Positions 1 to 55,899 of a stretch of 55,899 nt of DNA are shown in pieces. The position numbers and the translations under genes are program-made. Origin of the DNA: Nitrosotalea sp. (lineage in GTDB: Archaea; Thermoproteota; Nitrososphaeria; Nitrososphaerales; Nitrosopumilaceae); NCBI GenBank assembly GCA_025451075.1, contig JANWLA010000015.1:1-55899 (forward strand). Reading direction: 5' to 3'. The notes under the pieces were generated by a model, which saw only the letters and a program-made list of their open reading frames with translations, had not been told where the DNA came from and made no database searches. Position 1 is the stretch's first letter. Every line of letters starts with the position of its first letter.

Positions 1-2494
1 CTCCTTTATTTCTTCTTAGATTGTAGCTCTTCAGTACGATGGATATTATCTGTTTTAATTCATCGATTCTGATATTTTCTTTATCTCTAAATATCGTCAA
101 TATATCTGAAGCAGATTTTGTCTGAGCAATTGTTCCGAGATAACATAACTGTTGATGTAAATTATCTGGATCCAGATCCTGTGGCTTTAGTGTAATTTTG
201 TTTTCTTGAAGATATGTCAACCTGATTACTCCTTTTTCTTGGGATGCTATGTTGGCGTCGTATAGAGTATCAAGATTCACACCATAAGTTTGTGTGATTT
301 TAATTGCCTCATCTGCAGATATCATTCCATGATGCCATATCTTTAACAATAAATAAAATGACATCACAGGACCAATTTGGTTCATTTTATTATCAGTGAT
401 TTTATCTATGATCTGTTTTAGGATGAAATCTCGAGAGTCCTTTACTAGATCTTCAAAATCTGGAGCCTCACTCTTTTTTTGATATGATTTTAAAACAGTA
501 TGTTGGGTACATGTTTCCAGTACTTTACCATAAACCATTATCAACAAATCTGTAATTGGCAATAAGAGAAGTTTGTCATTTGGAATTTTATCTAGCATTT
601 TTTTGATTTCATCTTCTGCTTTTGGTATGATATCCTCAAGATATGCGGTTGATTCTTTGTTTATTTTTCTACAAGATATTACAATGGAAGACATGAATGA
701 AGTTTTTTGATGAGCTATGACATTAGATGTACTTTCTGTATGGATTGCATAGCTAGAAACTACTGAAAACTTGGCTTCTCTAATACATTTTAGTAAAAGA
801 TTCCATGTTTCAGGACTAGAATGAGCAAAGAATACTACTAAAAGTCCATCATCTTTTAATGATGAATTCATTGAAACGAATGATTTTTTCAATCCTTCTT
901 CAAAGAATCTATTGCTTAATTTTTTATCACCGAATCTTCCCCAGCTCTCACAAAAATCTTCATCTAGTGGAACGTTTTTTGGCAGTTCAGGAAAATATGG
1001 ATGAAGTAAGCGATATAGCCAGACATAGAAAAATTCTGAAAGTTCACCGTATTGGACATCATCTCCATATGGAGGATCTGTTAATATCAGATCATATTTA
1101 GTTGAAATTTCTGTTACTGATTTTAATCTAGTTTGTATCAAATTTTTATCAACTAGGGCAAAATGAATAGCATTACATATGTTATTTACAACATTATCTA
1201 ATCCACCCATTACTTTTTGAAATGGGTTAATCTCAGTATGATTGAAAACGAAGGAAGGTCTTCTCAATGTAAGTGCATGTTGTGGTGTATCTCTTGTGGT
1301 ATCCCACAGACATCCCAATGCATTTGCATTTACATGTTTAGAAATTAAAAATCCCATATAGACAGAAATCGCCTTTTGGTATTCTTTATCTAAAATATGT
1401 ACTGATACTAGTTTGAGATTCTTTAATAACGTACATAGGGCCAATAACTGTCTATTACTAAAGAATTCATCCCAGTGTTTAATTCCATAGTGCCACAACA
1501 TATTTTCTCTCCTATGTGAAGGTTTGATATCCTCGATTGGAATCAAATTCATTTTCTTATATTCGGATAATTTTGATTCCATGTATTTTGCAGCCTGAGC
1601 AAATCTCTTCTTATCTTCTGACTTGGCCAAAAAATATTCTTTAAATTTTACACCTTGTCTTTGAATTACAATTAATTCCCTATCTTTTCTTTTCGCAATA
1701 TCTCTCGTCATGAAATCATAATCTATTGTATTTGTACAAGAAATGCAAACAGCAGACCCGCCTTTTTGTGTAAATTTTTTACCTTCAGAAGAAGTCATAT
1801 TCTTAACTAATTCTACTTCAAAATCTTTTGATTTTGTTGGTTTGATTTTTATTCCAATTTTATGTTTTGCAGAATTTGCAATCCACATTTGATTTGTCAA
1901 CGGGACTCGTTGTCCACAATGAGGACATTTTATACACCATAACCACCGGTATGCAAGATCCTCTTCACCATAAAATTTACCAATCTCTTTTTTCGTTAGT
2001 TCAATAGCTTCCATAGCGTATTTTGTGAAATCGCTTTCAAGTTTTTGTCCGTATTTTGAAGGATATTCTAATACTGCTTTTTCAATCAAATATGCTAATG
2101 GATTGTAATCTGAAGACGTACAGTCAAGACCGAGTCTTTTTGCCTCAAAGATTAGATTTCCAGCCCCTCCAAAAGGGTCTAATACCTTAATTTTAGACGG
2201 ATCTGAGCCAAGTTTTTTTGCATATACACCGGCATCAGGGATTCTAGTGTAGGCACGAACATCTTTGCCAAAACCCATGAGTGATTCGACATCTTTGAGA
2301 TTTGTTAGCGTACTAGCTAACGCAATTGCACGCCCCACCACTAGTGGTTTTCTAGTCCAATAGTATACGAGTTTGTTAATGGGAGGAACTGCGTTTTTTT
2401 CTTTTCTTGCCTCTTCGCTTACCTTGTCAAAAAATTGCAAAAGTTCCACATTTGGTTCTTCGATGAGAGTTTTATGCACTCTTAAATTGCTCAT
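1..2494 (-). CDS. DUF1156/COG1743-type adenine-specific DNA methyltransferase with Zn-ribbon (C-terminus beyond window)
   Basis: Reading the minus strand by eye gives an open frame of 831 codons from the ATG at 2494 to the window edge, so the gene is 3'-truncated by the window. The N-terminus carries YWTRKPLVVGRA, which resembles the WWARRPLAxxRA signature of DUF1156 proteins. The SAM-binding motif DPFGGAG lies near residue 107. A Zn-ribbon (CIKCPHCG, later CISC) lies near residues 170-240. The catalytic motif DPPYGDDVQYGELSEFF lies near residue 470, so motif I precedes motif IV. It should methylate adenine (or cytosine N4) in DNA. The start overlaps the stop of the upstream helicase gene as ATGA, indicating translational coupling. 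COG1743 methylases are known from defence islands such as DISARM-like and DUF499-linked cassettes. No cognate restriction gene other than the helicase-nuclease is visible here. Confidence 0.85.
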   Translation of the reverse strand, partial: MSNLRVHKTLIEEPNVELLQFFDKVSEEARKEKNAVPPINKLVYYWTRKPLVVGRAIALASTLTNLKDVESLMGFGKDVRAYTRIPDAGVYAKKLGSDPSKIKVLDPFGGAGNLIFEAKRLGLDCTSSDYNPLAYLIEKAVLEYPSKYGQKLESDFTKYAMEAIELTKKEIGKFYGEEDLAYRWLWCIKCPHCGQRVPLTNQMWIANSAKHKIGIKIKPTKSKDFEVELVKNMTSSEGKKFTQKGGSAVCISCTNTIDYDFMTRDIAKRKDRELIVIQRQGVKFKEYFLAKSEDKKRFAQAAKYMESKLSEYKKMNLIPIEDIKPSHRRENMLWHYGIKHWDEFFSNRQLLALCTLLKNLKLVSVHILDKEYQKAISVYMGFLISKHVNANALGCLWDTTRDTPQHALTLRRPSFVFNHTEINPFQKVMGGLDNVVNNICNAIHFALVDKNLIQTRLKSVTEISTKYDLILTDPPYGDDVQYGELSEFFYVWLYRLLHPYFPELPKNVPLDEDFCESWGRFGDKKLSNRFFEEGLKKSFVSMNSSLKDDGLLVVFFAHSSPETWNLLLKCIREAKFSVVSSYAIHTESTSNVIAHQKTSFMSSIVISCRKINKESTAYLEDIIPKAEDEIKKMLDKIPNDKLLLLPITDLLIMVYGKVLETCTQHTVLKSYQKKSEAPDFEDLVKDSRDFILKQIIDKITDNKMNQIGPVMSFYLLLKIWHHGMISADEAIKITQTYGVNLDTLYDANIASQEKGVIRLTYLQENKITLKPQDLDPDNLHQQLCYLGTIAQTKSASDILTIFRDKENIRIDELKQIISIVLKSYNLRRNKG

Positions 2495-5400
2495 TCTTTT
2501 GCAATCTCCGAATAGTCGCATATTTCCCTAAAATTACACCTAAAGCAAGCCCCTTTTTCATGAATTGGTTCAAACTCTTCATTTAGAATTGATTTTGCGG
2601 CATCTTCAAGAGTTTTTTTATAGTTCATTACATTGTTCTCAATAATTTCATTATCAACAATCAAATCTTTTGCAATATAATATAGTGAAGATTTTACAGG
2701 AAGTTTTCCATATGATTCCTTGACTGCTAATGGATACAAGTTCATCTGAATATCTTCTGCAGCTTCTTTAGCATTTTTAGTGGAATTTCCTGTCTTGAAA
2801 TCATACACTTGATACTCTCCCTCAGGAGTCTTCATAACAAGATCAATCTTTCCTGTAACTTTGGCGCCACCAAGTGTCATGTTAAATTTTTTCTCTACAT
2901 CTTCTATCTTATTTGGGCTAGATGCAATCCATTCAAGGAACTTTACAATCATCACTTTGGCTTTTTCTTGGTCTTCTTTTGCCTCATGCTCGGTCTTGTA
3001 TGAATTATAGTCCCAGATTTTCTCTAGTATATCAAATGCTCTCTCCTTGTCTACTTTAATTCCTGATTTCATGTCCTTTGATGCCAACTCAAAGACCTTG
3101 TGAACCATGCCACCAAGAGACATTTGCTTTGAAGACTTGGTAGGTATCTGCAATACATATCCATACTTGAATTGCAAGGGACATTTGAAATAATTCTCCA
3201 TGTTTGTTGCAGATAGTTTCAACTCATCCTTGTTGACAAGAGGTATCTTTTCATCAACTAGAACTTTTTCTACATCTCCGTCTTGTTTGATATCTAGCAG
3301 TGTATCAATCTTAAATCCCTTCATAGAACCAGTATTTTTGTAATATTCGATTTTTGCAAGGTCTATCATTTTTTCAATGGCATTTTTAATCTGCATTGAA
3401 TTTACAAGACTTGCAATCTGGGCCTGGGCCTTCTCAATTAAAACATCTTCTCTATTTCGTATCTGTATACCTGCGGCTTTGCTTGTTCCATCAAAAGAAA
3501 CAACTTCCGCATTAGGATTGTTCTCAAAGTCAAGATCCTCTACTAAAAACTTGGATGGACTCCTATTTTTTCCAGTAGAATAAGTCCTAGGATATGTAAT
3601 AAACAGATGATTTTCTGCCCTAGTCATGGCAACATAGAATATTCTTCGCTCTTCTTCGATATGTCTTGTCTTTCCGTCTTTAGTATTTTTTAATCCCTTT
3701 GCAAGTTTGTCTGGGACGTAGAATAATTTTTTAGAATAATTTGTAGGTATACTACGGGCTGCAGCATCCACTACAAAGACAAATGGATATTCACTCCCCT
3801 TGCTCTGGTGAATGGTTGACACTCGAACTGTATCTGCAAGATCTGCTCCTTCTTCAAGTTCAACGTCGAACTTGCCAAGAGCTTTTACATATTCTATAAA
3901 CTGTGAAAGATCTCCATTCTTTTTCTGAGTCTCAAAGTCTTCTGCAAGTCCGTATATTTTCTTAAGTATTGTCTGCTTTCTCTTGTTTTCCATAGAATCA
4001 ATTCTGATTGCATCCTTGTAGAGGTTAGTTTCAAGCATAAATAGTTCATAGACTGCTTCCATCACTGGTTTGTTCTTCAATGCTACACAACGATTGAGTA
4101 GTTTCGAAACACCTTGAATTTTCTCAATCTGGTCAAGGCCTGAAACTTGTAGATCAGCTAGTACATCAAAGACAAAATCAGAGTTTGTATCTGATTTCCA
4201 TGTTCTATTATTTGCTTCATGATTGATTCTTGCAATATTTTGCTCTGATATTCCACTGTTTTGCAAAACCCTGTAGATTGCAGCACCTGCCTCTGTTGGA
4301 TTTGTTGCAATCTCAAGATATGCCATGGCGTCACGGCCAACACTTGTTGAAAAGAGATTTGCATCTCCTACAAATGTTGCAGGTATTCCATGTGAGTTTA
4401 ACCCTTGTGCATACTTTCTTCCACTGTTTCTAGTACGGGATAGTATGGTAAAATCCCCAAAAGTTAGGGGTCTATCTACCCCTTCTATCTTGGGAGGGGC
4501 TGTTAAAAATTCCTGAATCTTTTTTATGACAAATTCCACCTGGGCCACATCTGTCTTGCATGCAGCTACTGTAACACTTGGTCCATCTTTTTCTGAGTAT
4601 AATTCCTTTTCAATTCTATCTGGTTTTCCTTCTAACAATTTGCTTGAAAATGAAACTACTGGTTTTGGACTACGATAATTTCTGTTAAGATTGATAGTTG
4701 TTACATTTTTGTATGATTCTTGAAAGTCTGTAAATATTCTAGCATATGCTCCCTGGAACTTCATTATGCTCTGGTCGTCATCTCCTACAACTGTAATATT
4801 TCCAGTCGGAGCCAAGAGTTTGACTAGCTGCAATTGTGCATAGTTATTGTCCTGGAATTCATCAACTAGAACATACTTGAATTGGTTACGATATCTTTGC
4901 AATACGTTCTCTTTTCTCTGAAATAGTCTGATTGCCTGGACTATCATATCGTCATTGTCAAAGAGTTGCTCTGTTCGAAGATACTCTTCGTATTTGACAT
5001 ACAGCCTGTGCAAGTCTTCTAATTTGTGTAAATAATCAATTTCTTCAACATCTGAGACAAGATTTTTCTCTTTGGCAAGTTCAGAGTCAAGATATACTCC
5101 GAGTTCTTCAGGTTTTACCAATTCATCTTTGAATGTACTAATTCCATCCATCATTGCCTCAATTACTTCGACTGGGTCATTTCCCTTCTCTATGTTTTCA
5201 AATCCAAACGAATCAAAATTTTCCAAACCCCATACGAGGGAACTTGCTCTTTTTATCAAGCCTGAACTTATGCCAATTCCCGAATCCAAAACATTGTCTT
5301 GTAAAATTTCATGGCAAAATGAGTGGTATGTACTTATTTGCATCTCGGAAACATCTCTTACTTTTTCTAGTCTTTCTTTCATAATTGCGGCGCCTCTGTT

Positions 5401-5571
5401 GGTAAATGTAAGACACAAAATCTCTGATGGTTTGAATCCGTTATCTAACAGATGTTTTATTCTCTCTACAATTACCGTAGTCTTACCACTTCCAGGTCCT
5501 GCGGCAACTAGTAAAGGAGTTCCAGAATGCTCAACTGCCTGTTTTTGTTCTTTGTTTAATTGCATGCTCAA
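2491..5571 (-). CDS. UvrD/PcrA-family helicase fused to RecB-like Fe-S nuclease
   Basis: This is a 1026-residue superfamily 1A helicase. Walker A AAGPGSGKTT is at residues 23-32, the Walker B motif DEFQD near 236, GDDDQSI near 263 and the motif V/VI region (STIHQSKGSEYPFVFV) near 585. The C-terminal third is a PD-(D/E)XK nuclease: GKIDLVM near 908, then VYDFKTGN near 923. Its cysteines fit an AddB/RecB-type 4Fe-4S staple: FKCP near 796 and CFRCNFREIC near 1008-1017. It probably unwinds and degrades DNA ends, in repair or defence. The start is TTG: a clear GGAG lies 7 nt upstream, which favours TTG at 5571 over the ATG two codons later. It is coupled by ATGA to the downstream methyltransferase, suggesting joint action on modified versus unmodified DNA; that role is inference. 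Confidence 0.9.
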   Translation of the reverse strand: MSMQLNKEQKQAVEHSGTPLLVAAGPGSGKTTVIVERIKHLLDNGFKPSEILCLTFTNRGAAIMKERLEKVRDVSEMQISTYHSFCHEILQDNVLDSGIGISSGLIKRASSLVWGLENFDSFGFENIEKGNDPVEVIEAMMDGISTFKDELVKPEELGVYLDSELAKEKNLVSDVEEIDYLHKLEDLHRLYVKYEEYLRTEQLFDNDDMIVQAIRLFQRKENVLQRYRNQFKYVLVDEFQDNNYAQLQLVKLLAPTGNITVVGDDDQSIMKFQGAYARIFTDFQESYKNVTTINLNRNYRSPKPVVSFSSKLLEGKPDRIEKELYSEKDGPSVTVAACKTDVAQVEFVIKKIQEFLTAPPKIEGVDRPLTFGDFTILSRTRNSGRKYAQGLNSHGIPATFVGDANLFSTSVGRDAMAYLEIATNPTEAGAAIYRVLQNSGISEQNIARINHEANNRTWKSDTNSDFVFDVLADLQVSGLDQIEKIQGVSKLLNRCVALKNKPVMEAVYELFMLETNLYKDAIRIDSMENKRKQTILKKIYGLAEDFETQKKNGDLSQFIEYVKALGKFDVELEEGADLADTVRVSTIHQSKGSEYPFVFVVDAAARSIPTNYSKKLFYVPDKLAKGLKNTKDGKTRHIEEERRIFYVAMTRAENHLFITYPRTYSTGKNRSPSKFLVEDLDFENNPNAEVVSFDGTSKAAGIQIRNREDVLIEKAQAQIASLVNSMQIKNAIEKMIDLAKIEYYKNTGSMKGFKIDTLLDIKQDGDVEKVLVDEKIPLVNKDELKLSATNMENYFKCPLQFKYGYVLQIPTKSSKQMSLGGMVHKVFELASKDMKSGIKVDKERAFDILEKIWDYNSYKTEHEAKEDQEKAKVMIVKFLEWIASSPNKIEDVEKKFNMTLGGAKVTGKIDLVMKTPEGEYQVYDFKTGNSTKNAKEAAEDIQMNLYPLAVKESYGKLPVKSSLYYIAKDLIVDNEIIENNVMNYKKTLEDAAKSILNEEFEPIHEKGACFRCNFREICDYSEIAKE

Positions 5572-5623
5572 AAATCTTCTCCTTTAACTGGATGCTGAGA
5601 TGAATAAAACATCATCGGATAAT

Positions 5624-6043
5624 TCATTTTTCCATCTCCCTTGATTTGCTGACAAGAAATGGATATGCTTCATTTTCTTTTAGATCTACCTGTATTCTGT
5701 TTGACAAAAAGCGACCAATTTCTACAAATCTACTGTTATAGCTTACATCTTTTACAGGAATTGATAGGTTGGCTGAAACTTTAATGCCGTCATAATATTT
5801 TGGCATGGGGGCTACTGATACCCACTCCCAGTGAATTTTACCTTTCAAGAATTCTTTTGAAAATATGTCGCTTTTAGATGAGTCAATTCCACTATAGATC
5901 ATTACTACACCGCTTGTCCACTTGAATTGTTCGTGGAAGTGTGACATGCCTGCAGTATAGGTCTTGGCCATCTCAAGGGCTGATCTGAATACAGAGATCT
6001 CGTGAATTATTGTCTCGTTGAGAGGATTATGTTTTATGTTCAT
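5624..6043 (-). CDS. Hypothetical protein, 139 aa
   Basis: I do not recognise this family. The protein is soluble, without a signal peptide or membrane segment, and has mixed alpha/beta character with many aromatics (HWEWVSVAPMPKYYDG). It lies 52 nt upstream of the helicase-nuclease on the same strand, and the two are probably co-transcribed. Its ATG is close to a palindromic AT-rich segment shared with the divergent HNH gene. Its position at the head of the helicase/methyltransferase operon suggests an accessory or regulatory role, but nothing in the sequence names one. Confidence 0.6.
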   Translation of the reverse strand: MNIKHNPLNETIIHEISVFRSALEMAKTYTAGMSHFHEQFKWTSGVVMIYSGIDSSKSDIFSKEFLKGKIHWEWVSVAPMPKYYDGIKVSANLSIPVKDVSYNSRFVEIGRFLSNRIQVDLKENEAYPFLVSKSREMEK

Positions 6044-6087
6044 ACCTTGGTTAACCTTTGGTTATTATTATATAACCTCATAATAGT
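6044..6087. promoter_or_regulatory. Divergent promoter with GGTT/AACC inverted repeats
   Basis: Only 44 nt separate the divergent starts. Within it are the self-complementary GGTTAACC (6049-6056) and the inverted repeat GGTTAT-N6-ATAACC (6060-6077), whose spacer and right arm form a TATA-like TATTATATAA. One regulator could control both directions. The function is inferred. Confidence 0.45.
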
Positions 6088-7806
6088 ATGCATACTGAAT
6101 ATACTATTAATAAATTACTGCTAGCATCCAACTCGACTTTTTCCAGATCAGTAATGGAATTATTAATAAGTATAACAAGAATTGTTCTCTTTATGCACTC
6201 CTTGTTTTTAGCAAAACTAAATCCTTTACAGCGGGATGAACTTCTACAACGCCTTTGGGATTCACAAAAAGGAATGTGTTTTATTTGTGAACAAGAGATC
6301 AATCTAAAATTACACAAAGATACATTAGATATTGATCATGTTGAACCGCTTAAAAATGGTGGAAAAGATGATCAAACTAATTTTGCCCTTACTCATTTAA
6401 GTTGTAATAGATCCAAACAAGCTTCAGATCTTCGAGTTGCTAGAGTTCTAGCACAGTTTGATAAAATAAATAAAGAATGTTCCAAAATGAATAGAATTCC
6501 AAACCTTGATGATATTTTTAAAAAATATGGGGGAGCAAAATACGATCTCAAAATGATTGTCAATGAAGAAATGGCTGATTATTCTTTTCCTGAATTAAAA
6601 GATAACACAATACATCATTCTCATATTTACAAAGATGACCTAAGTGGTATGCAATATTTTTTTGCAAAATTACCTATTTCCTATTTATTTCATGATGATC
6701 GTATAAATCCTAGATCTATAGGAAGTAGAGTATCTGGTCTTGTGGGAGAATTTTTCAAGAAGCGTCCCCAACTTAGTATTGCATTAGGATGGATTTCTAC
6801 TACTGAACAAGATAATAATGTACGCGTCAAGGTATTTGATGGTCAGCACAAGGTTGCAGCGCAGGTATTGCTAGGCGTAAAAGAAATTCCAATTCGTATT
6901 TTTATAAATCCAGATCCTGAAGTCCTGATAACAACTAATACTAATGCTGGAACAAAGTATAGTCAAGTTGCATTTGATAAATCTGTACAACGTCATCTTG
7001 GAAGTTCAATTTATCGTGATAGGGTAAGACAATATCAAAGAGAACATGGTCTAGGAGAGGAAGACTATTCCTTTTCAGAAAAAGACTTGGTTAGACATTT
7101 CAAGGGAGACTCACGCGAAATGAAGAAAGACATCTTAGATTCTACTAGGGATGAGATAAGTCATAACACTGAAAATAAGCTTATGGCCTATGTGGATTTT
7201 GCTGGACGAGCAAAAGAAAAGCCAATATCTTATAGCACTATAGAAAAAACATTCTATTCATTTTTTATATATAAAGACCTCTTGGAAAGTCTGCTGTCAT
7301 ATACGGCGGAAGGGGGAGAAAACCCTAGAGATCTAGAAAAATCTCAAATAATAAAACTAATGAACATTATAGCCGACGAAATTTATGTTGGAAAATTCGA
7401 TTTTTCCATAGGTACAAACAGAATAGAATCTAATCTACAAAAAGGAGAGCAAATTCCAGAGGATCATTTGATAGCTTATAGACTAAGTCGTGAAGAAGTT
7501 CTGTATAATTGGCTCTATTACGTCCGTCAAATTGTAAAAAATTATTTTATTATGCTAGGTAATCCTATTAATGAAGAGAAATTATTCCAATATAGATTTC
7601 CAGAACCATTATGGGAAATAGTACGTATCTTCATCCATAATCTGAAACAATTACCGGTCTGGGTAAATCATGAATTATCTGCATCTGCATTTGGTGGAAA
7701 ACAAAATAATGCTTTTTGGCAAACAATTTTTGAAACAGGCAAGTCTCCTTCAGGTCAACAAGTGTTATCAAGTAAATTGAATTTGATGGATATGATTAAA
7801 GAATAA
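6088..7806 (+). CDS. HNH endonuclease fused to DGQHR-type (DndB-like) domain
   Basis: The N-terminal part is an HNH/McrA-like nuclease: C64-x2-C67, then DIDHVEPLKNGG at 81-92, N98, H103 and CNRSK at 106-110. The central part carries VKVFDGQHKVAAQVLLG, with DGQHK at about 251-255, a variant of the DGQHR motif that defines the DndB/DGQHR family. It is followed by a TNTNAGTKYS stretch resembling the Asn/Gln motif after DGQHR in that family. The C-terminal 250 residues are helical and unassigned. The first 35 residues are odd and hydrophobic; Met36 (6193), just before LNPLQRDELLQRLW, may be the true start. DndB proteins regulate DNA phosphorothioation loci, but no dndCDE genes are present here, so the role is open. 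A DNA-targeting defence effector is the likely class. Confidence 0.8.
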   Translation: MHTEYTINKLLLASNSTFSRSVMELLISITRIVLFMHSLFLAKLNPLQRDELLQRLWDSQKGMCFICEQEINLKLHKDTLDIDHVEPLKNGGKDDQTNFALTHLSCNRSKQASDLRVARVLAQFDKINKECSKMNRIPNLDDIFKKYGGAKYDLKMIVNEEMADYSFPELKDNTIHHSHIYKDDLSGMQYFFAKLPISYLFHDDRINPRSIGSRVSGLVGEFFKKRPQLSIALGWISTTEQDNNVRVKVFDGQHKVAAQVLLGVKEIPIRIFINPDPEVLITTNTNAGTKYSQVAFDKSVQRHLGSSIYRDRVRQYQREHGLGEEDYSFSEKDLVRHFKGDSREMKKDILDSTRDEISHNTENKLMAYVDFAGRAKEKPISYSTIEKTFYSFFIYKDLLESLLSYTAEGGENPRDLEKSQIIKLMNIIADEIYVGKFDFSIGTNRIESNLQKGEQIPEDHLIAYRLSREEVLYNWLYYVRQIVKNYFIMLGNPINEEKLFQYRFPEPLWEIVRIFIHNLKQLPVWVNHELSASAFGGKQNNAFWQTIFETGKSPSGQQVLSSKLNLMDMIKE

Positions 7807-7839
7807 TAAATATTTGATTTTTTGAAATCCTGATAAATC

Positions 7840-8433
7840 CTATAATCTTATCCATGAAATGATCTCTGATAATTTTTCTTTTGTAAAATTACCTTTTATA
7901 CCGTCTTTATCAATCAGGTATTCTAATATTACATTCTTGTCTAGATGTTCATAAGTTTCTTCAAGTCCGTCTATTATGGTTTTTAAATAATCATTTGACG
8001 GTTTATTGGATTTTTGGATGTTTTGATTTGTAATTGTATAGATATGAATCCCGTCTGACTCCTCTCCTAAATCAATCTTCATGTTATACCATCCTTTTCC
8101 TTCCATCTCCCATATTTCTAAAAACTGCATTTTTGTTATCTTCCATATTCTTCCGTACGTGTATTTTTTATCATCAGATTCATGATATGGTGAAATAAAT
8201 GCAACTCCACCATTTTTCCATGATTCTGATTCCTTGGCAAAATATATTGAGTATGGAATTTCGAATGGCTTGTTTTCTATAGGTAATGTTTTATCTTTAC
8301 AAGGTTTATGTTTACTACCTCCAAATCGGAATTGTTTCCCTAAAATGTAACAAAAAAATCTCTCTTGACTTAAATTAGAACCATATCCTGCATACCATAC
8401 ATATTCACTATTTTCATCTGTAGTATCTGTCAA
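7840..8433 (-). CDS. Gamma-glutamylcyclotransferase-like (GGCT/AIG2 fold) protein
   Basis: The N-terminus WYAGYGSNLSQERF matches the YxGYGSNL substrate-loop motif of the gamma-glutamylcyclotransferase fold. A central stretch (YGRIWKITKMQFLEIWEMEG) corresponds to the strand-helix region of that fold, with acidic residues available for catalysis. Family members release 5-oxoproline from gamma-glutamyl compounds or have unknown amine substrates. Length (197 aa) fits a single domain. It is convergent with the HNH-DGQHK gene (33 nt apart) and follows the CARF gene on the same strand. Substrate is unknown. Confidence 0.75.
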   Translation of the reverse strand: MTDTTDENSEYVWYAGYGSNLSQERFFCYILGKQFRFGGSKHKPCKDKTLPIENKPFEIPYSIYFAKESESWKNGGVAFISPYHESDDKKYTYGRIWKITKMQFLEIWEMEGKGWYNMKIDLGEESDGIHIYTITNQNIQKSNKPSNDYLKTIIDGLEETYEHLDKNVILEYLIDKDGIKGNFTKEKLSEIISWIRL

Positions 8434-8506
8434 TACACTGGTCAGGGGTTTTAAGATATAATTGCGTATTGATTGAATTTGAATTAAAACAATATCAAGT
8501 CTATTT

Positions 8507-9250
8507 TTAAATCAAAAATTCTGCAGCCTGAGACCCCGCTTCTGTAATCTTAATCCATCTGTTTCTTCCAACTTTTTCAACTTCTACAAACTTCCAGTGG
8601 TCAGCCAATGGCTGGATTATGTTTTTATCAAGGCTTGCAAACCTTGCCTGCTCAAAGTTCTCTTCTCTTGCACCTATTGTTATTATCTTGGCATCATCAG
8701 CTAGTTTTGCCATCTCTTTTTTTGTAATCTTACCGCCATGTTCTTGTATGATCTTCAATGCTGTAACAAGTTCTGGCTTTGGAATTTGGATCTCATATGC
8801 AGGCAGTTCTATGTTTCTCTTCCAGCCGATTGACTGCTGCTTACCTTCAAATGCTGCATATTTTTCGGCTTCTGCATAAAACGGTTTGACATTATTTTTT
8901 GTATTGAATATCATACATGTCATCATGCAGGCAATTGCCTGGATCTTGGAACCTGATGCAACGTTTACGTAAATGTCATTTGCTTTTTCTTTAAGAATTA
9001 TTTCTTTGACTGATTTTATTATCTTGAATAGATCAAGTCTGTCTGCCTTTGCAATCTCATACTTGATGTTGTTTTTTTTCAATTCTTTTTCGATCTTTTC
9101 TCTGTATGCTCCAGCCTTGTCTTCTGATACCGTATCATGTATCAAAAGCCATACCTTGTCTGCTCTTTCTTTGATTGCAGGAATCACGATTCTATCTATC
9201 TCGAATCCTACCGGAGCAATATGTACACGCATCTTTGATAAATTACTCAT
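8507..9250 (-). CDS. CARF-wHTH regulator (HFX_2341/DUF6293-like)
   Basis: The N-terminal ~140 residues form a Rossmann-like CARF domain: a first strand VHIAPVGFE, an acidic/basic helical segment, and the ligand-loop motif NVASGSKIQAIA (equivalent to the N-x-TGGTK motif of CARF proteins). The C-terminal ~90 residues form a winged helix (ALKIIQEHGGKITKKEMAK, then a wing around GRNRWIKITEAG). Such Csa3-like proteins sense cyclic oligoadenylate or related ligands and control transcription. No CRISPR array or cas gene is visible in the window, so it is an orphan here. A perfect inverted repeat adjoins its start codon, consistent with autoregulation. Met7 (MRVHIAPVG) is an alternative start. Confidence 0.8.
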   Translation of the reverse strand: MSNLSKMRVHIAPVGFEIDRIVIPAIKERADKVWLLIHDTVSEDKAGAYREKIEKELKKNNIKYEIAKADRLDLFKIIKSVKEIILKEKANDIYVNVASGSKIQAIACMMTCMIFNTKNNVKPFYAEAEKYAAFEGKQQSIGWKRNIELPAYEIQIPKPELVTALKIIQEHGGKITKKEMAKLADDAKIITIGAREENFEQARFASLDKNIIQPLADHWKFVEVEKVGRNRWIKITEAGSQAAEFLI

Positions 9251-9317
9251 TATAGTATCTACAGTCTACATACTATAGATATGATATATAATAATTCCGG
9301 TCATGTAGTAATATCAT
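9251..9317. promoter_or_regulatory. Divergent promoter/operator between CARF regulator and PIN operon
   Basis: A perfect 7-bp inverted repeat, TATAGTA (9251-9257) and TACTATA (9271-9277), encloses a spacer holding two TCTACA copies and touches the CARF start codon. A second pair, ATGATAT (9281-9287) and ATATCAT (9311-9317), overlaps the PIN start codon. The TATATAATAA at 9285-9294 is about 25 nt before the PIN ATG, fitting a leaderless archaeal promoter. Binding by the CARF-wHTH protein is inferred. Confidence 0.5.
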
Positions 9318-9735
9318 GATAACCACACAAAACATTGCGCTTGATTCATGCGTAGTAATTAGCATGATCGAAGACCCAAGGCTTGGTTTGAAGATAAAAC
9401 AAGGCCTTAAAGGAAAATCTGTAAAAATTGTACTATGCGACATTGTACTCTCTGAAGTTAATCGCGTAAGAGGATATGCTAAAGACTATGTCATTTCTAA
9501 AATCTCAAAAATTCTTGGAAGAAGTATATCTCTACAACAAACTAACAATCAAGAAAAAGAAGATGCACAAAAACTATCCGCACAATTTCTAGAATGCCAC
9601 AATGGTGACAATATCATACTTGCACTATGCAAGATATGGGATTACATTCTAGTAACATTTGATAGAGCACTACTTCGAACTTGTAACTTTATTGGAGTGA
9701 TTGCGTTTACTCCATTACAGACAGGAGGAATATGA
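9316..9735 (+). CDS. PIN-domain-like ribonuclease
   Basis: The acidic residues of a PIN nuclease are visible in order: D10 (ALDSC), E47 (LSEVNR), D98 (GDNIILALC) and D116 (VTFDR). The length (139 aa) fits a lone PIN domain, typical of VapC-like toxins and rRNA-processing nucleases. It is the first gene of a dense operon and is followed one base later by a 59-aa gene that could be an antitoxin partner, though PIN toxins usually follow their antitoxins. It lies opposite the CARF-wHTH regulator with a shared promoter. Confidence 0.7.
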   Translation: MITTQNIALDSCVVISMIEDPRLGLKIKQGLKGKSVKIVLCDIVLSEVNRVRGYAKDYVISKISKILGRSISLQQTNNQEKEDAQKLSAQFLECHNGDNIILALCKIWDYILVTFDRALLRTCNFIGVIAFTPLQTGGI

Positions 9736-9736
9736 A

Positions 9737-9916
9737 ATGAATATCCTTGACAAGGCATTTCGATTGCTACCAAAGTCTGTTCAAGTTCCATTGCTACTAG
9801 AGGATCTAAAACGAGTAGATGCATATCTTGAATATCATCGTGGAATGGCCAGACACTTTGATGAAAGAAGTAATGAACTCAGGTCCAGACTATCTGAACT
9901 GGGAGTAAGATTATGA
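9737..9916 (+). CDS. Small hypothetical protein, 59 aa
   Basis: The start is set at the ATG 9737, with GGAGGA at 9724-9729 as ribosome binding site, one base after the PIN stop. The product is a charged helical protein (LLLEDLKRVDAYLEYH, ending in SRLSELGVRL), possibly a short coiled coil. It could be a partner of the PIN protein. I recognise no family. Confidence 0.6.
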   Translation: MNILDKAFRLLPKSVQVPLLLEDLKRVDAYLEYHRGMARHFDERSNELRSRLSELGVRL

Positions 9917-10074
9917 TTGGAATCATAATTGCTCTTCTACTAGGATATTGGATTGGAAAAAGTGAAAAGAATGAACAAAAACAAATCGAACAGGAATACA
10001 CTGGCTCTGTACAATACAATAAAGTAGATTACGGTTATGTCCGAGAAGGAGAATCTGTGGAGGATCTGACATGA
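9913..10074 (+). CDS. Single-pass membrane miniprotein, 53 aa
   Basis: ATG at 9913 overlaps the previous stop as ATGA, and the stop in turn overlaps the next ATG (10071) as ATGA. The protein has an N-terminal transmembrane helix (IGIIIALLLGYWIG) followed by a charged tail rich in Lys, Glu and Gln. Double ATGA coupling is the main evidence that it is real. Function is unknown. Confidence 0.65.
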   Translation: MIGIIIALLLGYWIGKSEKNEQKQIEQEYTGSVQYNKVDYGYVREGESVEDLT

Positions 10075-10706
10075 ACAGATTCAGAATACTTGCAGCATTG
10101 TCAATCATGTTATCTTTTGGTGGAATTACATTGTTGAGTATAGACAAGACACTGGGAGTTGTGATCATGACAATTGGTCTTTTACCGACTGTAATCTTTT
10201 TAACAAAAGCAAAGAAAGAGGAATCTAATCATGGGTATGGCATATCAAAACAAGATAGGATGCCAAAAAGAGAAAAGAAGACTATACTACAATGGATAAT
10301 TCTAAAAATTAAAGAAAATCAAGGAATACAAGTAATGTCTGTTCCAGGTGCAAAACAACAAAAGAAATCCATACTTTTAACCGTGATTAAGTATCTGAAG
10401 GAAAAACCAGCTACACCTGAAGAGATTAATCAATTGAGATTAGAAGCAGAAAAATACCGACTAAAAGCCGATATTGCCAAATCCAAGGCTGTAATTTCAG
10501 GTTCAAAGGGGGGAAATTTTGGACTAGGAGGGTCATCTGCCATCGTGGAAGACAAGATCTCTGGGCTTCTCAGAGGCGCAGTTAAGACCAAAGATGTGGA
10601 TTTTTTCAACTCTATCTCAATACCTGACATCTTTGAAAACCAGAATGTTGACGACAAACCCAACAAGGAAAAAGAAGCATATCGAAAAAGGGCTCGGGGT
10701 TTTTAA
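10071..10706 (+). CDS. Membrane-anchored hypothetical protein, 211 aa
   Basis: Two hydrophobic segments at the N-terminus (about residues 6-24 and 28-47) are followed by a basic cytoplasmic region, an amphipathic helical stretch (PEEINQLRLEAEKYRLKAD) and a Gly-rich patch (SGSKGGNFGLGGSS). The C-terminus is highly charged. Coupled by ATGA to the single-pass miniprotein and followed two bases later by a Zn-ribbon gene. No family recognised; likely a membrane-associated component of this operon. Confidence 0.65.
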   Translation: MNRFRILAALSIMLSFGGITLLSIDKTLGVVIMTIGLLPTVIFLTKAKKEESNHGYGISKQDRMPKREKKTILQWIILKIKENQGIQVMSVPGAKQQKKSILLTVIKYLKEKPATPEEINQLRLEAEKYRLKADIAKSKAVISGSKGGNFGLGGSSAIVEDKISGLLRGAVKTKDVDFFNSISIPDIFENQNVDDKPNKEKEAYRKRARGF

Positions 10707-10708
10707 TT

Positions 10709-10927
10709 ATGAAACATCCAATCTGCCCGAAATGCAAGTCTGCAAATGTTGGAGTGATTCTTTGGGGTTATCAGTTAGCAAAAGATAAAGAACAATTTGA
10801 AAAAGATCTCACTTCTGGAAAAATTCACCTTGGCGGATGCATCATCAGTGATGATGATCCTATATGGCATTGTAATGTATGTAACAATGAATTTGGTTCG
10901 AGATTTCGTACACTGGAGGAATTGTAA
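10709..10927 (+). CDS. Zn-ribbon protein, 72 aa
   Basis: Two CxxC knuckles, CPKC (residues 6-9) and CNVC near residue 55, form a zinc ribbon. The GGCIISDDDPIWHCNVC stretch matches a widespread pattern in small bacterial and archaeal Zn-ribbon proteins of unknown function. It shares one base with the following membrane-protein gene (TAATG). Confidence 0.7.
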   Translation: MKHPICPKCKSANVGVILWGYQLAKDKEQFEKDLTSGKIHLGGCIISDDDPIWHCNVCNNEFGSRFRTLEEL

Positions 10928-11361
10928 TGGTCAATTTCAAATTAAATCCTGCAAATCGTTTTCTGTTACTGTTCACTCTATTCTTTTTTCTTTTTTATAA
11001 TGTTATCAGCCTGATAAATCAATTACTTTTTGGCAACAGCACCACAGTTACACTATTTCAGAATCTTTGTGCAGGAGCAGTTATTGGGCTATTGGCATTC
11101 AAAGCATGGAGAAAATACAAGAAAGCACTTGCAGGCATTCCAAAAGAGAAGATAGCCCATATTATAGAACCATGGACAGGTGTTACAGTGATAGCATTTC
11201 TTGCATTTACTACAATACTTGGTGCATTGAATAGGTATCATGACATGGGACTTTCAAACATTGTTTCTGTACTGATGATTGGACCATTTGTTGTGGCAAT
11301 TGTTTCTGGAAACCTTCCGATTTCATTTTGGAAGAAAAAACGGGATTGGAGAACAAGATGA
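10927..11361 (+). CDS. Four-helix membrane protein, 144 aa
   Basis: Hydrophobic segments near residues 10-30, 42-60, 78-98 and 108-128 predict four membrane helices. A basic cytoplasmic loop lies between helices 2 and 3 (AWRKYKKALAGIPKEK), and the tail is strongly basic (WKKKRDWRTR). No enzyme motif is seen. It is coupled by overlaps to the Zn-ribbon gene before it and the PH-like gene after it. Confidence 0.65.
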   Translation: MVNFKLNPANRFLLLFTLFFFLFYNVISLINQLLFGNSTTVTLFQNLCAGAVIGLLAFKAWRKYKKALAGIPKEKIAHIIEPWTGVTVIAFLAFTTILGALNRYHDMGLSNIVSVLMIGPFVVAIVSGNLPISFWKKKRDWRTR

Positions 11362-11924
11362 AAATCAAATACAGGCAAATCAAACCCATTCAAAATAATG
11401 ACAGACTAGAACAAGTAAAACTATGGAGCAATGGAAAATTTGTTGGAATTACATATGACGATCCAGATTATTGTAGAAGAATTGAGAGCATAATGTCTGG
11501 AGAGGGAATCAAATCCGACCTTGGAGAGACAGTTCTATGGCAACACAAACTAACACAAAATTCATTTTTCTCTAAAAAAGTACTTCAAACCTGTATTATC
11601 TCAAACTTTAGGGTAATCAAGATAGATGAAACCAATCACAAAGCAACTCATCTTCCTTTAAAGTACATTGAAGCACTTGTAATCAACCAAAGCCAAAAAA
11701 GCCAAAATCAAGGAACGATGGTTGGAGCAGGTACTATGAGTGATATGGTAACTGGAATGGCATTTTCCAAACGACTTGGAACAAGTATGACTGTTGGCGA
11801 CCTTATATTCATGTTCAATGGGCAGGCCCTCATAACATTTGATGATATATCAGACCCTGAAGGAGTAAGAAGACTGGTCTATATGATAAAAAAACAAGTT
11901 TACAATCAAGTGGAGGGTGGTTAA
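11358..11924 (+). CDS. PH-like (bPH) domain protein
   Basis: I place the start at ATG 11358, which overlaps the preceding stop as ATGA; an in-frame ATG at 11328 would add ten residues. The stretch IISNFRVIKIDETNHKATH, then PLKYIEALVINQSQK, and later FMFNGQALITFDDI resemble the strand pattern (TNxRVI-DxxxxxxxxxPL-I) of bacterial PH domains. Such domains often sit beside membrane partners, as here. Function is unknown. Confidence 0.55.
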   Translation: MKIKYRQIKPIQNNDRLEQVKLWSNGKFVGITYDDPDYCRRIESIMSGEGIKSDLGETVLWQHKLTQNSFFSKKVLQTCIISNFRVIKIDETNHKATHLPLKYIEALVINQSQKSQNQGTMVGAGTMSDMVTGMAFSKRLGTSMTVGDLIFMFNGQALITFDDISDPEGVRRLVYMIKKQVYNQVEGG

Positions 11925-11948
11925 AAACATGAATGAGGGTTATACGAT

Positions 11949-12422
11949 ATGATTGACGGGAAAGAAGATATTCTAAAATCATTTGAAAAGATAGGGCGTG
12001 ATCGTATCGACTCTGATGATTTTAAAGGACAAGACGATGACTGGGTAAAATTTGAAAATGTTGCAAGAACTGCTTTACAAAAAGAATTGGGGTGTATTCT
12101 AAGTAACGGCAAAGTCAACATTACTGGAAAAGTCAAAGACTTTGATCTGGTAAATATTGACGAAAAAATTGTAGGGGATATAAAACATTACAAGAGAACT
12201 GAAAGTGGAAATAATCCGTCTGCAAAATTTTCTACATTAAATGAATATGTCTGGCTTATGCAAAGACTCGAACAATCTCAAAAAGTAAAATGGAGAAAAA
12301 TACTAGTTGTCGGAGAAGACCTGAAAATGCTTCAAACATATGTTCATCGTTATGGTGCTTGGCTTGACGATATACAAATTTACTATTGTTCAAACGATGG
12401 TTCCCTTACAAAAATTAGATAG
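11949..12422 (+). CDS. Restriction-endonuclease-like (PD-(D/E)XK) protein, 157 aa
   Basis: A helix with an acidic residue (FENVARTALQKELG) is followed by KDFDLVNIDEKIVGDIKHYKR. This gives the D-x(n)-D-x-K arrangement of a compact PD-(D/E)XK nuclease. The rest is a plausible alpha/beta scaffold (RKILVVGEDLKML). It has no obvious DNA-binding domain. It is the eighth gene of the operon that starts with the PIN gene, after a 24-nt gap. The catalytic assignment is by eye only. Confidence 0.55.
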   Translation: MIDGKEDILKSFEKIGRDRIDSDDFKGQDDDWVKFENVARTALQKELGCILSNGKVNITGKVKDFDLVNIDEKIVGDIKHYKRTESGNNPSAKFSTLNEYVWLMQRLEQSQKVKWRKILVVGEDLKMLQTYVHRYGAWLDDIQIYYCSNDGSLTKIR

Positions 12423-12438
12423 TGAGAGATAATAGAAC

Positions 12439-12519
12439 ATGTTTGAATCAGTTATGTCTCAGTTGAAAGAAGTCATTTCATACCTACGAAATAATGAATA
12501 TGTAAAGGATCTGTTGTAA
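12439..12519 (+). CDS. Possible 26-aa miniprotein
   Basis: ATG at 12439 and TAA at 12517-12519 encode MFESVMSQLKEVISYLRNNE followed by VKDLL, an amphipathic helix. It lies between the nuclease-like gene and the M48 gene in the same operon. The support is only its position and composition. Confidence 0.25.
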   Translation: MFESVMSQLKEVISYLRNNEYVKDLL

Positions 12520-12523
12520 ATTT

Positions 12524-13273
12524 ATGAGTTTTACAGAATTTTTTAATCCATTAAACGGGGTGGCAAAAATAGAATTTTTGTATTATTTGGTATTAATTTT
12601 GTCTATAGTGTATACAATAATTCCAAATCATCTGGCAAAACAATATGTCGAATATGTCATAGTCTGTTCTCCTTACATTATGATACCTATATTTGTAATA
12701 CGGTTCAAAAATAATATTATCTATCTTATACGAAAACCCAAACATGAAACACTTGTATTTCCTCCTAAAGCCTATGAAATGATAGGGAATGAGAAAATTT
12801 CCCTTACTGATCCTCCTTTTATAATGGTGAATGATAAAAATGTCCTAGCCTTTGCAAACCAAAAAATAAGAAAAATTATGTTTGGTAGAGATTTTTATAA
12901 TTTGTTAACAGATGACGAAAGGATTTTTGTAATAGGACATGAATTATCACATTTTAAAAAAACAGAAGAAAAGGTTGTAGTAAAAAGCATATTCGTAATT
13001 ATTTGTGTAGTTTTTGCATTGTCATTTCTTCATCTGCAACCTTCGCTAGCATGGTCTCCTGTTGTTGCAATTTTTTGCATATCTCTTAATAACTCAGCAA
13101 GATATCTTGAACGGATGGCAGATATGTCTGGAGCATCATATGTATCAAAAGAAACTGCAATAAAAGCAATAAGACAATCATATCAAGATAGGCCAGAGAG
13201 AACAAGTCAAACACATCCTGCAATGAATTATAGGATTAAAAATTTAGAAAGATATTATTCACAATTTAATTGA
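12524..13273 (+). CDS. M48-family (HtpX/Ste24-like) membrane metallopeptidase
   Basis: The zinc motif HELSH is at residues 139-143. The third ligand is probably E196 in LERMADMSGA. The C-terminal THPAMNYRIKNLERY matches the conserved THPxxxxRI segment of M48 peptidases. Two N-terminal hydrophobic segments and two after the zinc motif anchor it in the membrane. It would degrade or process membrane proteins. It is the last gene of the dense operon, 5 nt after the possible 26-aa ORF, and may act on the membrane components encoded there. Confidence 0.85.
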   Translation: MSFTEFFNPLNGVAKIEFLYYLVLILSIVYTIIPNHLAKQYVEYVIVCSPYIMIPIFVIRFKNNIIYLIRKPKHETLVFPPKAYEMIGNEKISLTDPPFIMVNDKNVLAFANQKIRKIMFGRDFYNLLTDDERIFVIGHELSHFKKTEEKVVVKSIFVIICVVFALSFLHLQPSLAWSPVVAIFCISLNNSARYLERMADMSGASYVSKETAIKAIRQSYQDRPERTSQTHPAMNYRIKNLERYYSQFN

Positions 13274-13368
13274 TATTATATTTCTAATGTGTAATGTCTA
13301 TCTATGATCTCAGATAAAATATTCTATAATAACCCGAATAATTTATTGTAGAACAGTTACTACATGTC

Positions 13369-13662
13369 ATGACTGTTAAAAAAGCAATTCAGGGACTTGA
13401 TATTCTTATCCCGAATAAAAAGAAGGTCCAGGCAGGAATTTTGGATCCTACGCAGCCGTGGAATAAAAATAATGATCTTGTAAATGCCATGGCAAAATTC
13501 ATGGCAGATGGACTGCAAAATGATCTTGACTGGTTAATTGCTCTTAAAAGACAACTTTTACCTCATCAACATCTGACAAAAATAGTGTGCACTCACCCAA
13601 AGAAAGACCACGATATTGCTGATGGCCAAAAGTATTGTATGAATTGCAATAAGGATCTATGA
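13369..13662 (+). CDS. Hypothetical Cys/His protein, 97 aa
   Basis: The N-terminal part is helical and soluble. The C-terminal CTHPKKDHDI plus YCMNCNKDL supplies Cys and His residues that could bind one zinc ion. A TATA-like TAATTTATT lies about 20-30 nt before the ATG. It is separated from the preceding operon by 95 nt. I do not recognise its function. Confidence 0.6.
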   Translation: MTVKKAIQGLDILIPNKKKVQAGILDPTQPWNKNNDLVNAMAKFMADGLQNDLDWLIALKRQLLPHQHLTKIVCTHPKKDHDIADGQKYCMNCNKDL

Positions 13663-13708
13663 ATTTTTAAGGATCTGTTTAAGACTTCGTGATTTTATTA
13701 ATTATTTA

Positions 13709-15256
13709 ATGTTACTTGCTGAAGCAGAAAAGAAAATTGCAGGGATAGTGGATGAGAGTGAACGTAATGTGGCACATCTACTCTTGAATATAGGCTTCTC
13801 ATTCTTAGAATGTAATCAAAAAATTCTAAATTCTGATGAAAAGAATATTGGAGAAATTGATCTGCTTTTTACTTTTGAAAATTATTTATTTATCATTGAA
13901 GTCAGTAAAGATCGACATTCTGGTAGTTCAAAGAAAATTTCCTTCTTTTCTAAATGGGACAGAAAAGAAAATCTAAACTCTCTTAGGAAGCAATTCAATC
14001 TTAGCCCTCGCAAAGTACAAAGAATCTATTTTGATCTTGGCACTAAGAAAAAACCTGAAAATTCTTCAGTGGAATTGGATCTGATTACAAAAAAGACAAA
14101 AATGAATAAAATTGCATATCTTGATGATTATGAATATTTTGTAAATTGTACAAAAAAAATTGGATCTTGGGCAAAAAATGATTTTTTAGATTGGTTAGAC
14201 TTTGAGGATGAAAAAAAATCTAAGGTGATTGATGCAATTCAATACTATATTGGCGAAATCCCTGTCTTTTGTTTTGTAGAAAAAGTTGAGAGTTTACTTC
14301 ATACCTGTTATGTCTCAAGAAGAAGAACCAATGATGTGGGGTATCAGAGAACTTTAAAAGAAAATCGAGTAGTTGGTATATCTAAAAATATCAAGAAAGG
14401 CGATGGTTTATCCTTTCCTAACTCTATTTTGATAAATGCTCCTGATCTTTCAGATGAAATACTACCTCCTGAAGAATGTCCTAAAGCTGTGAAGATACAT
14501 TTTCCTTTAAGCTATAACACTTGTAGAATAATTGATGGACAGCATCGATTGCTTGGATTTTCTGTAGTTCCATCAGAAATTAGAAAAATGTATTCGCTAC
14601 CAGTAATAGCTTTGCAAGATTATGATAGGAAAAAAGAAATTAAAACATTTGTTGATGTCAATTCAAAACAGCAAAGAATTGATGGAAACTTGATCTTATT
14701 ACTTAAAGCAGATTTGGATTGGAAAGAAAATACTACTGAATTTAAAGAAAAAATTGCAGTTGGGGTAGCACGTGAGTTGAACGACTCATTTTTCAATAAT
14801 AGGATCTATTTCGGTATGAGTGAAGAGACAAAAGGTGATAAAATTACGTTAACAACTTTGGTTTCTGCATTGGTTCGTAATCATCAAGTCTATGATTCTG
14901 TTGTTAGTACTAATAGAAAGCTACGAGAAATATTTTCTTACATGCAACAATACCTTCCAAATTATTCTTTTAAACCAAATACTTATTTTGGGCAAAATCG
15001 TGGAGTTAGTGTCTTATTTCGTTTAATCCATCTTCTTCAGAGAAATTTTGAAGCTAATAAAATACAAATTCCAAAAGAACAATTTTTCAAGGATTTATCT
15101 ACAGTTTTAAACGATGATGCAATTCAACGTCTTGATGATTATTATGGTGAGGGTGGAGCAAATGCTTCAGCACATCTTCTGATCTCTGAATTAAAGACTA
15201 AATTTCCTACAAAGTATAGTAAAATGGAATCTAATCTTAATCAATTAAGGGACTGA
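13709..15256 (+). CDS. Nuclease-like domain fused to DGQHR domain (DndB-like)
   Basis: The N-terminal ~110 residues look like a PD-(D/E)XK fold: ERNVAHLLL helix, GEIDLLFTF, then LFIIEVSKD; the metal-ligand spacing is slightly atypical (E-V-S-K). The middle carries CRIIDGQHRLLGF, with DGQHR at about residues 275-279, the defining motif of DGQHR/DndB-family proteins. It is followed by the family-like FVDVNSKQQRIDGNLI segment near 313. The C-terminal 170 residues are helical. The stop overlaps the start of a HEPN gene by one base (TGATG), so both should be made together. The pair lacks dndCDE partners. I infer a nucleic-acid-targeting defence or toxin role. Confidence 0.8.
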   Translation: MLLAEAEKKIAGIVDESERNVAHLLLNIGFSFLECNQKILNSDEKNIGEIDLLFTFENYLFIIEVSKDRHSGSSKKISFFSKWDRKENLNSLRKQFNLSPRKVQRIYFDLGTKKKPENSSVELDLITKKTKMNKIAYLDDYEYFVNCTKKIGSWAKNDFLDWLDFEDEKKSKVIDAIQYYIGEIPVFCFVEKVESLLHTCYVSRRRTNDVGYQRTLKENRVVGISKNIKKGDGLSFPNSILINAPDLSDEILPPEECPKAVKIHFPLSYNTCRIIDGQHRLLGFSVVPSEIRKMYSLPVIALQDYDRKKEIKTFVDVNSKQQRIDGNLILLLKADLDWKENTTEFKEKIAVGVARELNDSFFNNRIYFGMSEETKGDKITLTTLVSALVRNHQVYDSVVSTNRKLREIFSYMQQYLPNYSFKPNTYFGQNRGVSVLFRLIHLLQRNFEANKIQIPKEQFFKDLSTVLNDDAIQRLDDYYGEGGANASAHLLISELKTKFPTKYSKMESNLNQLRD

Positions 15257-16209
15257 TGAAAGAGGCATACCTTAAATTCGCTAAAATAGATGATATTATA
15301 TTGACAGAGAATTATACGGGCAGAGGATTTTTTCTACATCCATCATTAACAATTTCTAAAATCGGAGATGAGCAGTTAGGAAAAGTGAGTTCACCACACG
15401 TGCGGAAAATATCATTAGATTACAAAATAGGGGAAAATTTTAGAATTCTTGTAACTGATGATGGTTTTATTTGCCCACTCATTAAATTAGATGAAGCGGA
15501 AATTCATAAATTTTTGAATATACTAATAGCCACGTTAATTACAAAAGGAGTTCAATCCGTTCAGATCTCCTGGGAAAATGATTGGGCATTGTTCAAGTAT
15601 GAAGAAGGGGATGATTTTGTAGAAATTGGGAAATCTCGTAGCGAATATTCATTACGCAATAAATTCGAATTTGAAAGAGATGATGAACAAACATTTCCAT
15701 CATGGTTAGAATTTCCACGCAAGCAAATTATTTCAAAAGCAATGGAAGGATACTTGTTACAGGCATATAATTTTTATAATAATTTAGATTATGCAGATGA
15801 TCTATTATTGATAGGTCAAGCATGGAGTCTAAGTTTTGATGGTATGGAGAGCGCCTCATTTCTTTATGCATGGATGATAATTGAAAACATGTTGGATAAG
15901 ACATGGGAACAATATGTGAAATCGCTTAACCGAACTAAAAAAGAAAAAGATTTTCTTACAAACAATAGTTCATGGTATGTTAGCCATAAAATTCAAGGAT
16001 TATCCATTGCAGGAAAGATCGATGATCTAACTCGAGATTCCCTGAATAGATTGAGAGTGAAAAGAAATGAAATAGTTCATGAAAGGAATCTCGTAAGTAA
16101 AAATGAGGCTCTAGATTGTATGACGGTAGTAACTGAATTAGTTTATAATAAAATAAATTATGATGATGCATATCTACTACACGGTACAAAATTAAAGTAT
16201 ATACGATAG
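15256..16209 (+). CDS. HEPN-domain protein (ApeA-like) with R-x4-H motif
   Basis: The N-terminal ~150 residues are a beta-rich domain I cannot name. The C-terminal ~160 residues form a HEPN helical bundle: ASFLYAWMIIENMLDKTWEQY, a variable loop, then LRVKRNEIVHERNLV. RNEIVH (about residues 271-276) is the R-N-x3-H catalytic motif of HEPN ribonucleases, apparently intact. The layout resembles Apea-HEPN defence ribonucleases that cleave RNA during infection. Its ATG shares one base with the stop of the DGQHR gene, so the DGQHR protein may sense or control it. Target RNA is unknown. Confidence 0.8.
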   Translation: MKEAYLKFAKIDDIILTENYTGRGFFLHPSLTISKIGDEQLGKVSSPHVRKISLDYKIGENFRILVTDDGFICPLIKLDEAEIHKFLNILIATLITKGVQSVQISWENDWALFKYEEGDDFVEIGKSRSEYSLRNKFEFERDDEQTFPSWLEFPRKQIISKAMEGYLLQAYNFYNNLDYADDLLLIGQAWSLSFDGMESASFLYAWMIIENMLDKTWEQYVKSLNRTKKEKDFLTNNSSWYVSHKIQGLSIAGKIDDLTRDSLNRLRVKRNEIVHERNLVSKNEALDCMTVVTELVYNKINYDDAYLLHGTKLKYIR

Positions 16210-16223
16210 AATCTAAATTACTA

Positions 16224-16367
16224 ATGATCAAAAACTTTATGTCATATACTTGCGATACTGGATATAATCATCAGATTAAATCTGAAGAACCTGAAAAGAA
16301 CGTTATAGAGCCTCATCCTCCCGGACCAGCACACCTAGAATTTATTGTATGGGTTTCTGGAAAATAA
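16224..16367 (+). CDS. Possible small protein, 47 aa
   Basis: ATG 16224 to TAA 16367 encodes 47 residues with a Pro-rich centre (IEPHPPGPAHLEF). It is 14 nt after the HEPN stop. No family is recognised and no ribosome binding site is evident. Confidence 0.25.
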   Translation: MIKNFMSYTCDTGYNHQIKSEEPEKNVIEPHPPGPAHLEFIVWVSGK

Positions 16368-16435
16368 AAAAAAAGAAGAATACTTTCTACGTAGATTTCT
16401 TCTTCTATTGTGGACGGGTTCTATCATATATGATG

Positions 16436-16519
16436 CTAGTATCCATCATATTCGTCATTGTTTGAGTTCAACTGGTCTGCATGGTTGTCCAAGTCAGACT
16501 GATGATCTATGGTTATCAC
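16436..16519 (-). CDS. Possible 27-aa protein overlapping SMP-like gene
   Basis: A GTG at 16519 overlaps the stop of the SMP-like gene (GTGA) and opens a frame encoding ITIDHQSDLDNHADQLNSNN and a DEYDGY end. The DNHADQLNxNN pattern resembles the ends of small bacterial and archaeal stress proteins (DNHSNQLNPNN type). It could be a separate miniprotein or the frameshifted end of the upstream gene. Confidence 0.35.
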   Translation of the reverse strand: MITIDHQSDLDNHADQLNSNNDEYDGY

Positions 16520-16638
16520 TTTTTTCCACTGTTTTTTGCTGCAGCAGATTGCGCCTTTGCCTTAAAATCCAGATTAGTTCTGGTCTTGTCTGCATGTGAC
16601 TGAATCGCTGCTGCCCTTTCAGAAGTCATTTTTGTCAT
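16516..16638 (-). CDS. Seed-maturation-protein-like (SMP-type) small protein, 40 aa
   Basis: Minus-strand ATG at 16638 opens MTKMTSERAAAIQSHADKT, followed by a DFKAKAQSAAAKN stretch and a Lys-rich end. The AAxIQSxADKxGxxxxFxxxAQSAAxKN pattern is that of short SMP/LEA-like proteins found in soil bacteria and thaumarchaea, associated with desiccation or stress. It is shorter than 80 aa and easily missed by gene finders. No ribosome binding site is visible, consistent with a leaderless transcript. Confidence 0.55.
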   Translation of the reverse strand: MTKMTSERAAAIQSHADKTRTNLDFKAKAQSAAAKNSGKK

Positions 16639-16739
16639 ATTTACTAGTAATATGACAGATTAAGAAGAGTTGTTATCTGTAAAGTCAGGTGTGACAAACT
16701 TTACAGCTCGTAAGGGTCTTAAGATGTATTACTGTAGAA

Positions 16740-17801
16740 TTGTTCTTGTTGTTAACTAAAAAAGAGATTCTCATACTTCAAAGTTTCATGAGAGAGGGTC
16801 CAGGTTATACTGCATATCCTGCAGAACTTGAAAAGCAAACAATACCCAAGATTAGTAGGGTTGGAGTAACATTGGTGTGCGAACATTTGGTAACTATGGG
16901 TATCCTTCAAAGTGAAAAAAAGCGTTCACCTACACACAGTAAAACAACCGCACATTATGGTTTGCAAGAAGATGGAGAGACATTCATCAAACTGACCAAA
17001 AATTATTTTCGAACTTTGGCAAAATCTGATCCGTATTCTTGGCAATCTAGTGCTATGTGGTCTTTTATGACTTCTCAATATGCCAGGCGACAGATTAATT
17101 CCAATCTAATTCGTGACATTCTTTCCTCAAAAAAAGTCGAAATGCCATTTTTTATAAAAATGGGAAAGAAAATAAAAAAACAAAAAGTTGATTCTAAACA
17201 TTTTCTAGGTGATTCCATATTACTCTCTTTTCCTGTAATGCCACCTGGCACAACAATAGAAGAGATGTCGCCCAAAGTTATCATTCATAATGATACGTTG
17301 ACAGAGGATCAGAAAGAGTACATTCCAAAAATCATAGAAAATCATTACCGTGATGTTGAAGAAAAAACTCTCATCTTGCCAATCTTGGCATTATTGCAGA
17401 TTTCTCCAGGTGCGCTTAGACATTTCTTGAGCTATTGGAAACCATATGTAAGGGATGGGAGTGTCCTCTCTTTTCATTCTACTTCACAGGGCTTTGAGAT
17501 GATAGAACATGTGTTATTTCGACTTGTCTGGAATACCATAAATGACATTTCACTAACTAGATCAATTCCAGAAATGGGCAATGTATCTATTGCATATGTC
17601 TCAGGAGGAAATTACCATACTGGTAAACCTTCTCCACTTTTACTTCTTAGGTGCATGGATGGCCTATCATTTGAATATGAGGCTGGGTTTGACACGGATC
17701 ATATCTATTATGGAGATGGTGCAGACATTGTAGAAATTGACACTAATCCGGAGAACTGTACTGTTAAAATAGTTTGTAGAAAGGAAAGTGCCTCTACCTA
17801 G
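16740..17801 (+). CDS. wHTH-containing hypothetical protein, 353 aa
   Basis: The start in use is TTG at 16740. The N-terminal ~85 residues look like a winged helix: TKKEILILQSFMREG, a recognition-helix-like stretch (KISRVGVTLVCEHLVTMGIL) and a wing (THSKTTAHYGLQEDGE). The rest is mixed alpha/beta with no motif I know. It may be a transcriptional regulator with a large sensor domain. It has its own spacing (over 100 nt) from its neighbours and lies upstream of the Fic gene on the same strand. Confidence 0.6.
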   Translation: MFLLLTKKEILILQSFMREGPGYTAYPAELEKQTIPKISRVGVTLVCEHLVTMGILQSEKKRSPTHSKTTAHYGLQEDGETFIKLTKNYFRTLAKSDPYSWQSSAMWSFMTSQYARRQINSNLIRDILSSKKVEMPFFIKMGKKIKKQKVDSKHFLGDSILLSFPVMPPGTTIEEMSPKVIIHNDTLTEDQKEYIPKIIENHYRDVEEKTLILPILALLQISPGALRHFLSYWKPYVRDGSVLSFHSTSQGFEMIEHVLFRLVWNTINDISLTRSIPEMGNVSIAYVSGGNYHTGKPSPLLLLRCMDGLSFEYEAGFDTDHIYYGDGADIVEIDTNPENCTVKIVCRKESAST

Positions 17802-17882
17802 TAGTGTATCTTATATCATGTCACTGATTTTTAGATTTTTATAGCCTACTCGTTTTAATAGAAACTCCTTTAAGCAAGTTAA

Positions 17883-17922
17883 TTTCTTATTAAACGAAAA
17901 TGGCTTTTCGTTTAATAAGAAA
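17883..17922. promoter_or_regulatory. Perfect 18-bp-arm palindrome upstream of the fic gene
   Basis: TTTCTTATTAAACGAAAA (17883-17900) is exactly mirrored by its complement at 17905-17922 with a four-base centre TGGC. A degraded half-site, CGTTTTAATAGAAA, lies just upstream near 17850. It sits 56 nt before the Fic start and contains TATA-like TTTAATAA. It could be an operator for the wing-helix of the Fic protein or for the upstream wHTH protein, or an RNA hairpin terminator for the upstream gene. Confidence 0.6.
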
Positions 17923-17978
17923 GTGCGCTATTATACTAGACTATACTAAAGATCGCTTTTTGGGTATGGTGGTTTAAT

Positions 17979-19133
17979 ATGGATGAACGCGCGTTTACAA
18001 AACCATCTGGCAAGTTAATAAAAAATAAAATTGGTCACAACACATTTCTGCCAGACTATCTGCCGCCTACCATAACATATGACCCAAGTCTGATTACTTT
18101 TGCAAATGAAGCAAGCAACCAACTTGGTCAATTGTCTGGCATAGGAACACTACTGCCAAATCCAGATCTTATAATCAGACCATATGTATATCGCGAAGCT
18201 GTTCTTAGCTCAAAAATAGAAGGTACACAAGCATCAATATTGGATCTTTTTAGATTTCAATCTGGTGCTAAAGAAAGTACTGATGAAAAAGGACAAAAAA
18301 GAATTGTTGAAGTTATAAACTATGTATCTGCAATGCATGAATGTCTAAAGAAAATTAACAGTAAAGAAAATGTCAATCTGAAAATGATAACAGATGCACA
18401 CAGAATGTTATTGGCAGGAGTTAGAGGCCAAGACCTGGAACCTGGAGTGATAAGAAGTATACAAAATTGGATTGGGCCTGAAGGAACAAAAATAGTTGAT
18501 GCCACATATGTTCCACCTCCACCAGAATACGTCGATGATTTGTTGTTAGATTTAGAAAAATTCATCAACGAACCTCCATCATACATGCCACCATTAATTC
18601 AATGTGCAATAATGCACTATCAATTTGAAGCAATACATCCATTTGGAGATGGAAATGGTAGAATAGGTCGTTTGCTAGTGCCACTGGTATTATCTGAAAG
18701 AAAATTACTTAGCCAACCGATATTGTATTTGAGTGCATACATTGAACAAAATAAAACACGATATTATCAGGCACTGCTAGAAGTTAGCCAAAAAAGTAAA
18801 TGGAATGAGTGGATTCACTTTTTCTTGATGGCTGTAATAACACAAGCCACAGATGCTGTAGCGAGAATAAAAAAACTAATGGAATTAAGAACGCAATATG
18901 AACGAAAACTACGAGAAAAGAAAGCATCGGCCAGTGTAATTTTGCTAAACGATTTGCTCTTTGCCAATCCTCTTGTAACTATACCAAAGGCTGCAGACTA
19001 TCTTCAAATAACATATCCGCCAGCAAAAAAAGCAATAGAATATCTTATGAGCATAGGAATTTTACGAGAGTTTGAAGGTAAAGAACGCAATAGAATATTC
19101 ATAGCCCATGAGATAGAGGCACTTTTAAGGTAA
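17979..19133 (+). CDS. fic: Fic-family protein AMPylator with N-terminal autoinhibitory motif and C-terminal wHTH
   Basis: The catalytic motif HPFGDGNGRIGR is intact at residues 220-231, with the transfer-competent His220. An inhibitory S-x3-E-G motif (S77 to G82, in SSKIEGT) precedes it, so this is a class II Fic whose Glu81 blocks ATP until released. The C-terminal ~80 residues (LLFANPLVTIPKAADYLQI and IEYLMSIGILREFEG) form a winged helix typical of Fic-DUF4172-like proteins that may bind their own promoter. It would transfer AMP from ATP to a protein hydroxyl. It is preceded by a strong palindrome. Confidence 0.9.
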   Translation: MDERAFTKPSGKLIKNKIGHNTFLPDYLPPTITYDPSLITFANEASNQLGQLSGIGTLLPNPDLIIRPYVYREAVLSSKIEGTQASILDLFRFQSGAKESTDEKGQKRIVEVINYVSAMHECLKKINSKENVNLKMITDAHRMLLAGVRGQDLEPGVIRSIQNWIGPEGTKIVDATYVPPPPEYVDDLLLDLEKFINEPPSYMPPLIQCAIMHYQFEAIHPFGDGNGRIGRLLVPLVLSERKLLSQPILYLSAYIEQNKTRYYQALLEVSQKSKWNEWIHFFLMAVITQATDAVARIKKLMELRTQYERKLREKKASASVILLNDLLFANPLVTIPKAADYLQITYPPAKKAIEYLMSIGILREFEGKERNRIFIAHEIEALLR

Positions 19134-19384
19134 AATGCCCACTGGTTCTACTGATAAAACACCTGTAGAACAATAACAGGAGTTCTATAATCTCTGACAC
19201 ATTTTTACAAGTATACTTGGTTCAAAAATAGCTCTTGTTCATTATGGTGGTATATTCCCACTAGACACTACTTTTTATAATGAATTAAAATTAGAATTTT
19301 TTCCTAAAAAGGAACAATGACATAAATGATAAATTCCACTACGCGTTTGTAAGACCAGGAATCAAAAATTATGATTTTAAAAAA

Positions 19385-19465
19385 TTTAGGCACAAATGGA
19401 ACGCAAACTAGAACGCAAAACGTAACATACCCGGCCCGATCCATATTTTTAATCTAGAAGAATCC
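19385..19465 (+). repeat. Dispersed intergenic repeat, copy 1 (divergent)
   Basis: This is the first of five related elements. It starts TTTAGGCACAAATGGAACGC, has CCGGCCCGATCCAT in the centre, and ends with a TATA-like TTTTTAATCTAGAAGAATCC. Its middle is altered compared with copies 2-5 (it lacks the ACTGTACAGT palindrome). It lies in the 375-nt gap between fic and the first MKTLH gene; the rest of that gap (19134-19384) holds nothing I can name. It ends 43 nt before the gene at 19509. Confidence 0.75.
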
Positions 19466-19491
19466 TACCACAATTTTTTATGAAATGCCCG

Positions 19492-19524
19492 TCCAGTACG
19501 TGTAAGAAATGAAAACTCTACACA
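19492..19524 (+). repeat. CCAGTAC module plus MKTLH start, copy 1
   Basis: TCCAGTACGTGTAAGAA leads directly into ATGAAAACTCTACACATTTC. The same module recurs at 28180-28215 and, weaker, at 30666-30690, each time 25-45 nt after a copy of the dispersed repeat. It probably holds the transcription start and the leader of a signal-peptide gene. Confidence 0.6.
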
Positions 19525-20015
19525 TTTCAATTATTCTTGCTGTTGTAACTACTGGAATTATTCTAGTTATCACCATGGTTGTTTTACAGGAACATCATCC
19601 AGAGATTTTATCTACAAAATTCCCTTCATCATCACAAAATTATACAATTGATTACTATGCCAACTTGCCAAGTCAAATTACAACCAAATCATTTCAAATT
19701 AAGACAATCCCTATCCAAATTTATGCACCAAAAGACAAGTCATTGCATCTAAAATTAGGTGTAACAGTACCAAATAATGATCATAATTTTATTGAGAGAG
19801 GGGACGGAAAAATTCCCTTTGGAGTGTGGGCAATGTTGAACACAAATGATATCTATCTTCAAGCAACTTCGGAAAAGGGCACTGCGATTAGAGATACTGT
19901 CCAATTGACTGTTTTTACATATTCGCTCACAAGTGGCATATACAAGTTATCTGTATTGTTATACGAAGATGATAGAGAAGCAAATTCAAGAATAATTACC
20001 ATCGTGGTGGATTAG
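19509..20015 (+). CDS. Membrane-anchored or secreted protein, MKTLH family, 168 aa
   Basis: The N-terminus MKTLHISIILAVVTTGIILV is a signal or anchor helix with a short basic head. The exported part is beta-rich, with segments such as IPIQIYAPKDKSLHLKLGV and IYKLSVLLYEDD that suggest one immunoglobulin-like domain. First of three tandem genes (gaps of 3 and 2 nt) that share the MKTLH start. Function unknown. Confidence 0.65.
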   Translation: MKTLHISIILAVVTTGIILVITMVVLQEHHPEILSTKFPSSSQNYTIDYYANLPSQITTKSFQIKTIPIQIYAPKDKSLHLKLGVTVPNNDHNFIERGDGKIPFGVWAMLNTNDIYLQATSEKGTAIRDTVQLTVFTYSLTSGIYKLSVLLYEDDREANSRIITIVVD

Positions 20016-20018
20016 AAA

Positions 20019-20984
20019 ATGAAAACTCTACATCTAATAATATTTGTATCCTGTGTTCTCTCGATTACTGCAGGAATCAATTCAGCATACGGATCAAATC
20101 AGATAGATGAATATCGTGAAAAATACTATTCTACAATAAATGTCACAAGACTTGACTCCATTGTAACTGACAGTACTGAGTTTAGACATATTACATTTGG
20201 TATCCCATATGACTTTGTAAACGTAATTACAACTCTAAAACATCAGAATAATGGCAGTTATACACTTGGACCATTTGATGTGATGTACTTTCTACGTACG
20301 CACGATGGTATTGTAAACAAAACCCTTATCATGACAGTAAATACACGTTCAGAGATTGTTGGGTCTACAGAATACTCACCGTATGTAGTACCTCCTGCAT
20401 ATCCCATCCCTGCCACATCTCATCTTCCCAATTCTCTAAACTATACATTATCCAAAAATGAGATAGAAAAATTAAAGATCATCCTACCGCCTTTTCCGCT
20501 TCAGCAGGTTAAATCTGGCATATCTGCAAATGATGTGACATGTTATTTTGGTTTCGGATTGATCTTCAAGCACGAAGACAAATCACCAGCGTGTGTGCGT
20601 GATAACACTGCTAGATACTTGACAGAACGTGGTTGGGCAATAAACAATACAAATCAAGAATCACTAAGCCTAGTCGAGGAACGTGGGGAAGAAGTTGGCA
20701 TAGGTAAGAATGGAACGATAGATGCAAGAATGACAATTGATATGAATATAAAAAATTTCCAAACCCTCTCCCCTCCAGTTGTTATTACAATTTTCTATCC
20801 AAATGGTACGTTGTATAAAACTGACAAAATATCCTCTAACGATATTTCGTCAGATGGTTATTACAAATACCGTTTTATGATCTCATCTACTAATGCAAGT
20901 GACGTTTATGGTAGTCATAAGGTATACGTAGAACACAATGACAACAAAATAGAAACATTCATCAAAATTTCTCCTCCGCCATAG
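20019..20984 (+). CDS. Secreted protein, MKTLH family, 321 aa
   Basis: A signal peptide (MKTLHLIIFVSCVLSITAG, cleavage probably after SAYG) is followed by a large exported region with many N-x-S/T sites and no membrane helix. Cysteines are few (CYFGFGL, CVRD). I recognise no domain. It lies three bases downstream of the 168-aa gene and shares its first five residues, so the genes probably arose by duplication of the export start. Confidence 0.6.
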   Translation: MKTLHLIIFVSCVLSITAGINSAYGSNQIDEYREKYYSTINVTRLDSIVTDSTEFRHITFGIPYDFVNVITTLKHQNNGSYTLGPFDVMYFLRTHDGIVNKTLIMTVNTRSEIVGSTEYSPYVVPPAYPIPATSHLPNSLNYTLSKNEIEKLKIILPPFPLQQVKSGISANDVTCYFGFGLIFKHEDKSPACVRDNTARYLTERGWAINNTNQESLSLVEERGEEVGIGKNGTIDARMTIDMNIKNFQTLSPPVVITIFYPNGTLYKTDKISSNDISSDGYYKYRFMISSTNASDVYGSHKVYVEHNDNKIETFIKISPPP

Positions 20985-20986
20985 GT

Positions 20987-21190
20987 ATGAAAACCCTACA
21001 CCTTTCAAAATTTTCTATTTTTATGATTGCACTAGTAATTTTTGCCATTGGTGTGTATAGTACAATCGTGTATACATCACCTTCCACAACATCTCGCCAA
21101 AATGAGAAAATCTACCTGTATCCTTCTACTCAGACCCCCGGACTAGAACTGGTCAATAATTCTTTGGGATCTTTAGTGGGATTTGATTAA
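20987..21190 (+). CDS. Short MKTLH-family membrane protein, 67 aa, possibly truncated
   Basis: MKTLHLSKFSIFMIALVIFA gives an N-terminal helix followed by only about 40 exported residues. In the same frame after the TAA, the sequence continues open for another 23 codons (PLPDDLSGKDVSLKSYHCSS...), so this may be a longer gene broken by a stop. It is the third gene in the tandem. The 170 nt to the next gene hold no other clear element apart from a repeated TGATCA near 21345. Confidence 0.45.
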   Translation: MKTLHLSKFSIFMIALVIFAIGVYSTIVYTSPSTTSRQNEKIYLYPSTQTPGLELVNNSLGSLVGFD

Positions 21191-21363
21191 CCGTTGCCTG
21201 ATGATTTATCTGGAAAAGACGTGAGTCTAAAATCATATCATTGCAGTAGTTGCAAATGATTGTAAAGTTCAGCAGAAATTTATCATCTGCGATATAATAA
21301 TTTAATTTCTATGGGATCCGTCTTTTATAGTCTGATGTTTAATGATCAGAGCATGATCAATTC

Positions 21364-24300
21364 ATGAGAGGAATCGTCATACCTGCAATATTTGCCGTTT
21401 TCATACTTGTCATTTTATCAAATAATGTGTATGCCGACCCATCCATTTCCATGTCAGCATCACAAGCCACGCCTGGTTCTGTTATACAAATAACTGGTTC
21501 TGGATTTTCCAGCTCAGACTCATCAGTCACAGTTACGGCAAGTAACTTGGGAGAATATACAAAAACCTACACTTCTGTTTCGGGAACTCATTGCCAAACC
21601 TCAGTTGGAGGTCTGACACCGCCATCTGGAACTTTTGTCTGTCCTGCTGAAGGAGTCAACCAAGTAAACTGTCCAATCTCAGGAGGCTCATTCTCATGCT
21701 ATTTTATTGTGCCAGAAATTAAAGGAGGATACTCATGTAGTACAGCTCCATCATGTAACGGTAACGAACTTGCAACTATTGAGGCAACAGGTGATTCTGG
21801 AGATTCTGCAGAACTAAGTGGTGCAATTTTATCGGGAATAAGTGTAGTGCCAAATGAAGGTCCGGCAACTACGCAAGCAACACTTTATGGAACTGGCTGG
21901 CTTGGTTTGTACGTCATAAAAGTATTGCCGATACTGGATATTAGTTTGAATTTGTATTCTGACGATACCAACGCTGGCCCATTTTCAAATAATTATTTTT
22001 ATCAAGCAGTAATTGGAGGCATTGGAGGATCACCAACACACTGTCTCCCAATGCCTGATGGAAAATTGTCTGATAATGGACCTTGTACTTTTTCATTTGA
22101 TGTTGCCCAAAACCCAGGAGTTAATACAATTACCGCAAATGCTCTTATCACAGCTGATGTACCAGATAAAACATTTTCAGCCTCGTATCTAGTTACTACT
22201 CCAATGGCATCACTGTCTGCGCATGCTTCACCATCTGGGTCTTCAGTAACTGTTAATGGTTCTGGATTTGCAAATTCTGACACATCAGTTTCACTAACAC
22301 TTGAGGGAACTAATATCACTCCGTCATCTGGCTGTCCATTGTCCGACGGTATCTTCTCATGCACATTTATCGTGCCAGTTGTACATGATGAAATCGGAAA
22401 AAATATCTATGCAGTAGGAACCTCTGGAGATACTGCACTAGCTGGTCTTTTCTATGCACTTCCAGTTCCATCAATATCGTTATCTAAATCTTCAGGACCA
22501 CTTGGAACCACAATGACAATTACTGGTTCTAATTTTATTCCAGCAGATAACATTGCCTACTTTGACCTTGAGCCTAATCCATTCATTCAATTCGCTAGCA
22601 GATCAGAGGGTATTGGAGCATGTTCCCTCTCGGATGGTTCGATAACTGGAACATGTTCGATTACTTTACCCTTGCTTGGGTTATTCTCTATATCTCCAGG
22701 TTCTTACAATATTGGCGTAGTGGGTAATGATGGTGATAGAGGCTCTGCCCCATTCACAGTAATGCCATCTCCATTGGTATCACTTTCTACAACATCCGCA
22801 TTACCACAGACCCACGTAACTGTAACTGGTTCTGGCTTTGCAAATTCAGACACGTCGGTTACATTGACATTTGACGGAAATAGTGTCACACCCTCATCAG
22901 GCTGTCCTGTTACTGATGGAAGTTTTTCATGTATCTTTACTGTCCCCTCTGTATCCCAAGGTAACTACAATCCACTGATTGTACAAGCTAATTCTGGAGA
23001 TGGAAATGTAATAATTTTTTCAGTACTTGGGCCAACCATATCCCTATCTACATCGTCAGGTCCACCGGGAACTTTAGTAACTGTTACTGGCACTTTGTTC
23101 TCAGATTCTGACACATCAATCGCTCTAACACTTGGTTCAACTAACGTCACACCCTCATCTGGCTGTCCAGTAACGGGCGGCAGCTTCTCATGCACCATTG
23201 CTGTGCCATCCATACCTGGAGGCTCAAAGCAGTTCACAGTACTAGGAAGCTCTGGAGATACTAGTCCTCCAGCACAATTCACGGTCTTGAATGACATCTC
23301 CATTTCTTCATCATCCGGCCCGCCAGGAACTATACTCACTGTTACCGGTTCTGGCTTTTCAAGCTCTGACACATCAGCTACAGTAAACTTCGGTTCAACC
23401 ACTGTCACACCCTCATCTGGCTGTCCAGTAATAGGCGGCACCTTGTCATGTAACATCACAGTTCCAAGTGTAGCTCAGAATTCTTATCCAATTACAGTTG
23501 TGGGTAGCTCTGGCGATAGCAGTATAAGTATACAGTTTGCAGTCGCAGACGGTATCTCCATTTATCCATCGTCAGGATCAATAGGTACTCTAATCACTGT
23601 TTCAGGAACTGGATTCCGTGGCTCGTCAGTTGATGTAGTCTTTATAGAAAATAATGGTGGTGCTCTTGATGAAACAACGGTTGCTACATGTCCAGTATCA
23701 GGTGCCTCAAATACCCTAAACTCCATAACAGGTGCATGCACATTTACCATACCACCTGACATTCCAAGAACCGATACAGTATCCGTATCAGATTCTCATA
23801 ACATTGATACTTATTCAGTACCAATTACAATCCCAAAACAAAACATGGTTTTATCTCCATCATCAGGCCCTATAGGAGCTGTAGTTATTATTAATGGAAC
23901 TGGCTTTTCAAGCTCCGATACATCCGTTCAAGTGACCACTGGCTCTGATGCTACGGGAGATTTTCTTACAACATTTTGTCCCTCAACAGGTGGCTCCTTT
24001 ACGTGCAGTATTATAATGCCGAGTACTTATGTCGGCGATATACTGGTTAATGGTGGGTTTGTAGGTCATACTTTTGATGTACCGGGAGGCTCTTACCGAT
24101 TCTTTGCAGTAGGTACTCCAAGTCGTGATGTTTTTACAGATACATTTACAGTTGTACCTGCGATTACTCTCAATCCGTCATCAGGTCTACCAGGATCTTC
24201 AATGACTGTAACTGGCACTGGCTTTTCAAGCTCTGACACATCAGTTACTCTAAAACTTGGCTCAACCGATGTCACACCCTTATCTGGTTGTACAGTATCG

Positions 24301-26517
24301 GGTGGCTTCTCTTGTACCATTACTGTGCCATCTATACCTGGAGGATCCTATACCATGATTGCAACAGGTAACTCTGGCGACAGTGCATCAAATGGATTTA
24401 CTGTAAACAAGGGGGCTACGACAACTACAGTATCATCATCTGTTAACACATCTATAATTGGTCATCTTGTTACATTAACAGCTACAACATCACCAACACC
24501 TCCAGCTTCAGGAACTCCAACCGGAACAGTACAATTTAGTGTAAATGGATCAAACATCAGCTTACCAGTTACACTGTCTAGTGGAACTGCCACACTTGGT
24601 ATCCAAAATCTTCCAGCAGGTCATGACATTATTACCGCATCTTATTCGGGTGATTCTAACTTTAATGGTTCTGACAATAACGCATCCGCATTTTCACAAG
24701 TTGTAAACAAGGATACTACAACAACTACAATCTCATCCTCTGATAATCCTTCAATATTGGGACAAGAAATTACAATTACGGCTGACATTTCATCCACAAG
24801 TTCTGGAATTCCAACGGGTACAGTTACATTTTATGATGGAATTACACCAATTGGAACTGATACCGTCCATGTTGGGACAACAAGTGGTGAGACTGGTGGC
24901 ATAATTCATCTAGCCTCGATTCAAATCTCATCATTATCGTTAGGATCGCACCAAATTACGGCATCGTACAAAGGTGATGGCAATTTTATGTCAAGCACTT
25001 CAAGTGGAGTTACTCAAACAATTCTGCCTCGTGCTCCAATAATAACAAACCCAGAAAATAATACAGAAACAGGTGGAACGCCTACAATAACTGGAATATC
25101 GTTACTAAACGGAGCTACAATTACACTTTACAATGGAGTAGTCCAGATTGGCACTGCTACTGCAGACAATGCCGGTACATGGTCGTTTACTCCTCTGACA
25201 CCGCTTATTGGAGGTAAGTATGATATTACTGCCACTGCAACACTAGGTGGACAGACGTCTGGACAGTCATCTGTTATCATATTTACTGTTAATACTACAC
25301 CGCCAACAATTTCGATAACATCGCCTGCAAACAATACTGACGTAAATATGTCAACACAGACACTGTCCGGTACAGCATCAGATGTAATATCAGTATCACA
25401 AATAACTTGGAAGATTGACACTGGAGCAGTAATGGCAGTTTCTGGCATAACTCCGGCGAGTACGATAAACTGGTCATTTACCACACCTTTGATTCCAGAC
25501 GGATTCCATATCATTCAGGTAAACGCAACAAACTCGGGAGGACTTTCTACATCTAAAGTATTTGCAATAACGATAGATACCACACCACCAGTAATCACAG
25601 TACCATCTGATGTTACCCGGGAAGCAACTGGACCGCAGACAATTGTAAACTTTGGTATTGCAACTGCAAATGATGCAATTGACGGATCGGTAACAGTAAC
25701 AAACAATGCAACTACCAGTTATGCTGTAGGAGTTACAAAGATACAATATACAGCAACTGATCTTGCAGGAAACACTGCCATTGCATATCAAACTATAACC
25801 ATAACAGATTCAACTCCACCTGTAATTGTTCCAACAATTACTGGAATGATTGGAACCAACAACTGGTATACAAATGATGTCACTGTATCCTGGTCAGTAA
25901 CTGATCCTCAATCTGCAATTTCAATATCTACTGGATGTACAACTAGTACAATCAACACCGACACTGCTGGTACAACACTGACATGTACTGCAACAAGTGC
26001 TGGCGGAACCAGTTCCAACTCTGTTACAATAAAACGTGATGCAACAGCACCAACAATCACTGCGCCATCTAGTATCACTCTGGTATCTTCAACATCAGTA
26101 TCTCCACCTCTTGGAACACCAACAGTAAATGATAACTTGGATCCATCTCCTTCTGTAACTAACAATGCTCCAGCATCATTTGCATCTGGAAGTACAACTA
26201 CTATAACTTGGACTGCAACTGATCATGCAGGAAATCATGCATCTGCCACCCAACAAGTAACAATTCAGACTCCAACACAAGCAATTACTGGATTGACAAA
26301 TACAATCAACGGTATGAGTCTTCCAACCGGCGAACAAACCAGCTTGGGAGCAACTTTGAAAAATATTGACACAAGCAGCCCGTCATCTTGTGGAAAATTA
26401 AATGCATTTGTTTCCAAAGTCGATAATGACTTGTCTCATGGAAAACTAACTATGTCACAAGCAAATGCGCTATTATCTCAGGCAAATGCAATTAAAACTG
26501 CAATAGGCTGCAAGTAA
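21364..26517 (+). CDS. Giant secreted surface protein with IPT/TIG, Ig-like and HYR-like repeats
   Basis: This is a 1717-residue exported protein. A signal peptide (IFAVFILVILSNNVYA) ends at about residue 24. About nine IPT/TIG-like units follow to roughly residue 1010, each with a G-S/T-G-F-S-S-S-D-T-S motif and most with a Cys pair (SSGCPVTGGSFSC). Next are two TTTTV/I Ig-like units (PTGTVQFSVNG, PTGTVTFYDG), two further Ig-like units, and HYR-like units (TPPVITVPSDVTREATGPQ). The last ~75 residues (LTNTINGMSLPTGEQTSLG to LTMSQANALLSQANAI) resemble the FIMAH-like helical domain of bacterial surface proteins. No PEFG tail or membrane helix is seen. A role in adhesion or cell-surface architecture is inferred. 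Open minus-strand frames inside it are shadows of the repeats. Confidence 0.85.
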   Translation: MRGIVIPAIFAVFILVILSNNVYADPSISMSASQATPGSVIQITGSGFSSSDSSVTVTASNLGEYTKTYTSVSGTHCQTSVGGLTPPSGTFVCPAEGVNQVNCPISGGSFSCYFIVPEIKGGYSCSTAPSCNGNELATIEATGDSGDSAELSGAILSGISVVPNEGPATTQATLYGTGWLGLYVIKVLPILDISLNLYSDDTNAGPFSNNYFYQAVIGGIGGSPTHCLPMPDGKLSDNGPCTFSFDVAQNPGVNTITANALITADVPDKTFSASYLVTTPMASLSAHASPSGSSVTVNGSGFANSDTSVSLTLEGTNITPSSGCPLSDGIFSCTFIVPVVHDEIGKNIYAVGTSGDTALAGLFYALPVPSISLSKSSGPLGTTMTITGSNFIPADNIAYFDLEPNPFIQFASRSEGIGACSLSDGSITGTCSITLPLLGLFSISPGSYNIGVVGNDGDRGSAPFTVMPSPLVSLSTTSALPQTHVTVTGSGFANSDTSVTLTFDGNSVTPSSGCPVTDGSFSCIFTVPSVSQGNYNPLIVQANSGDGNVIIFSVLGPTISLSTSSGPPGTLVTVTGTLFSDSDTSIALTLGSTNVTPSSGCPVTGGSFSCTIAVPSIPGGSKQFTVLGSSGDTSPPAQFTVLNDISISSSSGPPGTILTVTGSGFSSSDTSATVNFGSTTVTPSSGCPVIGGTLSCNITVPSVAQNSYPITVVGSSGDSSISIQFAVADGISIYPSSGSIGTLITVSGTGFRGSSVDVVFIENNGGALDETTVATCPVSGASNTLNSITGACTFTIPPDIPRTDTVSVSDSHNIDTYSVPITIPKQNMVLSPSSGPIGAVVIINGTGFSSSDTSVQVTTGSDATGDFLTTFCPSTGGSFTCSIIMPSTYVGDILVNGGFVGHTFDVPGGSYRFFAVGTPSRDVFTDTFTVVPAITLNPSSGLPGSSMTVTGTGFSSSDTSVTLKLGSTDVTPLSGCTVSGGFSCTITVPSIPGGSYTMIATGNSGDSASNGFTVNKGATTTTVSSSVNTSIIGHLVTLTATTSPTPPASGTPTGTVQFSVNGSNISLPVTLSSGTATLGIQNLPAGHDIITASYSGDSNFNGSDNNASAFSQVVNKDTTTTTISSSDNPSILGQEITITADISSTSSGIPTGTVTFYDGITPIGTDTVHVGTTSGETGGIIHLASIQISSLSLGSHQITASYKGDGNFMSSTSSGVTQTILPRAPIITNPENNTETGGTPTITGISLLNGATITLYNGVVQIGTATADNAGTWSFTPLTPLIGGKYDITATATLGGQTSGQSSVIIFTVNTTPPTISITSPANNTDVNMSTQTLSGTASDVISVSQITWKIDTGAVMAVSGITPASTINWSFTTPLIPDGFHIIQVNATNSGGLSTSKVFAITIDTTPPVITVPSDVTREATGPQTIVNFGIATANDAIDGSVTVTNNATTSYAVGVTKIQYTATDLAGNTAIAYQTITITDSTPPVIVPTITGMIGTNNWYTNDVTVSWSVTDPQSAISISTGCTTSTINTDTAGTTLTCTATSAGGTSSNSVTIKRDATAPTITAPSSITLVSSTSVSPPLGTPTVNDNLDPSPSVTNNAPASFASGSTTTITWTATDHAGNHASATQQVTIQTPTQAITGLTNTINGMSLPTGEQTSLGATLKNIDTSSPSSCGKLNAFVSKVDNDLSHGKLTMSQANALLSQANAIKTAIGCK

Positions 26518-26696
26518 AAATTTTTTCCTAAAAGTGGGCCCAGAAATTGTACCACGATGGTACCCGAATCCCCCCGGGTCAGACCTAGAACTATTGTAAT
26601 TGATTTCTAGAAAGTAAATGGAAGATACGGCAATTTTTTAAACTATAGCAATGAGATGAACCCTAGTATGATGACTCTCACTCTGTCAAAAGAAAA

Positions 26697-26777
26697 TTTA
26701 GGCACAATGGAACGCAAAAATGCACTGTACAGTAGCATGTCCGGCCCAGTCAATTCTTTTCAAACTGGAAAAAATCC
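26697..26777 (+). repeat. Dispersed intergenic repeat, copy 2
   Basis: TTTAGGCACAATGGAACGC, then ATGCACTGTACAGTAGCATG, then TCCGGCCCAGTC, ending near CAAACTGGAAAAAATCC. It contains the palindrome ACTGTACAGT. It lies in the 442-nt gap 26518-26959. The other contents of this gap are a small stem (ACCCG/CGGGT) near 26561-26579, a strong hairpin at 26818-26858 and the operator at 26941. Confidence 0.8.
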
Positions 26778-26817
26778 AATACTGTTAGATCATAGATCTT
26801 TTGAAAACAATAAATTT

Positions 26818-26858
26818 GGGGCACAATGAGAGCTTGCGTAGCAAGCTCTCATTCCCCC
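26818..26858 (+). terminator. Strong hairpin, possible terminator or RNA element
   Basis: AATGAGAGCTTGC (26825-26837) pairs perfectly with GCAAGCTCTCATT (26841-26853) around GTA. The stem can be extended by GGGG (26818-26821) with CCCC after it, leaving CAC bulged. There is no T-run, so an RNA structure or protein site is as likely as a terminator. Confidence 0.5.
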
Positions 26859-26940
26859 AACTGGTTTCATCTTAAATTAGTTATGTGGTGACTCGACAAC
26901 CGTTGATTTTTCTTAATAAAAACAATAACTTTAAGTGGAC

Positions 26941-26978
26941 TGTTGGTTAAATCCAACATATGTTGGAAAAAACCAACA
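26941..26978. promoter_or_regulatory. Twin operator over the start codon of the wHTH-MNT gene
   Basis: Two identical inverted repeats TGTTGG-N6-CCAACA occupy 26941-26958 and 26961-26978, separated by two bases, so their centres are 20 bp apart (about two helical turns). The second lies inside the coding sequence and the ATG (26960) sits between them. This is a typical geometry for cooperative autorepression by the wHTH protein that follows. Confidence 0.7.
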
Positions 26979-27568
26979 TTACGCAAACTACCTTGAGAAT
27001 AGTAGGCCTCTATAATGATAATTATACAAAATCACTTCATCTGAGAGAAATAGCAAGAAAAACAAAGACTGATGTAAATACTGCATATCCACAACTGAAC
27101 AAATTGGCAGAAATGAATATTTTATCCAGTACGATGAGGGGTAAAAACAAGGAATATGTTTTGAATCTAGATAATATTATAACGAAATATTACTTAACTA
27201 TGGCAGAAATTTTCACTGCTATTGTGTATCTACAAAAGAACTTTGTGATAAAGAAAGTAATGACAGAGATCGAATCTAAAATAGATGGTTCACTCATACT
27301 TTTTGGTAGCTTTGTAAAAGGAGGACATACCAAAGAAAGTGATATCGACATGTTTGTAATAGGACAGAAAAATATTGATAAAATGACTTTTAGATTAAAA
27401 GATCTTATTGGTCATGAAATAAACATTAAAGTCACCAATGAAAGTAAATTTGTAAATGGTCTAAAGAACAAAGATCCACTTATAAGCGAAGTTATATCCA
27501 ATCATATTATACTTAAGGGTGCAGACAAATTTTGTGACATGATGTGGAGACAATATGAGTTCCAATAA
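26960..27568 (+). CDS. wHTH-MNT nucleotidyltransferase, antitoxin-like
   Basis: The N-terminal ~70 residues are a winged helix (LHLREIARKTKTDVNTAYPQL). The middle holds the minimal nucleotidyltransferase motif G116-S117 ... D128-I-D130 (GSFVKGGHTKESDIDMF). MNT proteins of this type modify or neutralise a partner HEPN toxin, in known cases by AMPylating it. The HEPN gene follows with a 14-nt overlap, giving the classic pair. The winged helix and the twin operator over its start suggest that it represses its own transcription. Confidence 0.85.
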   Translation: MLEKTNITQTTLRIVGLYNDNYTKSLHLREIARKTKTDVNTAYPQLNKLAEMNILSSTMRGKNKEYVLNLDNIITKYYLTMAEIFTAIVYLQKNFVIKKVMTEIESKIDGSLILFGSFVKGGHTKESDIDMFVIGQKNIDKMTFRLKDLIGHEINIKVTNESKFVNGLKNKDPLISEVISNHIILKGADKFCDMMWRQYEFQ

Positions 27569-28043
27569 AAAATATCTCAAATGGTGTGCAAAACAAAAAA
27601 AGGGCATCAAAATCATTCCAGAATCTATCACTCTGCAGAAAGCTTATTTGAAAAAATCAGAAGAATCGCTAAAATCAATGAATGCTAATGCCAAAGCAGG
27701 AATTGACGAATGGGTTGTATCTACAAGTTATTATGCAAAATATTTTGCGGTTTATGCATTGCTATCACGTATGGGTATAAAATGTGAAATACATGACTGT
27801 ACCGTGGCCCTGTTTGAATATCTATTTTCAGGTACAATTCCAGCTAATTTTGTACAAGATTTACAACAATCTAAAGATGATCGTATAGACGCACAATATT
27901 ATACTCAAACCGTACAAATCAATCAAAAGAAAATACTTGTTGACACAACTAATTTTGTGCTTGAAATACAAAAAATTATTGACAAATTAACATCTACTGA
28001 AATTGCAACACTCATAGGGAAAATCAAATCCTCTATGAATTAG
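27555..28043 (+). CDS. HEPN-domain protein, toxin-like partner of MNT
   Basis: The helical segment LQKAYLKKSEESLKSMNANA and the following STSYYAKYFAVYALLSRMGI are characteristic of the HEPN helices of MNT-associated proteins. A canonical R-x4-6-H pair is not obvious; RMGIKCEIH has R-x7-H, so RNase activity is uncertain. It overlaps the wHTH-MNT gene by 14 nt. It would be the toxin of a MNT/HEPN module if active. Confidence 0.75.
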   Translation: MSSNKKYLKWCAKQKKGIKIIPESITLQKAYLKKSEESLKSMNANAKAGIDEWVVSTSYYAKYFAVYALLSRMGIKCEIHDCTVALFEYLFSGTIPANFVQDLQQSKDDRIDAQYYTQTVQINQKKILVDTTNFVLEIQKIIDKLTSTEIATLIGKIKSSMN

Positions 28044-28060
28044 ATATGTATTATTATAAA

Positions 28061-28138
28061 ATAGGCACAACGGAACCAAAAAATGCACTGTACAGCAGCG
28101 TGTCCGGCCCGATCCACCACTTTTAAACTAGAAGAATA
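28061..28138 (+). repeat. Dispersed intergenic repeat, copy 3
   Basis: AGGCACAACGGAACC, then ATGCACTGTACAGCAGCGTG, TCCGGCCCGATCCACCAC, and the TATA-like TTTTAAACTAGAAGAAT. Together with the CCAGTAC module that follows (28180-28192) it is very similar to the arrangement before the gene at 19509. It starts 18 nt after the HEPN stop. Confidence 0.8.
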
Positions 28139-28195
28139 CTGCAGAGAAAATCTACATCAATTTTTTAAAGTATGTTCATCCAGTACATGTAAAAC

Positions 28196-28249
28196 ATGAA
28201 AACTTTGCACTTTTCAATAACATGTGAGATTAAACAGATTCCACAATAA
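28196..28249 (+). pseudogene. Remnant of an MKTLH-type signal-peptide gene
   Basis: After CCAGTACATGTAA, an ATG at 28196 begins MKTLHFSI, as in the tandem genes at 19.5-21.2 kb, but the frame ends after 17 codons. The repeat, module and gene start are therefore still recognisable while the gene body is lost. It could also be a very short leader ORF. Confidence 0.5.
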
Positions 28250-28316
28250 AACAAAAACAATTGATACAATTTTAGAGGTGTTTTAATAATACATATCATA
28301 TCGTTAATTCAGCATA

Positions 28317-29159
28317 TTGAACAAATACATCGCAATCATCATAATTACAGTTATCGCAATTTCAGCATTTGTGATTGGGCAAAATTTTGATAGTTCCAAG
28401 ACTTCTACATCAAATGGAATTTCAAATATCATGCAATGGCCAAACGTTCACCAAAATGTAGCGACGGATTTTAATCCAACAATAAAGTCACCAGAAATTG
28501 AAAATGACTCATTCATTCACCCCTTTGCCGTGGTTATCGGAGATTGTTACATTGGCAAAATGGTATTGATGGCCCCGACATCTGTTTGTAGGGGAGATGA
28601 AGGTACTCCGATTTACATCTCTGCTTATTCCAATGTTCAAGATGGTGTAATTCTTCATGCGCTAGAAACTACACTAGATGGGAAAAACATCGATGGGAGA
28701 AGATTCTCTGAAAATGGAGATAGACTACTTGCAAATGATTCTAGATTTGATCAAGGATATGCAATATTCATAGGTAATAAAGTCAGTCTTGCACATGATT
28801 CGATGGTGCATGGACCTGCTTGGATTGGTAATAATACTTTTGTTGGAATGAAGAGTCTCATCTTTAACGCCAAAATTGGAAGTAATGTAGCAGTTGGTGT
28901 TTTTAGTCTCATAACAAATGGAGTTGTTATAGCAGACAACAAATTTGTGCCTCCAGGAAGTCAAATTCTCACCCAGACACAAGCAGATGCTTTACCATCC
29001 CGTATAGGAAGTGCATATGAAAATCTCAACAAAGATGTTCTTCATGTCAACAAGGATCTTGCAGATGCTTATAACAGCAATGACCTTGGAAAAATAAAGT
29101 ATTACAGAGAAGCATTAATGGAAGAGGAAGGCTCAGTTACCACGCAACCTTCACCATAA
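28317..29159 (+). CDS. Secreted gamma-class (Cam-type) carbonic anhydrase
   Basis: The start is TTG (28317). A signal peptide or anchor (IAIIIITVIAISAFVIG) precedes a left-handed beta-helix. Zinc ligands are H114 (LHALE), H160 and H165 (AHDSMVHGPAW). R92 and D94 with E95 (CRGDEG) match the Arg59/Asp61/Glu62 set of the archaeal Cam enzyme, and LHALE supplies the Glu84 equivalent, so it has the acidic loop of true Cam rather than CamH. It interconverts CO2 and bicarbonate outside the membrane, useful to an autotroph fixing bicarbonate. A trailing helix (residues about 235-265) trimerises such enzymes. It lies downstream of a dispersed repeat copy. Confidence 0.9.
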   Translation: MNKYIAIIIITVIAISAFVIGQNFDSSKTSTSNGISNIMQWPNVHQNVATDFNPTIKSPEIENDSFIHPFAVVIGDCYIGKMVLMAPTSVCRGDEGTPIYISAYSNVQDGVILHALETTLDGKNIDGRRFSENGDRLLANDSRFDQGYAIFIGNKVSLAHDSMVHGPAWIGNNTFVGMKSLIFNAKIGSNVAVGVFSLITNGVVIADNKFVPPGSQILTQTQADALPSRIGSAYENLNKDVLHVNKDLADAYNSNDLGKIKYYREALMEEEGSVTTQPSP

Positions 29160-29341
29160 GTTTGCATGTGATGTTATTCAAGCATTTCAAGTTTTTATTA
29201 TTTTGATTGCAGTACTTTTAATAATTAATGAAATAAAAACTCCCACGCAAATCCAACAAATCATGCGCTAAATCCTGAATTGTTAACCATTCATACATGA
29301 AATGTGCACCTTTATTTTCTATCGTGTTCATTTGGAGGAAA

Positions 29342-29421
29342 TTTAGGTACAATGGAACCAAAAAATGCACCGCACAGTAGTGTGTCCGGCCCGGTTCATC
29401 CCTTTTTAAACTGAAAAGAAT
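29342..29421 (+). repeat. Dispersed intergenic repeat, copy 4
   Basis: TTTAGGTACAATGGAACC, ATGCACCGCACAGTAGTGTG, TCCGGCCCGGTTCATC and TTTTTAAACTGAAAAGAAT. It lies in the 386-nt gap 29160-29545 between carbonic anhydrase and the cyclase. The rest of the gap holds no clear gene; a 37-codon minus-strand frame is not convincing. No CCAGTAC module follows this copy. Confidence 0.8.
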
Positions 29422-29545
29422 GAAGTATCTTTTCATAACATCATTCTACCTGTGAGAGTTAGAATCTATTTAGATTAGAACCTGAAAATTCTTAACTCGC
29501 TAAATCTAATGCTACCTTAAATTAAGGATCGAAGAAACTCTGACA

Positions 29546-30520
29546 TTGTTCAATTTGAAGTTTTTCAGCTTGAAAAAGAAATTATTAGTATTAGTTTTGA
29601 CCGTATCTTTGATTTCTATAATGATGACTACAATTTTATTTTTAAATTTTAATAATATACCATTATTTCAATTAAAAGAAAATATTATTGGGATTGGCTT
29701 AGCATTAATGATTGCAATAAGTCTCATCACAATTTTTCTATCAAAGCGTCTTTCTGAGCCGTTAACAAGACTTCGTGAGGCCGCTGATAAAATAGCAAGG
29801 GGAAATTTTGATGTTAGAACAGACATAAAAGCACATGATGAGATTGGACAACTTTCCACATCCTTTGATTCTATGGCACAAAAGCTTCAAGAATCTATGA
29901 TTGCAATAAATCTACGAGAGGAAATCATAAAAGAACAAGAAGATATTCTTTTACGCTTTTCTCAGAAAAATGAAGACAGTTGCGTATGTATAGTTGACAT
30001 TGTACAATCTACCCTGATTACTGCTAGTTTGTCAAATGAACAAATCAAAAATTTTTATGGAGTTTTCATTAATTCTATAGCTGAGATTGTAAAAAAATTC
30101 AATGGCATAGTGGTAAAAAACATTGGAGATTCATTATTATTTTATTTTATGAAAATTGATTCTGATGATAAGGATTATTTCAAAAATGTAATGGAGTGTT
30201 GCTTGACAATAAGCGATTCAAATTCAGAATTAAATAAAAAAATGGCTAAAGTAGACCTTCCTAAAATCTCTTACCGCACTAGCATATCTTATGGAACAAT
30301 CAGTATTGCAAAGGTATCTACATCATTAGTTGATGATATTTTTGGCGTAACTGTAAACAGATGCTCTAAGATAAATCGATTCGCCTTACCTAACGGAGTA
30401 ATTATTGGAAGTGATTTTTATGAAAAGGTGAAAACCTTCGATGATTACCAGTTTAGAAACATGAATGCTACAGTTGGAGCCCAATCAATTTATTCAGTAT
30501 TTCTAGTTACTAGAAAATAA
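29546..30520 (+). CDS. Membrane HAMP-class III nucleotide cyclase-like protein
   Basis: Two membrane helices (about residues 10-30 and 46-66) are followed directly by a HAMP domain (KRLSEPLTRLREAADKIARG and HDEIGQLSTSFDSMAQKL). The C-terminal domain is a class III adenylate/guanylate cyclase homology domain: VCIVDIVQSTLI, VVKNIGDSLLFYF, RTSISYGTISIAKV and FGVTVNRCSKINRFA. The first metal Asp (VDIVQST) and the second (GDSLLF) are present. There is almost no extracytoplasmic sensor between the helices. The start is TTG at 29546. It may make cAMP or cGMP; a degenerate regulatory domain is the alternative. Confidence 0.8.
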   Translation: MFNLKFFSLKKKLLVLVLTVSLISIMMTTILFLNFNNIPLFQLKENIIGIGLALMIAISLITIFLSKRLSEPLTRLREAADKIARGNFDVRTDIKAHDEIGQLSTSFDSMAQKLQESMIAINLREEIIKEQEDILLRFSQKNEDSCVCIVDIVQSTLITASLSNEQIKNFYGVFINSIAEIVKKFNGIVVKNIGDSLLFYFMKIDSDDKDYFKNVMECCLTISDSNSELNKKMAKVDLPKISYRTSISYGTISIAKVSTSLVDDIFGVTVNRCSKINRFALPNGVIIGSDFYEKVKTFDDYQFRNMNATVGAQSIYSVFLVTRK

Positions 30521-30561
30521 TTATTTTTATTTGATGCCAAGAGTACAAAATGAAATTGAAC

Positions 30562-30640
30562 TGGTACAAATTGGAACGCAAAAATACACTATACAGTAAG
30601 CATGTCCGGCCCGATCTATCACTTTTACACTAGATCTTAC
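30562..30640 (+). repeat. Dispersed intergenic repeat, copy 5
   Basis: GGTACAAATTGGAACGC, ATACACTATACAGTAAGCATG, TCCGGCCCGATCTATCAC and TTTTACACTAGATC. A CCAGTACACGTAA module follows at 30666-30678, then ATGAAATTATCTC, a faint remnant of the MKTLH-type start. The next real gene begins at 30790. Confidence 0.75.
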
Positions 30641-30789
30641 TCCAATTTTTTTAAACAATGACAGCCCAGTACACGTAAAAATATGAAATTATCTCAAATT
30701 CACGTAACATCGATTTTGTCCTTTGAACAATATGAAATTATGAGAATATACTAGTTACCTGACAAAAAAGTTATAATCTTATTCACAAC

Positions 30790-31269
30790 ATGTATCACAT
30801 GGTAAACCCAATCCCGGACGGACATCACAGTGTAACTCCAACTTTGACAGTAAAAGGAGCATCAGACGCAATTGAATTTTACAAAAAAGCATTCGGTGCG
30901 CAAGAAATAATGAAATTTCTAGGACCCGATGGAAAAAGCATAATGCATGCCGAAATAAAGATAGGCGATTCACTTGTCATGCTAAATGATGAACATCCAC
31001 AAATGGGATGCATGTCACCTCAATCAGTAGGAGGAGCAAGCAGTGGAATTTTCTTGTATGTCCAAGACACTGATGATGTGTATAACAAAGCAATTTCTGC
31101 AGGAGCAAAATCCAAGATGCCTCCAATGGATGCTTTTTGGGGAGACAGATTTGGATCAATCGAGGATCCTTTTGGACATGTTTGGAGCATTGCAACTCAC
31201 AAAAAAGACATGACCATGGATGAACTCAAAAAAGCAGGAGAAGAGTTCATGAAACAAATGAAGCAATAA
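30790..31269 (+). CDS. VOC/glyoxalase-fold protein, PhnB-like
   Basis: The protein starts with HHSVTPTLTVKGASDAIEFYKKAFGA, the first beta-alpha-beta unit of PhnB/VOC proteins. The second unit is SSGIFLYVQDTDDVYNKA and the end WGDRFGSIEDPFGHVWSIATH is diagnostic. VOC enzymes act on small metabolites via a metal centre, but PhnB-like members often have no known substrate. A four-residue longer start (MYHM) is used; Met4 is an alternative. Confidence 0.8.
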   Translation: MYHMVNPIPDGHHSVTPTLTVKGASDAIEFYKKAFGAQEIMKFLGPDGKSIMHAEIKIGDSLVMLNDEHPQMGCMSPQSVGGASSGIFLYVQDTDDVYNKAISAGAKSKMPPMDAFWGDRFGSIEDPFGHVWSIATHKKDMTMDELKKAGEEFMKQMKQ

Positions 31270-31378
31270 CAATTGTGTTGATCAACAAAACCTCATCATT
31301 TTTGAATCATTATACTGAACACATCTAATTGAACGGTAGTCTGATTTTTTACATTATTGTTTATCTTGTGTTCAAAAA

Positions 31379-31792
31379 CTAGCAAGCATTATTGCGATTC
31401 ATATCCGATATCACGTTTAGGATTTCATCTATATCAATTGGTTTTTCAACTATTTTGGTTGGATGCGCATAGCTTACATCATAATTTTTCAGCTGAGATC
31501 CTGTAACAAGTATCACCTTGGCATGAGGGTCAAATTCTCGTATCTTTTCAATTCCATACAGGCCATCATAGAAAGGCATTGCAGCATCAATTAATACAAC
31601 ATCTGGCCGCAGTTTTTGGTACATCTCAAACGCTTCTTTTCCATTAGAGCCAGTCCCAATTACATTGATGTCATGAATCTGGAGCAAACCTACAAAAGCA
31701 TCTCGTACGTCTTTGTCATCATCTATTATCAAGACATTTGTTCTATGTGCAATCTCCATCTTACTATCTGTCATCATTGTAGATACAATCAA
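31379..31792 (-). CDS. CheY-like response regulator receiver
   Basis: A lone receiver domain: acidic pair in VLIIDDDKDVRD, phosphoacceptor Asp in VVLIDAAMPFYDG, VTGS and the conserved Lys in EKPID. It has no output domain. The true start may be Met7 or Met12. It is convergent with the VOC gene; the 109-nt gap has an 8-bp inverted pair (TGAACACA near 31315 and TGTGTTCA near 31367) that might end both transcripts. Confidence 0.85.
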   Translation of the reverse strand: MIVSTMMTDSKMEIAHRTNVLIIDDDKDVRDAFVGLLQIHDINVIGTGSNGKEAFEMYQKLRPDVVLIDAAMPFYDGLYGIEKIREFDPHAKVILVTGSQLKNYDVSYAHPTKIVEKPIDIDEILNVISDMNRNNAC

Positions 31793-31923
31793 TGCCTGGT
31801 GCCTGTGATAATAGTGTAAAGTTGTACAATATGGACAAGCTAAATTTTTGGAAATAATTGAAAGTTACACATATCTTTAAAAAAACAGGAACAAAATTTC
31901 AATTAAAAATATCGCACATCACA

Positions 31924-33012
31924 TCAAGTAGGACTGTTGAAATATTTCATGACGTCGCTTATGTTTTCTACTTCGATTACCTTCATACCATACTTGCTCT
32001 CCATGATAGGTGACAGTGATTCTTCCTGTGGACTGCATGATTGGTATACAAAAGATCCTTGATTTGTTTGTGTACACTTTTGCTCTTCTACCGTTCCTTG
32101 ACCCAGTGGAACAAGAAATATCTTGGCGCCATAGTTAGCTGCAGCTTGTGCTTTTTCAAGGACAGCACCAATTGGACCTATGGTACCATCTGATTGTATG
32201 GTCCCAGTCATCAGTACATGACTATTGATGGATTTTCCAAGAATTGCAGAAGACAACAGTACTGTCATTGCACCGCCTGCACTTCCACCATCAACTGCTT
32301 GCAAGTTTTGATTATCAGTTGTAATTGAAAAGATTACATCTTTTTTTGACAAATCAACTCCTGTCACATTCTGAGCCACCCGTGCTGCTATTCTGGCCGA
32401 GTTTTGAAAATCAACGCCTTCAGGTATTGCAGTATTTGCAAGTACTAGGCCTGTCCCATCTCTAACATCAACTGTGATCTTCAATATTGTACCATTGTAG
32501 GATGTTGTCTGGAAGAAACCATCGCTTTGAGTTACTGGGTATACAGCTACTGCAGAGATTGAATCAACATATGTACTTGAATTTGCTGATTGTTGTTTTG
32601 CTGTAATATCTTGGAGTTGTTGTAAAAGCTCATTGTACTTTACCTGCAAAGTGTTATATTTTGTCTGCATCTCATTCATCTGTGACGTGGCGTTATTCTG
32701 ATTTGCAATAGAAGACAAGGACGATACTTGATTTGTGTGAATTATGTTTTGGTCAATCAGATATTGTATTGTTTTTAAAAAATCTGAATCACTAGTTTGA
32801 CCTTCAGACCACAATTTTGCAACACTTTTAATCCAATTTGGAATTGAACTTGTTGAAAGCGAAGAATTGAGTGATTGTTGCTGGCCATATGCTTTTACAA
32901 ACAATCCAGATACTGCAGGGGAGTTATTCGTAGTTGATGAGGCAAAACTTGCAATGGCAATACTGACAATTATTATGAAAACTGTTGAAATTGACAAATT
33001 CCTTTTATTCAT
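31924..33012 (-). CDS. Secreted Lon-like (S16) serine protease
   Basis: A signal peptide (STVFIIIVSIAIASFAS) leads to a segment PNWIKSVAKLWSEGQTSDSDFLKTIQYLI, a motif common in secreted thaumarchaeal proteins. A coiled coil (about residues 110-145) follows. The C-terminal ~210 residues form the Lon proteolytic domain: Ser244 in GGSAGG and Lys287 in LEKAQAAANY. Their 43-residue spacing equals that of the Ser-Lys dyad in Lon. There is no AAA module, so it acts without ATP and outside the membrane. Cys residues near the end (KCTQ, SCSP) could form a disulfide. Confidence 0.85.
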   Translation of the reverse strand: MNKRNLSISTVFIIIVSIAIASFASSTTNNSPAVSGLFVKAYGQQQSLNSSLSTSSIPNWIKSVAKLWSEGQTSDSDFLKTIQYLIDQNIIHTNQVSSLSSIANQNNATSQMNEMQTKYNTLQVKYNELLQQLQDITAKQQSANSSTYVDSISAVAVYPVTQSDGFFQTTSYNGTILKITVDVRDGTGLVLANTAIPEGVDFQNSARIAARVAQNVTGVDLSKKDVIFSITTDNQNLQAVDGGSAGGAMTVLLSSAILGKSINSHVLMTGTIQSDGTIGPIGAVLEKAQAAANYGAKIFLVPLGQGTVEEQKCTQTNQGSFVYQSCSPQEESLSPIMESKYGMKVIEVENISDVMKYFNSPT

Positions 33013-33164
33013 AAATTGGTCTCTACTCGGATCTAATATTTATTTTTCACAATTATAAATTTTAATTTTATGGCATGACAAACCCGATTTGGCTGTGCTT
33101 TCAGGTGTGGATGTTACTGAAAACATCTACGAATAACAGGTAGTTTCATACAAAATTGAAAAAA

Positions 33165-33427
33165 ATATCAGATTCAAGTGCGGTTGTTCAGAGGGAATTA
33201 CCCTGAGAACTCCCGCTTGTAGAGAATCTGCAATATTAGTTGTAGACGTATATAGAAAAGATTGTGTTTGTTTATTGTAAAATAAATTTAATTTGTAATG
33301 TAAAGTGTGTTTGAACCAAACACACTGCTTGATATATTTGCCTAACGCGCAAAAACTACAAGTAGAAACCGTGGAACAAAACCATGTAGAGTGGTGAATC
33401 TGCAATCCACGGTCTCTATCTTTTTTT
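33165..33427 (+). ncRNA. Candidate structured RNA with terminator-like end
   Basis: In the 444-nt gap 33013-33456 several stems stack up: CAGATTC (33169-33175) with GAATCTG (33224-33230), enclosing GCGG/CCGC and AGGG/CCCT; a perfect 10-bp hairpin AGTGTGTTTG-AAC-CAAACACACT (33304-33326); and ACCGTGGA (33368-33375) with TCCACGGT (33406-33413) before a seven-T run (33421-33427). GTAGAG and GAATCTGCAAT occur together twice, at about 33220 and 33387. No convincing reading frame exists here. No known RNA family is recognised; hairpins bound by proteins are the alternative. Confidence 0.35.
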
Positions 33428-33456
33428 AACTATTCACCATACAATAAAACGATATA

Positions 33457-34299
33457 TTGCAGTATGAAAGAAATTGTGAATTGAATTATTTGCTTTTTGT
33501 CTACACTGGAATGCTTTTGTTGCTTGTGGTGTTCGGAATTACATCTGTTGCCCCGGCATTTGGACAGGTACAGCCTGAGGTTGGTATACAGATAGGGTCA
33601 GGCTCTAGTGAAAACATTTCATGCGTATCTGCAACAAACTGTTTCTCACCCAACCCCCTAACTGTATCACCTGGCACAACAGTAACTTGGAAGAATCTTG
33701 ATTCCGTTGGACATACAATAACCAGTGTAAACAATCTGTGCAATGGTCCTCATATGACAATCCAGGTGGCCACGGATATCAAAAGTGTAGACCCAACAGT
33801 ACTAGTTCGTACATCACTTACCGGTATAACTTATGCCAAGCTTGCACAAGACCAACCATACGCCGCAGATAACGTTAACGCATCCATAAGAAGACTTGTC
33901 TATGAGGCATATGTCTCACCCACAGCAAAATCACTTGAAGTTGTCGTAATGGAGGAAATTGGACACAATACATTCTCAGTGCAAAAAACAGTGCAGGTGT
34001 CAGGATGTGACGTTGGTTCCATATTTGATAGCGGTATAATTTCACCGGGAAAAACATTCGAATTCATGTTCTCAACTTCTGGAGAATACAATTATTTTTG
34101 TACAATTCACCCCTGGATGATGGGCCAAGTTTTTGTGGGAAATGATGTATCCGGACAGCCATCGGATACGCAATCAAGTGCAATTCAAATGCCTCCAGTC
34201 ACTACACCATCTGTGATTCCAGAATTTCCACTTGCAATTCCAATCATGTTGATTGGAATTGTGTCAGTAATTGCATTTTATAAAATACGAATTAACTGA
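33457..34299 (+). CDS. Membrane-anchored cupredoxin with PEF-type C-terminal anchor
   Basis: The start is TTG (33457); ATG 33508, just before LLLLVVFGITSVAPAFG, is an alternative. Copper ligands are likely His in DSVGHTITS (about 86) and Cys, His and Met in YFCTIHPWMMG (about 214-222), a type 1 blue copper site. About 130 residues lie between the first His and the Cys, far more than in plastocyanin, so a domain is inserted. The end has a Thr/Pro linker, then IPEFPLAIPIMLIGIVSVIA, a PEFG/PEF-CTERM-like sorting and anchor segment. Such proteins carry electrons in the thaumarchaeal ammonia-oxidation chain, which uses copper in place of haem proteins. Confidence 0.85.
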   Translation: MQYERNCELNYLLFVYTGMLLLLVVFGITSVAPAFGQVQPEVGIQIGSGSSENISCVSATNCFSPNPLTVSPGTTVTWKNLDSVGHTITSVNNLCNGPHMTIQVATDIKSVDPTVLVRTSLTGITYAKLAQDQPYAADNVNASIRRLVYEAYVSPTAKSLEVVVMEEIGHNTFSVQKTVQVSGCDVGSIFDSGIISPGKTFEFMFSTSGEYNYFCTIHPWMMGQVFVGNDVSGQPSDTQSSAIQMPPVTTPSVIPEFPLAIPIMLIGIVSVIAFYKIRIN

Positions 34300-34351
34300 T
34301 ACTGGAAGATAACACCACCGTTTTTATAATTGCCCATCACAAAATTATCAC

Positions 34352-34597
34352 ATGTCAGTTTCGGAATCAAATTCTATTGCTTGTTCTTTGTTAATTGATC
34401 TAAAAGGCTGCCAAGAGTTAAAAAAACTCAAGCAGGGAACCCAATATTCAATAGATCTCAGCAAAGAGCCTAGCATAATTTTCAAAGATTCTGTAGGAAA
34501 CAAAAAAGAGATGAAATTCAAGCAAAACTGTACTGTGACCATAGCGCCTGAAAAGATACTCTACAACCGTGATGATGTGACAATAAAATCAGTATAA
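34352..34597 (+). CDS. Small hypothetical protein, 81 aa
   Basis: A soluble beta-rich protein (TQYSIDLSKEPSIIFKDSVG, CTVTIAPEKI) with no motif known to me. A TATA-like TTTTATAATT lies about 25 nt before its ATG, fitting its own leaderless promoter. It lies alone between the cupredoxin and ThrRS. Confidence 0.55.
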   Translation: MSVSESNSIACSLLIDLKGCQELKKLKQGTQYSIDLSKEPSIIFKDSVGNKKEMKFKQNCTVTIAPEKILYNRDDVTIKSV

Positions 34598-34645
34598 TTT
34601 TCATGAAAAACACTTATGGACGCCTAGGGATCAAGGATTTCACCC

Positions 34646-34777
34646 ATGGAAAATCTACTTAACAACGACGAGATTGATTGGCTGATCAAGTTCTTGGCGG
34701 GAAAGGGCAGCAATGAGGAAATAATTGAAAAAATAGTTCGAATAACTACCAAGCTCGAGAAAATGAAGCGTAGGTGA
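34646..34777 (+). CDS. Small helical protein, 43 aa
   Basis: ATG 34646 to TGA 34777 encodes MENLLNNDEIDWLIKFLAGK and a charged helical end (LEKMKRR). It is too short for most gene finders, but the composition is natural and it lies in an intergenic space upstream of thrS. Function unknown. Confidence 0.45.
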   Translation: MENLLNNDEIDWLIKFLAGKGSNEEIIEKIVRITTKLEKMKRR

Positions 34778-34888
34778 GGCCCTTATATTACCAGTACTTC
34801 ATTTCAAGTTTTTTTAAATATTTTATACAATTAATCCAGGTTTGTTCCGGCATAAAGTTTAATTCAACAATTAGAACAAAAGCAAAAC

Positions 34889-36739
34889 ATGCGAATATTG
34901 CAGTTACATTGTGATTATGTAGAATATACTCCTGTAAAAAAGGAAATAAAATCTGCCGAAGATCTTGATCCACAGTCAAAACGATTCGAAGAGGTCGTGG
35001 TTGCGTTTGTTGCAGTAGAAGAATCAGATAATGTAGATGTTGCAAAAAGAGCAATTAACGAAATTTCAGAATCCATGAAAAAAGTAGGCTGCGCAAAATT
35101 GTTGCTTTATCCATACGCTCACCTAAGCTCAAAACTTGCATCTCCTACTACTGCACTGCTGCTACTCCAAGACATGGAAAAAAATGCAGTAGGTCTTGAG
35201 GTGCATCGAGCCCCATTTGGATGGACAAAATCATACAAACTCCAAGTCAAGGGTCACCCATTGGCTGAAAACTCTAAAACAATATCGGCTGGCGAAGAAA
35301 AAGAATCATCATCAAATGCACTAAAAGCAGAATCCAAAATCCAATCATTTTGGCACATACTTACTCCCGATGGAAAACTACATGAAATTGACAAATTCAA
35401 TTTTGCAAAATATAAAAATCTTGAAGTGCTTGCAAAATATGAGGCAGCTAAAAAAAGAGCAGTGGACGAGCCTCCGCCTCATGTAAAGCTGATGAAAAAA
35501 CTAGCCATTGCAGATTATGAACCAGCATCTGATGCGGGTAACATGAGGTTTTATCCAAACGGCAGGCTAATGAAATCACTAATTGAAAGATATGTTACAG
35601 ACAAGGTCATGGAGTATGGAGGGTTTGAAGTTGAAACTCCCATCATGTATGACTCACACCATCCAAGCATGGAGAGTTATTTCCATAGATTTCCAGCACG
35701 CCAATATAGCATAGATTCTGAAGGAAAACATCTTTTCCTGAGATTTGCAGCATGCTTTGGACAGTTCCTTATGGCAAAAGACTTTCAATTGTCATACAAA
35801 AATTTGCCACTAAAATTGTACGAGCTCACAAGGTATAGTTTCAGAAGGGAACAATCAGGAGAACTTGTAGGCCTTCGAAGATTACGTGCTTTTACAATGC
35901 CTGATTGCCATGCAATGTGCATGGACATGGACCAGGCAAAAGAAGAATTCAGAAAAAGATTTGATTTATCACGTGATGTCCTAAAGGGACTAGGTATTGA
36001 TGATGCAGATTATGAGATGGCAATTAGATTTACAGAAGAATTTTACAATGAAAACAAGTCATTAATTGAGGAAATTGTGGCCAAGCTTGGCAAGCCCGTA
36101 CTTGTAGAGATGTGGAAGGAGCGATTTTTCTATTTCGTACTAAAATGGGAGTTTAACTATGTGGATAATCTTGGAAAAGCTTCAGCACTATCAACTGACC
36201 AAATTGATGTAGAAAACGGAAAAAGATACAACATTGATTTCACAGATTCTGAAAACAAGCCTCAAAACCCCATCATCCTACACAACTCTCCAAGTGGTGC
36301 AATTGAGAGGGTGATATACACACTGTTGGAAAAGGCAGCAACAGACCAAAGAGGGGGAAGAAAACCAATGTTCCCACTATGGCTTGCACCAACTCAGGTA
36401 CGTCTAATCCCTGTAAAACCCGAATTTTTAGATCATTGTGAAAAACTTGCAGACAAACTCACAGAAAACAACATCCGTGTAGATGTGGACGACCGAAATG
36501 AAAGTGTGGGAAAAAGCATCCGAGATGCAGAAACAGAATGGATACGATACATCATAGTCATTGGAGAAAAAGAAGCAAACTCGCCAATGTTATCAATCCG
36601 GGATAGAAAATCAAAGGATCCACAAAGCCTCTCAGTTGATGAGTTCATCGCAAACATCAAAGAAGAGACCAAGGACAAGCCGTTTATGCGAATAAACATG
36701 GGCCGAAGTGTGGCAAAAAGACCGCAGATAATGGTATAA
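34889..36739 (+). CDS. thrS: Threonyl-tRNA synthetase, archaeal type with N-terminal editing domain
   Basis: The first ~140 residues (MRILQLHCDYVEYTP ... YPYAHLSSKLASP) are the archaeal D-aminoacyl-deacylase-like editing domain that clears Ser-tRNA(Thr). The class II catalytic core follows: MRFYPNGRLMKSLIERYV, the motif 2 region RYSFRREQSGELVGLRRLRAF, and PDCHAM with the preceding FAACFGQF providing zinc ligands. Motif 3 is near WLAPTQVRLIPV. The anticodon-binding domain ends the protein (RINMGRSVAKRP). It attaches threonine to its tRNA. Length (616) is normal. A TATA-like AAAGTTTAATTC about 28 nt upstream suggests a leaderless transcript. Confidence 0.95.
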   Translation: MRILQLHCDYVEYTPVKKEIKSAEDLDPQSKRFEEVVVAFVAVEESDNVDVAKRAINEISESMKKVGCAKLLLYPYAHLSSKLASPTTALLLLQDMEKNAVGLEVHRAPFGWTKSYKLQVKGHPLAENSKTISAGEEKESSSNALKAESKIQSFWHILTPDGKLHEIDKFNFAKYKNLEVLAKYEAAKKRAVDEPPPHVKLMKKLAIADYEPASDAGNMRFYPNGRLMKSLIERYVTDKVMEYGGFEVETPIMYDSHHPSMESYFHRFPARQYSIDSEGKHLFLRFAACFGQFLMAKDFQLSYKNLPLKLYELTRYSFRREQSGELVGLRRLRAFTMPDCHAMCMDMDQAKEEFRKRFDLSRDVLKGLGIDDADYEMAIRFTEEFYNENKSLIEEIVAKLGKPVLVEMWKERFFYFVLKWEFNYVDNLGKASALSTDQIDVENGKRYNIDFTDSENKPQNPIILHNSPSGAIERVIYTLLEKAATDQRGGRKPMFPLWLAPTQVRLIPVKPEFLDHCEKLADKLTENNIRVDVDDRNESVGKSIRDAETEWIRYIIVIGEKEANSPMLSIRDRKSKDPQSLSVDEFIANIKEETKDKPFMRINMGRSVAKRPQIMV

Positions 36740-36744
36740 TACAA

Positions 36745-36975
36745 TCAAGACGAGTCCAAATCTCTTGGATCAAGTTGCAATGATTTGTTAAAGCATTCAA
36801 TGGCCTCATCATATCTTCCAAGACCACGTAACGCAACTCCTTTTTTGTTGAGCAAGTCGGGGTCATTCGGCGTTATGATGATTGCCTGCTCAAAATAGCT
36901 CAGAGCTTTTTCAAAATCCCCTTCCACTATAAACTGACTGCCTTTTTTTACAAGCTCTGAAATGTTGTCTTCCAC
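36745..36975 (-). CDS. TPR-repeat protein, 76 aa
   Basis: Two tetratricopeptide units are visible: SQFIVEGDFEKALSYFEQAI and GVALRGLGRYDEAIECFNKS, with the usual Pro at the turns (TPNDP, LDPRD). It would serve protein-protein contacts. It converges on thrS with a 5-nt gap and is downstream of the agmatinase-like gene on the same strand. Confidence 0.85.
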   Translation of the reverse strand: MEDNISELVKKGSQFIVEGDFEKALSYFEQAIIITPNDPDLLNKKGVALRGLGRYDEAIECFNKSLQLDPRDLDSS

Positions 36976-37003
36976 AATTTTGTATTCTTGCTTCTACCTT
37001 AAG

Positions 37004-37894
37004 TTACTTGCGGGAAAGATTCATCGCAATTACTTCAGACATTAGTTTTGCTGCAACAGATGCAGTTGCACCATTGTCATATGGAGGACATAGTTCCACA
37101 ATGTCCATGCATCGTATGGTATTGTTTTCTAGCGCATATATCATATCGAACAGCTCACGTGAGGTGATTCCCATTGCCTCTGGATTGCCAACTCCTGGTG
37201 CAAATGCTGGGTCCAGCACATCAAGATCAATGCTTACATAGATTTTGTCAAAGGTCGACATGAAATCCTTGACCATCTTTGGACCTTTGCCTTCTCGAAT
37301 ATCCTTGTCTGTAACAACATTTACCTTGTGTTCTGTCTTGAATGCAAGCTCTTCTTTTACAAATGATCTTGCGCCAACATGTACAATATTTTCTGCACCG
37401 CGCTTTTCTATTATTCTTCTAAGATATGCAGCATGGCTTAGCTTGATGTCTGCATATTCATCTCTTAAATCATAATGCGCGTCAAATACGATATAGCCAG
37501 TCTCTTTTGGAAATGACATGTATGTTCCATATGTAATCAAGTGTTCTCCTCCAAGAATTATCATCTGCTTGTTTCTTTCTGCAAGCTCTGTGGTTATTTT
37601 TCCAATCATGTCAAGCACCTCGGTTGCAACTACGGTATGGTATGTATTTCCAAGGTCCTCTATGTTGACGCTTTCCAAATCTACGTTAAATCTTGTTGAA
37701 AATATTTCTATATTGTTAAAGGCCTGTCGTACTGCATCTGGACCAAATCTTGTTCCCGGTCTAAAAGAATGTGTAGAATCAAACGGAATTCCATAAACTA
37801 TTGCAGATACATCACCGTCTTCACTCGGACTTGTTATCAACGGGTTTCGATTCATGTATAAATCAAGAAAACTCATTTGTGTAAGGCTCATCAT
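37004..37894 (-). CDS. speB: Agmatinase/arginase-family ureohydrolase
   Basis: Metal-binding motifs of the ureohydrolase family are intact: GGEHLITYG, FDAHYDLRDEY and VSIDLDVLDPAFAPG. The N-terminal GIPFDSTHSFRPGTRFGP is the usual agmatinase substrate loop. It binds two manganese (or nickel) ions and hydrolyses a guanidino group, most likely agmatine to putrescine and urea, for polyamine synthesis. The exact substrate cannot be fixed from sequence. Met7 (MSFLDLYMNRN) is a possible alternative start. Confidence 0.88.
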   Translation of the reverse strand: MMSLTQMSFLDLYMNRNPLITSPSEDGDVSAIVYGIPFDSTHSFRPGTRFGPDAVRQAFNNIEIFSTRFNVDLESVNIEDLGNTYHTVVATEVLDMIGKITTELAERNKQMIILGGEHLITYGTYMSFPKETGYIVFDAHYDLRDEYADIKLSHAAYLRRIIEKRGAENIVHVGARSFVKEELAFKTEHKVNVVTDKDIREGKGPKMVKDFMSTFDKIYVSIDLDVLDPAFAPGVGNPEAMGITSRELFDMIYALENNTIRCMDIVELCPPYDNGATASVAAKLMSEVIAMNLSRK

Positions 37895-38074
37895 TTTGTG
37901 GTGGTATAATAATATTTCAAATCATGATAATATCTGGAATTAAAAAAAATAGAATTTTTTCAGAATTGGTAAAAATTACACCTTCTCCAAAAAACCTTTT
38001 TTGAGTTGGAACCGTGATGCATCTGACCGCAAGTAAAATCTTTGAACTAGAGTTTTTTGCCTGAAAAACGTGAA

Positions 38075-38242
38075 CTAATTGTATATGACTTGTCTTGCGA
38101 TCGGATTGCATTCCACGTGTACCTGCTCATCGCTTGACCTTCTGCAATGGGAGCAAACAAACTGGTTTACCTCACTGCATATGGTACAGCGTTGAAATTC
38201 CTGCATGGTTACACCACAGTTTCTACATGAATCTTTTCGCAT
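38075..38242 (-). CDS. Small multi-Cys zinc-ribbon protein, 55 aa
   Basis: A minus-strand ATG at 38242 opens MRKDSCRNCGVTMQEFQRCT followed by ICSEVNQFVCSHCRRSSDE. Four CxxC-like knuckles (C6/C9, C19/C22, C30/C33, plus C45) make a double zinc ribbon. A TATA-like ATAATTTATATGC lies about 30 nt upstream. It is located downstream of the polymerase gene. It is probably a nucleic-acid- or protein-binding ribbon. The flanking stretch 37895-38074 has nothing I can name. Confidence 0.65.
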   Translation of the reverse strand: MRKDSCRNCGVTMQEFQRCTICSEVNQFVCSHCRRSSDEQVHVECNPIARQVIYN

Positions 38243-38388
38243 ACTTGTAATTTCTATAACTTTGCATATAAATTATAGTGATGTGAGTCTTGACACACAA
38301 GTGTAAACAATTGACCAATCTGGGGGTTTTTAGGCCAGGGGTTCCACCAGCCAGGACTAGAAAAAGCGATCAGACGTACTAGAGGATA

Positions 38389-41300
38389 TCATTTCCAAAA
38401 GAACTGGTCAAGTCCAGTCTGTTTTGGTTCCCCAATCAGGCTTGCAAAATCAAGGTCCATTGACGACAAGATCTGGTCAAACGTACTTTCCATAAACTCC
38501 ATGTATTTTGGCGTATCAACCTCATCAGGCCTTGCAAGCTCTACAGGTTTTACCCCCGGCTTGTTGATTATCTTCACATAGTCTATGATGTCTCCTTTTT
38601 TTATCTCCCGTATTGATTCTAACAGTTTGGCAGCACGAATGTGCTGCGGGATTGTTTTTACATATTCTGATGGTGCCTTGCTTATCATGACATGAAATGC
38701 AAGCTCTGAAAGTGGAATCTGTCTTGCCTTTAATTTCTTGGCATATACTGATATCATTTCACCAATCTTTGTTTTTGACTGGGTAAACTCTTGTTCATTT
38801 TGCACATGAGATAAAGTTTCAAGTATTTCGTAAAAGAGTTTTCTGATAAACGGAGGAGTGTGCGATTTTTTCCCTGTTAATCCCTTGACATCTACCTTGC
38901 CATCTTTTTGCACGCCAAGATAATTTTTCTTTCTTGTACTAAATACAACATAACGATATTCTTTATCCAAGTCAAGGTCTACACCAAACTCCGTTTTTGC
39001 CCACTCGACTACCCCTTGCACTTGATCCTGCGACGGGGCTTTCAAAAATAATGAATCAGTATTATGCAATAAAACATTGCCTAGCCCACCACAAAAGTGA
39101 TGATTCTTTGTTTCTAGGTCATACACATACCCACTTATGTTAAACTTTTCAATTTTTTTGATAACATCAGATTGTTTTATTCTTGAATCTTTTTGATCTT
39201 TGATTATTCTGAGCCTGCATACATTCGGTTTGTCTTTTCTTATTTGTAAAGAATATTCGACTCCCAACTGCTCAAACATTATGATGACGCCTGCCATCAC
39301 TGTTTTGTGTATCTGATCAAGTATTGTCAATCCATTCATGTCGGTATGGCCATCACCATCTAGCATTCCATTGATGAATGCTCTTTTTGCCTCAATGTTT
39401 GCATTTAGTATTGGTTGTGGGACTCCTTTTTGGTCATCATGATAACAGAAAAATCTGAAATAATCGACAAATAGTTTATGGTTGTCCTTTGGAACCAATG
39501 CATATGTTGCAGAGCTTTTACGTATGTCTATGATGGTTGTTTCCAAAGCCAGGTGCTCTTGTATGATTTTCTGTGCTTTTTGCAATAGCTTTTTGTCTTG
39601 ATTTACGATTCGCCATGAATATTTGATGTGCTTTCCATAATGATACGTATTGCATGTGCCTTCTGCGATAAAAAGACCAAATAACCATCCCAAGTCTGGG
39701 TTCACATAAACTTTGGATTCTGCTTTGAACTGAATTAGATTAATCTTGTCACCAATTTTTAGTTCGGATGGTTTTACACTTTTACCATTTATGACTAGGC
39801 TGTGATCCTCGGTACATTCTACAAACCCCTTTCTAGTGAGAATCCTGTAACCTTTTTTCTTTACCTTGTGTCTGTAAATGTGTTTAATCTTTGTAAATCC
39901 TTTCTCTGTCAACACTGCAATGTCACCAAATTTGTTATATCTCGTACTACTCACAGTTTTTGGCATCAGCGATTCGATTGGCATCAAATCCACGGTTCCA
40001 TCTTTTTTACGGATTATGATTGGTGTGTCTGGAAGTACACTGTCCCCATACAAGACTTCAATTCCAACTGACTTGCACTTGTCAATTGTTTCCAAGATTG
40101 TATACCTTCCAACTGCTGTAGTGGCTTCTGCAACAGGAAGACAGTACAATGGAAATATTTCTGCACCCATTACACCATAGCTTGCATTCAAAATGACCTT
40201 GAGCGCTTGGCTTACTACGGTGTACAGTTGTTTTTGGTCAGCAGAAAGGCTTGGGTTTTTGGATAAACTCTTGTAATAGTTTACACGCAAATCCCTCAAT
40301 GAGCCAATCAGTGTAGCAGTAAGGCCGTTTTTCTTGGTGCAAACCCAGTGGGTTGTGCCAGGTATGGTATTTGTTTTACATTCATCATGGATGCATCTTA
40401 CCGTCTCATATGAGAGGTTTCTCACCTTGATTATGCTTGGGTATAGGCTGGCAAAGTCCATCACGGATACGTTAAAGTGGATTCCCTCGGTGGGTTCCAC
40501 CACCAGGCCTCCGCGGTATTTCTTGTCTTTTATGACAGCTTCAGTTGATGCGGCTCCGGATTTTAGGTCAAGCTCGTCGCGTCTTGGAATCAAATAGTTG
40601 TGCTTTCTGTGTTCATAATAAAACAAACTTCGAATCCACTGGGATACACCCATTCTTGATATGTCATCAATTGGCATGCGGCCAATTCTTGTAATGACAA
40701 CAAGCAGGTTCATCAGCAAATCATTGTTAAAACTTGTAAGCTTTTGCGTGATTCTTGCATCGTTGAAGCAATAGTTTGCAAGCTCGTATAGTGAAAGATC
40801 CTCAAGTTCCCCCTCGTATTCTGTCTTGGACTCGTCAATTAGTCCCTCACAGATGCTGTTCAGTGAAAAATCGTTATACTTGTGGGAAAAGGCATAGATT
40901 TGAAACGAGCGATTTGAAAATGTCCTGTACAAGTCAATGTGCACACCCCTCTTGAGCGTGGCAGAGTCTCGCATCATTATCAACGGAATCTCTTTTAGCG
41001 GAACGCCAAGCCTTTCGGCCCTGTTGTACATAAACGGCATATCAAATTCATCTCCGTTAAATGTCAACACAAATGGATAATTTTCTAAAACCTTGAATGC
41101 ATCTCGTAGCATGTCTGCCTCCTTGTTTTCCTCATAGAAACTCACCTTGACATCTTTTGGGAGCTCGTCAGTTCCCATCTGAAGTCCTGCCCTCTTTAGC
41201 ACAAAGACTGCCTTGTAGTCATCGCTAGCGCAAAATCCTATTGCTGTTATTTTTTTATCAGCAACTTTTGGATCAGGGATTCGTCCCGTCTCAGACTCTA

Positions 41301-41922
41301 CCTCGATATCAAAGGTAATTCTGCGTATGTTTGGAACTGGCTGGTTGAGAAGATTTGCCCATTCTGTGATATGGTTTTGAAATTCTTTGGTATCAATCAT
41401 ACCAATGTTTGTCACTTTATCATACAGGAGGCCTTTGAGTGCAAGCTGGACCTCATCGGGTATGGGATACGAGTATTCCTTGAGCTTGCCTTCATCTATT
41501 GTATAATATCTTCCAACGATTAGTAAATTATCATAAAGGTAATTTTCATAATATTTTATATCAGACTCCCATGTCTCCATGATATTTCTTATGCTCTTGT
41601 CTGTCATGGTTCCACCGATTGCAAGAGGGTCTGTTACAGTAATTTTTGTCACGTCAATCAGGCGGTCTTTTATCAGGTCTTGTCGCTTGACGCTTTCAAG
41701 TTTTACTATGTCAGTTCTACTTGACAAAAACTTTAGTTCTTCAGGATCTAGTTTTGAGTAACAGTACGGCTTGTGTCCTGTATTGTCAAACCAAAGTTTG
41801 AGTGTTTGAGATTTTGGTTCATAAAACTTTAACATTGCGCATTTTTTCAGACCATCATATGCTGCTGACACCAGTAGTGCAGGTGGCATAGTGGTTGTTA
41901 CTTCTTCTACTGCATTTGACAT
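38389..41922 (-). CDS. polB: Family B DNA polymerase, intein-containing
   Basis: The mature polymerase (850 residues after splicing) has the 3'-5' exonuclease motif FDIEVESETG near 201-210 and polymerase motifs DFASLYPSI (motif A), the KVILNASYGVMGA region (motif B) and YGD-TDS (motif C). Motif C is split by an intein at residues 628-954. The C-terminus EPKQTGLDQFFWK holds a perfect PCNA-interacting box (Q-x2-L-x2-F-F). It is the likely replicative or repair B-polymerase. The dCMP deaminase gene lies 8 nt upstream, so nucleotide supply and polymerase are in one operon. Confidence 0.95.
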   Translation of the reverse strand: MSNAVEEVTTTMPPALLVSAAYDGLKKCAMLKFYEPKSQTLKLWFDNTGHKPYCYSKLDPEELKFLSSRTDIVKLESVKRQDLIKDRLIDVTKITVTDPLAIGGTMTDKSIRNIMETWESDIKYYENYLYDNLLIVGRYYTIDEGKLKEYSYPIPDEVQLALKGLLYDKVTNIGMIDTKEFQNHITEWANLLNQPVPNIRRITFDIEVESETGRIPDPKVADKKITAIGFCASDDYKAVFVLKRAGLQMGTDELPKDVKVSFYEENKEADMLRDAFKVLENYPFVLTFNGDEFDMPFMYNRAERLGVPLKEIPLIMMRDSATLKRGVHIDLYRTFSNRSFQIYAFSHKYNDFSLNSICEGLIDESKTEYEGELEDLSLYELANYCFNDARITQKLTSFNNDLLMNLLVVITRIGRMPIDDISRMGVSQWIRSLFYYEHRKHNYLIPRRDELDLKSGAASTEAVIKDKKYRGGLVVEPTEGIHFNVSVMDFASLYPSIIKVRNLSYETVRCIHDECKTNTIPGTTHWVCTKKNGLTATLIGSLRDLRVNYYKSLSKNPSLSADQKQLYTVVSQALKVILNASYGVMGAEIFPLYCLPVAEATTAVGRYTILETIDKCKSVGIEVLYGDSVLPDTPIIIRKKDGTVDLMPIESLMPKTVSSTRYNKFGDIAVLTEKGFTKIKHIYRHKVKKKGYRILTRKGFVECTEDHSLVINGKSVKPSELKIGDKINLIQFKAESKVYVNPDLGWLFGLFIAEGTCNTYHYGKHIKYSWRIVNQDKKLLQKAQKIIQEHLALETTIIDIRKSSATYALVPKDNHKLFVDYFRFFCYHDDQKGVPQPILNANIEAKRAFINGMLDGDGHTDMNGLTILDQIHKTVMAGVIIMFEQLGVEYSLQIRKDKPNVCRLRIIKDQKDSRIKQSDVIKKIEKFNISGYVYDLETKNHHFCGGLGNVLLHNTDSLFLKAPSQDQVQGVVEWAKTEFGVDLDLDKEYRYVVFSTRKKNYLGVQKDGKVDVKGLTGKKSHTPPFIRKLFYEILETLSHVQNEQEFTQSKTKIGEMISVYAKKLKARQIPLSELAFHVMISKAPSEYVKTIPQHIRAAKLLESIREIKKGDIIDYVKIINKPGVKPVELARPDEVDTPKYMEFMESTFDQILSSMDLDFASLIGEPKQTGLDQFFWK
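39061..40041 (-). other. Intein (327 residues) with LAGLIDADG homing endonuclease, pol-c site
   Basis: The host motif YGDTDS is interrupted after YGD. The intein begins with Ser (SVLPDTPIIIRKKDG) and ends with VLLHN before the +1 Thr of TDS, so Ser1, the terminal His-Asn and Thr+1 needed for splicing are all present. Two LAGLIDADG-type motifs, LGWLFGLFIAEGT and RAFINGMLDGDGH, indicate a homing endonuclease; both acidic residues are kept, so it may be active. The splicing block TEDHSLVING is also visible. Confidence 0.92.
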
Positions 41923-41930
41923 TTACATCA

Positions 41931-42491
41931 TCACTTGGGGACTAAATTTGCATGTGGTTCTTCAAGGAGCACTTTGATCCAGTGATTTATTCGGTTCCTA
42001 TCAAGAACCACGACTTGTAATCCTGCTTCATGTAATAATTCATAATCTGTTTCAGGATAACTTCCAAGGCATACAATTTTTTTAATTCCGATTGTTATTG
42101 CCATCTTGCTGCACTCAAGACATGTCACAAATGTGGTATACAATATGGCGTCTTTTGTGCCAGACCCTACCCCCAATATTGCACAATGCATTATGGCATT
42201 TGCCTCAGCATGATTGCACAGGCACCTGTCAAGGCCTTCGCCTGAGGCAACTTTTCCTTCCATTCGAAGCTGGCATCTTTTACAGCCTCCCTCAAAGCAG
42301 TTTTTGACCCCTGGCGGAGTGCCGTTATATCCAGTAGCAATCTGCCTGTTTTCTCTGACAATTACTGCACCAACCTGTCTTGTGATACAGTTAGATCGTA
42401 ACTTTGCAAGTTCTGCCTGGAGCATAAAATATTCATCCCATGTAGGGCGGTCAAATGACTTGTTCACATTAGAAACTGTATCACGCTTCAA
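41931..42491 (-). CDS. dCMP/cytidine deaminase-family zinc enzyme
   Basis: The zinc site is H94-A-E96 and C124-L-E-C127 (TCLECSKMAI). An extra Cys-rich loop (CFEGGCKRCQ with C90/C92) is typical of the ComEB/dCMP deaminase group. GYNGTPPG is the substrate-loop motif of the family. It makes dUMP from dCMP for dTMP synthesis. It is placed directly upstream of polB on the same strand. Confidence 0.9.
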   Translation of the reverse strand: MKRDTVSNVNKSFDRPTWDEYFMLQAELAKLRSNCITRQVGAVIVRENRQIATGYNGTPPGVKNCFEGGCKRCQLRMEGKVASGEGLDRCLCNHAEANAIMHCAILGVGSGTKDAILYTTFVTCLECSKMAITIGIKKIVCLGSYPETDYELLHEAGLQVVVLDRNRINHWIKVLLEEPHANLVPK

Positions 42492-42586
42492 TATAAGATT
42501 ACAAATGAAGTGAAAAGAAAAGCAAGTAAAGATCAGCTCTTTGTTCTAAACAAGCTTTTTACACAGATATTGACAAATATGGATTA

Positions 42587-44095
42587 TTGAGCGGTAATTT
42601 CGTAGAACACAAGTACATCAAAAAATTAAGCATAGAGCACAGAGATTATCAAGACAACCTAGCAAAACAGGCAATGTCTGAGAACTGTTTGATTGTACTT
42701 CCAACAGGGCTTGGCAAGACTACGGTTGCATTGCATGTGATTGCAGAATTTTTATCGCGCGGAAAAGGTGGAGTCTTGTTTTTAGCACCCACTCGAGTTC
42801 TGGCTCACCAACATTACGAATTTTTAAAAAATAATTTACTAATCGATGATGTTGCACTTGTTACAGGCGAAGACCTTCTTGCAAAAAGAAAAAAACTATG
42901 GATAAATAGCGTAATTTGTGCAACACCGGAAATTGTAAAAAATGATCTTGACAGACAAATTGTATCTCCTGACCAGTTTTCACTTGTGATATTTGATGAG
43001 GCTCACAGGACAGTTGGAGACTATGCATACTCTGGAATTGCAGAGCGCTTTGCAAATATTGATGTTAGAATAATTGGCATGACTGCAACACTACCAAGCG
43101 AGAAACAAAAGGCAGAGGAGATGATAAAGATACTAAAGATTGCAAGCATTGCACAAAGAACCGAAGAGAGTCCAGATGTAAGCCCATATGTACAACAGAC
43201 AGAAACCCAGTGGATTACAGTTGAACTCTCACCTGAGATGAAAGAGATCCAGGCATTGATAAAAGCCACAATTGATTCAAGATATCTTGAGCTCAAAAGA
43301 CTTGGGCTGAATCTTTCTGGCAGCAGGTCAATGTCTGAACTTTTGCGCGTACGAGAGTTTGTTTTGCGACAAAATAGACGGGCTGCCAAGCCCCTTTTTA
43401 CCGCAATACGTCTTATACACGCATTAAATGTGTTCGAGTCCCATGGTGTCACATCTTTTCTTAGATTCTGCGAAAGAACGCAGGAAAAAAAGGGAGTCGG
43501 CATCCGAGATTTGTTTGAAAATGACTTGAATTTTGGCAAAGCAGTGAGGCTTGCAAAGCAAGCACAAGCAAAAGGGATGGAGCATTCAAAGATGGACAAG
43601 CTCACCGAGGTCTTGCGCGGAATTTCAGGAAAAGCACTTGTCTTTACAAGCTATAGGGATTCTGTTGATGTAATACACCAAAAGCTAAACGAGATGGGAA
43701 TTCCCGCAGGGTTTCTAATTGGAAAGGCTGGAGAGACAGGCCTCAAGCAAAAAAAACAGATCGAAACCATACAAAAATTCAAAGACGGAGAATACAAGGT
43801 GCTCATTGCAACTAGAGTGGGTGAAGAAGGCCTTGATATTTCGGAAGTTAATCTAGTGGTATTTTTTGACAACGTCCCAAGCTCAATTAGGTATGTGCAG
43901 CGAAAGGGTCGTACTGGAAGAAAAGATTACGGAAAATTGATTGTCTTGATTGCAAAAGATACAACTGACGAAACGTATTACTGGATAGGAAAACGCAAAG
44001 TCACAGCTGCAAAGGGCATGGGTGAAAAAATGAACAAGTTCTTGGAGCAGCAAGAAGTACCAAAGGCAAAGGCAGGCCTTGACTCATTTTTCTGA
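42587..44095 (+). CDS. Hef/FANCM-like SF2 DNA helicase
   Basis: SF2 helicase motifs: motif I PTGLGKTT, motif II FDEAHR, motif III GMTATLPS, then motif V (ATRVGEEGLDI) and motif VI (QRKGRTGR). The insert between the RecA-like domains is that of archaeal Hef. The XPF nuclease half of euryarchaeal Hef is absent (502 aa), as in other thaumarchaea. The end KAKAGLDSFF resembles a PCNA box. It likely remodels stalled forks. The start is TTG (42587); the nearby ATG (42579) is out of frame. Confidence 0.9.
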   Translation: MSGNFVEHKYIKKLSIEHRDYQDNLAKQAMSENCLIVLPTGLGKTTVALHVIAEFLSRGKGGVLFLAPTRVLAHQHYEFLKNNLLIDDVALVTGEDLLAKRKKLWINSVICATPEIVKNDLDRQIVSPDQFSLVIFDEAHRTVGDYAYSGIAERFANIDVRIIGMTATLPSEKQKAEEMIKILKIASIAQRTEESPDVSPYVQQTETQWITVELSPEMKEIQALIKATIDSRYLELKRLGLNLSGSRSMSELLRVREFVLRQNRRAAKPLFTAIRLIHALNVFESHGVTSFLRFCERTQEKKGVGIRDLFENDLNFGKAVRLAKQAQAKGMEHSKMDKLTEVLRGISGKALVFTSYRDSVDVIHQKLNEMGIPAGFLIGKAGETGLKQKKQIETIQKFKDGEYKVLIATRVGEEGLDISEVNLVVFFDNVPSSIRYVQRKGRTGRKDYGKLIVLIAKDTTDETYYWIGKRKVTAAKGMGEKMNKFLEQQEVPKAKAGLDSFF

Positions 44096-44165
44096 ATACC
44101 TGATGCTTATTTTCCATACCAGAGTAAAATCACAGTTAAATATCATAGAACTACCCAAACTTTTG

Positions 44166-44942
44166 ATGAACATTTCCAAAAATGCAGTCTTTCTACTAGT
44201 TATTCTGGTTGTGCCATCCACAGTGTTTCCAACATATGCAGATAATTCTTCCGGGATTACAGCAACTGCAAACAAGGATTCTTACCAGCCAGGAGACAAG
44301 GTGATAATCAGTGGATCTGTTGAGCAGCTAGTGAGCAGCAACCCTGTCACCATAATTGTGCGAAACCCCATGGGAAATGTCTACGATGTAGGTCAAGTAA
44401 ACTTGCTGAACAATTTGTTTGTGCATGATTTTGTGTTAAATGACGATTCCCTAGGTGGAATGTATAATGTCAACATAAAATACGGTACAGTATCCACCCA
44501 ACTCAATTTCATGCTAAATTCAGGAGCATTAAGTACAATCCAGGTTTTTGGCAGCGAGATCAAAGTCAGAACAAACGGTACTAATCCGATAAAATATGGC
44601 GATGTATCAGTCTCCACGGTTGATAATACCATTAAAATTTCAATGGACACATCAAAGATACAAGGAAGTTCTGCAAATCAAGAATATCAAATTCCAAAAA
44701 CAATCATTGATACCCCTGGCGGAAACATTGTATTGAAAGTTGATGGAAAACAGATTCTGTGTCCACAGAGTGAGACTGATACAATGAGGATACTTGATTG
44801 CAACATCCAGGCAAACTCTTCAAGCCTTGAACTTGACGGTGCCATAGTCATCCCAGAGTTTGGCCCATTGGCAGGTCTTGCAATATCATTGTCACTAGTT
44901 GCAGTTGTGGTTCTATCCCGAACATCCCAGATTCATTTTTAG
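44166..44942 (+). CDS. Secreted PEFG-CTERM protein, 258 aa
   Basis: I choose ATG 44166 because it gives a standard signal peptide (SKNAVFLLVILVVPSTVFPT, cut near YADN); a longer frame from 44079 overlaps the helicase end. The exported part begins with a Ca-type or Ig-like beta domain (ATANKDSYQPGDKVIISGSV). The end VIPEFGPLAGLAISLSLVAV with a basic tail is the thaumarchaeal PEFG-CTERM sorting signal. Role at the cell surface is unknown. Confidence 0.8.
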   Translation: MNISKNAVFLLVILVVPSTVFPTYADNSSGITATANKDSYQPGDKVIISGSVEQLVSSNPVTIIVRNPMGNVYDVGQVNLLNNLFVHDFVLNDDSLGGMYNVNIKYGTVSTQLNFMLNSGALSTIQVFGSEIKVRTNGTNPIKYGDVSVSTVDNTIKISMDTSKIQGSSANQEYQIPKTIIDTPGGNIVLKVDGKQILCPQSETDTMRILDCNIQANSSSLELDGAIVIPEFGPLAGLAISLSLVAVVVLSRTSQIHF

Positions 44943-44956
44943 ATTTTTTTGCAAGA

Positions 44957-45418
44957 CTAGTTTTGAAGGCTTTGACCCACAGTAATATCTCGTATCTTGT
45001 CTTTTAGTTCCTGAATTTTTGTGTTGTATTTAGCAATCTCTTTTTGTGGTATGTAATTTTCATTTTCAAATTTTTTCACATGCGATTCACATATCCACAG
45101 GAATTCTAAATCATATGATATCGAATCATGAGAATAGTCCTCTGCCATTGTCCCTGGGTGCTCTTTTTCAAATTGTATCATCTCAGGTAGCCTTTCGGTG
45201 TTGTTTTTTACTAGACTCAAAAACGAATCCAGTTCTTGTTTTAAGGACTTGTTATCTCGAATTTGTTGGGTCCACACAGGCTTGGTCTTGTCATGGTGAA
45301 CAAGTTCCTTGTTGGATAGATCAATTCCAAACGTATCCAAAACATCTCGAGTGATTTCATCTCTGACACTTTCTGACATTTTTATCAGCTTGTCAGTCGT
45401 ATCGTCCTTGAGTTTCAC
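44957..45418 (-). CDS. Hypothetical helical protein, 153 aa
   Basis: A soluble, charged, mostly helical protein (LKQELDSFLSLVKNNTERLPE, EIAKYNTKIQELKDKI at the end suggests a coiled coil). It converges on the PEFG-CTERM gene with a 14-nt gap. No family recognised. Confidence 0.6.
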   Translation of the reverse strand: MKLKDDTTDKLIKMSESVRDEITRDVLDTFGIDLSNKELVHHDKTKPVWTQQIRDNKSLKQELDSFLSLVKNNTERLPEMIQFEKEHPGTMAEDYSHDSISYDLEFLWICESHVKKFENENYIPQKEIAKYNTKIQELKDKIRDITVGQSLQN

Positions 45419-45641
45419 GTCTCTTCACTTGGAGTGTTGTGTGATACCATGCTATGTTCAAATAATGTAACAAATTGGTTTAGAGACTTGCAAGAAAAAT
45501 AAAAGAAAAGTTTGGATGTGACATGACCTGTGTTTCCAGAATTTCTGCTGTCTGCAGTGCTATAGTTACACCATTTCCTGAACGTGGCAACGCATGATTT
45601 TTCAAAAGATATTTAACATCTCCGCAGGTTCCAGTCTTTAC

Positions 45642-45896
45642 ATGATTACGTATATTCTTGTCACCTGCATCCCAGGAAACGAAAAAGAAGTTATACAAAA
45701 AATCAAGGAATTACCAAACGTGGTTGAAGTAAACGGCATCATGGGAAAGTACGACATTTTCATCAAGATCCAAGCAGGTGAAGTAATACAGGTAGATTCC
45801 ACAATAGGCAAGCTAAGGGGCGTTCCGCACATTACAAGTACAGTGTCAATACCTGTTTTGTATGGCCAGGGCGGAACAATAGACGACGAAAAGTAA
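45642..45896 (+). CDS. Stand-alone Lrp/AsnC ligand-binding (RAM) domain
   Basis: From ATG 45642 the protein reads MITYILVTCIPGNEKEVIQK and has VVEVNGIMGKYDIFIKIQAG, the fold and motif of the AsnC/Lrp effector domain. It has no DNA-binding domain. It could bind an amino acid or modulate a full-length Lrp by mixed assembly. An upstream TTG would add 16 unlikely residues. Confidence 0.85.
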   Translation: MITYILVTCIPGNEKEVIQKIKELPNVVEVNGIMGKYDIFIKIQAGEVIQVDSTIGKLRGVPHITSTVSIPVLYGQGGTIDDEK

Positions 45897-45972
45897 GTCT
45901 GGAATAATACCATATTTTACAAGTCTTTTACTTGAACGCCAAGATTATCTATAATGATAGCGCAATTAGTAC

Positions 45973-46368
45973 ATGAGAAAAGTAGTTGAGGTTGCAGACC
46001 CCAAAAGAATTGACCGGGCACCGGACAAGACGATAACATTGATGTCTGGTGGAAATTTTCTTGAACAGGGTCACATCGTAAAAAGTGTCAGCCTGAACTT
46101 GTACATACAAAGAAAAGACGAAAAACTTGGACCGTTCTCATTGATTACAGTACTTGTCGAGACAGATAAGGGGCTAGTTGAGATGACATATGATGAAGGA
46201 TACAGGGGTGTAAATGCAATAGAAGAGGCCGCAACATTTCTTACATCACACTTGGGCATTTCAGGGCTCATCTTGCGGTCTGTCATGCAACTTGACCAAT
46301 CTCTGAACAAAAATAATTTATTGGTGCTAAAATCCGATGATCAAGACATGGAATTTTATGAAGTTTGA
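45973..46368 (+). CDS. Hypothetical protein, 131 aa
   Basis: A soluble alpha/beta protein (HIVKSVSLNLYIQRKDEKLG, LVEMTYDEGYRGVNAIEEAA). It overlaps the next gene by 11 nt. No motif identifies a function. Confidence 0.6.
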   Translation: MRKVVEVADPKRIDRAPDKTITLMSGGNFLEQGHIVKSVSLNLYIQRKDEKLGPFSLITVLVETDKGLVEMTYDEGYRGVNAIEEAATFLTSHLGISGLILRSVMQLDQSLNKNNLLVLKSDDQDMEFYEV

Positions 46369-46513
46369 GAGAAAGCCAATTGAGATTGTTCCAACTTGCG
46401 CCATGTGCTCAAGGCCCGTAAAGGAACACAACAAAGAACAGATAAAGTCATGCACAGAAGAAAGAAGAAAATCACAGGAATTAAAAAAATCCAGTGAAAA
46501 CAATACTGCATAG
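46358..46513 (+). CDS. Small Cys-motif protein, 51 aa
   Basis: ATG 46358 overlaps the end of the preceding gene, and TAG 46511 is two bases before the next start. The protein has CAMC (14-17) and a further Cys32 followed by a charged helix (EERRKSQELKKSSENN). The tight fit between neighbours supports it being real; zinc binding is possible. Confidence 0.55.
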   Translation: MKFERKPIEIVPTCAMCSRPVKEHNKEQIKSCTEERRKSQELKKSSENNTA

Positions 46514-46515
46514 GT

Positions 46516-46776
46516 TTGGTCCGTTACAGTACAGTTCCGCCTGACTTGTATCTAAGAGTAAGAAAAGGATTGCAAAAAGATCATGTCTTGTCACAATATC
46601 CATCATTTCATGAATCAATGCACGACTCGTTTGAGATTGTATCACTTGAAGGAAAAGTTGCAGTATACTATTACAAAGACGGTACCCTTACAGTTGAGGG
46701 CGATGATGGTGATGCATTTTTTCGCAGAATAGTTCGTCAGGTCAATAAGATGATATCAAGGAAGGATTATCTCTGA
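46516..46776 (+). CDS. Small hypothetical protein, 86 aa
   Basis: Starts with TTG at 46516, two bases after the previous stop. It has a helix-strand pattern (SFEIVSLEGKVAVYYYKDGT then GDAFFRRIVRQVNKMISRK) resembling a compact alpha/beta domain. Probably the third gene of an operon beginning at 45973. Function unknown. Confidence 0.6.
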   Translation: MVRYSTVPPDLYLRVRKGLQKDHVLSQYPSFHESMHDSFEIVSLEGKVAVYYYKDGTLTVEGDDGDAFFRRIVRQVNKMISRKDYL

Positions 46777-46782
46777 AAAGTA

Positions 46783-47442
46783 TCACAGGTCAAGCTCACT
46801 TGCATCCTGCAATTTCTCTGTCAAGTCAAGATACGTGTACGGGTCTAGTTGTTTTGCAAAGCCCTTGTCTATATTGATGAGATAAATGGAATGTAGTCTA
46901 GCGTTTAAGATATCATCAATTTCAATTGGCGGATTCTTGTAAAACCTATCGACAAGATCTTTTATTCTTTGGACCTCTTCCATTTTTCTATCACTCGGTG
47001 GTTTTAAGAATAATTTTGGGATTGGCAAAATTCCAACAACCGGTGTAGCTAGTGCAAACTTGGAGCAGTGTTTGCTATACCTTGCAATCTTGCTTGATAT
47101 TCTTGCCACATAGTAGTCGATTGTATCAAGTGCATGGTCAGGCGGAGTAAACCCAGTTTCAATTTCCATGATAAATGTACCATCGCCTTTGGTTGCAAAT
47201 ACATCACAGACAAGAATGCTTGAGAGTTGCTTCTCAATGTCTACTGTATACCCATGAGATATCAAATTTGATGCGCATATTATTTCAAGTACAGAGTGGT
47301 TTATCTTTACAAGATTTTTTTTGTACAGTTCAATCAGTCGCTCCCTTACAAAATTTATCTTGGACTTTATTTCAGGCGCCTGTCCAGCAGATAATTTCTC
47401 TGCTACGGTATACACATCATCTGTGAATTTTTCTAAATCCAA
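46783..47442 (-). CDS. PD-(D/E)XK-like hypothetical protein, 219 aa
   Basis: ICASNLISHGYTVDIEKQ, followed by LVCDVFATKGDGTFIMEIETG, has a helix and a D-x(n)-E-x-E pattern like restriction-endonuclease-fold proteins; Lys of the usual E-x-K is replaced by Glu. The rest is helical with a basic Pro-rich loop (PIPKLFLKPPSDRK). It may be a nuclease or an inactive relative. Confidence 0.5.
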   Translation of the reverse strand: MDLEKFTDDVYTVAEKLSAGQAPEIKSKINFVRERLIELYKKNLVKINHSVLEIICASNLISHGYTVDIEKQLSSILVCDVFATKGDGTFIMEIETGFTPPDHALDTIDYYVARISSKIARYSKHCSKFALATPVVGILPIPKLFLKPPSDRKMEEVQRIKDLVDRFYKNPPIEIDDILNARLHSIYLINIDKGFAKQLDPYTYLDLTEKLQDASELDL

Positions 47443-47559
47443 AATCTACTATTTCAAATCTAGTATGGGGTTTAAGAGGATAGCTAAATCAAATTAGCCA
47501 GTCACAGAGATTGAGAAATTTTAAAAAGATTTTTTATCAAGATAAAACGGATTATACGC

Positions 47560-47814
47560 ATGGTGGAGTTATCAAATGAGGACAAACTGGTATTGCTCCA
47601 GCACGCCATTTCAAAGTATGAGGATGAGAACACGTTGCTTGAGAAACTCAAGGTAGTATTACCTCAAAAGGACATTGACAGAGGAATTGCCACCCTTATT
47701 GCCACTCAAAGAGTGCGAAGGATTGGCCCCGATGTATTACAAAACAATGTAAGTCATGTTGGTGAGCTCCCAGAGATTTTGCCACACATCAAACCTATTG
47801 TAGATAGTCTCTAG
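47560..47814 (+). CDS. Small hypothetical protein, 84 aa
   Basis: A helical protein (LSNEDKLVLLQHAISKYEDE, DIDRGIATLIATQRVRRIG) with the look of a small HTH-like fold. It has its own upstream AT-rich promoter-like stretch (TTTTTTATC). No certain assignment. Confidence 0.55.
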   Translation: MVELSNEDKLVLLQHAISKYEDENTLLEKLKVVLPQKDIDRGIATLIATQRVRRIGPDVLQNNVSHVGELPEILPHIKPIVDSL

Positions 47815-47979
47815 CACGATTTTGCATTTTGACCCAAATTTTGAAAACCTAGTCAGTATTTTTTTCCAGACAAATCTGTAGACGTATTTTATCTTTTTTC
47901 AATGTTCCACACACAAGATCTCAAAAAACTTATGACCAAGTTATACATATGATAAATGTCAAACAAGATTTCAAATATC

Positions 47980-48042
47980 TGGACACATTACTCCACCCAC
48001 AATATGGACAATTCCCTTGTGATTATGTCCATAAAATGGACA
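47980..48042. promoter_or_regulatory. ATGGACA repeats and palindrome upstream of hbd
   Basis: In the 329-nt gap 47815-48143, a perfect palindrome TGTCCAT-AAA-ATGGACA spans 48026-48042. Further copies are ATGGACA at 48004-48010 and TGGACAC at about 47980. They lie about 100 nt upstream of the dehydrogenase start, above a TTTAAATAG TATA-like box near 48058. They could be regulator sites for this carbon-cycle gene. The left part of the gap has nothing else I can name. Confidence 0.45.
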
Positions 48043-48143
48043 AATGATTTTTACAATTTAAATAGTTAAATGAAAATTGAAATTTTCAAGACAAGACACA
48101 AATTCTAAAAACTTACAAATAGATGTAATCCAGACCAGTAAAC

Positions 48144-49280
48144 ATGACAATAAAAAACATTACAGTTTTAGGTTCTGGAATAATGGGCCACGGAATTGCC
48201 CAAGTTTCTGCAATGTCAGGATACAACGTAGTTCTAAGAGATATTGAAAAACAGTTTTTGGATAAAGCCATGGAAAAGATCAAGTGGTCACTTGACAAGC
48301 TAGTATCAAAACAAAAAATTACTGAAACACAAGGAAAAGAAATTTTTGCAAGAATTACTCCCATAGTAGACCTGGCAGAGGCCCTAAAAGATTGTGATTT
48401 GATGATTGAAGTAGTACCGGAAATAATGGATCTGAAGAAAAAAGTCTATGCCGAAGTGGATAAAGTTGTACCCGAAAAAACAGTCTTTGCATCAAATACT
48501 AGCACATTGCCAATAACTGAAATCGCAAACACCACATCAAGACCAGAACGATTCATTGGTATACACTTTTTCAATCCCCCACAATTGATGAAACTAGTTG
48601 AGGTAATACCTGGACAAAAGACATCAAAAGATCTAGTGGATATAACAATTAATTTTGTAAAATCAGTCTCAAAAGAACCGGTAATATGCAAAAAGGACGT
48701 TCCAGGATTTATCGTAAACAGGTTGTTCATTCCCCTAGTTCATGAGGCAGCATATGCCATGGACCGAACAGGTGCAACAAAAGAAGAGATTGATTCTGCA
48801 GTCAAATTTACACTACACTTTCCCATGGGAATATTTGAGCTTGCAGATTTTACGGGCATGGATGTAATCCACAAGGCAACACTTGAGATGCATTCTCGTG
48901 ACAAAAAAGTCATCAACCCACATCCTGTTATAGAAAAACTGTACAATGAAAAGAAACTAGGACAGAAAAGCGGTGAAGGATTCTACAAGTATTCAGGAGA
49001 ACAGTATGAGCGAATCGGCCTAACTGAAGAGCTTGCAAAAAAATTCAACCCAATACAGTTGCTTGGAAACATTCTAAACAATGCTGCATGGCTAGTTACA
49101 AATCAGGCAAGCGATGTTCCAGAAATAGAAAAAGCACTGTCACTTGGAATGGGACTCAAAAAACCGTTGTTTGATACTGCAAAAGAGTTTGGCATGCAAA
49201 ACATAGTCCAAGAGTTGGAAAAATTATCAAAAGAAAACAAGTTCTACGAGCCAGACCCGTATTTGATGTCACTCAAGTAG
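48144..49280 (+). CDS. hbd: 3-Hydroxyacyl-CoA (3-hydroxybutyryl-CoA) dehydrogenase
   Basis: The N-terminal NAD-binding motif VLGSGIMGHGIAQVSAMSGY is classical. The catalytic segment includes GIHFFNPPQLMKLVEVIPG (the catalytic His in HFFNP) and the Ser/Asn residues after SNTSTLPIT. PGFIVNRLFIPLVHEA is the dimer signature. In ammonia-oxidising archaea this enzyme oxidises (S)-3-hydroxybutyryl-CoA in the 3-hydroxypropionate/4-hydroxybutyrate cycle. Extra C-terminal ~90 residues repeat the C-terminal fold. It overlaps the convergent LOG-like gene by 8 nt. Confidence 0.9.
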   Translation: MTIKNITVLGSGIMGHGIAQVSAMSGYNVVLRDIEKQFLDKAMEKIKWSLDKLVSKQKITETQGKEIFARITPIVDLAEALKDCDLMIEVVPEIMDLKKKVYAEVDKVVPEKTVFASNTSTLPITEIANTTSRPERFIGIHFFNPPQLMKLVEVIPGQKTSKDLVDITINFVKSVSKEPVICKKDVPGFIVNRLFIPLVHEAAYAMDRTGATKEEIDSAVKFTLHFPMGIFELADFTGMDVIHKATLEMHSRDKKVINPHPVIEKLYNEKKLGQKSGEGFYKYSGEQYERIGLTEELAKKFNPIQLLGNILNNAAWLVTNQASDVPEIEKALSLGMGLKKPLFDTAKEFGMQNIVQELEKLSKENKFYEPDPYLMSLK

Positions 49281-49785
49281 AATTAATTTTTTCAAGGATA
49301 GTCTTGACAGCTTCTTTTGGAGAAGACACTCCAATTATCAACACACTTTTTCTGTGATCCAAGTATTGGTCTGCATATTTTTCTGCAATTCCTCCGCTAT
49401 TTTTTATTGCAACAATTGGTTTTTTGTACATGTAGGCAGCACAAGTCTCAGACAATGTCCCAGAGCCGCCACCAATTATTATTACGCCATCTCCTGACAA
49501 TGCGTTTAGAAAATCCCTTGCAAGACCCATGCCGCTAGGAATTACAATGTCGCAATATTCATTTGCAAACGAGGCGTCATTTTGTGGTATAATTCCCACC
49601 GTGAGACCGCCTGCATCTTTTGCACCATGAGATGCCGCCTTCATCACTCCATCTAGCCCTCCTGTTATCAGAACAGCTCCTGATTTTGCAATCTCCATCC
49701 CCGTTTCATATGCAATCTTGGCAGATTCTGGAGTACATCCGTTTTCATTATTCCCGATAACTAGAATTTGGATTTTCTTTGGCAA
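49273..49785 (-). CDS. LOG/SLOG-family (TIGR00725-like) nucleotide-binding protein
   Basis: The Rossmann-like fold shows AVLITGGLDGVMKAASHGAK and VIIIGGGSGTLSETCAAYM, the latter matching the PGGxGTxxE motif of lysine-decarboxylase-like/LOG proteins. LOG enzymes cleave nucleoside monophosphates; this subgroup (TIGR00725) has unproven activity. It converges on hbd. Confidence 0.8.
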   Translation of the reverse strand: MPKKIQILVIGNNENGCTPESAKIAYETGMEIAKSGAVLITGGLDGVMKAASHGAKDAGGLTVGIIPQNDASFANEYCDIVIPSGMGLARDFLNALSGDGVIIIGGGSGTLSETCAAYMYKKPIVAIKNSGGIAEKYADQYLDHRKSVLIIGVSSPKEAVKTILEKINST

Positions 49786-49855
49786 TTAAAATAAAATAAA
49801 AAGTTGAGCTAATAAAAATTGTATTTAGTAAATAGGGAAGAAAAGATACCTAATC

Positions 49856-51613
49856 TTAGGTACTTGTCTCTGTTTTTGGAGTTGTAGAAATTGTACTTTC
49901 TGCAGGTTTTGTTGCAGTAGTATCTGTCTTTTTCTTTCTAGGAGCACGTGGTTTTTTTACTTTGGTACTTTTTGATTCTGATTTTACCTGTGTATTTGGA
50001 GCTGTTTGTGGTTTTGGTTGCTGAGGTTTTTGTTGTTGTGGGGGGCGTTGACCTTGTGGACGTTGTTGATTCTGTTGTGGTCTGTTGCCTTGATTTGGTT
50101 TTTGTCCAGGCTTTTGGCTTTGTTGTGGTCGGTTACCTTGTTGAGGGTGCTGACCTTGTGGTCTGTTACCATGCTGAGGTTTTTGTTGAGGATATTGTCC
50201 CTGTGGTCTTTGGCCTTGTTGAGGTCGTTGTCCCTGTTGTGGACGTTGACCTTGCTGTGGTGGTCTCTGACCTTGTGGTCTTTGTTGTTGGCCTTGTTGA
50301 GGCTTGTTGCCTTGTTGCGGTCTATTTCCTTGCTGTGGCTTTTGACCAGGTCTCTGCCCCTGTTGAGGTCCTTTACTCTGTTGTGGTTTTTGTCCTTGAG
50401 GTCTTTGTTGATTCTGTTGTTGTGGCTTTTGACCTTGTGGATGTTGTTGATTCTGTTGTGGTTTGTTGCCTTGATTTGGTTTCTGTCCTGGTTTTACATT
50501 TGGACTAGCGCCAGGAATTGGTTTCATTCTGCTCCAAAGTATGCTCATTCTTGCACGATATCCTACACCATATTCCAGCTCATCTGGAACAAGTGTTGCA
50601 GGATGGACAAATCCTTGACTTCGAATTGCCATCGCTCGTCTCATTGCTATGTTTCTAACATAATCCCAGTCAACTGATTCAAATCCATCTACAGGACCTG
50701 TCAAGACTCCATTGTGCATTGAAAACACCAATGCAGATACAATTGGGATTGCATAGTTGATGCTAGCAGGTGAATTGAGTTTCACTGGCATCAGTGGCAT
50801 GTGATGACTTCCTCGAGTATTTCCAGCTACTAGGTGTGGATTGTTAAATGCAGCACCTGCTTCCTCTGTTGCTGGAAAGTCTTTTTGAGTTCTGATTATA
50901 CAAATTGGGTCGTCTTTTCCAACATATGTTCCAGCAATGTTGTGCAATCTGTCAGTTGATGCTGCCAATATTGGTTGGTTATCTTTTGTAGTTACGGTAG
51001 ATACGACATATCTTCCAGGATACATCAAGGCAGCCTCTAGTGTTGGCTTGTCTTCCCACATGTTTAGTGTGGCAATTTTGCCTTTTTCTACATCCATTAC
51101 ATTTATCCTGACACCTTTTGACAGGTTTTGGTTTACAATCAATCCAGTGTTTGATAGTGTATCTACAAACATTCTGTAGAATGGATAGTTGAATGCACCA
51201 GGCTCTGTCTTGTCTGCTGCATAAATTGTAAATGCTTCATTTGGTCTTTCATCAAATGTCATTTCTGCAACACCTGGGCCCATGCCTTTTACGTTTCCAG
51301 AAAATGAATCTTTGAGGAGGTCTTGGCCTGCACCGTAGAGTCCTTCGCTTTTTGCAACTCGTGTTGCAGCTTCAAATGCACGCCATGCAAGTCCGTGAAC
51401 TTGAGAATTGTTAACACCCTTTGTATGTGTCATGACAATGTGAATGTCATCACCGCAATATCCGATATAGGAATCAATCAAGAGTCCTTTACCATCTTTT
51501 CTTACTTGGGGCTTTACAAGATTTCTTACTGCATTTAGTAGGCCATCGCTAGGTCTGGTATGTCCACCGATTCCGCCAACATCAGCTTTGATTACTGTTA
51601 CTGTAATTTTCAT
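49856..51613 (-). CDS. fbp: Fructose-1,6-bisphosphate aldolase/phosphatase with long Gln/Pro/Gly tail
   Basis: Residues 1-371 are the archaeal bifunctional FBP aldolase/phosphatase: KADVGGIGGHTRPSDG (metal residues D11, H18), GYCGDDIHIVMTH, and the later catalytic region GNTRGSHHMPLMPV. It makes fructose 6-phosphate from triose phosphates, the key step of gluconeogenesis in an autotroph. Residues 372-585 are not part of the family: about 150 residues of Q, P, G, R and N in short units (QQGQRP, PQQGN, GQKPNQGN), then a basic patch (KVKKPRAPRKKK) and a Thr/Ser-rich end. The tail looks disordered. TATA TTTATA at 51639-51644 is 26 nt from the ATG, suggesting a leaderless mRNA. Confidence 0.93.
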   Translation of the reverse strand: MKITVTVIKADVGGIGGHTRPSDGLLNAVRNLVKPQVRKDGKGLLIDSYIGYCGDDIHIVMTHTKGVNNSQVHGLAWRAFEAATRVAKSEGLYGAGQDLLKDSFSGNVKGMGPGVAEMTFDERPNEAFTIYAADKTEPGAFNYPFYRMFVDTLSNTGLIVNQNLSKGVRINVMDVEKGKIATLNMWEDKPTLEAALMYPGRYVVSTVTTKDNQPILAASTDRLHNIAGTYVGKDDPICIIRTQKDFPATEEAGAAFNNPHLVAGNTRGSHHMPLMPVKLNSPASINYAIPIVSALVFSMHNGVLTGPVDGFESVDWDYVRNIAMRRAMAIRSQGFVHPATLVPDELEYGVGYRARMSILWSRMKPIPGASPNVKPGQKPNQGNKPQQNQQHPQGQKPQQQNQQRPQGQKPQQSKGPQQGQRPGQKPQQGNRPQQGNKPQQGQQQRPQGQRPPQQGQRPQQGQRPQQGQRPQGQYPQQKPQHGNRPQGQHPQQGNRPQQSQKPGQKPNQGNRPQQNQQRPQGQRPPQQQKPQQPKPQTAPNTQVKSESKSTKVKKPRAPRKKKTDTTATKPAESTISTTPKTETST

Positions 51614-51638
51614 TATTTCTTGTGATCAAATAGTTCGA

Positions 51639-51644
51639 TTTATA
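51639..51644 (-). promoter_or_regulatory. TATA box of fbp
   Basis: On the minus strand GGTATAAATC has its box 26 nt before the fbp ATG, the usual distance for a leaderless thaumarchaeal gene. Confidence 0.5.
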
Positions 51645-51726
51645 CCATGTGAAAAAAATTGATCTAGATGATCGAGTCAGAAAATAATTCAATTTTTGGC
51701 CGAAAAAAAATCAAAAAATGAAAATG

Positions 51727-51735
51727 CTAATAAAG
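51727..51735 (+). promoter_or_regulatory. TATA-like box of the EF-1alpha operon
   Basis: CTAATAAAG lies about 27 nt before the EF-1alpha ATG. The divergent promoter region 51614-51757 otherwise holds AT-rich sequence and a GATCTAGATGATC stretch. Confidence 0.4.
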
Positions 51736-51757
51736 CCCTTCTCAAGTAACATCCTTC

Positions 51758-53068
51758 ATGAGTACAGCAGCATCACGAAAACCTCACTTGAACATGATTG
51801 TCGTAGGACACATCGATAACGGCAAATCTACAACCATGGGTCACTTCTTAATGGAACTTGGCCTAGTAGATGAAAGAACAATTGCCTCACATGCAGCCGA
51901 ATCCGAGAAGACCGGAAAAGGTGACACTTTCAAATATGCATGGGTCATGGACAATATCAAAGACGAAAGAGAGAGAGGTATCACAATCGACTTAGCATTT
52001 CAAAAATTCGAATCACCAAAATACTTCTTCACATTAATCGACGCACCAGGCCACAGAGACTTTATCAAAAACATGATCACAGGCGCCTCCGAGGCAGACT
52101 GTGCAGTTCTAGTCTTGTCAGCCAAAGAAGGTGAAACAGATACAGCAACCGCACCGGGTGGACAAGCAAGAGAACATGCTTTCTTACTTAGAACACTAGG
52201 TGTAGGACAGCTAGTAGTAGCAATCAACAAGATGGACGATAGCAATTTCTCAGAAGCAGCATTCAAGGCTGCAAAAGAAAAGGCAGAGAAATTGTTGAAG
52301 TCAGTAGGTTACAAACTTGAAAAAGTAGCAATCATCCCAGTATCAGGTTGGAAGGGCGATAACCTAGTAAAGAAATCACCAAATATGCCATGGTGGACAG
52401 GAAAGTCACTATACGAAGCATTCGATGACTTTACAATGCCAGACAAACCAACCGGAAAACCGCTAAGAATTCCAATCCAAGATGTATACACAATCACCGG
52501 TGTAGGTACCGTTCCAGTAGGACGTGTAGAAACCGGAGTTGCAAAACCAGGTATGAAGATAGTTGTCATGCCATCAGGTGCAGTAGGAGAAATCAAGTCA
52601 ATTGAAACCCACCACACTGAAATGCCATCTGCAGAACCAGGTGACAACATTGGATTCAACCTAAGAGGTATTGAAAAGAAAGATATCCACAGAGGCGATG
52701 TAATTGGAACAGCCGATTCACCACCAAACGTGGCAAAAGAATTCAGAGCACAGATAATAGTTATCCATCATCCAACAGCAATTGCACCTGGATACACACC
52801 AGTAATGCATGCACATACCGCTCAAGTTGCAGCAACCATAGTAGCATTTGAAGCAAAAATCAACCCACAGTCTGGTGCAATTGAAGAAGAAAATCCAAAG
52901 TTCTTAAAGGCAGGAGATTCTGCAATCGTTAGAATCAAGCCAGTAAGACCATTGTGCATCGAGACATTTGGTGAATTCCCAGAGATGGGAAGATTTGCTC
53001 TCAGAGATATGGGTGCAACAATTGCAGCAGGTATTGTAAAGGATATTACTGAGAAATACACAAAATAG
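51758..53068 (+). CDS. tuf: Translation elongation factor EF-1alpha
   Basis: GTPase motifs are complete: G1 GHIDNGKST (residues 17-25, with Asn in place of the usual His, as in thaumarchaea), G2 ERGITI, G3 DAPGHRDF, G4 NKMD and G5 in the VSGWKG region. Domains 2 and 3 follow (GVGTVPVGRVETG; GEFPEMGRFALRDMG). It brings aminoacyl-tRNA to the ribosome. It heads an operon with S10 (8-nt gap) and Rpo12. Confidence 0.97.
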   Translation: MSTAASRKPHLNMIVVGHIDNGKSTTMGHFLMELGLVDERTIASHAAESEKTGKGDTFKYAWVMDNIKDERERGITIDLAFQKFESPKYFFTLIDAPGHRDFIKNMITGASEADCAVLVLSAKEGETDTATAPGGQAREHAFLLRTLGVGQLVVAINKMDDSNFSEAAFKAAKEKAEKLLKSVGYKLEKVAIIPVSGWKGDNLVKKSPNMPWWTGKSLYEAFDDFTMPDKPTGKPLRIPIQDVYTITGVGTVPVGRVETGVAKPGMKIVVMPSGAVGEIKSIETHHTEMPSAEPGDNIGFNLRGIEKKDIHRGDVIGTADSPPNVAKEFRAQIIVIHHPTAIAPGYTPVMHAHTAQVAATIVAFEAKINPQSGAIEEENPKFLKAGDSAIVRIKPVRPLCIETFGEFPEMGRFALRDMGATIAAGIVKDITEKYTK

Positions 53069-53076
53069 GGACTTGA

Positions 53077-53385
53077 ATGACCCAGACAGCCCGAATTAAA
53101 TTAACAAGCACAAGTCTATTGAGACTGGATGGGGTCTGCACGGAAATCAAGGGCATCGGCGAAAAGACAGGTGTCAAAGTAAAAGGTCCAACACCATTAC
53201 CAGTAAAAACACTAAACGTTGTTACAAGAAAATCACCATGCGGTCAAGGTACAAACACATATGAAAAATGGGAAATGAGAATCCACAGACGAGTAATTGA
53301 TCTTGGTGCAGATGACAGGGCAATACGACAACTCATGAGAATTAAAATTCCAAACGATGTTTACATTGAACTTACTTTGAAATAG
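53077..53385 (+). CDS. rps10: Small ribosomal subunit protein S10 (uS10)
   Basis: TARIKLTSTSLLRLDGVCTE, GPTPLPVKTLNVVTRKSPCG and MRIHRRVIDLGAD are conserved S10 blocks. The length (102) is right for archaea. It lies between EF-1alpha and Rpo12, a conserved archaeal order. Confidence 0.95.
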   Translation: MTQTARIKLTSTSLLRLDGVCTEIKGIGEKTGVKVKGPTPLPVKTLNVVTRKSPCGQGTNTYEKWEMRIHRRVIDLGADDRAIRQLMRIKIPNDVYIELTLK

Positions 53386-53397
53386 ATTTTGATAAAA

Positions 53398-53592
53398 ATG
53401 TCTGAACCAACACCCGAAATACAAGCAGAAGAGAAAGCAAACAGCTTTAGCGTTTTCTATTCATGCATGCGTTGTGGAACTCAAGTGTCACAGTCTGAAC
53501 TTACAAGACTGCCAGAAATAAAATGCATCTGCGGTTTTAGAGTATTTACTAAAGTTAGACCACCAGTAGTAAAAACAATCAAGGCTTTCTAG
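53398..53592 (+). CDS. rpo12: RNA polymerase subunit Rpo12 (RpoP)
   Basis: The zinc-ribbon pattern FYSCMRCGTQVSQSELTRLPE, CICGFRV and the ending KVRPPVVKTIKAF match Rpo12/RPB12-type subunits. The start is placed at ATG 53398; a TTG at 53389 would add three residues. The N-terminal SEPTPEIQAEEKANSF is a short acidic extension. It overlaps the end of the convergent C2H2 gene by 4 nt. Confidence 0.92.
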   Translation: MSEPTPEIQAEEKANSFSVFYSCMRCGTQVSQSELTRLPEIKCICGFRVFTKVRPPVVKTIKAF

Positions 53593-53789
53593 TAGTTTCT
53601 TTTTCCATTGTAGCTATGCATGCGTTGCATGTGAGTGCGCATCGCTTCCATGCTTGGAAACTCTTGGTTACACATTTTACAGTCATACGCCTTGTTGCTA
53701 TGGTATAACTGCTGGTGCTGCATCAGATATTCTTGCTGTCTGAATTTGACATCACAGATTTCACACTTGAATTTTTTAAAGATGTTCAT
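53589..53789 (-). CDS. Double C2H2 zinc-finger protein, 66 aa
   Basis: Two classic fingers: CEICDVKFRQQEYLMQHQQL-YH (C-x2-C-x12-H-x4-H) and CKMCNQEFPSMEAMRTHMQR-MH with the same spacing. Hydrophobic Phe and Leu/Met positions fit eukaryotic-type fingers. It may bind DNA or RNA. Its ATG directly follows the stop of the zinc-ribbon gene upstream, and both start with MNIF. Confidence 0.85.
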   Translation of the reverse strand: MNIFKKFKCEICDVKFRQQEYLMQHQQLYHSNKAYDCKMCNQEFPSMEAMRTHMQRMHSYNGKRNY

Positions 53790-54200
53790 CTATCCCAACT
53801 TTGCCTTGTGAGTATCCCAACATTCCTTGCATAGTTGTCCGTCAAGCACCCAGTGTTTCTTTGGGTTGTATCTTATCATGCCAAGTTTTTTTCCGCAGAC
53901 CTGACAGGTTGTCCTTTGGGCCTTGAACACCAGATCCTTTTTGTCAAAACATGATTTGCATAATAACCCAGTCATGTCCCACTGGTATCGAGGCTCCCAC
54001 AAATCTGGAACATCTTTTTCCATTCCGCATGTAATACATTTTTGTCTCAGGCTGTGTTCATAGAACTTTTTCATCTGGGATACATAGCAATCGCCGCAAA
54101 GCGGGCCTTCCACCTGCCATTCGCTCTTTGGTTTATGCTTGTGATTAGTCTCTTTTTTGCATATATTACACATGACATGTTTTTTGCCAAAGATGTTCAT
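53790..54200 (-). CDS. Triple zinc-knuckle repeat protein, 136 aa
   Basis: I place the start at Met9 of the longest frame (54200), giving MNIFGKKHVMCNICKKETNH. Three repeats follow, each a CxxC pair, a Trp-containing loop and a second CxxC: CNIC/CGDC, CITC/CKSC, CQVC/CKEC, with loops such as SEWQVEGPLCGDCY and QWDMTGLLCKSC. Each repeat should bind one zinc. It shares its N-terminal MNIF-K with the C2H2 protein right after it, so the two probably act together. No enzymatic motif. Confidence 0.75.
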   Translation of the reverse strand: MNIFGKKHVMCNICKKETNHKHKPKSEWQVEGPLCGDCYVSQMKKFYEHSLRQKCITCGMEKDVPDLWEPRYQWDMTGLLCKSCFDKKDLVFKAQRTTCQVCGKKLGMIRYNPKKHWVLDGQLCKECWDTHKAKLG

Positions 54201-54252
54201 GCTATAAAATAAAACGAAATCCATTAAATAGTTATCATAAAGGAAAAGAGTT

Positions 54253-54269
54253 GAGAACCCTCAGTTCTC
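54253..54269. terminator. Small hairpin
   Basis: GAGAAC (54253-54258) pairs with GTTCTC (54264-54269) around CCTCA, just after the 40-aa gene's stop on the minus strand. It may mark the end of that transcript; there is no long T-run. Confidence 0.35.
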
Positions 54270-54275
54270 CGGGGT

Positions 54276-54398
54276 TTATTGGCCTAGTGCTTCTTCGAGA
54301 AGCTGGCCTGTGTTTAGCATTCCCTTTTGCTTTGCAATCTGTTCAATTTTTGCATATTGTTCAGCTGTAAAACAAACTGGCATTGAACGGTCTTTCAT
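54276..54398 (-). CDS. Ribbon-helix-helix-like miniprotein, 40 aa
   Basis: MKDRSMPVCFTAEQYAKIEQ and a second helix (KGMLNTGQLLEEAL) fit the strand-helix-helix pattern of short archaeal RHH-like proteins. It is below usual length cut-offs. It lies between HMG-CoA synthase and the zinc-knuckle gene and could regulate either. Confidence 0.6.
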   Translation of the reverse strand: MKDRSMPVCFTAEQYAKIEQIAKQKGMLNTGQLLEEALGQ

Positions 54399-54472
54399 GA
54401 ATAACAAGAGCCCTGTATGATTTTATATCCTTTTTGTTGATTTGCTTTGATCGTCAAGATCGATTTTATTAT

Positions 54473-55867
54473 CTATTCCTTGAAGACATATTTGCGCTGG
54501 CCACGCAGTTCTGGGCTGCTTCCAACACCTACGAGTATGAACTCTTTTTTGCCCTCCAAAATATTCTGGGTGGGGCTGAGCTTGCTTTCGTGAATCTGCT
54601 CATATTCTTCAAGGGACACCTTTCTTCTATCGCCAATCTCTGCCTCCAAGTTCATGTTTTTTACAATCTCCTTGTATGTCGGCATGATTACGCCGCTGAA
54701 GACCATTGCACTGCTTCCACTTCCGTATGAGCCAAATCCAAATCTTTTTCCCTCAAGGTCAGTGCCTTTTTGGAATTCAAATTCCATGCAACTTCTAAAT
54801 CCCATGTAAAGTGATGCAGTGTAGAGATTTCCCACCATGCTTGATGCAATAAGGGAGCTTGCAAGTTTTGAATCATAAGCCTCTTGGAACTCATCAGTCA
54901 TGGTAAATCGTTTGGTAAACTCGTGGTCTTTTTGCATAAACTCTTCATCTGCAAGTATTGATTCTATGGTACCACGTGGATCTTTTGGAACGGGTTCTGA
55001 CATTCCCATTTTTTCAACAATTCCCTTCCAGCGAGGAAGGCTTCTCCACTCATGTCTGAGCAAATATGTCAGTGCTTTTTTGCCCATGTTGCTGTATGGA
55101 AGATGCATGTTGACAAAATCAATGTAATCAAGAATCGTTTCTCCCTCCTTTAGTTTTATTATTCCAGTGGCAAGTGCCTTGTCCTTGTATGCCATGAGCG
55201 CCTTTTTTACTTGTATCATGTAAAGCAAGTTCGAGTACTGTCCATTTACAATTGGGGTCTCTTTTCCAAATGGTCGGTAGAAATCATACTCATTTTTAAT
55301 TGAAGTTGATGTAACTTTGGGATCAAAAGTCATCAGTCTTGGGGCATCATTGAGAAGCATTGCAACGGCACCTGCGCCCTGGGTGTACTCTCCACTTGAG
55401 CCCAAGTCATATTTTGCAATATCAGATACTACAACTATGGCAGACTGGCCCTCTGCTTCCCCTGCCCTAATCCAATTAGCATTATCATACAAAGCGTAAG
55501 AACCGCTGACACATGCAAACTTGCACTCTATTCCACCACAGTGTCCAAAGGAATCATTTCCATAGACTTGTTCGAGCATACCTATGACATAGGAATTCAT
55601 TGCTTTTGATTCATCAAGCGATGATTCTGTTGCAACATATAGCCTGCCGACATCTTTTGGCTCAATCTTGTTTCTTTCCATTATTCTAAGACAGGCATTT
55701 GCAGCCATGCATGCAGGATCTTGATTAGTATCTACGATAGCCATTTTTGATACACCAAGTCCTCGCTGCAGCTTATCCGGGTCCATACCACGGGCTTTAG
55801 CAAAGTCTCTTGCGTCTACAAACAGTTTTGGAATGTAGATGGCAATGTCATCTATACCTGCGGCCAA
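54473..55867 (-). CDS. Hydroxymethylglutaryl-CoA synthase, archaeal type
   Basis: GIDDIAIYIPKLFVDARDFA is the archaeal HMG-CoA synthase start. Catalytic residues are E81 (ATESS), C119 (ECKFACVSG) and His in NMHLPYSNMG near residue 250. It condenses acetyl-CoA with acetoacetyl-CoA for the mevalonate route to archaeal lipids. The start is TTG at 55867; a TATA-like CTTATATC lies about 25 nt upstream at the window edge, supporting a leaderless start, but the frame is open to the edge so a longer start cannot be excluded. Confidence 0.92.
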   Translation of the reverse strand: MAAGIDDIAIYIPKLFVDARDFAKARGMDPDKLQRGLGVSKMAIVDTNQDPACMAANACLRIMERNKIEPKDVGRLYVATESSLDESKAMNSYVIGMLEQVYGNDSFGHCGGIECKFACVSGSYALYDNANWIRAGEAEGQSAIVVVSDIAKYDLGSSGEYTQGAGAVAMLLNDAPRLMTFDPKVTSTSIKNEYDFYRPFGKETPIVNGQYSNLLYMIQVKKALMAYKDKALATGIIKLKEGETILDYIDFVNMHLPYSNMGKKALTYLLRHEWRSLPRWKGIVEKMGMSEPVPKDPRGTIESILADEEFMQKDHEFTKRFTMTDEFQEAYDSKLASSLIASSMVGNLYTASLYMGFRSCMEFEFQKGTDLEGKRFGFGSYGSGSSAMVFSGVIMPTYKEIVKNMNLEAEIGDRRKVSLEEYEQIHESKLSPTQNILEGKKEFILVGVGSSPELRGQRKYVFKE

Positions 55868-55899
55868 TAGCTTCAGCTTTGCAATTGCAGATATAAGGA

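Follow-up and report, generated by a model that had tools for sequence, protein, structure and literature searches.

A CARF-winged-helix regulator, its candidate operator box and a divergent PIN-led operon in Nitrosotalea: sequence evidence for a probable CARF regulon independent of CRISPR

The window analysed here, that is, the whole stretch of DNA under study, is a 55.9-kb contig (55,899 nt, JANWLA010000015.1) of a Nitrosotalea sp. genome of 1.66 Mb and 84.9% completeness (GCA_025451075.1). The first-pass annotation had described an orphan regulator with CARF and winged-helix (wHTH) domains divergent from a PIN-led run of genes, and this arrangement was confirmed by the Pfam domains, PF01850 among them, and by the close packing of the open reading frames (ORFs). 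The features considered are as follows.

2491..5571, minus strand: UvrD helicase-PDDEXK nuclease, 1026 aa (UvrD 8e-64, PDDEXK_1 1.9e-35)
5624..6043, minus strand: 139-aa gene behind box 2, no Pfam or PADLOC match
6084..6105, minus strand: candidate operator box 2 (AGTATATTCAGTATGCATACTA), with TATA and ATG spacing (40 nt) as at the PIN promoter
8507..9250, minus strand: CARF-wHTH regulator of the DUF6293/HFX_2341 family, 247 aa (Pfam, AF2, Foldseek)
9254..9275, plus strand: candidate operator box 1 (AGTATCTACAGTCTACATACTA), pointing to PIN; 0.00 expected in shuffles, conserved at CARF starts family-wide
9281..9294, strand left undefined: TATA-like element, possibly shared by both divergent genes (words 11-12 nt past the box; 9-locus alignment)
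9316..9735, plus strand: putative RNase with a PIN domain, 139 aa, its ATG 40 nt beyond box 1 (PF01850 2.1e-6; VapC-like fold)
9737..9916, plus strand: 59-aa ORF directly after PIN, frame broken in relative L073, no Pfam match
9913..10074, plus strand: 53-aa ORF with hydrophobic N-terminus, overlapping the preceding ORF
10071..10706, plus strand: 211-aa ORF, probably in the PIN-led run, overlapping the preceding ORF, no Pfam family at E 0.1

The protein encoded at 8507-9250 belongs to the HFX_2341/DUF6293 family, both of its domains scoring above the Pfam cut-offs: PF19810 (HFX_2341_N) with 1.9e-37 and 128.8 bits (cut-off 30), and PF22665 (DUF6293_C winged helix) with 1.2e-23 and 83.9 bits (cut-off 27). 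It is a family relative of HFX_2341 and not the haloarchaeal equivalog itself, for which the NCBIfam model NF051475 gave 26.6 bits against a cut-off of 500. The Csa3 model TIGR01884 was likewise missed (31.1 bits, cut-off 60.2); the Pfam model Csa3_N was passed with 30.5 bits (cut-off 27), more weakly than HFX_2341_N. Solved structures searched by sequence yielded no match. The AlphaFold (AF2) model, with pLDDT of 89.7, had Csa3-cA4 (6wxq, 5e-9) as its top Foldseek match and aligned in VIA-align with Csm6 over 138 residues (Z up to 16.7, rmsd 2.5). The two ligand loops of the CARF pocket are conserved, with R8, A12, P13, G15, E17, R20, N96, G100 and K102 invariant in 28 of 28 relatives, and the Rossmann-like fold and the loops together place the protein in the CARF superfamily.

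Orphan CARF regulators are common across archaea. The nearest named relative of the one studied here is that of Candidatus Nitrosotalea, with a CARF protein 95% identical, and a second CARF gene of the same genome, on contig C27, is 59% identical to the first. The plasmid search returned 22 records, all below 60% identity, the matches listed being haloarchaeal. Viral origin was considered and dropped, since neither CARF nor PIN nor the exact consensus box turned up in the viral contigs. It should be added that a contig of a Porticoccus metagenome-assembled genome (L231) bears a CARF gene 63% identical to that of the window, which is probably a binning error. A literature search on CARF proteins in thaumarchaea, with subscription journals mostly outside its scope, gave no match on a circuit of CARF, box and PIN.

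As the first-pass annotation had stated, no cas gene lies nearby: a scan of the window ORFs, part of the small ones included, recognised none, and the Cas3 and Cas9 matches reported by PADLOC in the window were attributed to domain-level similarity of a DEAD-box helicase and an HNH protein. The check for a type III cyclase that it had proposed pointed in the same direction, with Cas10 above cut-off in 0 of 200 family genomes, our own included, and the two weak Cas10 matches being GTP cyclohydrolase III. SMODS matches were found in 98 of the 200 genomes, 21 of them above cut-off; the one in our own genome is a CCA-adding enzyme, and since the ORFs of the others are similar in length, these are taken to be that enzyme too. 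Diadenylate cyclase was detected in one genome of 200, not the one studied here. These counts make it very improbable that the ligand is delivered by a type III CRISPR system or CD-NTase missed by the models or for incompleteness of the genome, even with a search made by listed families. A possible source of cyclic nucleotide, unlinked to CARF, is the HAMP-bearing class III adenylate/guanylate cyclase at 29546-30520 (+), 20 kb from CARF (PF00211 4e-8; PADLOC PycC 5e-12). Separately, 26960-27568 (+) encodes a small nucleotidyltransferase (NTP_transf_2) whose N-terminal region may bind DNA.

The start codons of CARF and PIN are 65 nt apart, in agreement with the earlier reading. The latter had also placed palindromes at both start codons. 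On the CARF side the palindrome stood, its arms (9251-9261 and 9267-9277) being 91% complementary and its sequence being that of the conserved box AGTATNNANAGTATGCATACTA; the short inverted repeat at the PIN start was dropped, as even the 95%-identical relative L073 does not share it, and the claim therefore holds for the CARF side only. Allowing up to two mismatches, AGTATNNANAGTATGCATACTA occurs twice in the window and in none of 100 shuffles, and box 2 is located about 3 kb from box 1. An HNH protein at 6088-7806 (plus strand), in which a DGQHR-like stretch was recognised by eye, has its listed ATG inside box 2, so that its true start is probably further in.

Across 100 CARF loci, the window's own among them, the 16-nt core of the palindrome was found upstream of CARF in 52 at up to two mismatches and in 79 at up to three, against 36 and 61, respectively, of 2000 random 260-nt stretches from the same loci, some of which overlap true sites. 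In the genome studied here, a near-identical box pattern marks three sites, namely both CARF promoters and 6084-6105 (reversed control, 0). The box was present in 72 of 200 family genomes, in 121 rows that were merged to 111 distinct sites, a palindrome being matched on either strand (reversed control, 8); these counts are not independent events, since many of the sites are homologous by descent from one promoter.

The position of the box relative to the genes behind it is largely uniform. An ATG follows 39-42 nt after the box at 92 of the 111 sites, and exactly 40 nt after it at 64, against a background of about 1.8 per offset; TATA-like words are concentrated 11-12 nt past the box at most sites. 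The genes so preceded are diverse, the 25 that encode at least 60 aa falling in 12 unrelated families (at least 12 overall). On the CARF side the same box sits between a probable TATA element and the CARF start codon, and the element at 9281-9294 may possibly serve as promoter of both divergent genes.

Such placement ahead of the targets suggests an activator-like role, and a single orientation with a single spacing upstream of TATA argues for activation, just as coverage of CARF's own start argues for autorepression. A comparable position is described for Csa3a, whose palindrome is reported to be 12 bp upstream of BRE/TATA (PMC8699464). In the opposite scheme, CARF would repress both genes from the box and a ligand would release it, PIN being induced on stress as in toxin-antitoxin loci. 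It would agree with the lowering of most affected genes in the presence of HFX_2341 (PMC11434293), with the box touching the CARF start and with the fact that a toxin-like PIN is natural to keep off; we nevertheless regard it as somewhat unlikely, for repression needs neither one orientation nor a fixed 40 nt before unrelated genes, and on the target side the box lies outside TATA, like activator sites.

PIN, with its VapC-like fold, conserves the catalytic acids expected of a VapBC PIN, D10, E47, D98 and D116 being invariant in 11 of 11 relatives. It heads a tightly packed run of ORFs of 59, 53 and 211 aa, the last two of which each overlap their predecessor. A role of the 59-aa ORF as a VapB-type antitoxin was unsupported, given the absence of a Pfam match and the broken frame in L073. 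Further downstream of the run lie an M48 peptidase (12524-13273, plus strand), a DGQHR-domain protein (13709-15256, plus strand; TIGR03187 6.5e-23) and a Fic-domain protein (17979-19133, plus strand); elsewhere in the window, 38389-41922 (minus strand) encodes a family B DNA polymerase that contains an intein and a homing-endonuclease domain.

PIN relatives of any kind occur in 35 of the 200 genomes. All 11 with at least 38% identity are linked to CARF, the remaining relatives being all at or below 35%. Ten of these close PINs are divergent beside CARF, and the eleventh (G119), found some 2 kb downstream of CARF, has a box of its own at the same spacing despite not adjoining CARF; a partial PIN at a contig end (G198) is also found behind the box. 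The stretch 8506-10062, which comprises CARF and PIN, is shared with G028 at 85% amid otherwise different surroundings, and therefore behaves as a module. This sharing, together with the VapC-like fold, is what one would expect if CARF and PIN were an ordinary toxin-antitoxin-like or selfish travelling pair with the ligand pocket as a leftover; the invariance of the pocket residues in 28 relatives, the many non-toxin genes preceded by the box and the lack of PIN at most CARF loci make that explanation improbable.

The divergent partner of CARF is an unannotated microprotein at 62 of the 100 loci, PIN at 10 and another gene at 28. The microproteins, 16-59 aa as delimited by the search motif, carry a core such as FPRIIREFDD or YPRVRSVFEN; in 41 of the 62 the start is separated from the projected CARF start by exactly 65 nt, and 44 distinct sequences were counted with a narrower motif. 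Three of them, searched against Pfam, had no match, and the literature search on a divergent Nitrosopumilus microprotein, with subscription journals mostly outside its scope, found no paper; the protein is short enough for annotation to skip. The second CARF copy of our own genome (C27) has a microprotein in the divergent slot, and in G085 the slot holds an apparent decayed PIN. In a CARF tree of 97 proteins (three of the 100, shorter than 200 aa, were omitted) the PIN label needs seven changes, at least six of them forced by well-supported branches; PIN and microprotein were therefore swapped in the slot while the promoter stayed.

The first-pass annotation held that its proposal would fail if orthologues lay beside unrelated genes without the palindromes. 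In the neighbourhoods compared (no CARF ORF was selected in L060, L061 and L106), orthologues are often found beside other genes and the palindrome stays. Its main claim, that CARF controls the PIN-led operon, is upheld in part: the close PINs are consistently CARF-linked and keep the box spacing even apart from CARF, but the usual partner is the microprotein (62 vs 10), and PIN appears as one of several targets of a predicted regulon that includes DNA-end-processing nucleases.

Within the window, the latter are represented by the UvrD-PDDEXK gene, which is probably co-transcribed with the 139-aa gene at 5624-6043 behind box 2. In G085, the genes behind a 50-nt stretch homologous to the box 2 promoter (96%) encode an exonuclease-like protein and a UvrD-PDDEXK protein. 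A related helicase is encoded behind CARF, and on its strand, in L079, L081, L083 and L085, of which two belong to named Nitrosotenuis. Fourteen box sites are located ahead of an accessory nurA, in most cases with a leader ORF of 27-34 aa in between; it was seen that this leader is conserved (NSQIITLGKYH-like) in L088, L137, L138, L145, L157, L158 and L161. In the neighbourhoods examined more closely, L088 and L095 for instance, nurA is the first gene of a cassette that also encodes HerA, a metallophosphatase resembling Mre11 and a Rad50-like protein, NurA and HerA having been called by Pfam and Rad50 by reading. The idea of accessory NurA as a core repair gene was rejected: of 30 genomes with CARF 16 have it, and of 30 without CARF four, a sample that is biased and no fair contrast, because those four were included for carrying a box.

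More distant CARF relatives, with 30-37% identity (L070, L071, L108, L109), are without this box and have different upstream repeats. In the first three the CARF-wHTH gene faces a multi-ubiquitin/E2/JAB-E1 operon with TIR-cluster genes nearby, one copy of each having been checked by Pfam; L109 has the E2-type gene. Judging by the UvrD-PDDEXK gene, the nurA cassette and the neighbours at these distant loci, defence or DNA-processing genes are a recurring theme, in which several targets (secreted and small proteins) have no evident place.

Four genomes (G143, G192, G105, G051) had no PF19810 match and yet keep the box before nurA; among 12 CARF-bearing genomes with NurA of at least 73% identity, six have the box at up to two mismatches, and one more has it at a split gene; and several genomes in which CARF adjoins the nurA cassette (L235-L238) have a degenerate box or none. 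With boxes in CARF-less genomes and a patchy distribution in CARF-bearing ones, another protein may read the box there, or it may be a relic. One could go further and assume that the box is generally read by another, more widespread transcription factor, CARF and PIN being merely two of its targets, as the nurA boxes of CARF-less genomes would allow. However, of the 97 CARF-bearing genomes 27 have boxes elsewhere than at CARF promoters, against 11 of the 103 others (Fisher p 0.002), so that such boxes are enriched in the former without being exclusive to them; two of the three boxes of our own genome are at CARF genes; the distant CARF relatives that lack the box have other repeats instead; and only CARF fragments were found in G061, G068 and G109, which suggests recent loss of CARF. 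A different reader is consequently judged unlikely.

The protein family, the box, its spacing, the linkage of PIN and the lack of a recognisable Cas10 are read directly from the sequences, and by this evidence we consider the conserved CRISPR-independent CARF regulon to be real. We infer its working parts, i.e. the binding of the box by the window CARF, the direction of regulation, the ligand and the trigger, as follows. A CARF dimer would read AGTATNNANAGTATGCATACTA. At its own gene, where the box separates the likely TATA element from the start codon, binding would limit CARF synthesis; at the targets, where the box has a single orientation and is followed by TATA after 11-12 nt and by the start codon after 40 nt, CARF would recruit the basal machinery and turn the target on. 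The state of this switch would depend on a small molecule bound in the conserved CARF pocket. Targets predicted in the genome studied here are the PIN-led operon (9316 onwards), the operon of the 139-aa gene and UvrD-PDDEXK (6043 to 2491) and the C27 microprotein. The output, an RNA-cutting PIN and DNA-end-processing helicase-nucleases, would resemble a defence or DNA-damage response. On the whole, a non-CRISPR CARF-wHTH factor that reads the box, autoregulates and drives PIN RNase together with DNA-end-processing nucleases appears to us the probable explanation.

A broader scenario may be put forward only tentatively, as one possibility for Nitrosopumilaceae: a second-messenger alarm without CRISPR, in which an enzyme would answer viral or DNA damage with a nucleotide signal, and DUF6293 CARF activators, on reading it, would switch on a regulon of fixed box-TATA-ATG geometry comprising PIN RNase, several alternative DNA-end-processing machines (UvrD-PDDEXK and the accessory NurA-HerA-Mre11-Rad50 cassette) and the conserved microprotein as default output. 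The 22-bp box, the fixed geometry and the short target list make CARF binding, ligand and direction directly testable, and the box gives access to the responses of ammonia-oxidising archaea to stress or viruses. Binding regions were named as the missing datum in the 2024 study of HFX_2341 (PMC11434293).

HFX_2341 (Crr) of Haloferax mediterranei is a global regulator, mainly a repressor, of transport and cas genes, and was proposed to be a nucleotide sensor in a genome without type III cyclase (PMC11434293). The window CARF shares with it the Pfam family (HFX_2341_N and the DUF6293 winged helix) and a genome in which no type III cyclase was recognised; unlike HFX_2341, for which no binding site is known, it comes with a defined candidate box, faces either PIN or a microprotein and has few predicted targets in its own genome. 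With Csa3a and Csa3b it has in common the CARF-wHTH architecture and fold and, with Csa3a, a palindrome upstream of TATA (reported as 12 bp for Csa3a). In Sulfolobus, csa3b overexpression is reported to have raised nurA, rad50, mre11 and herA (PMC7480081). Csa3 is tied to CRISPR loci and to cA4, whereas the window CARF is without recognised cas genes and has another box and other targets. PIN resembles VapC toxins in its fold and four conserved acidic residues, and differs from them in being without a recognised VapB-like partner and in its putative control by CARF via the shared promoter. Csm6 and Csx1 are CARF-effector RNases. Like them, the system proposed here would couple a CARF sensor to an RNase output, although the coupling would be by transcription from a shared promoter, with neither fusion nor Cas10. 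Some CARF families are associated with PIN domains, according to Makarova 2014 (PMC4012209).
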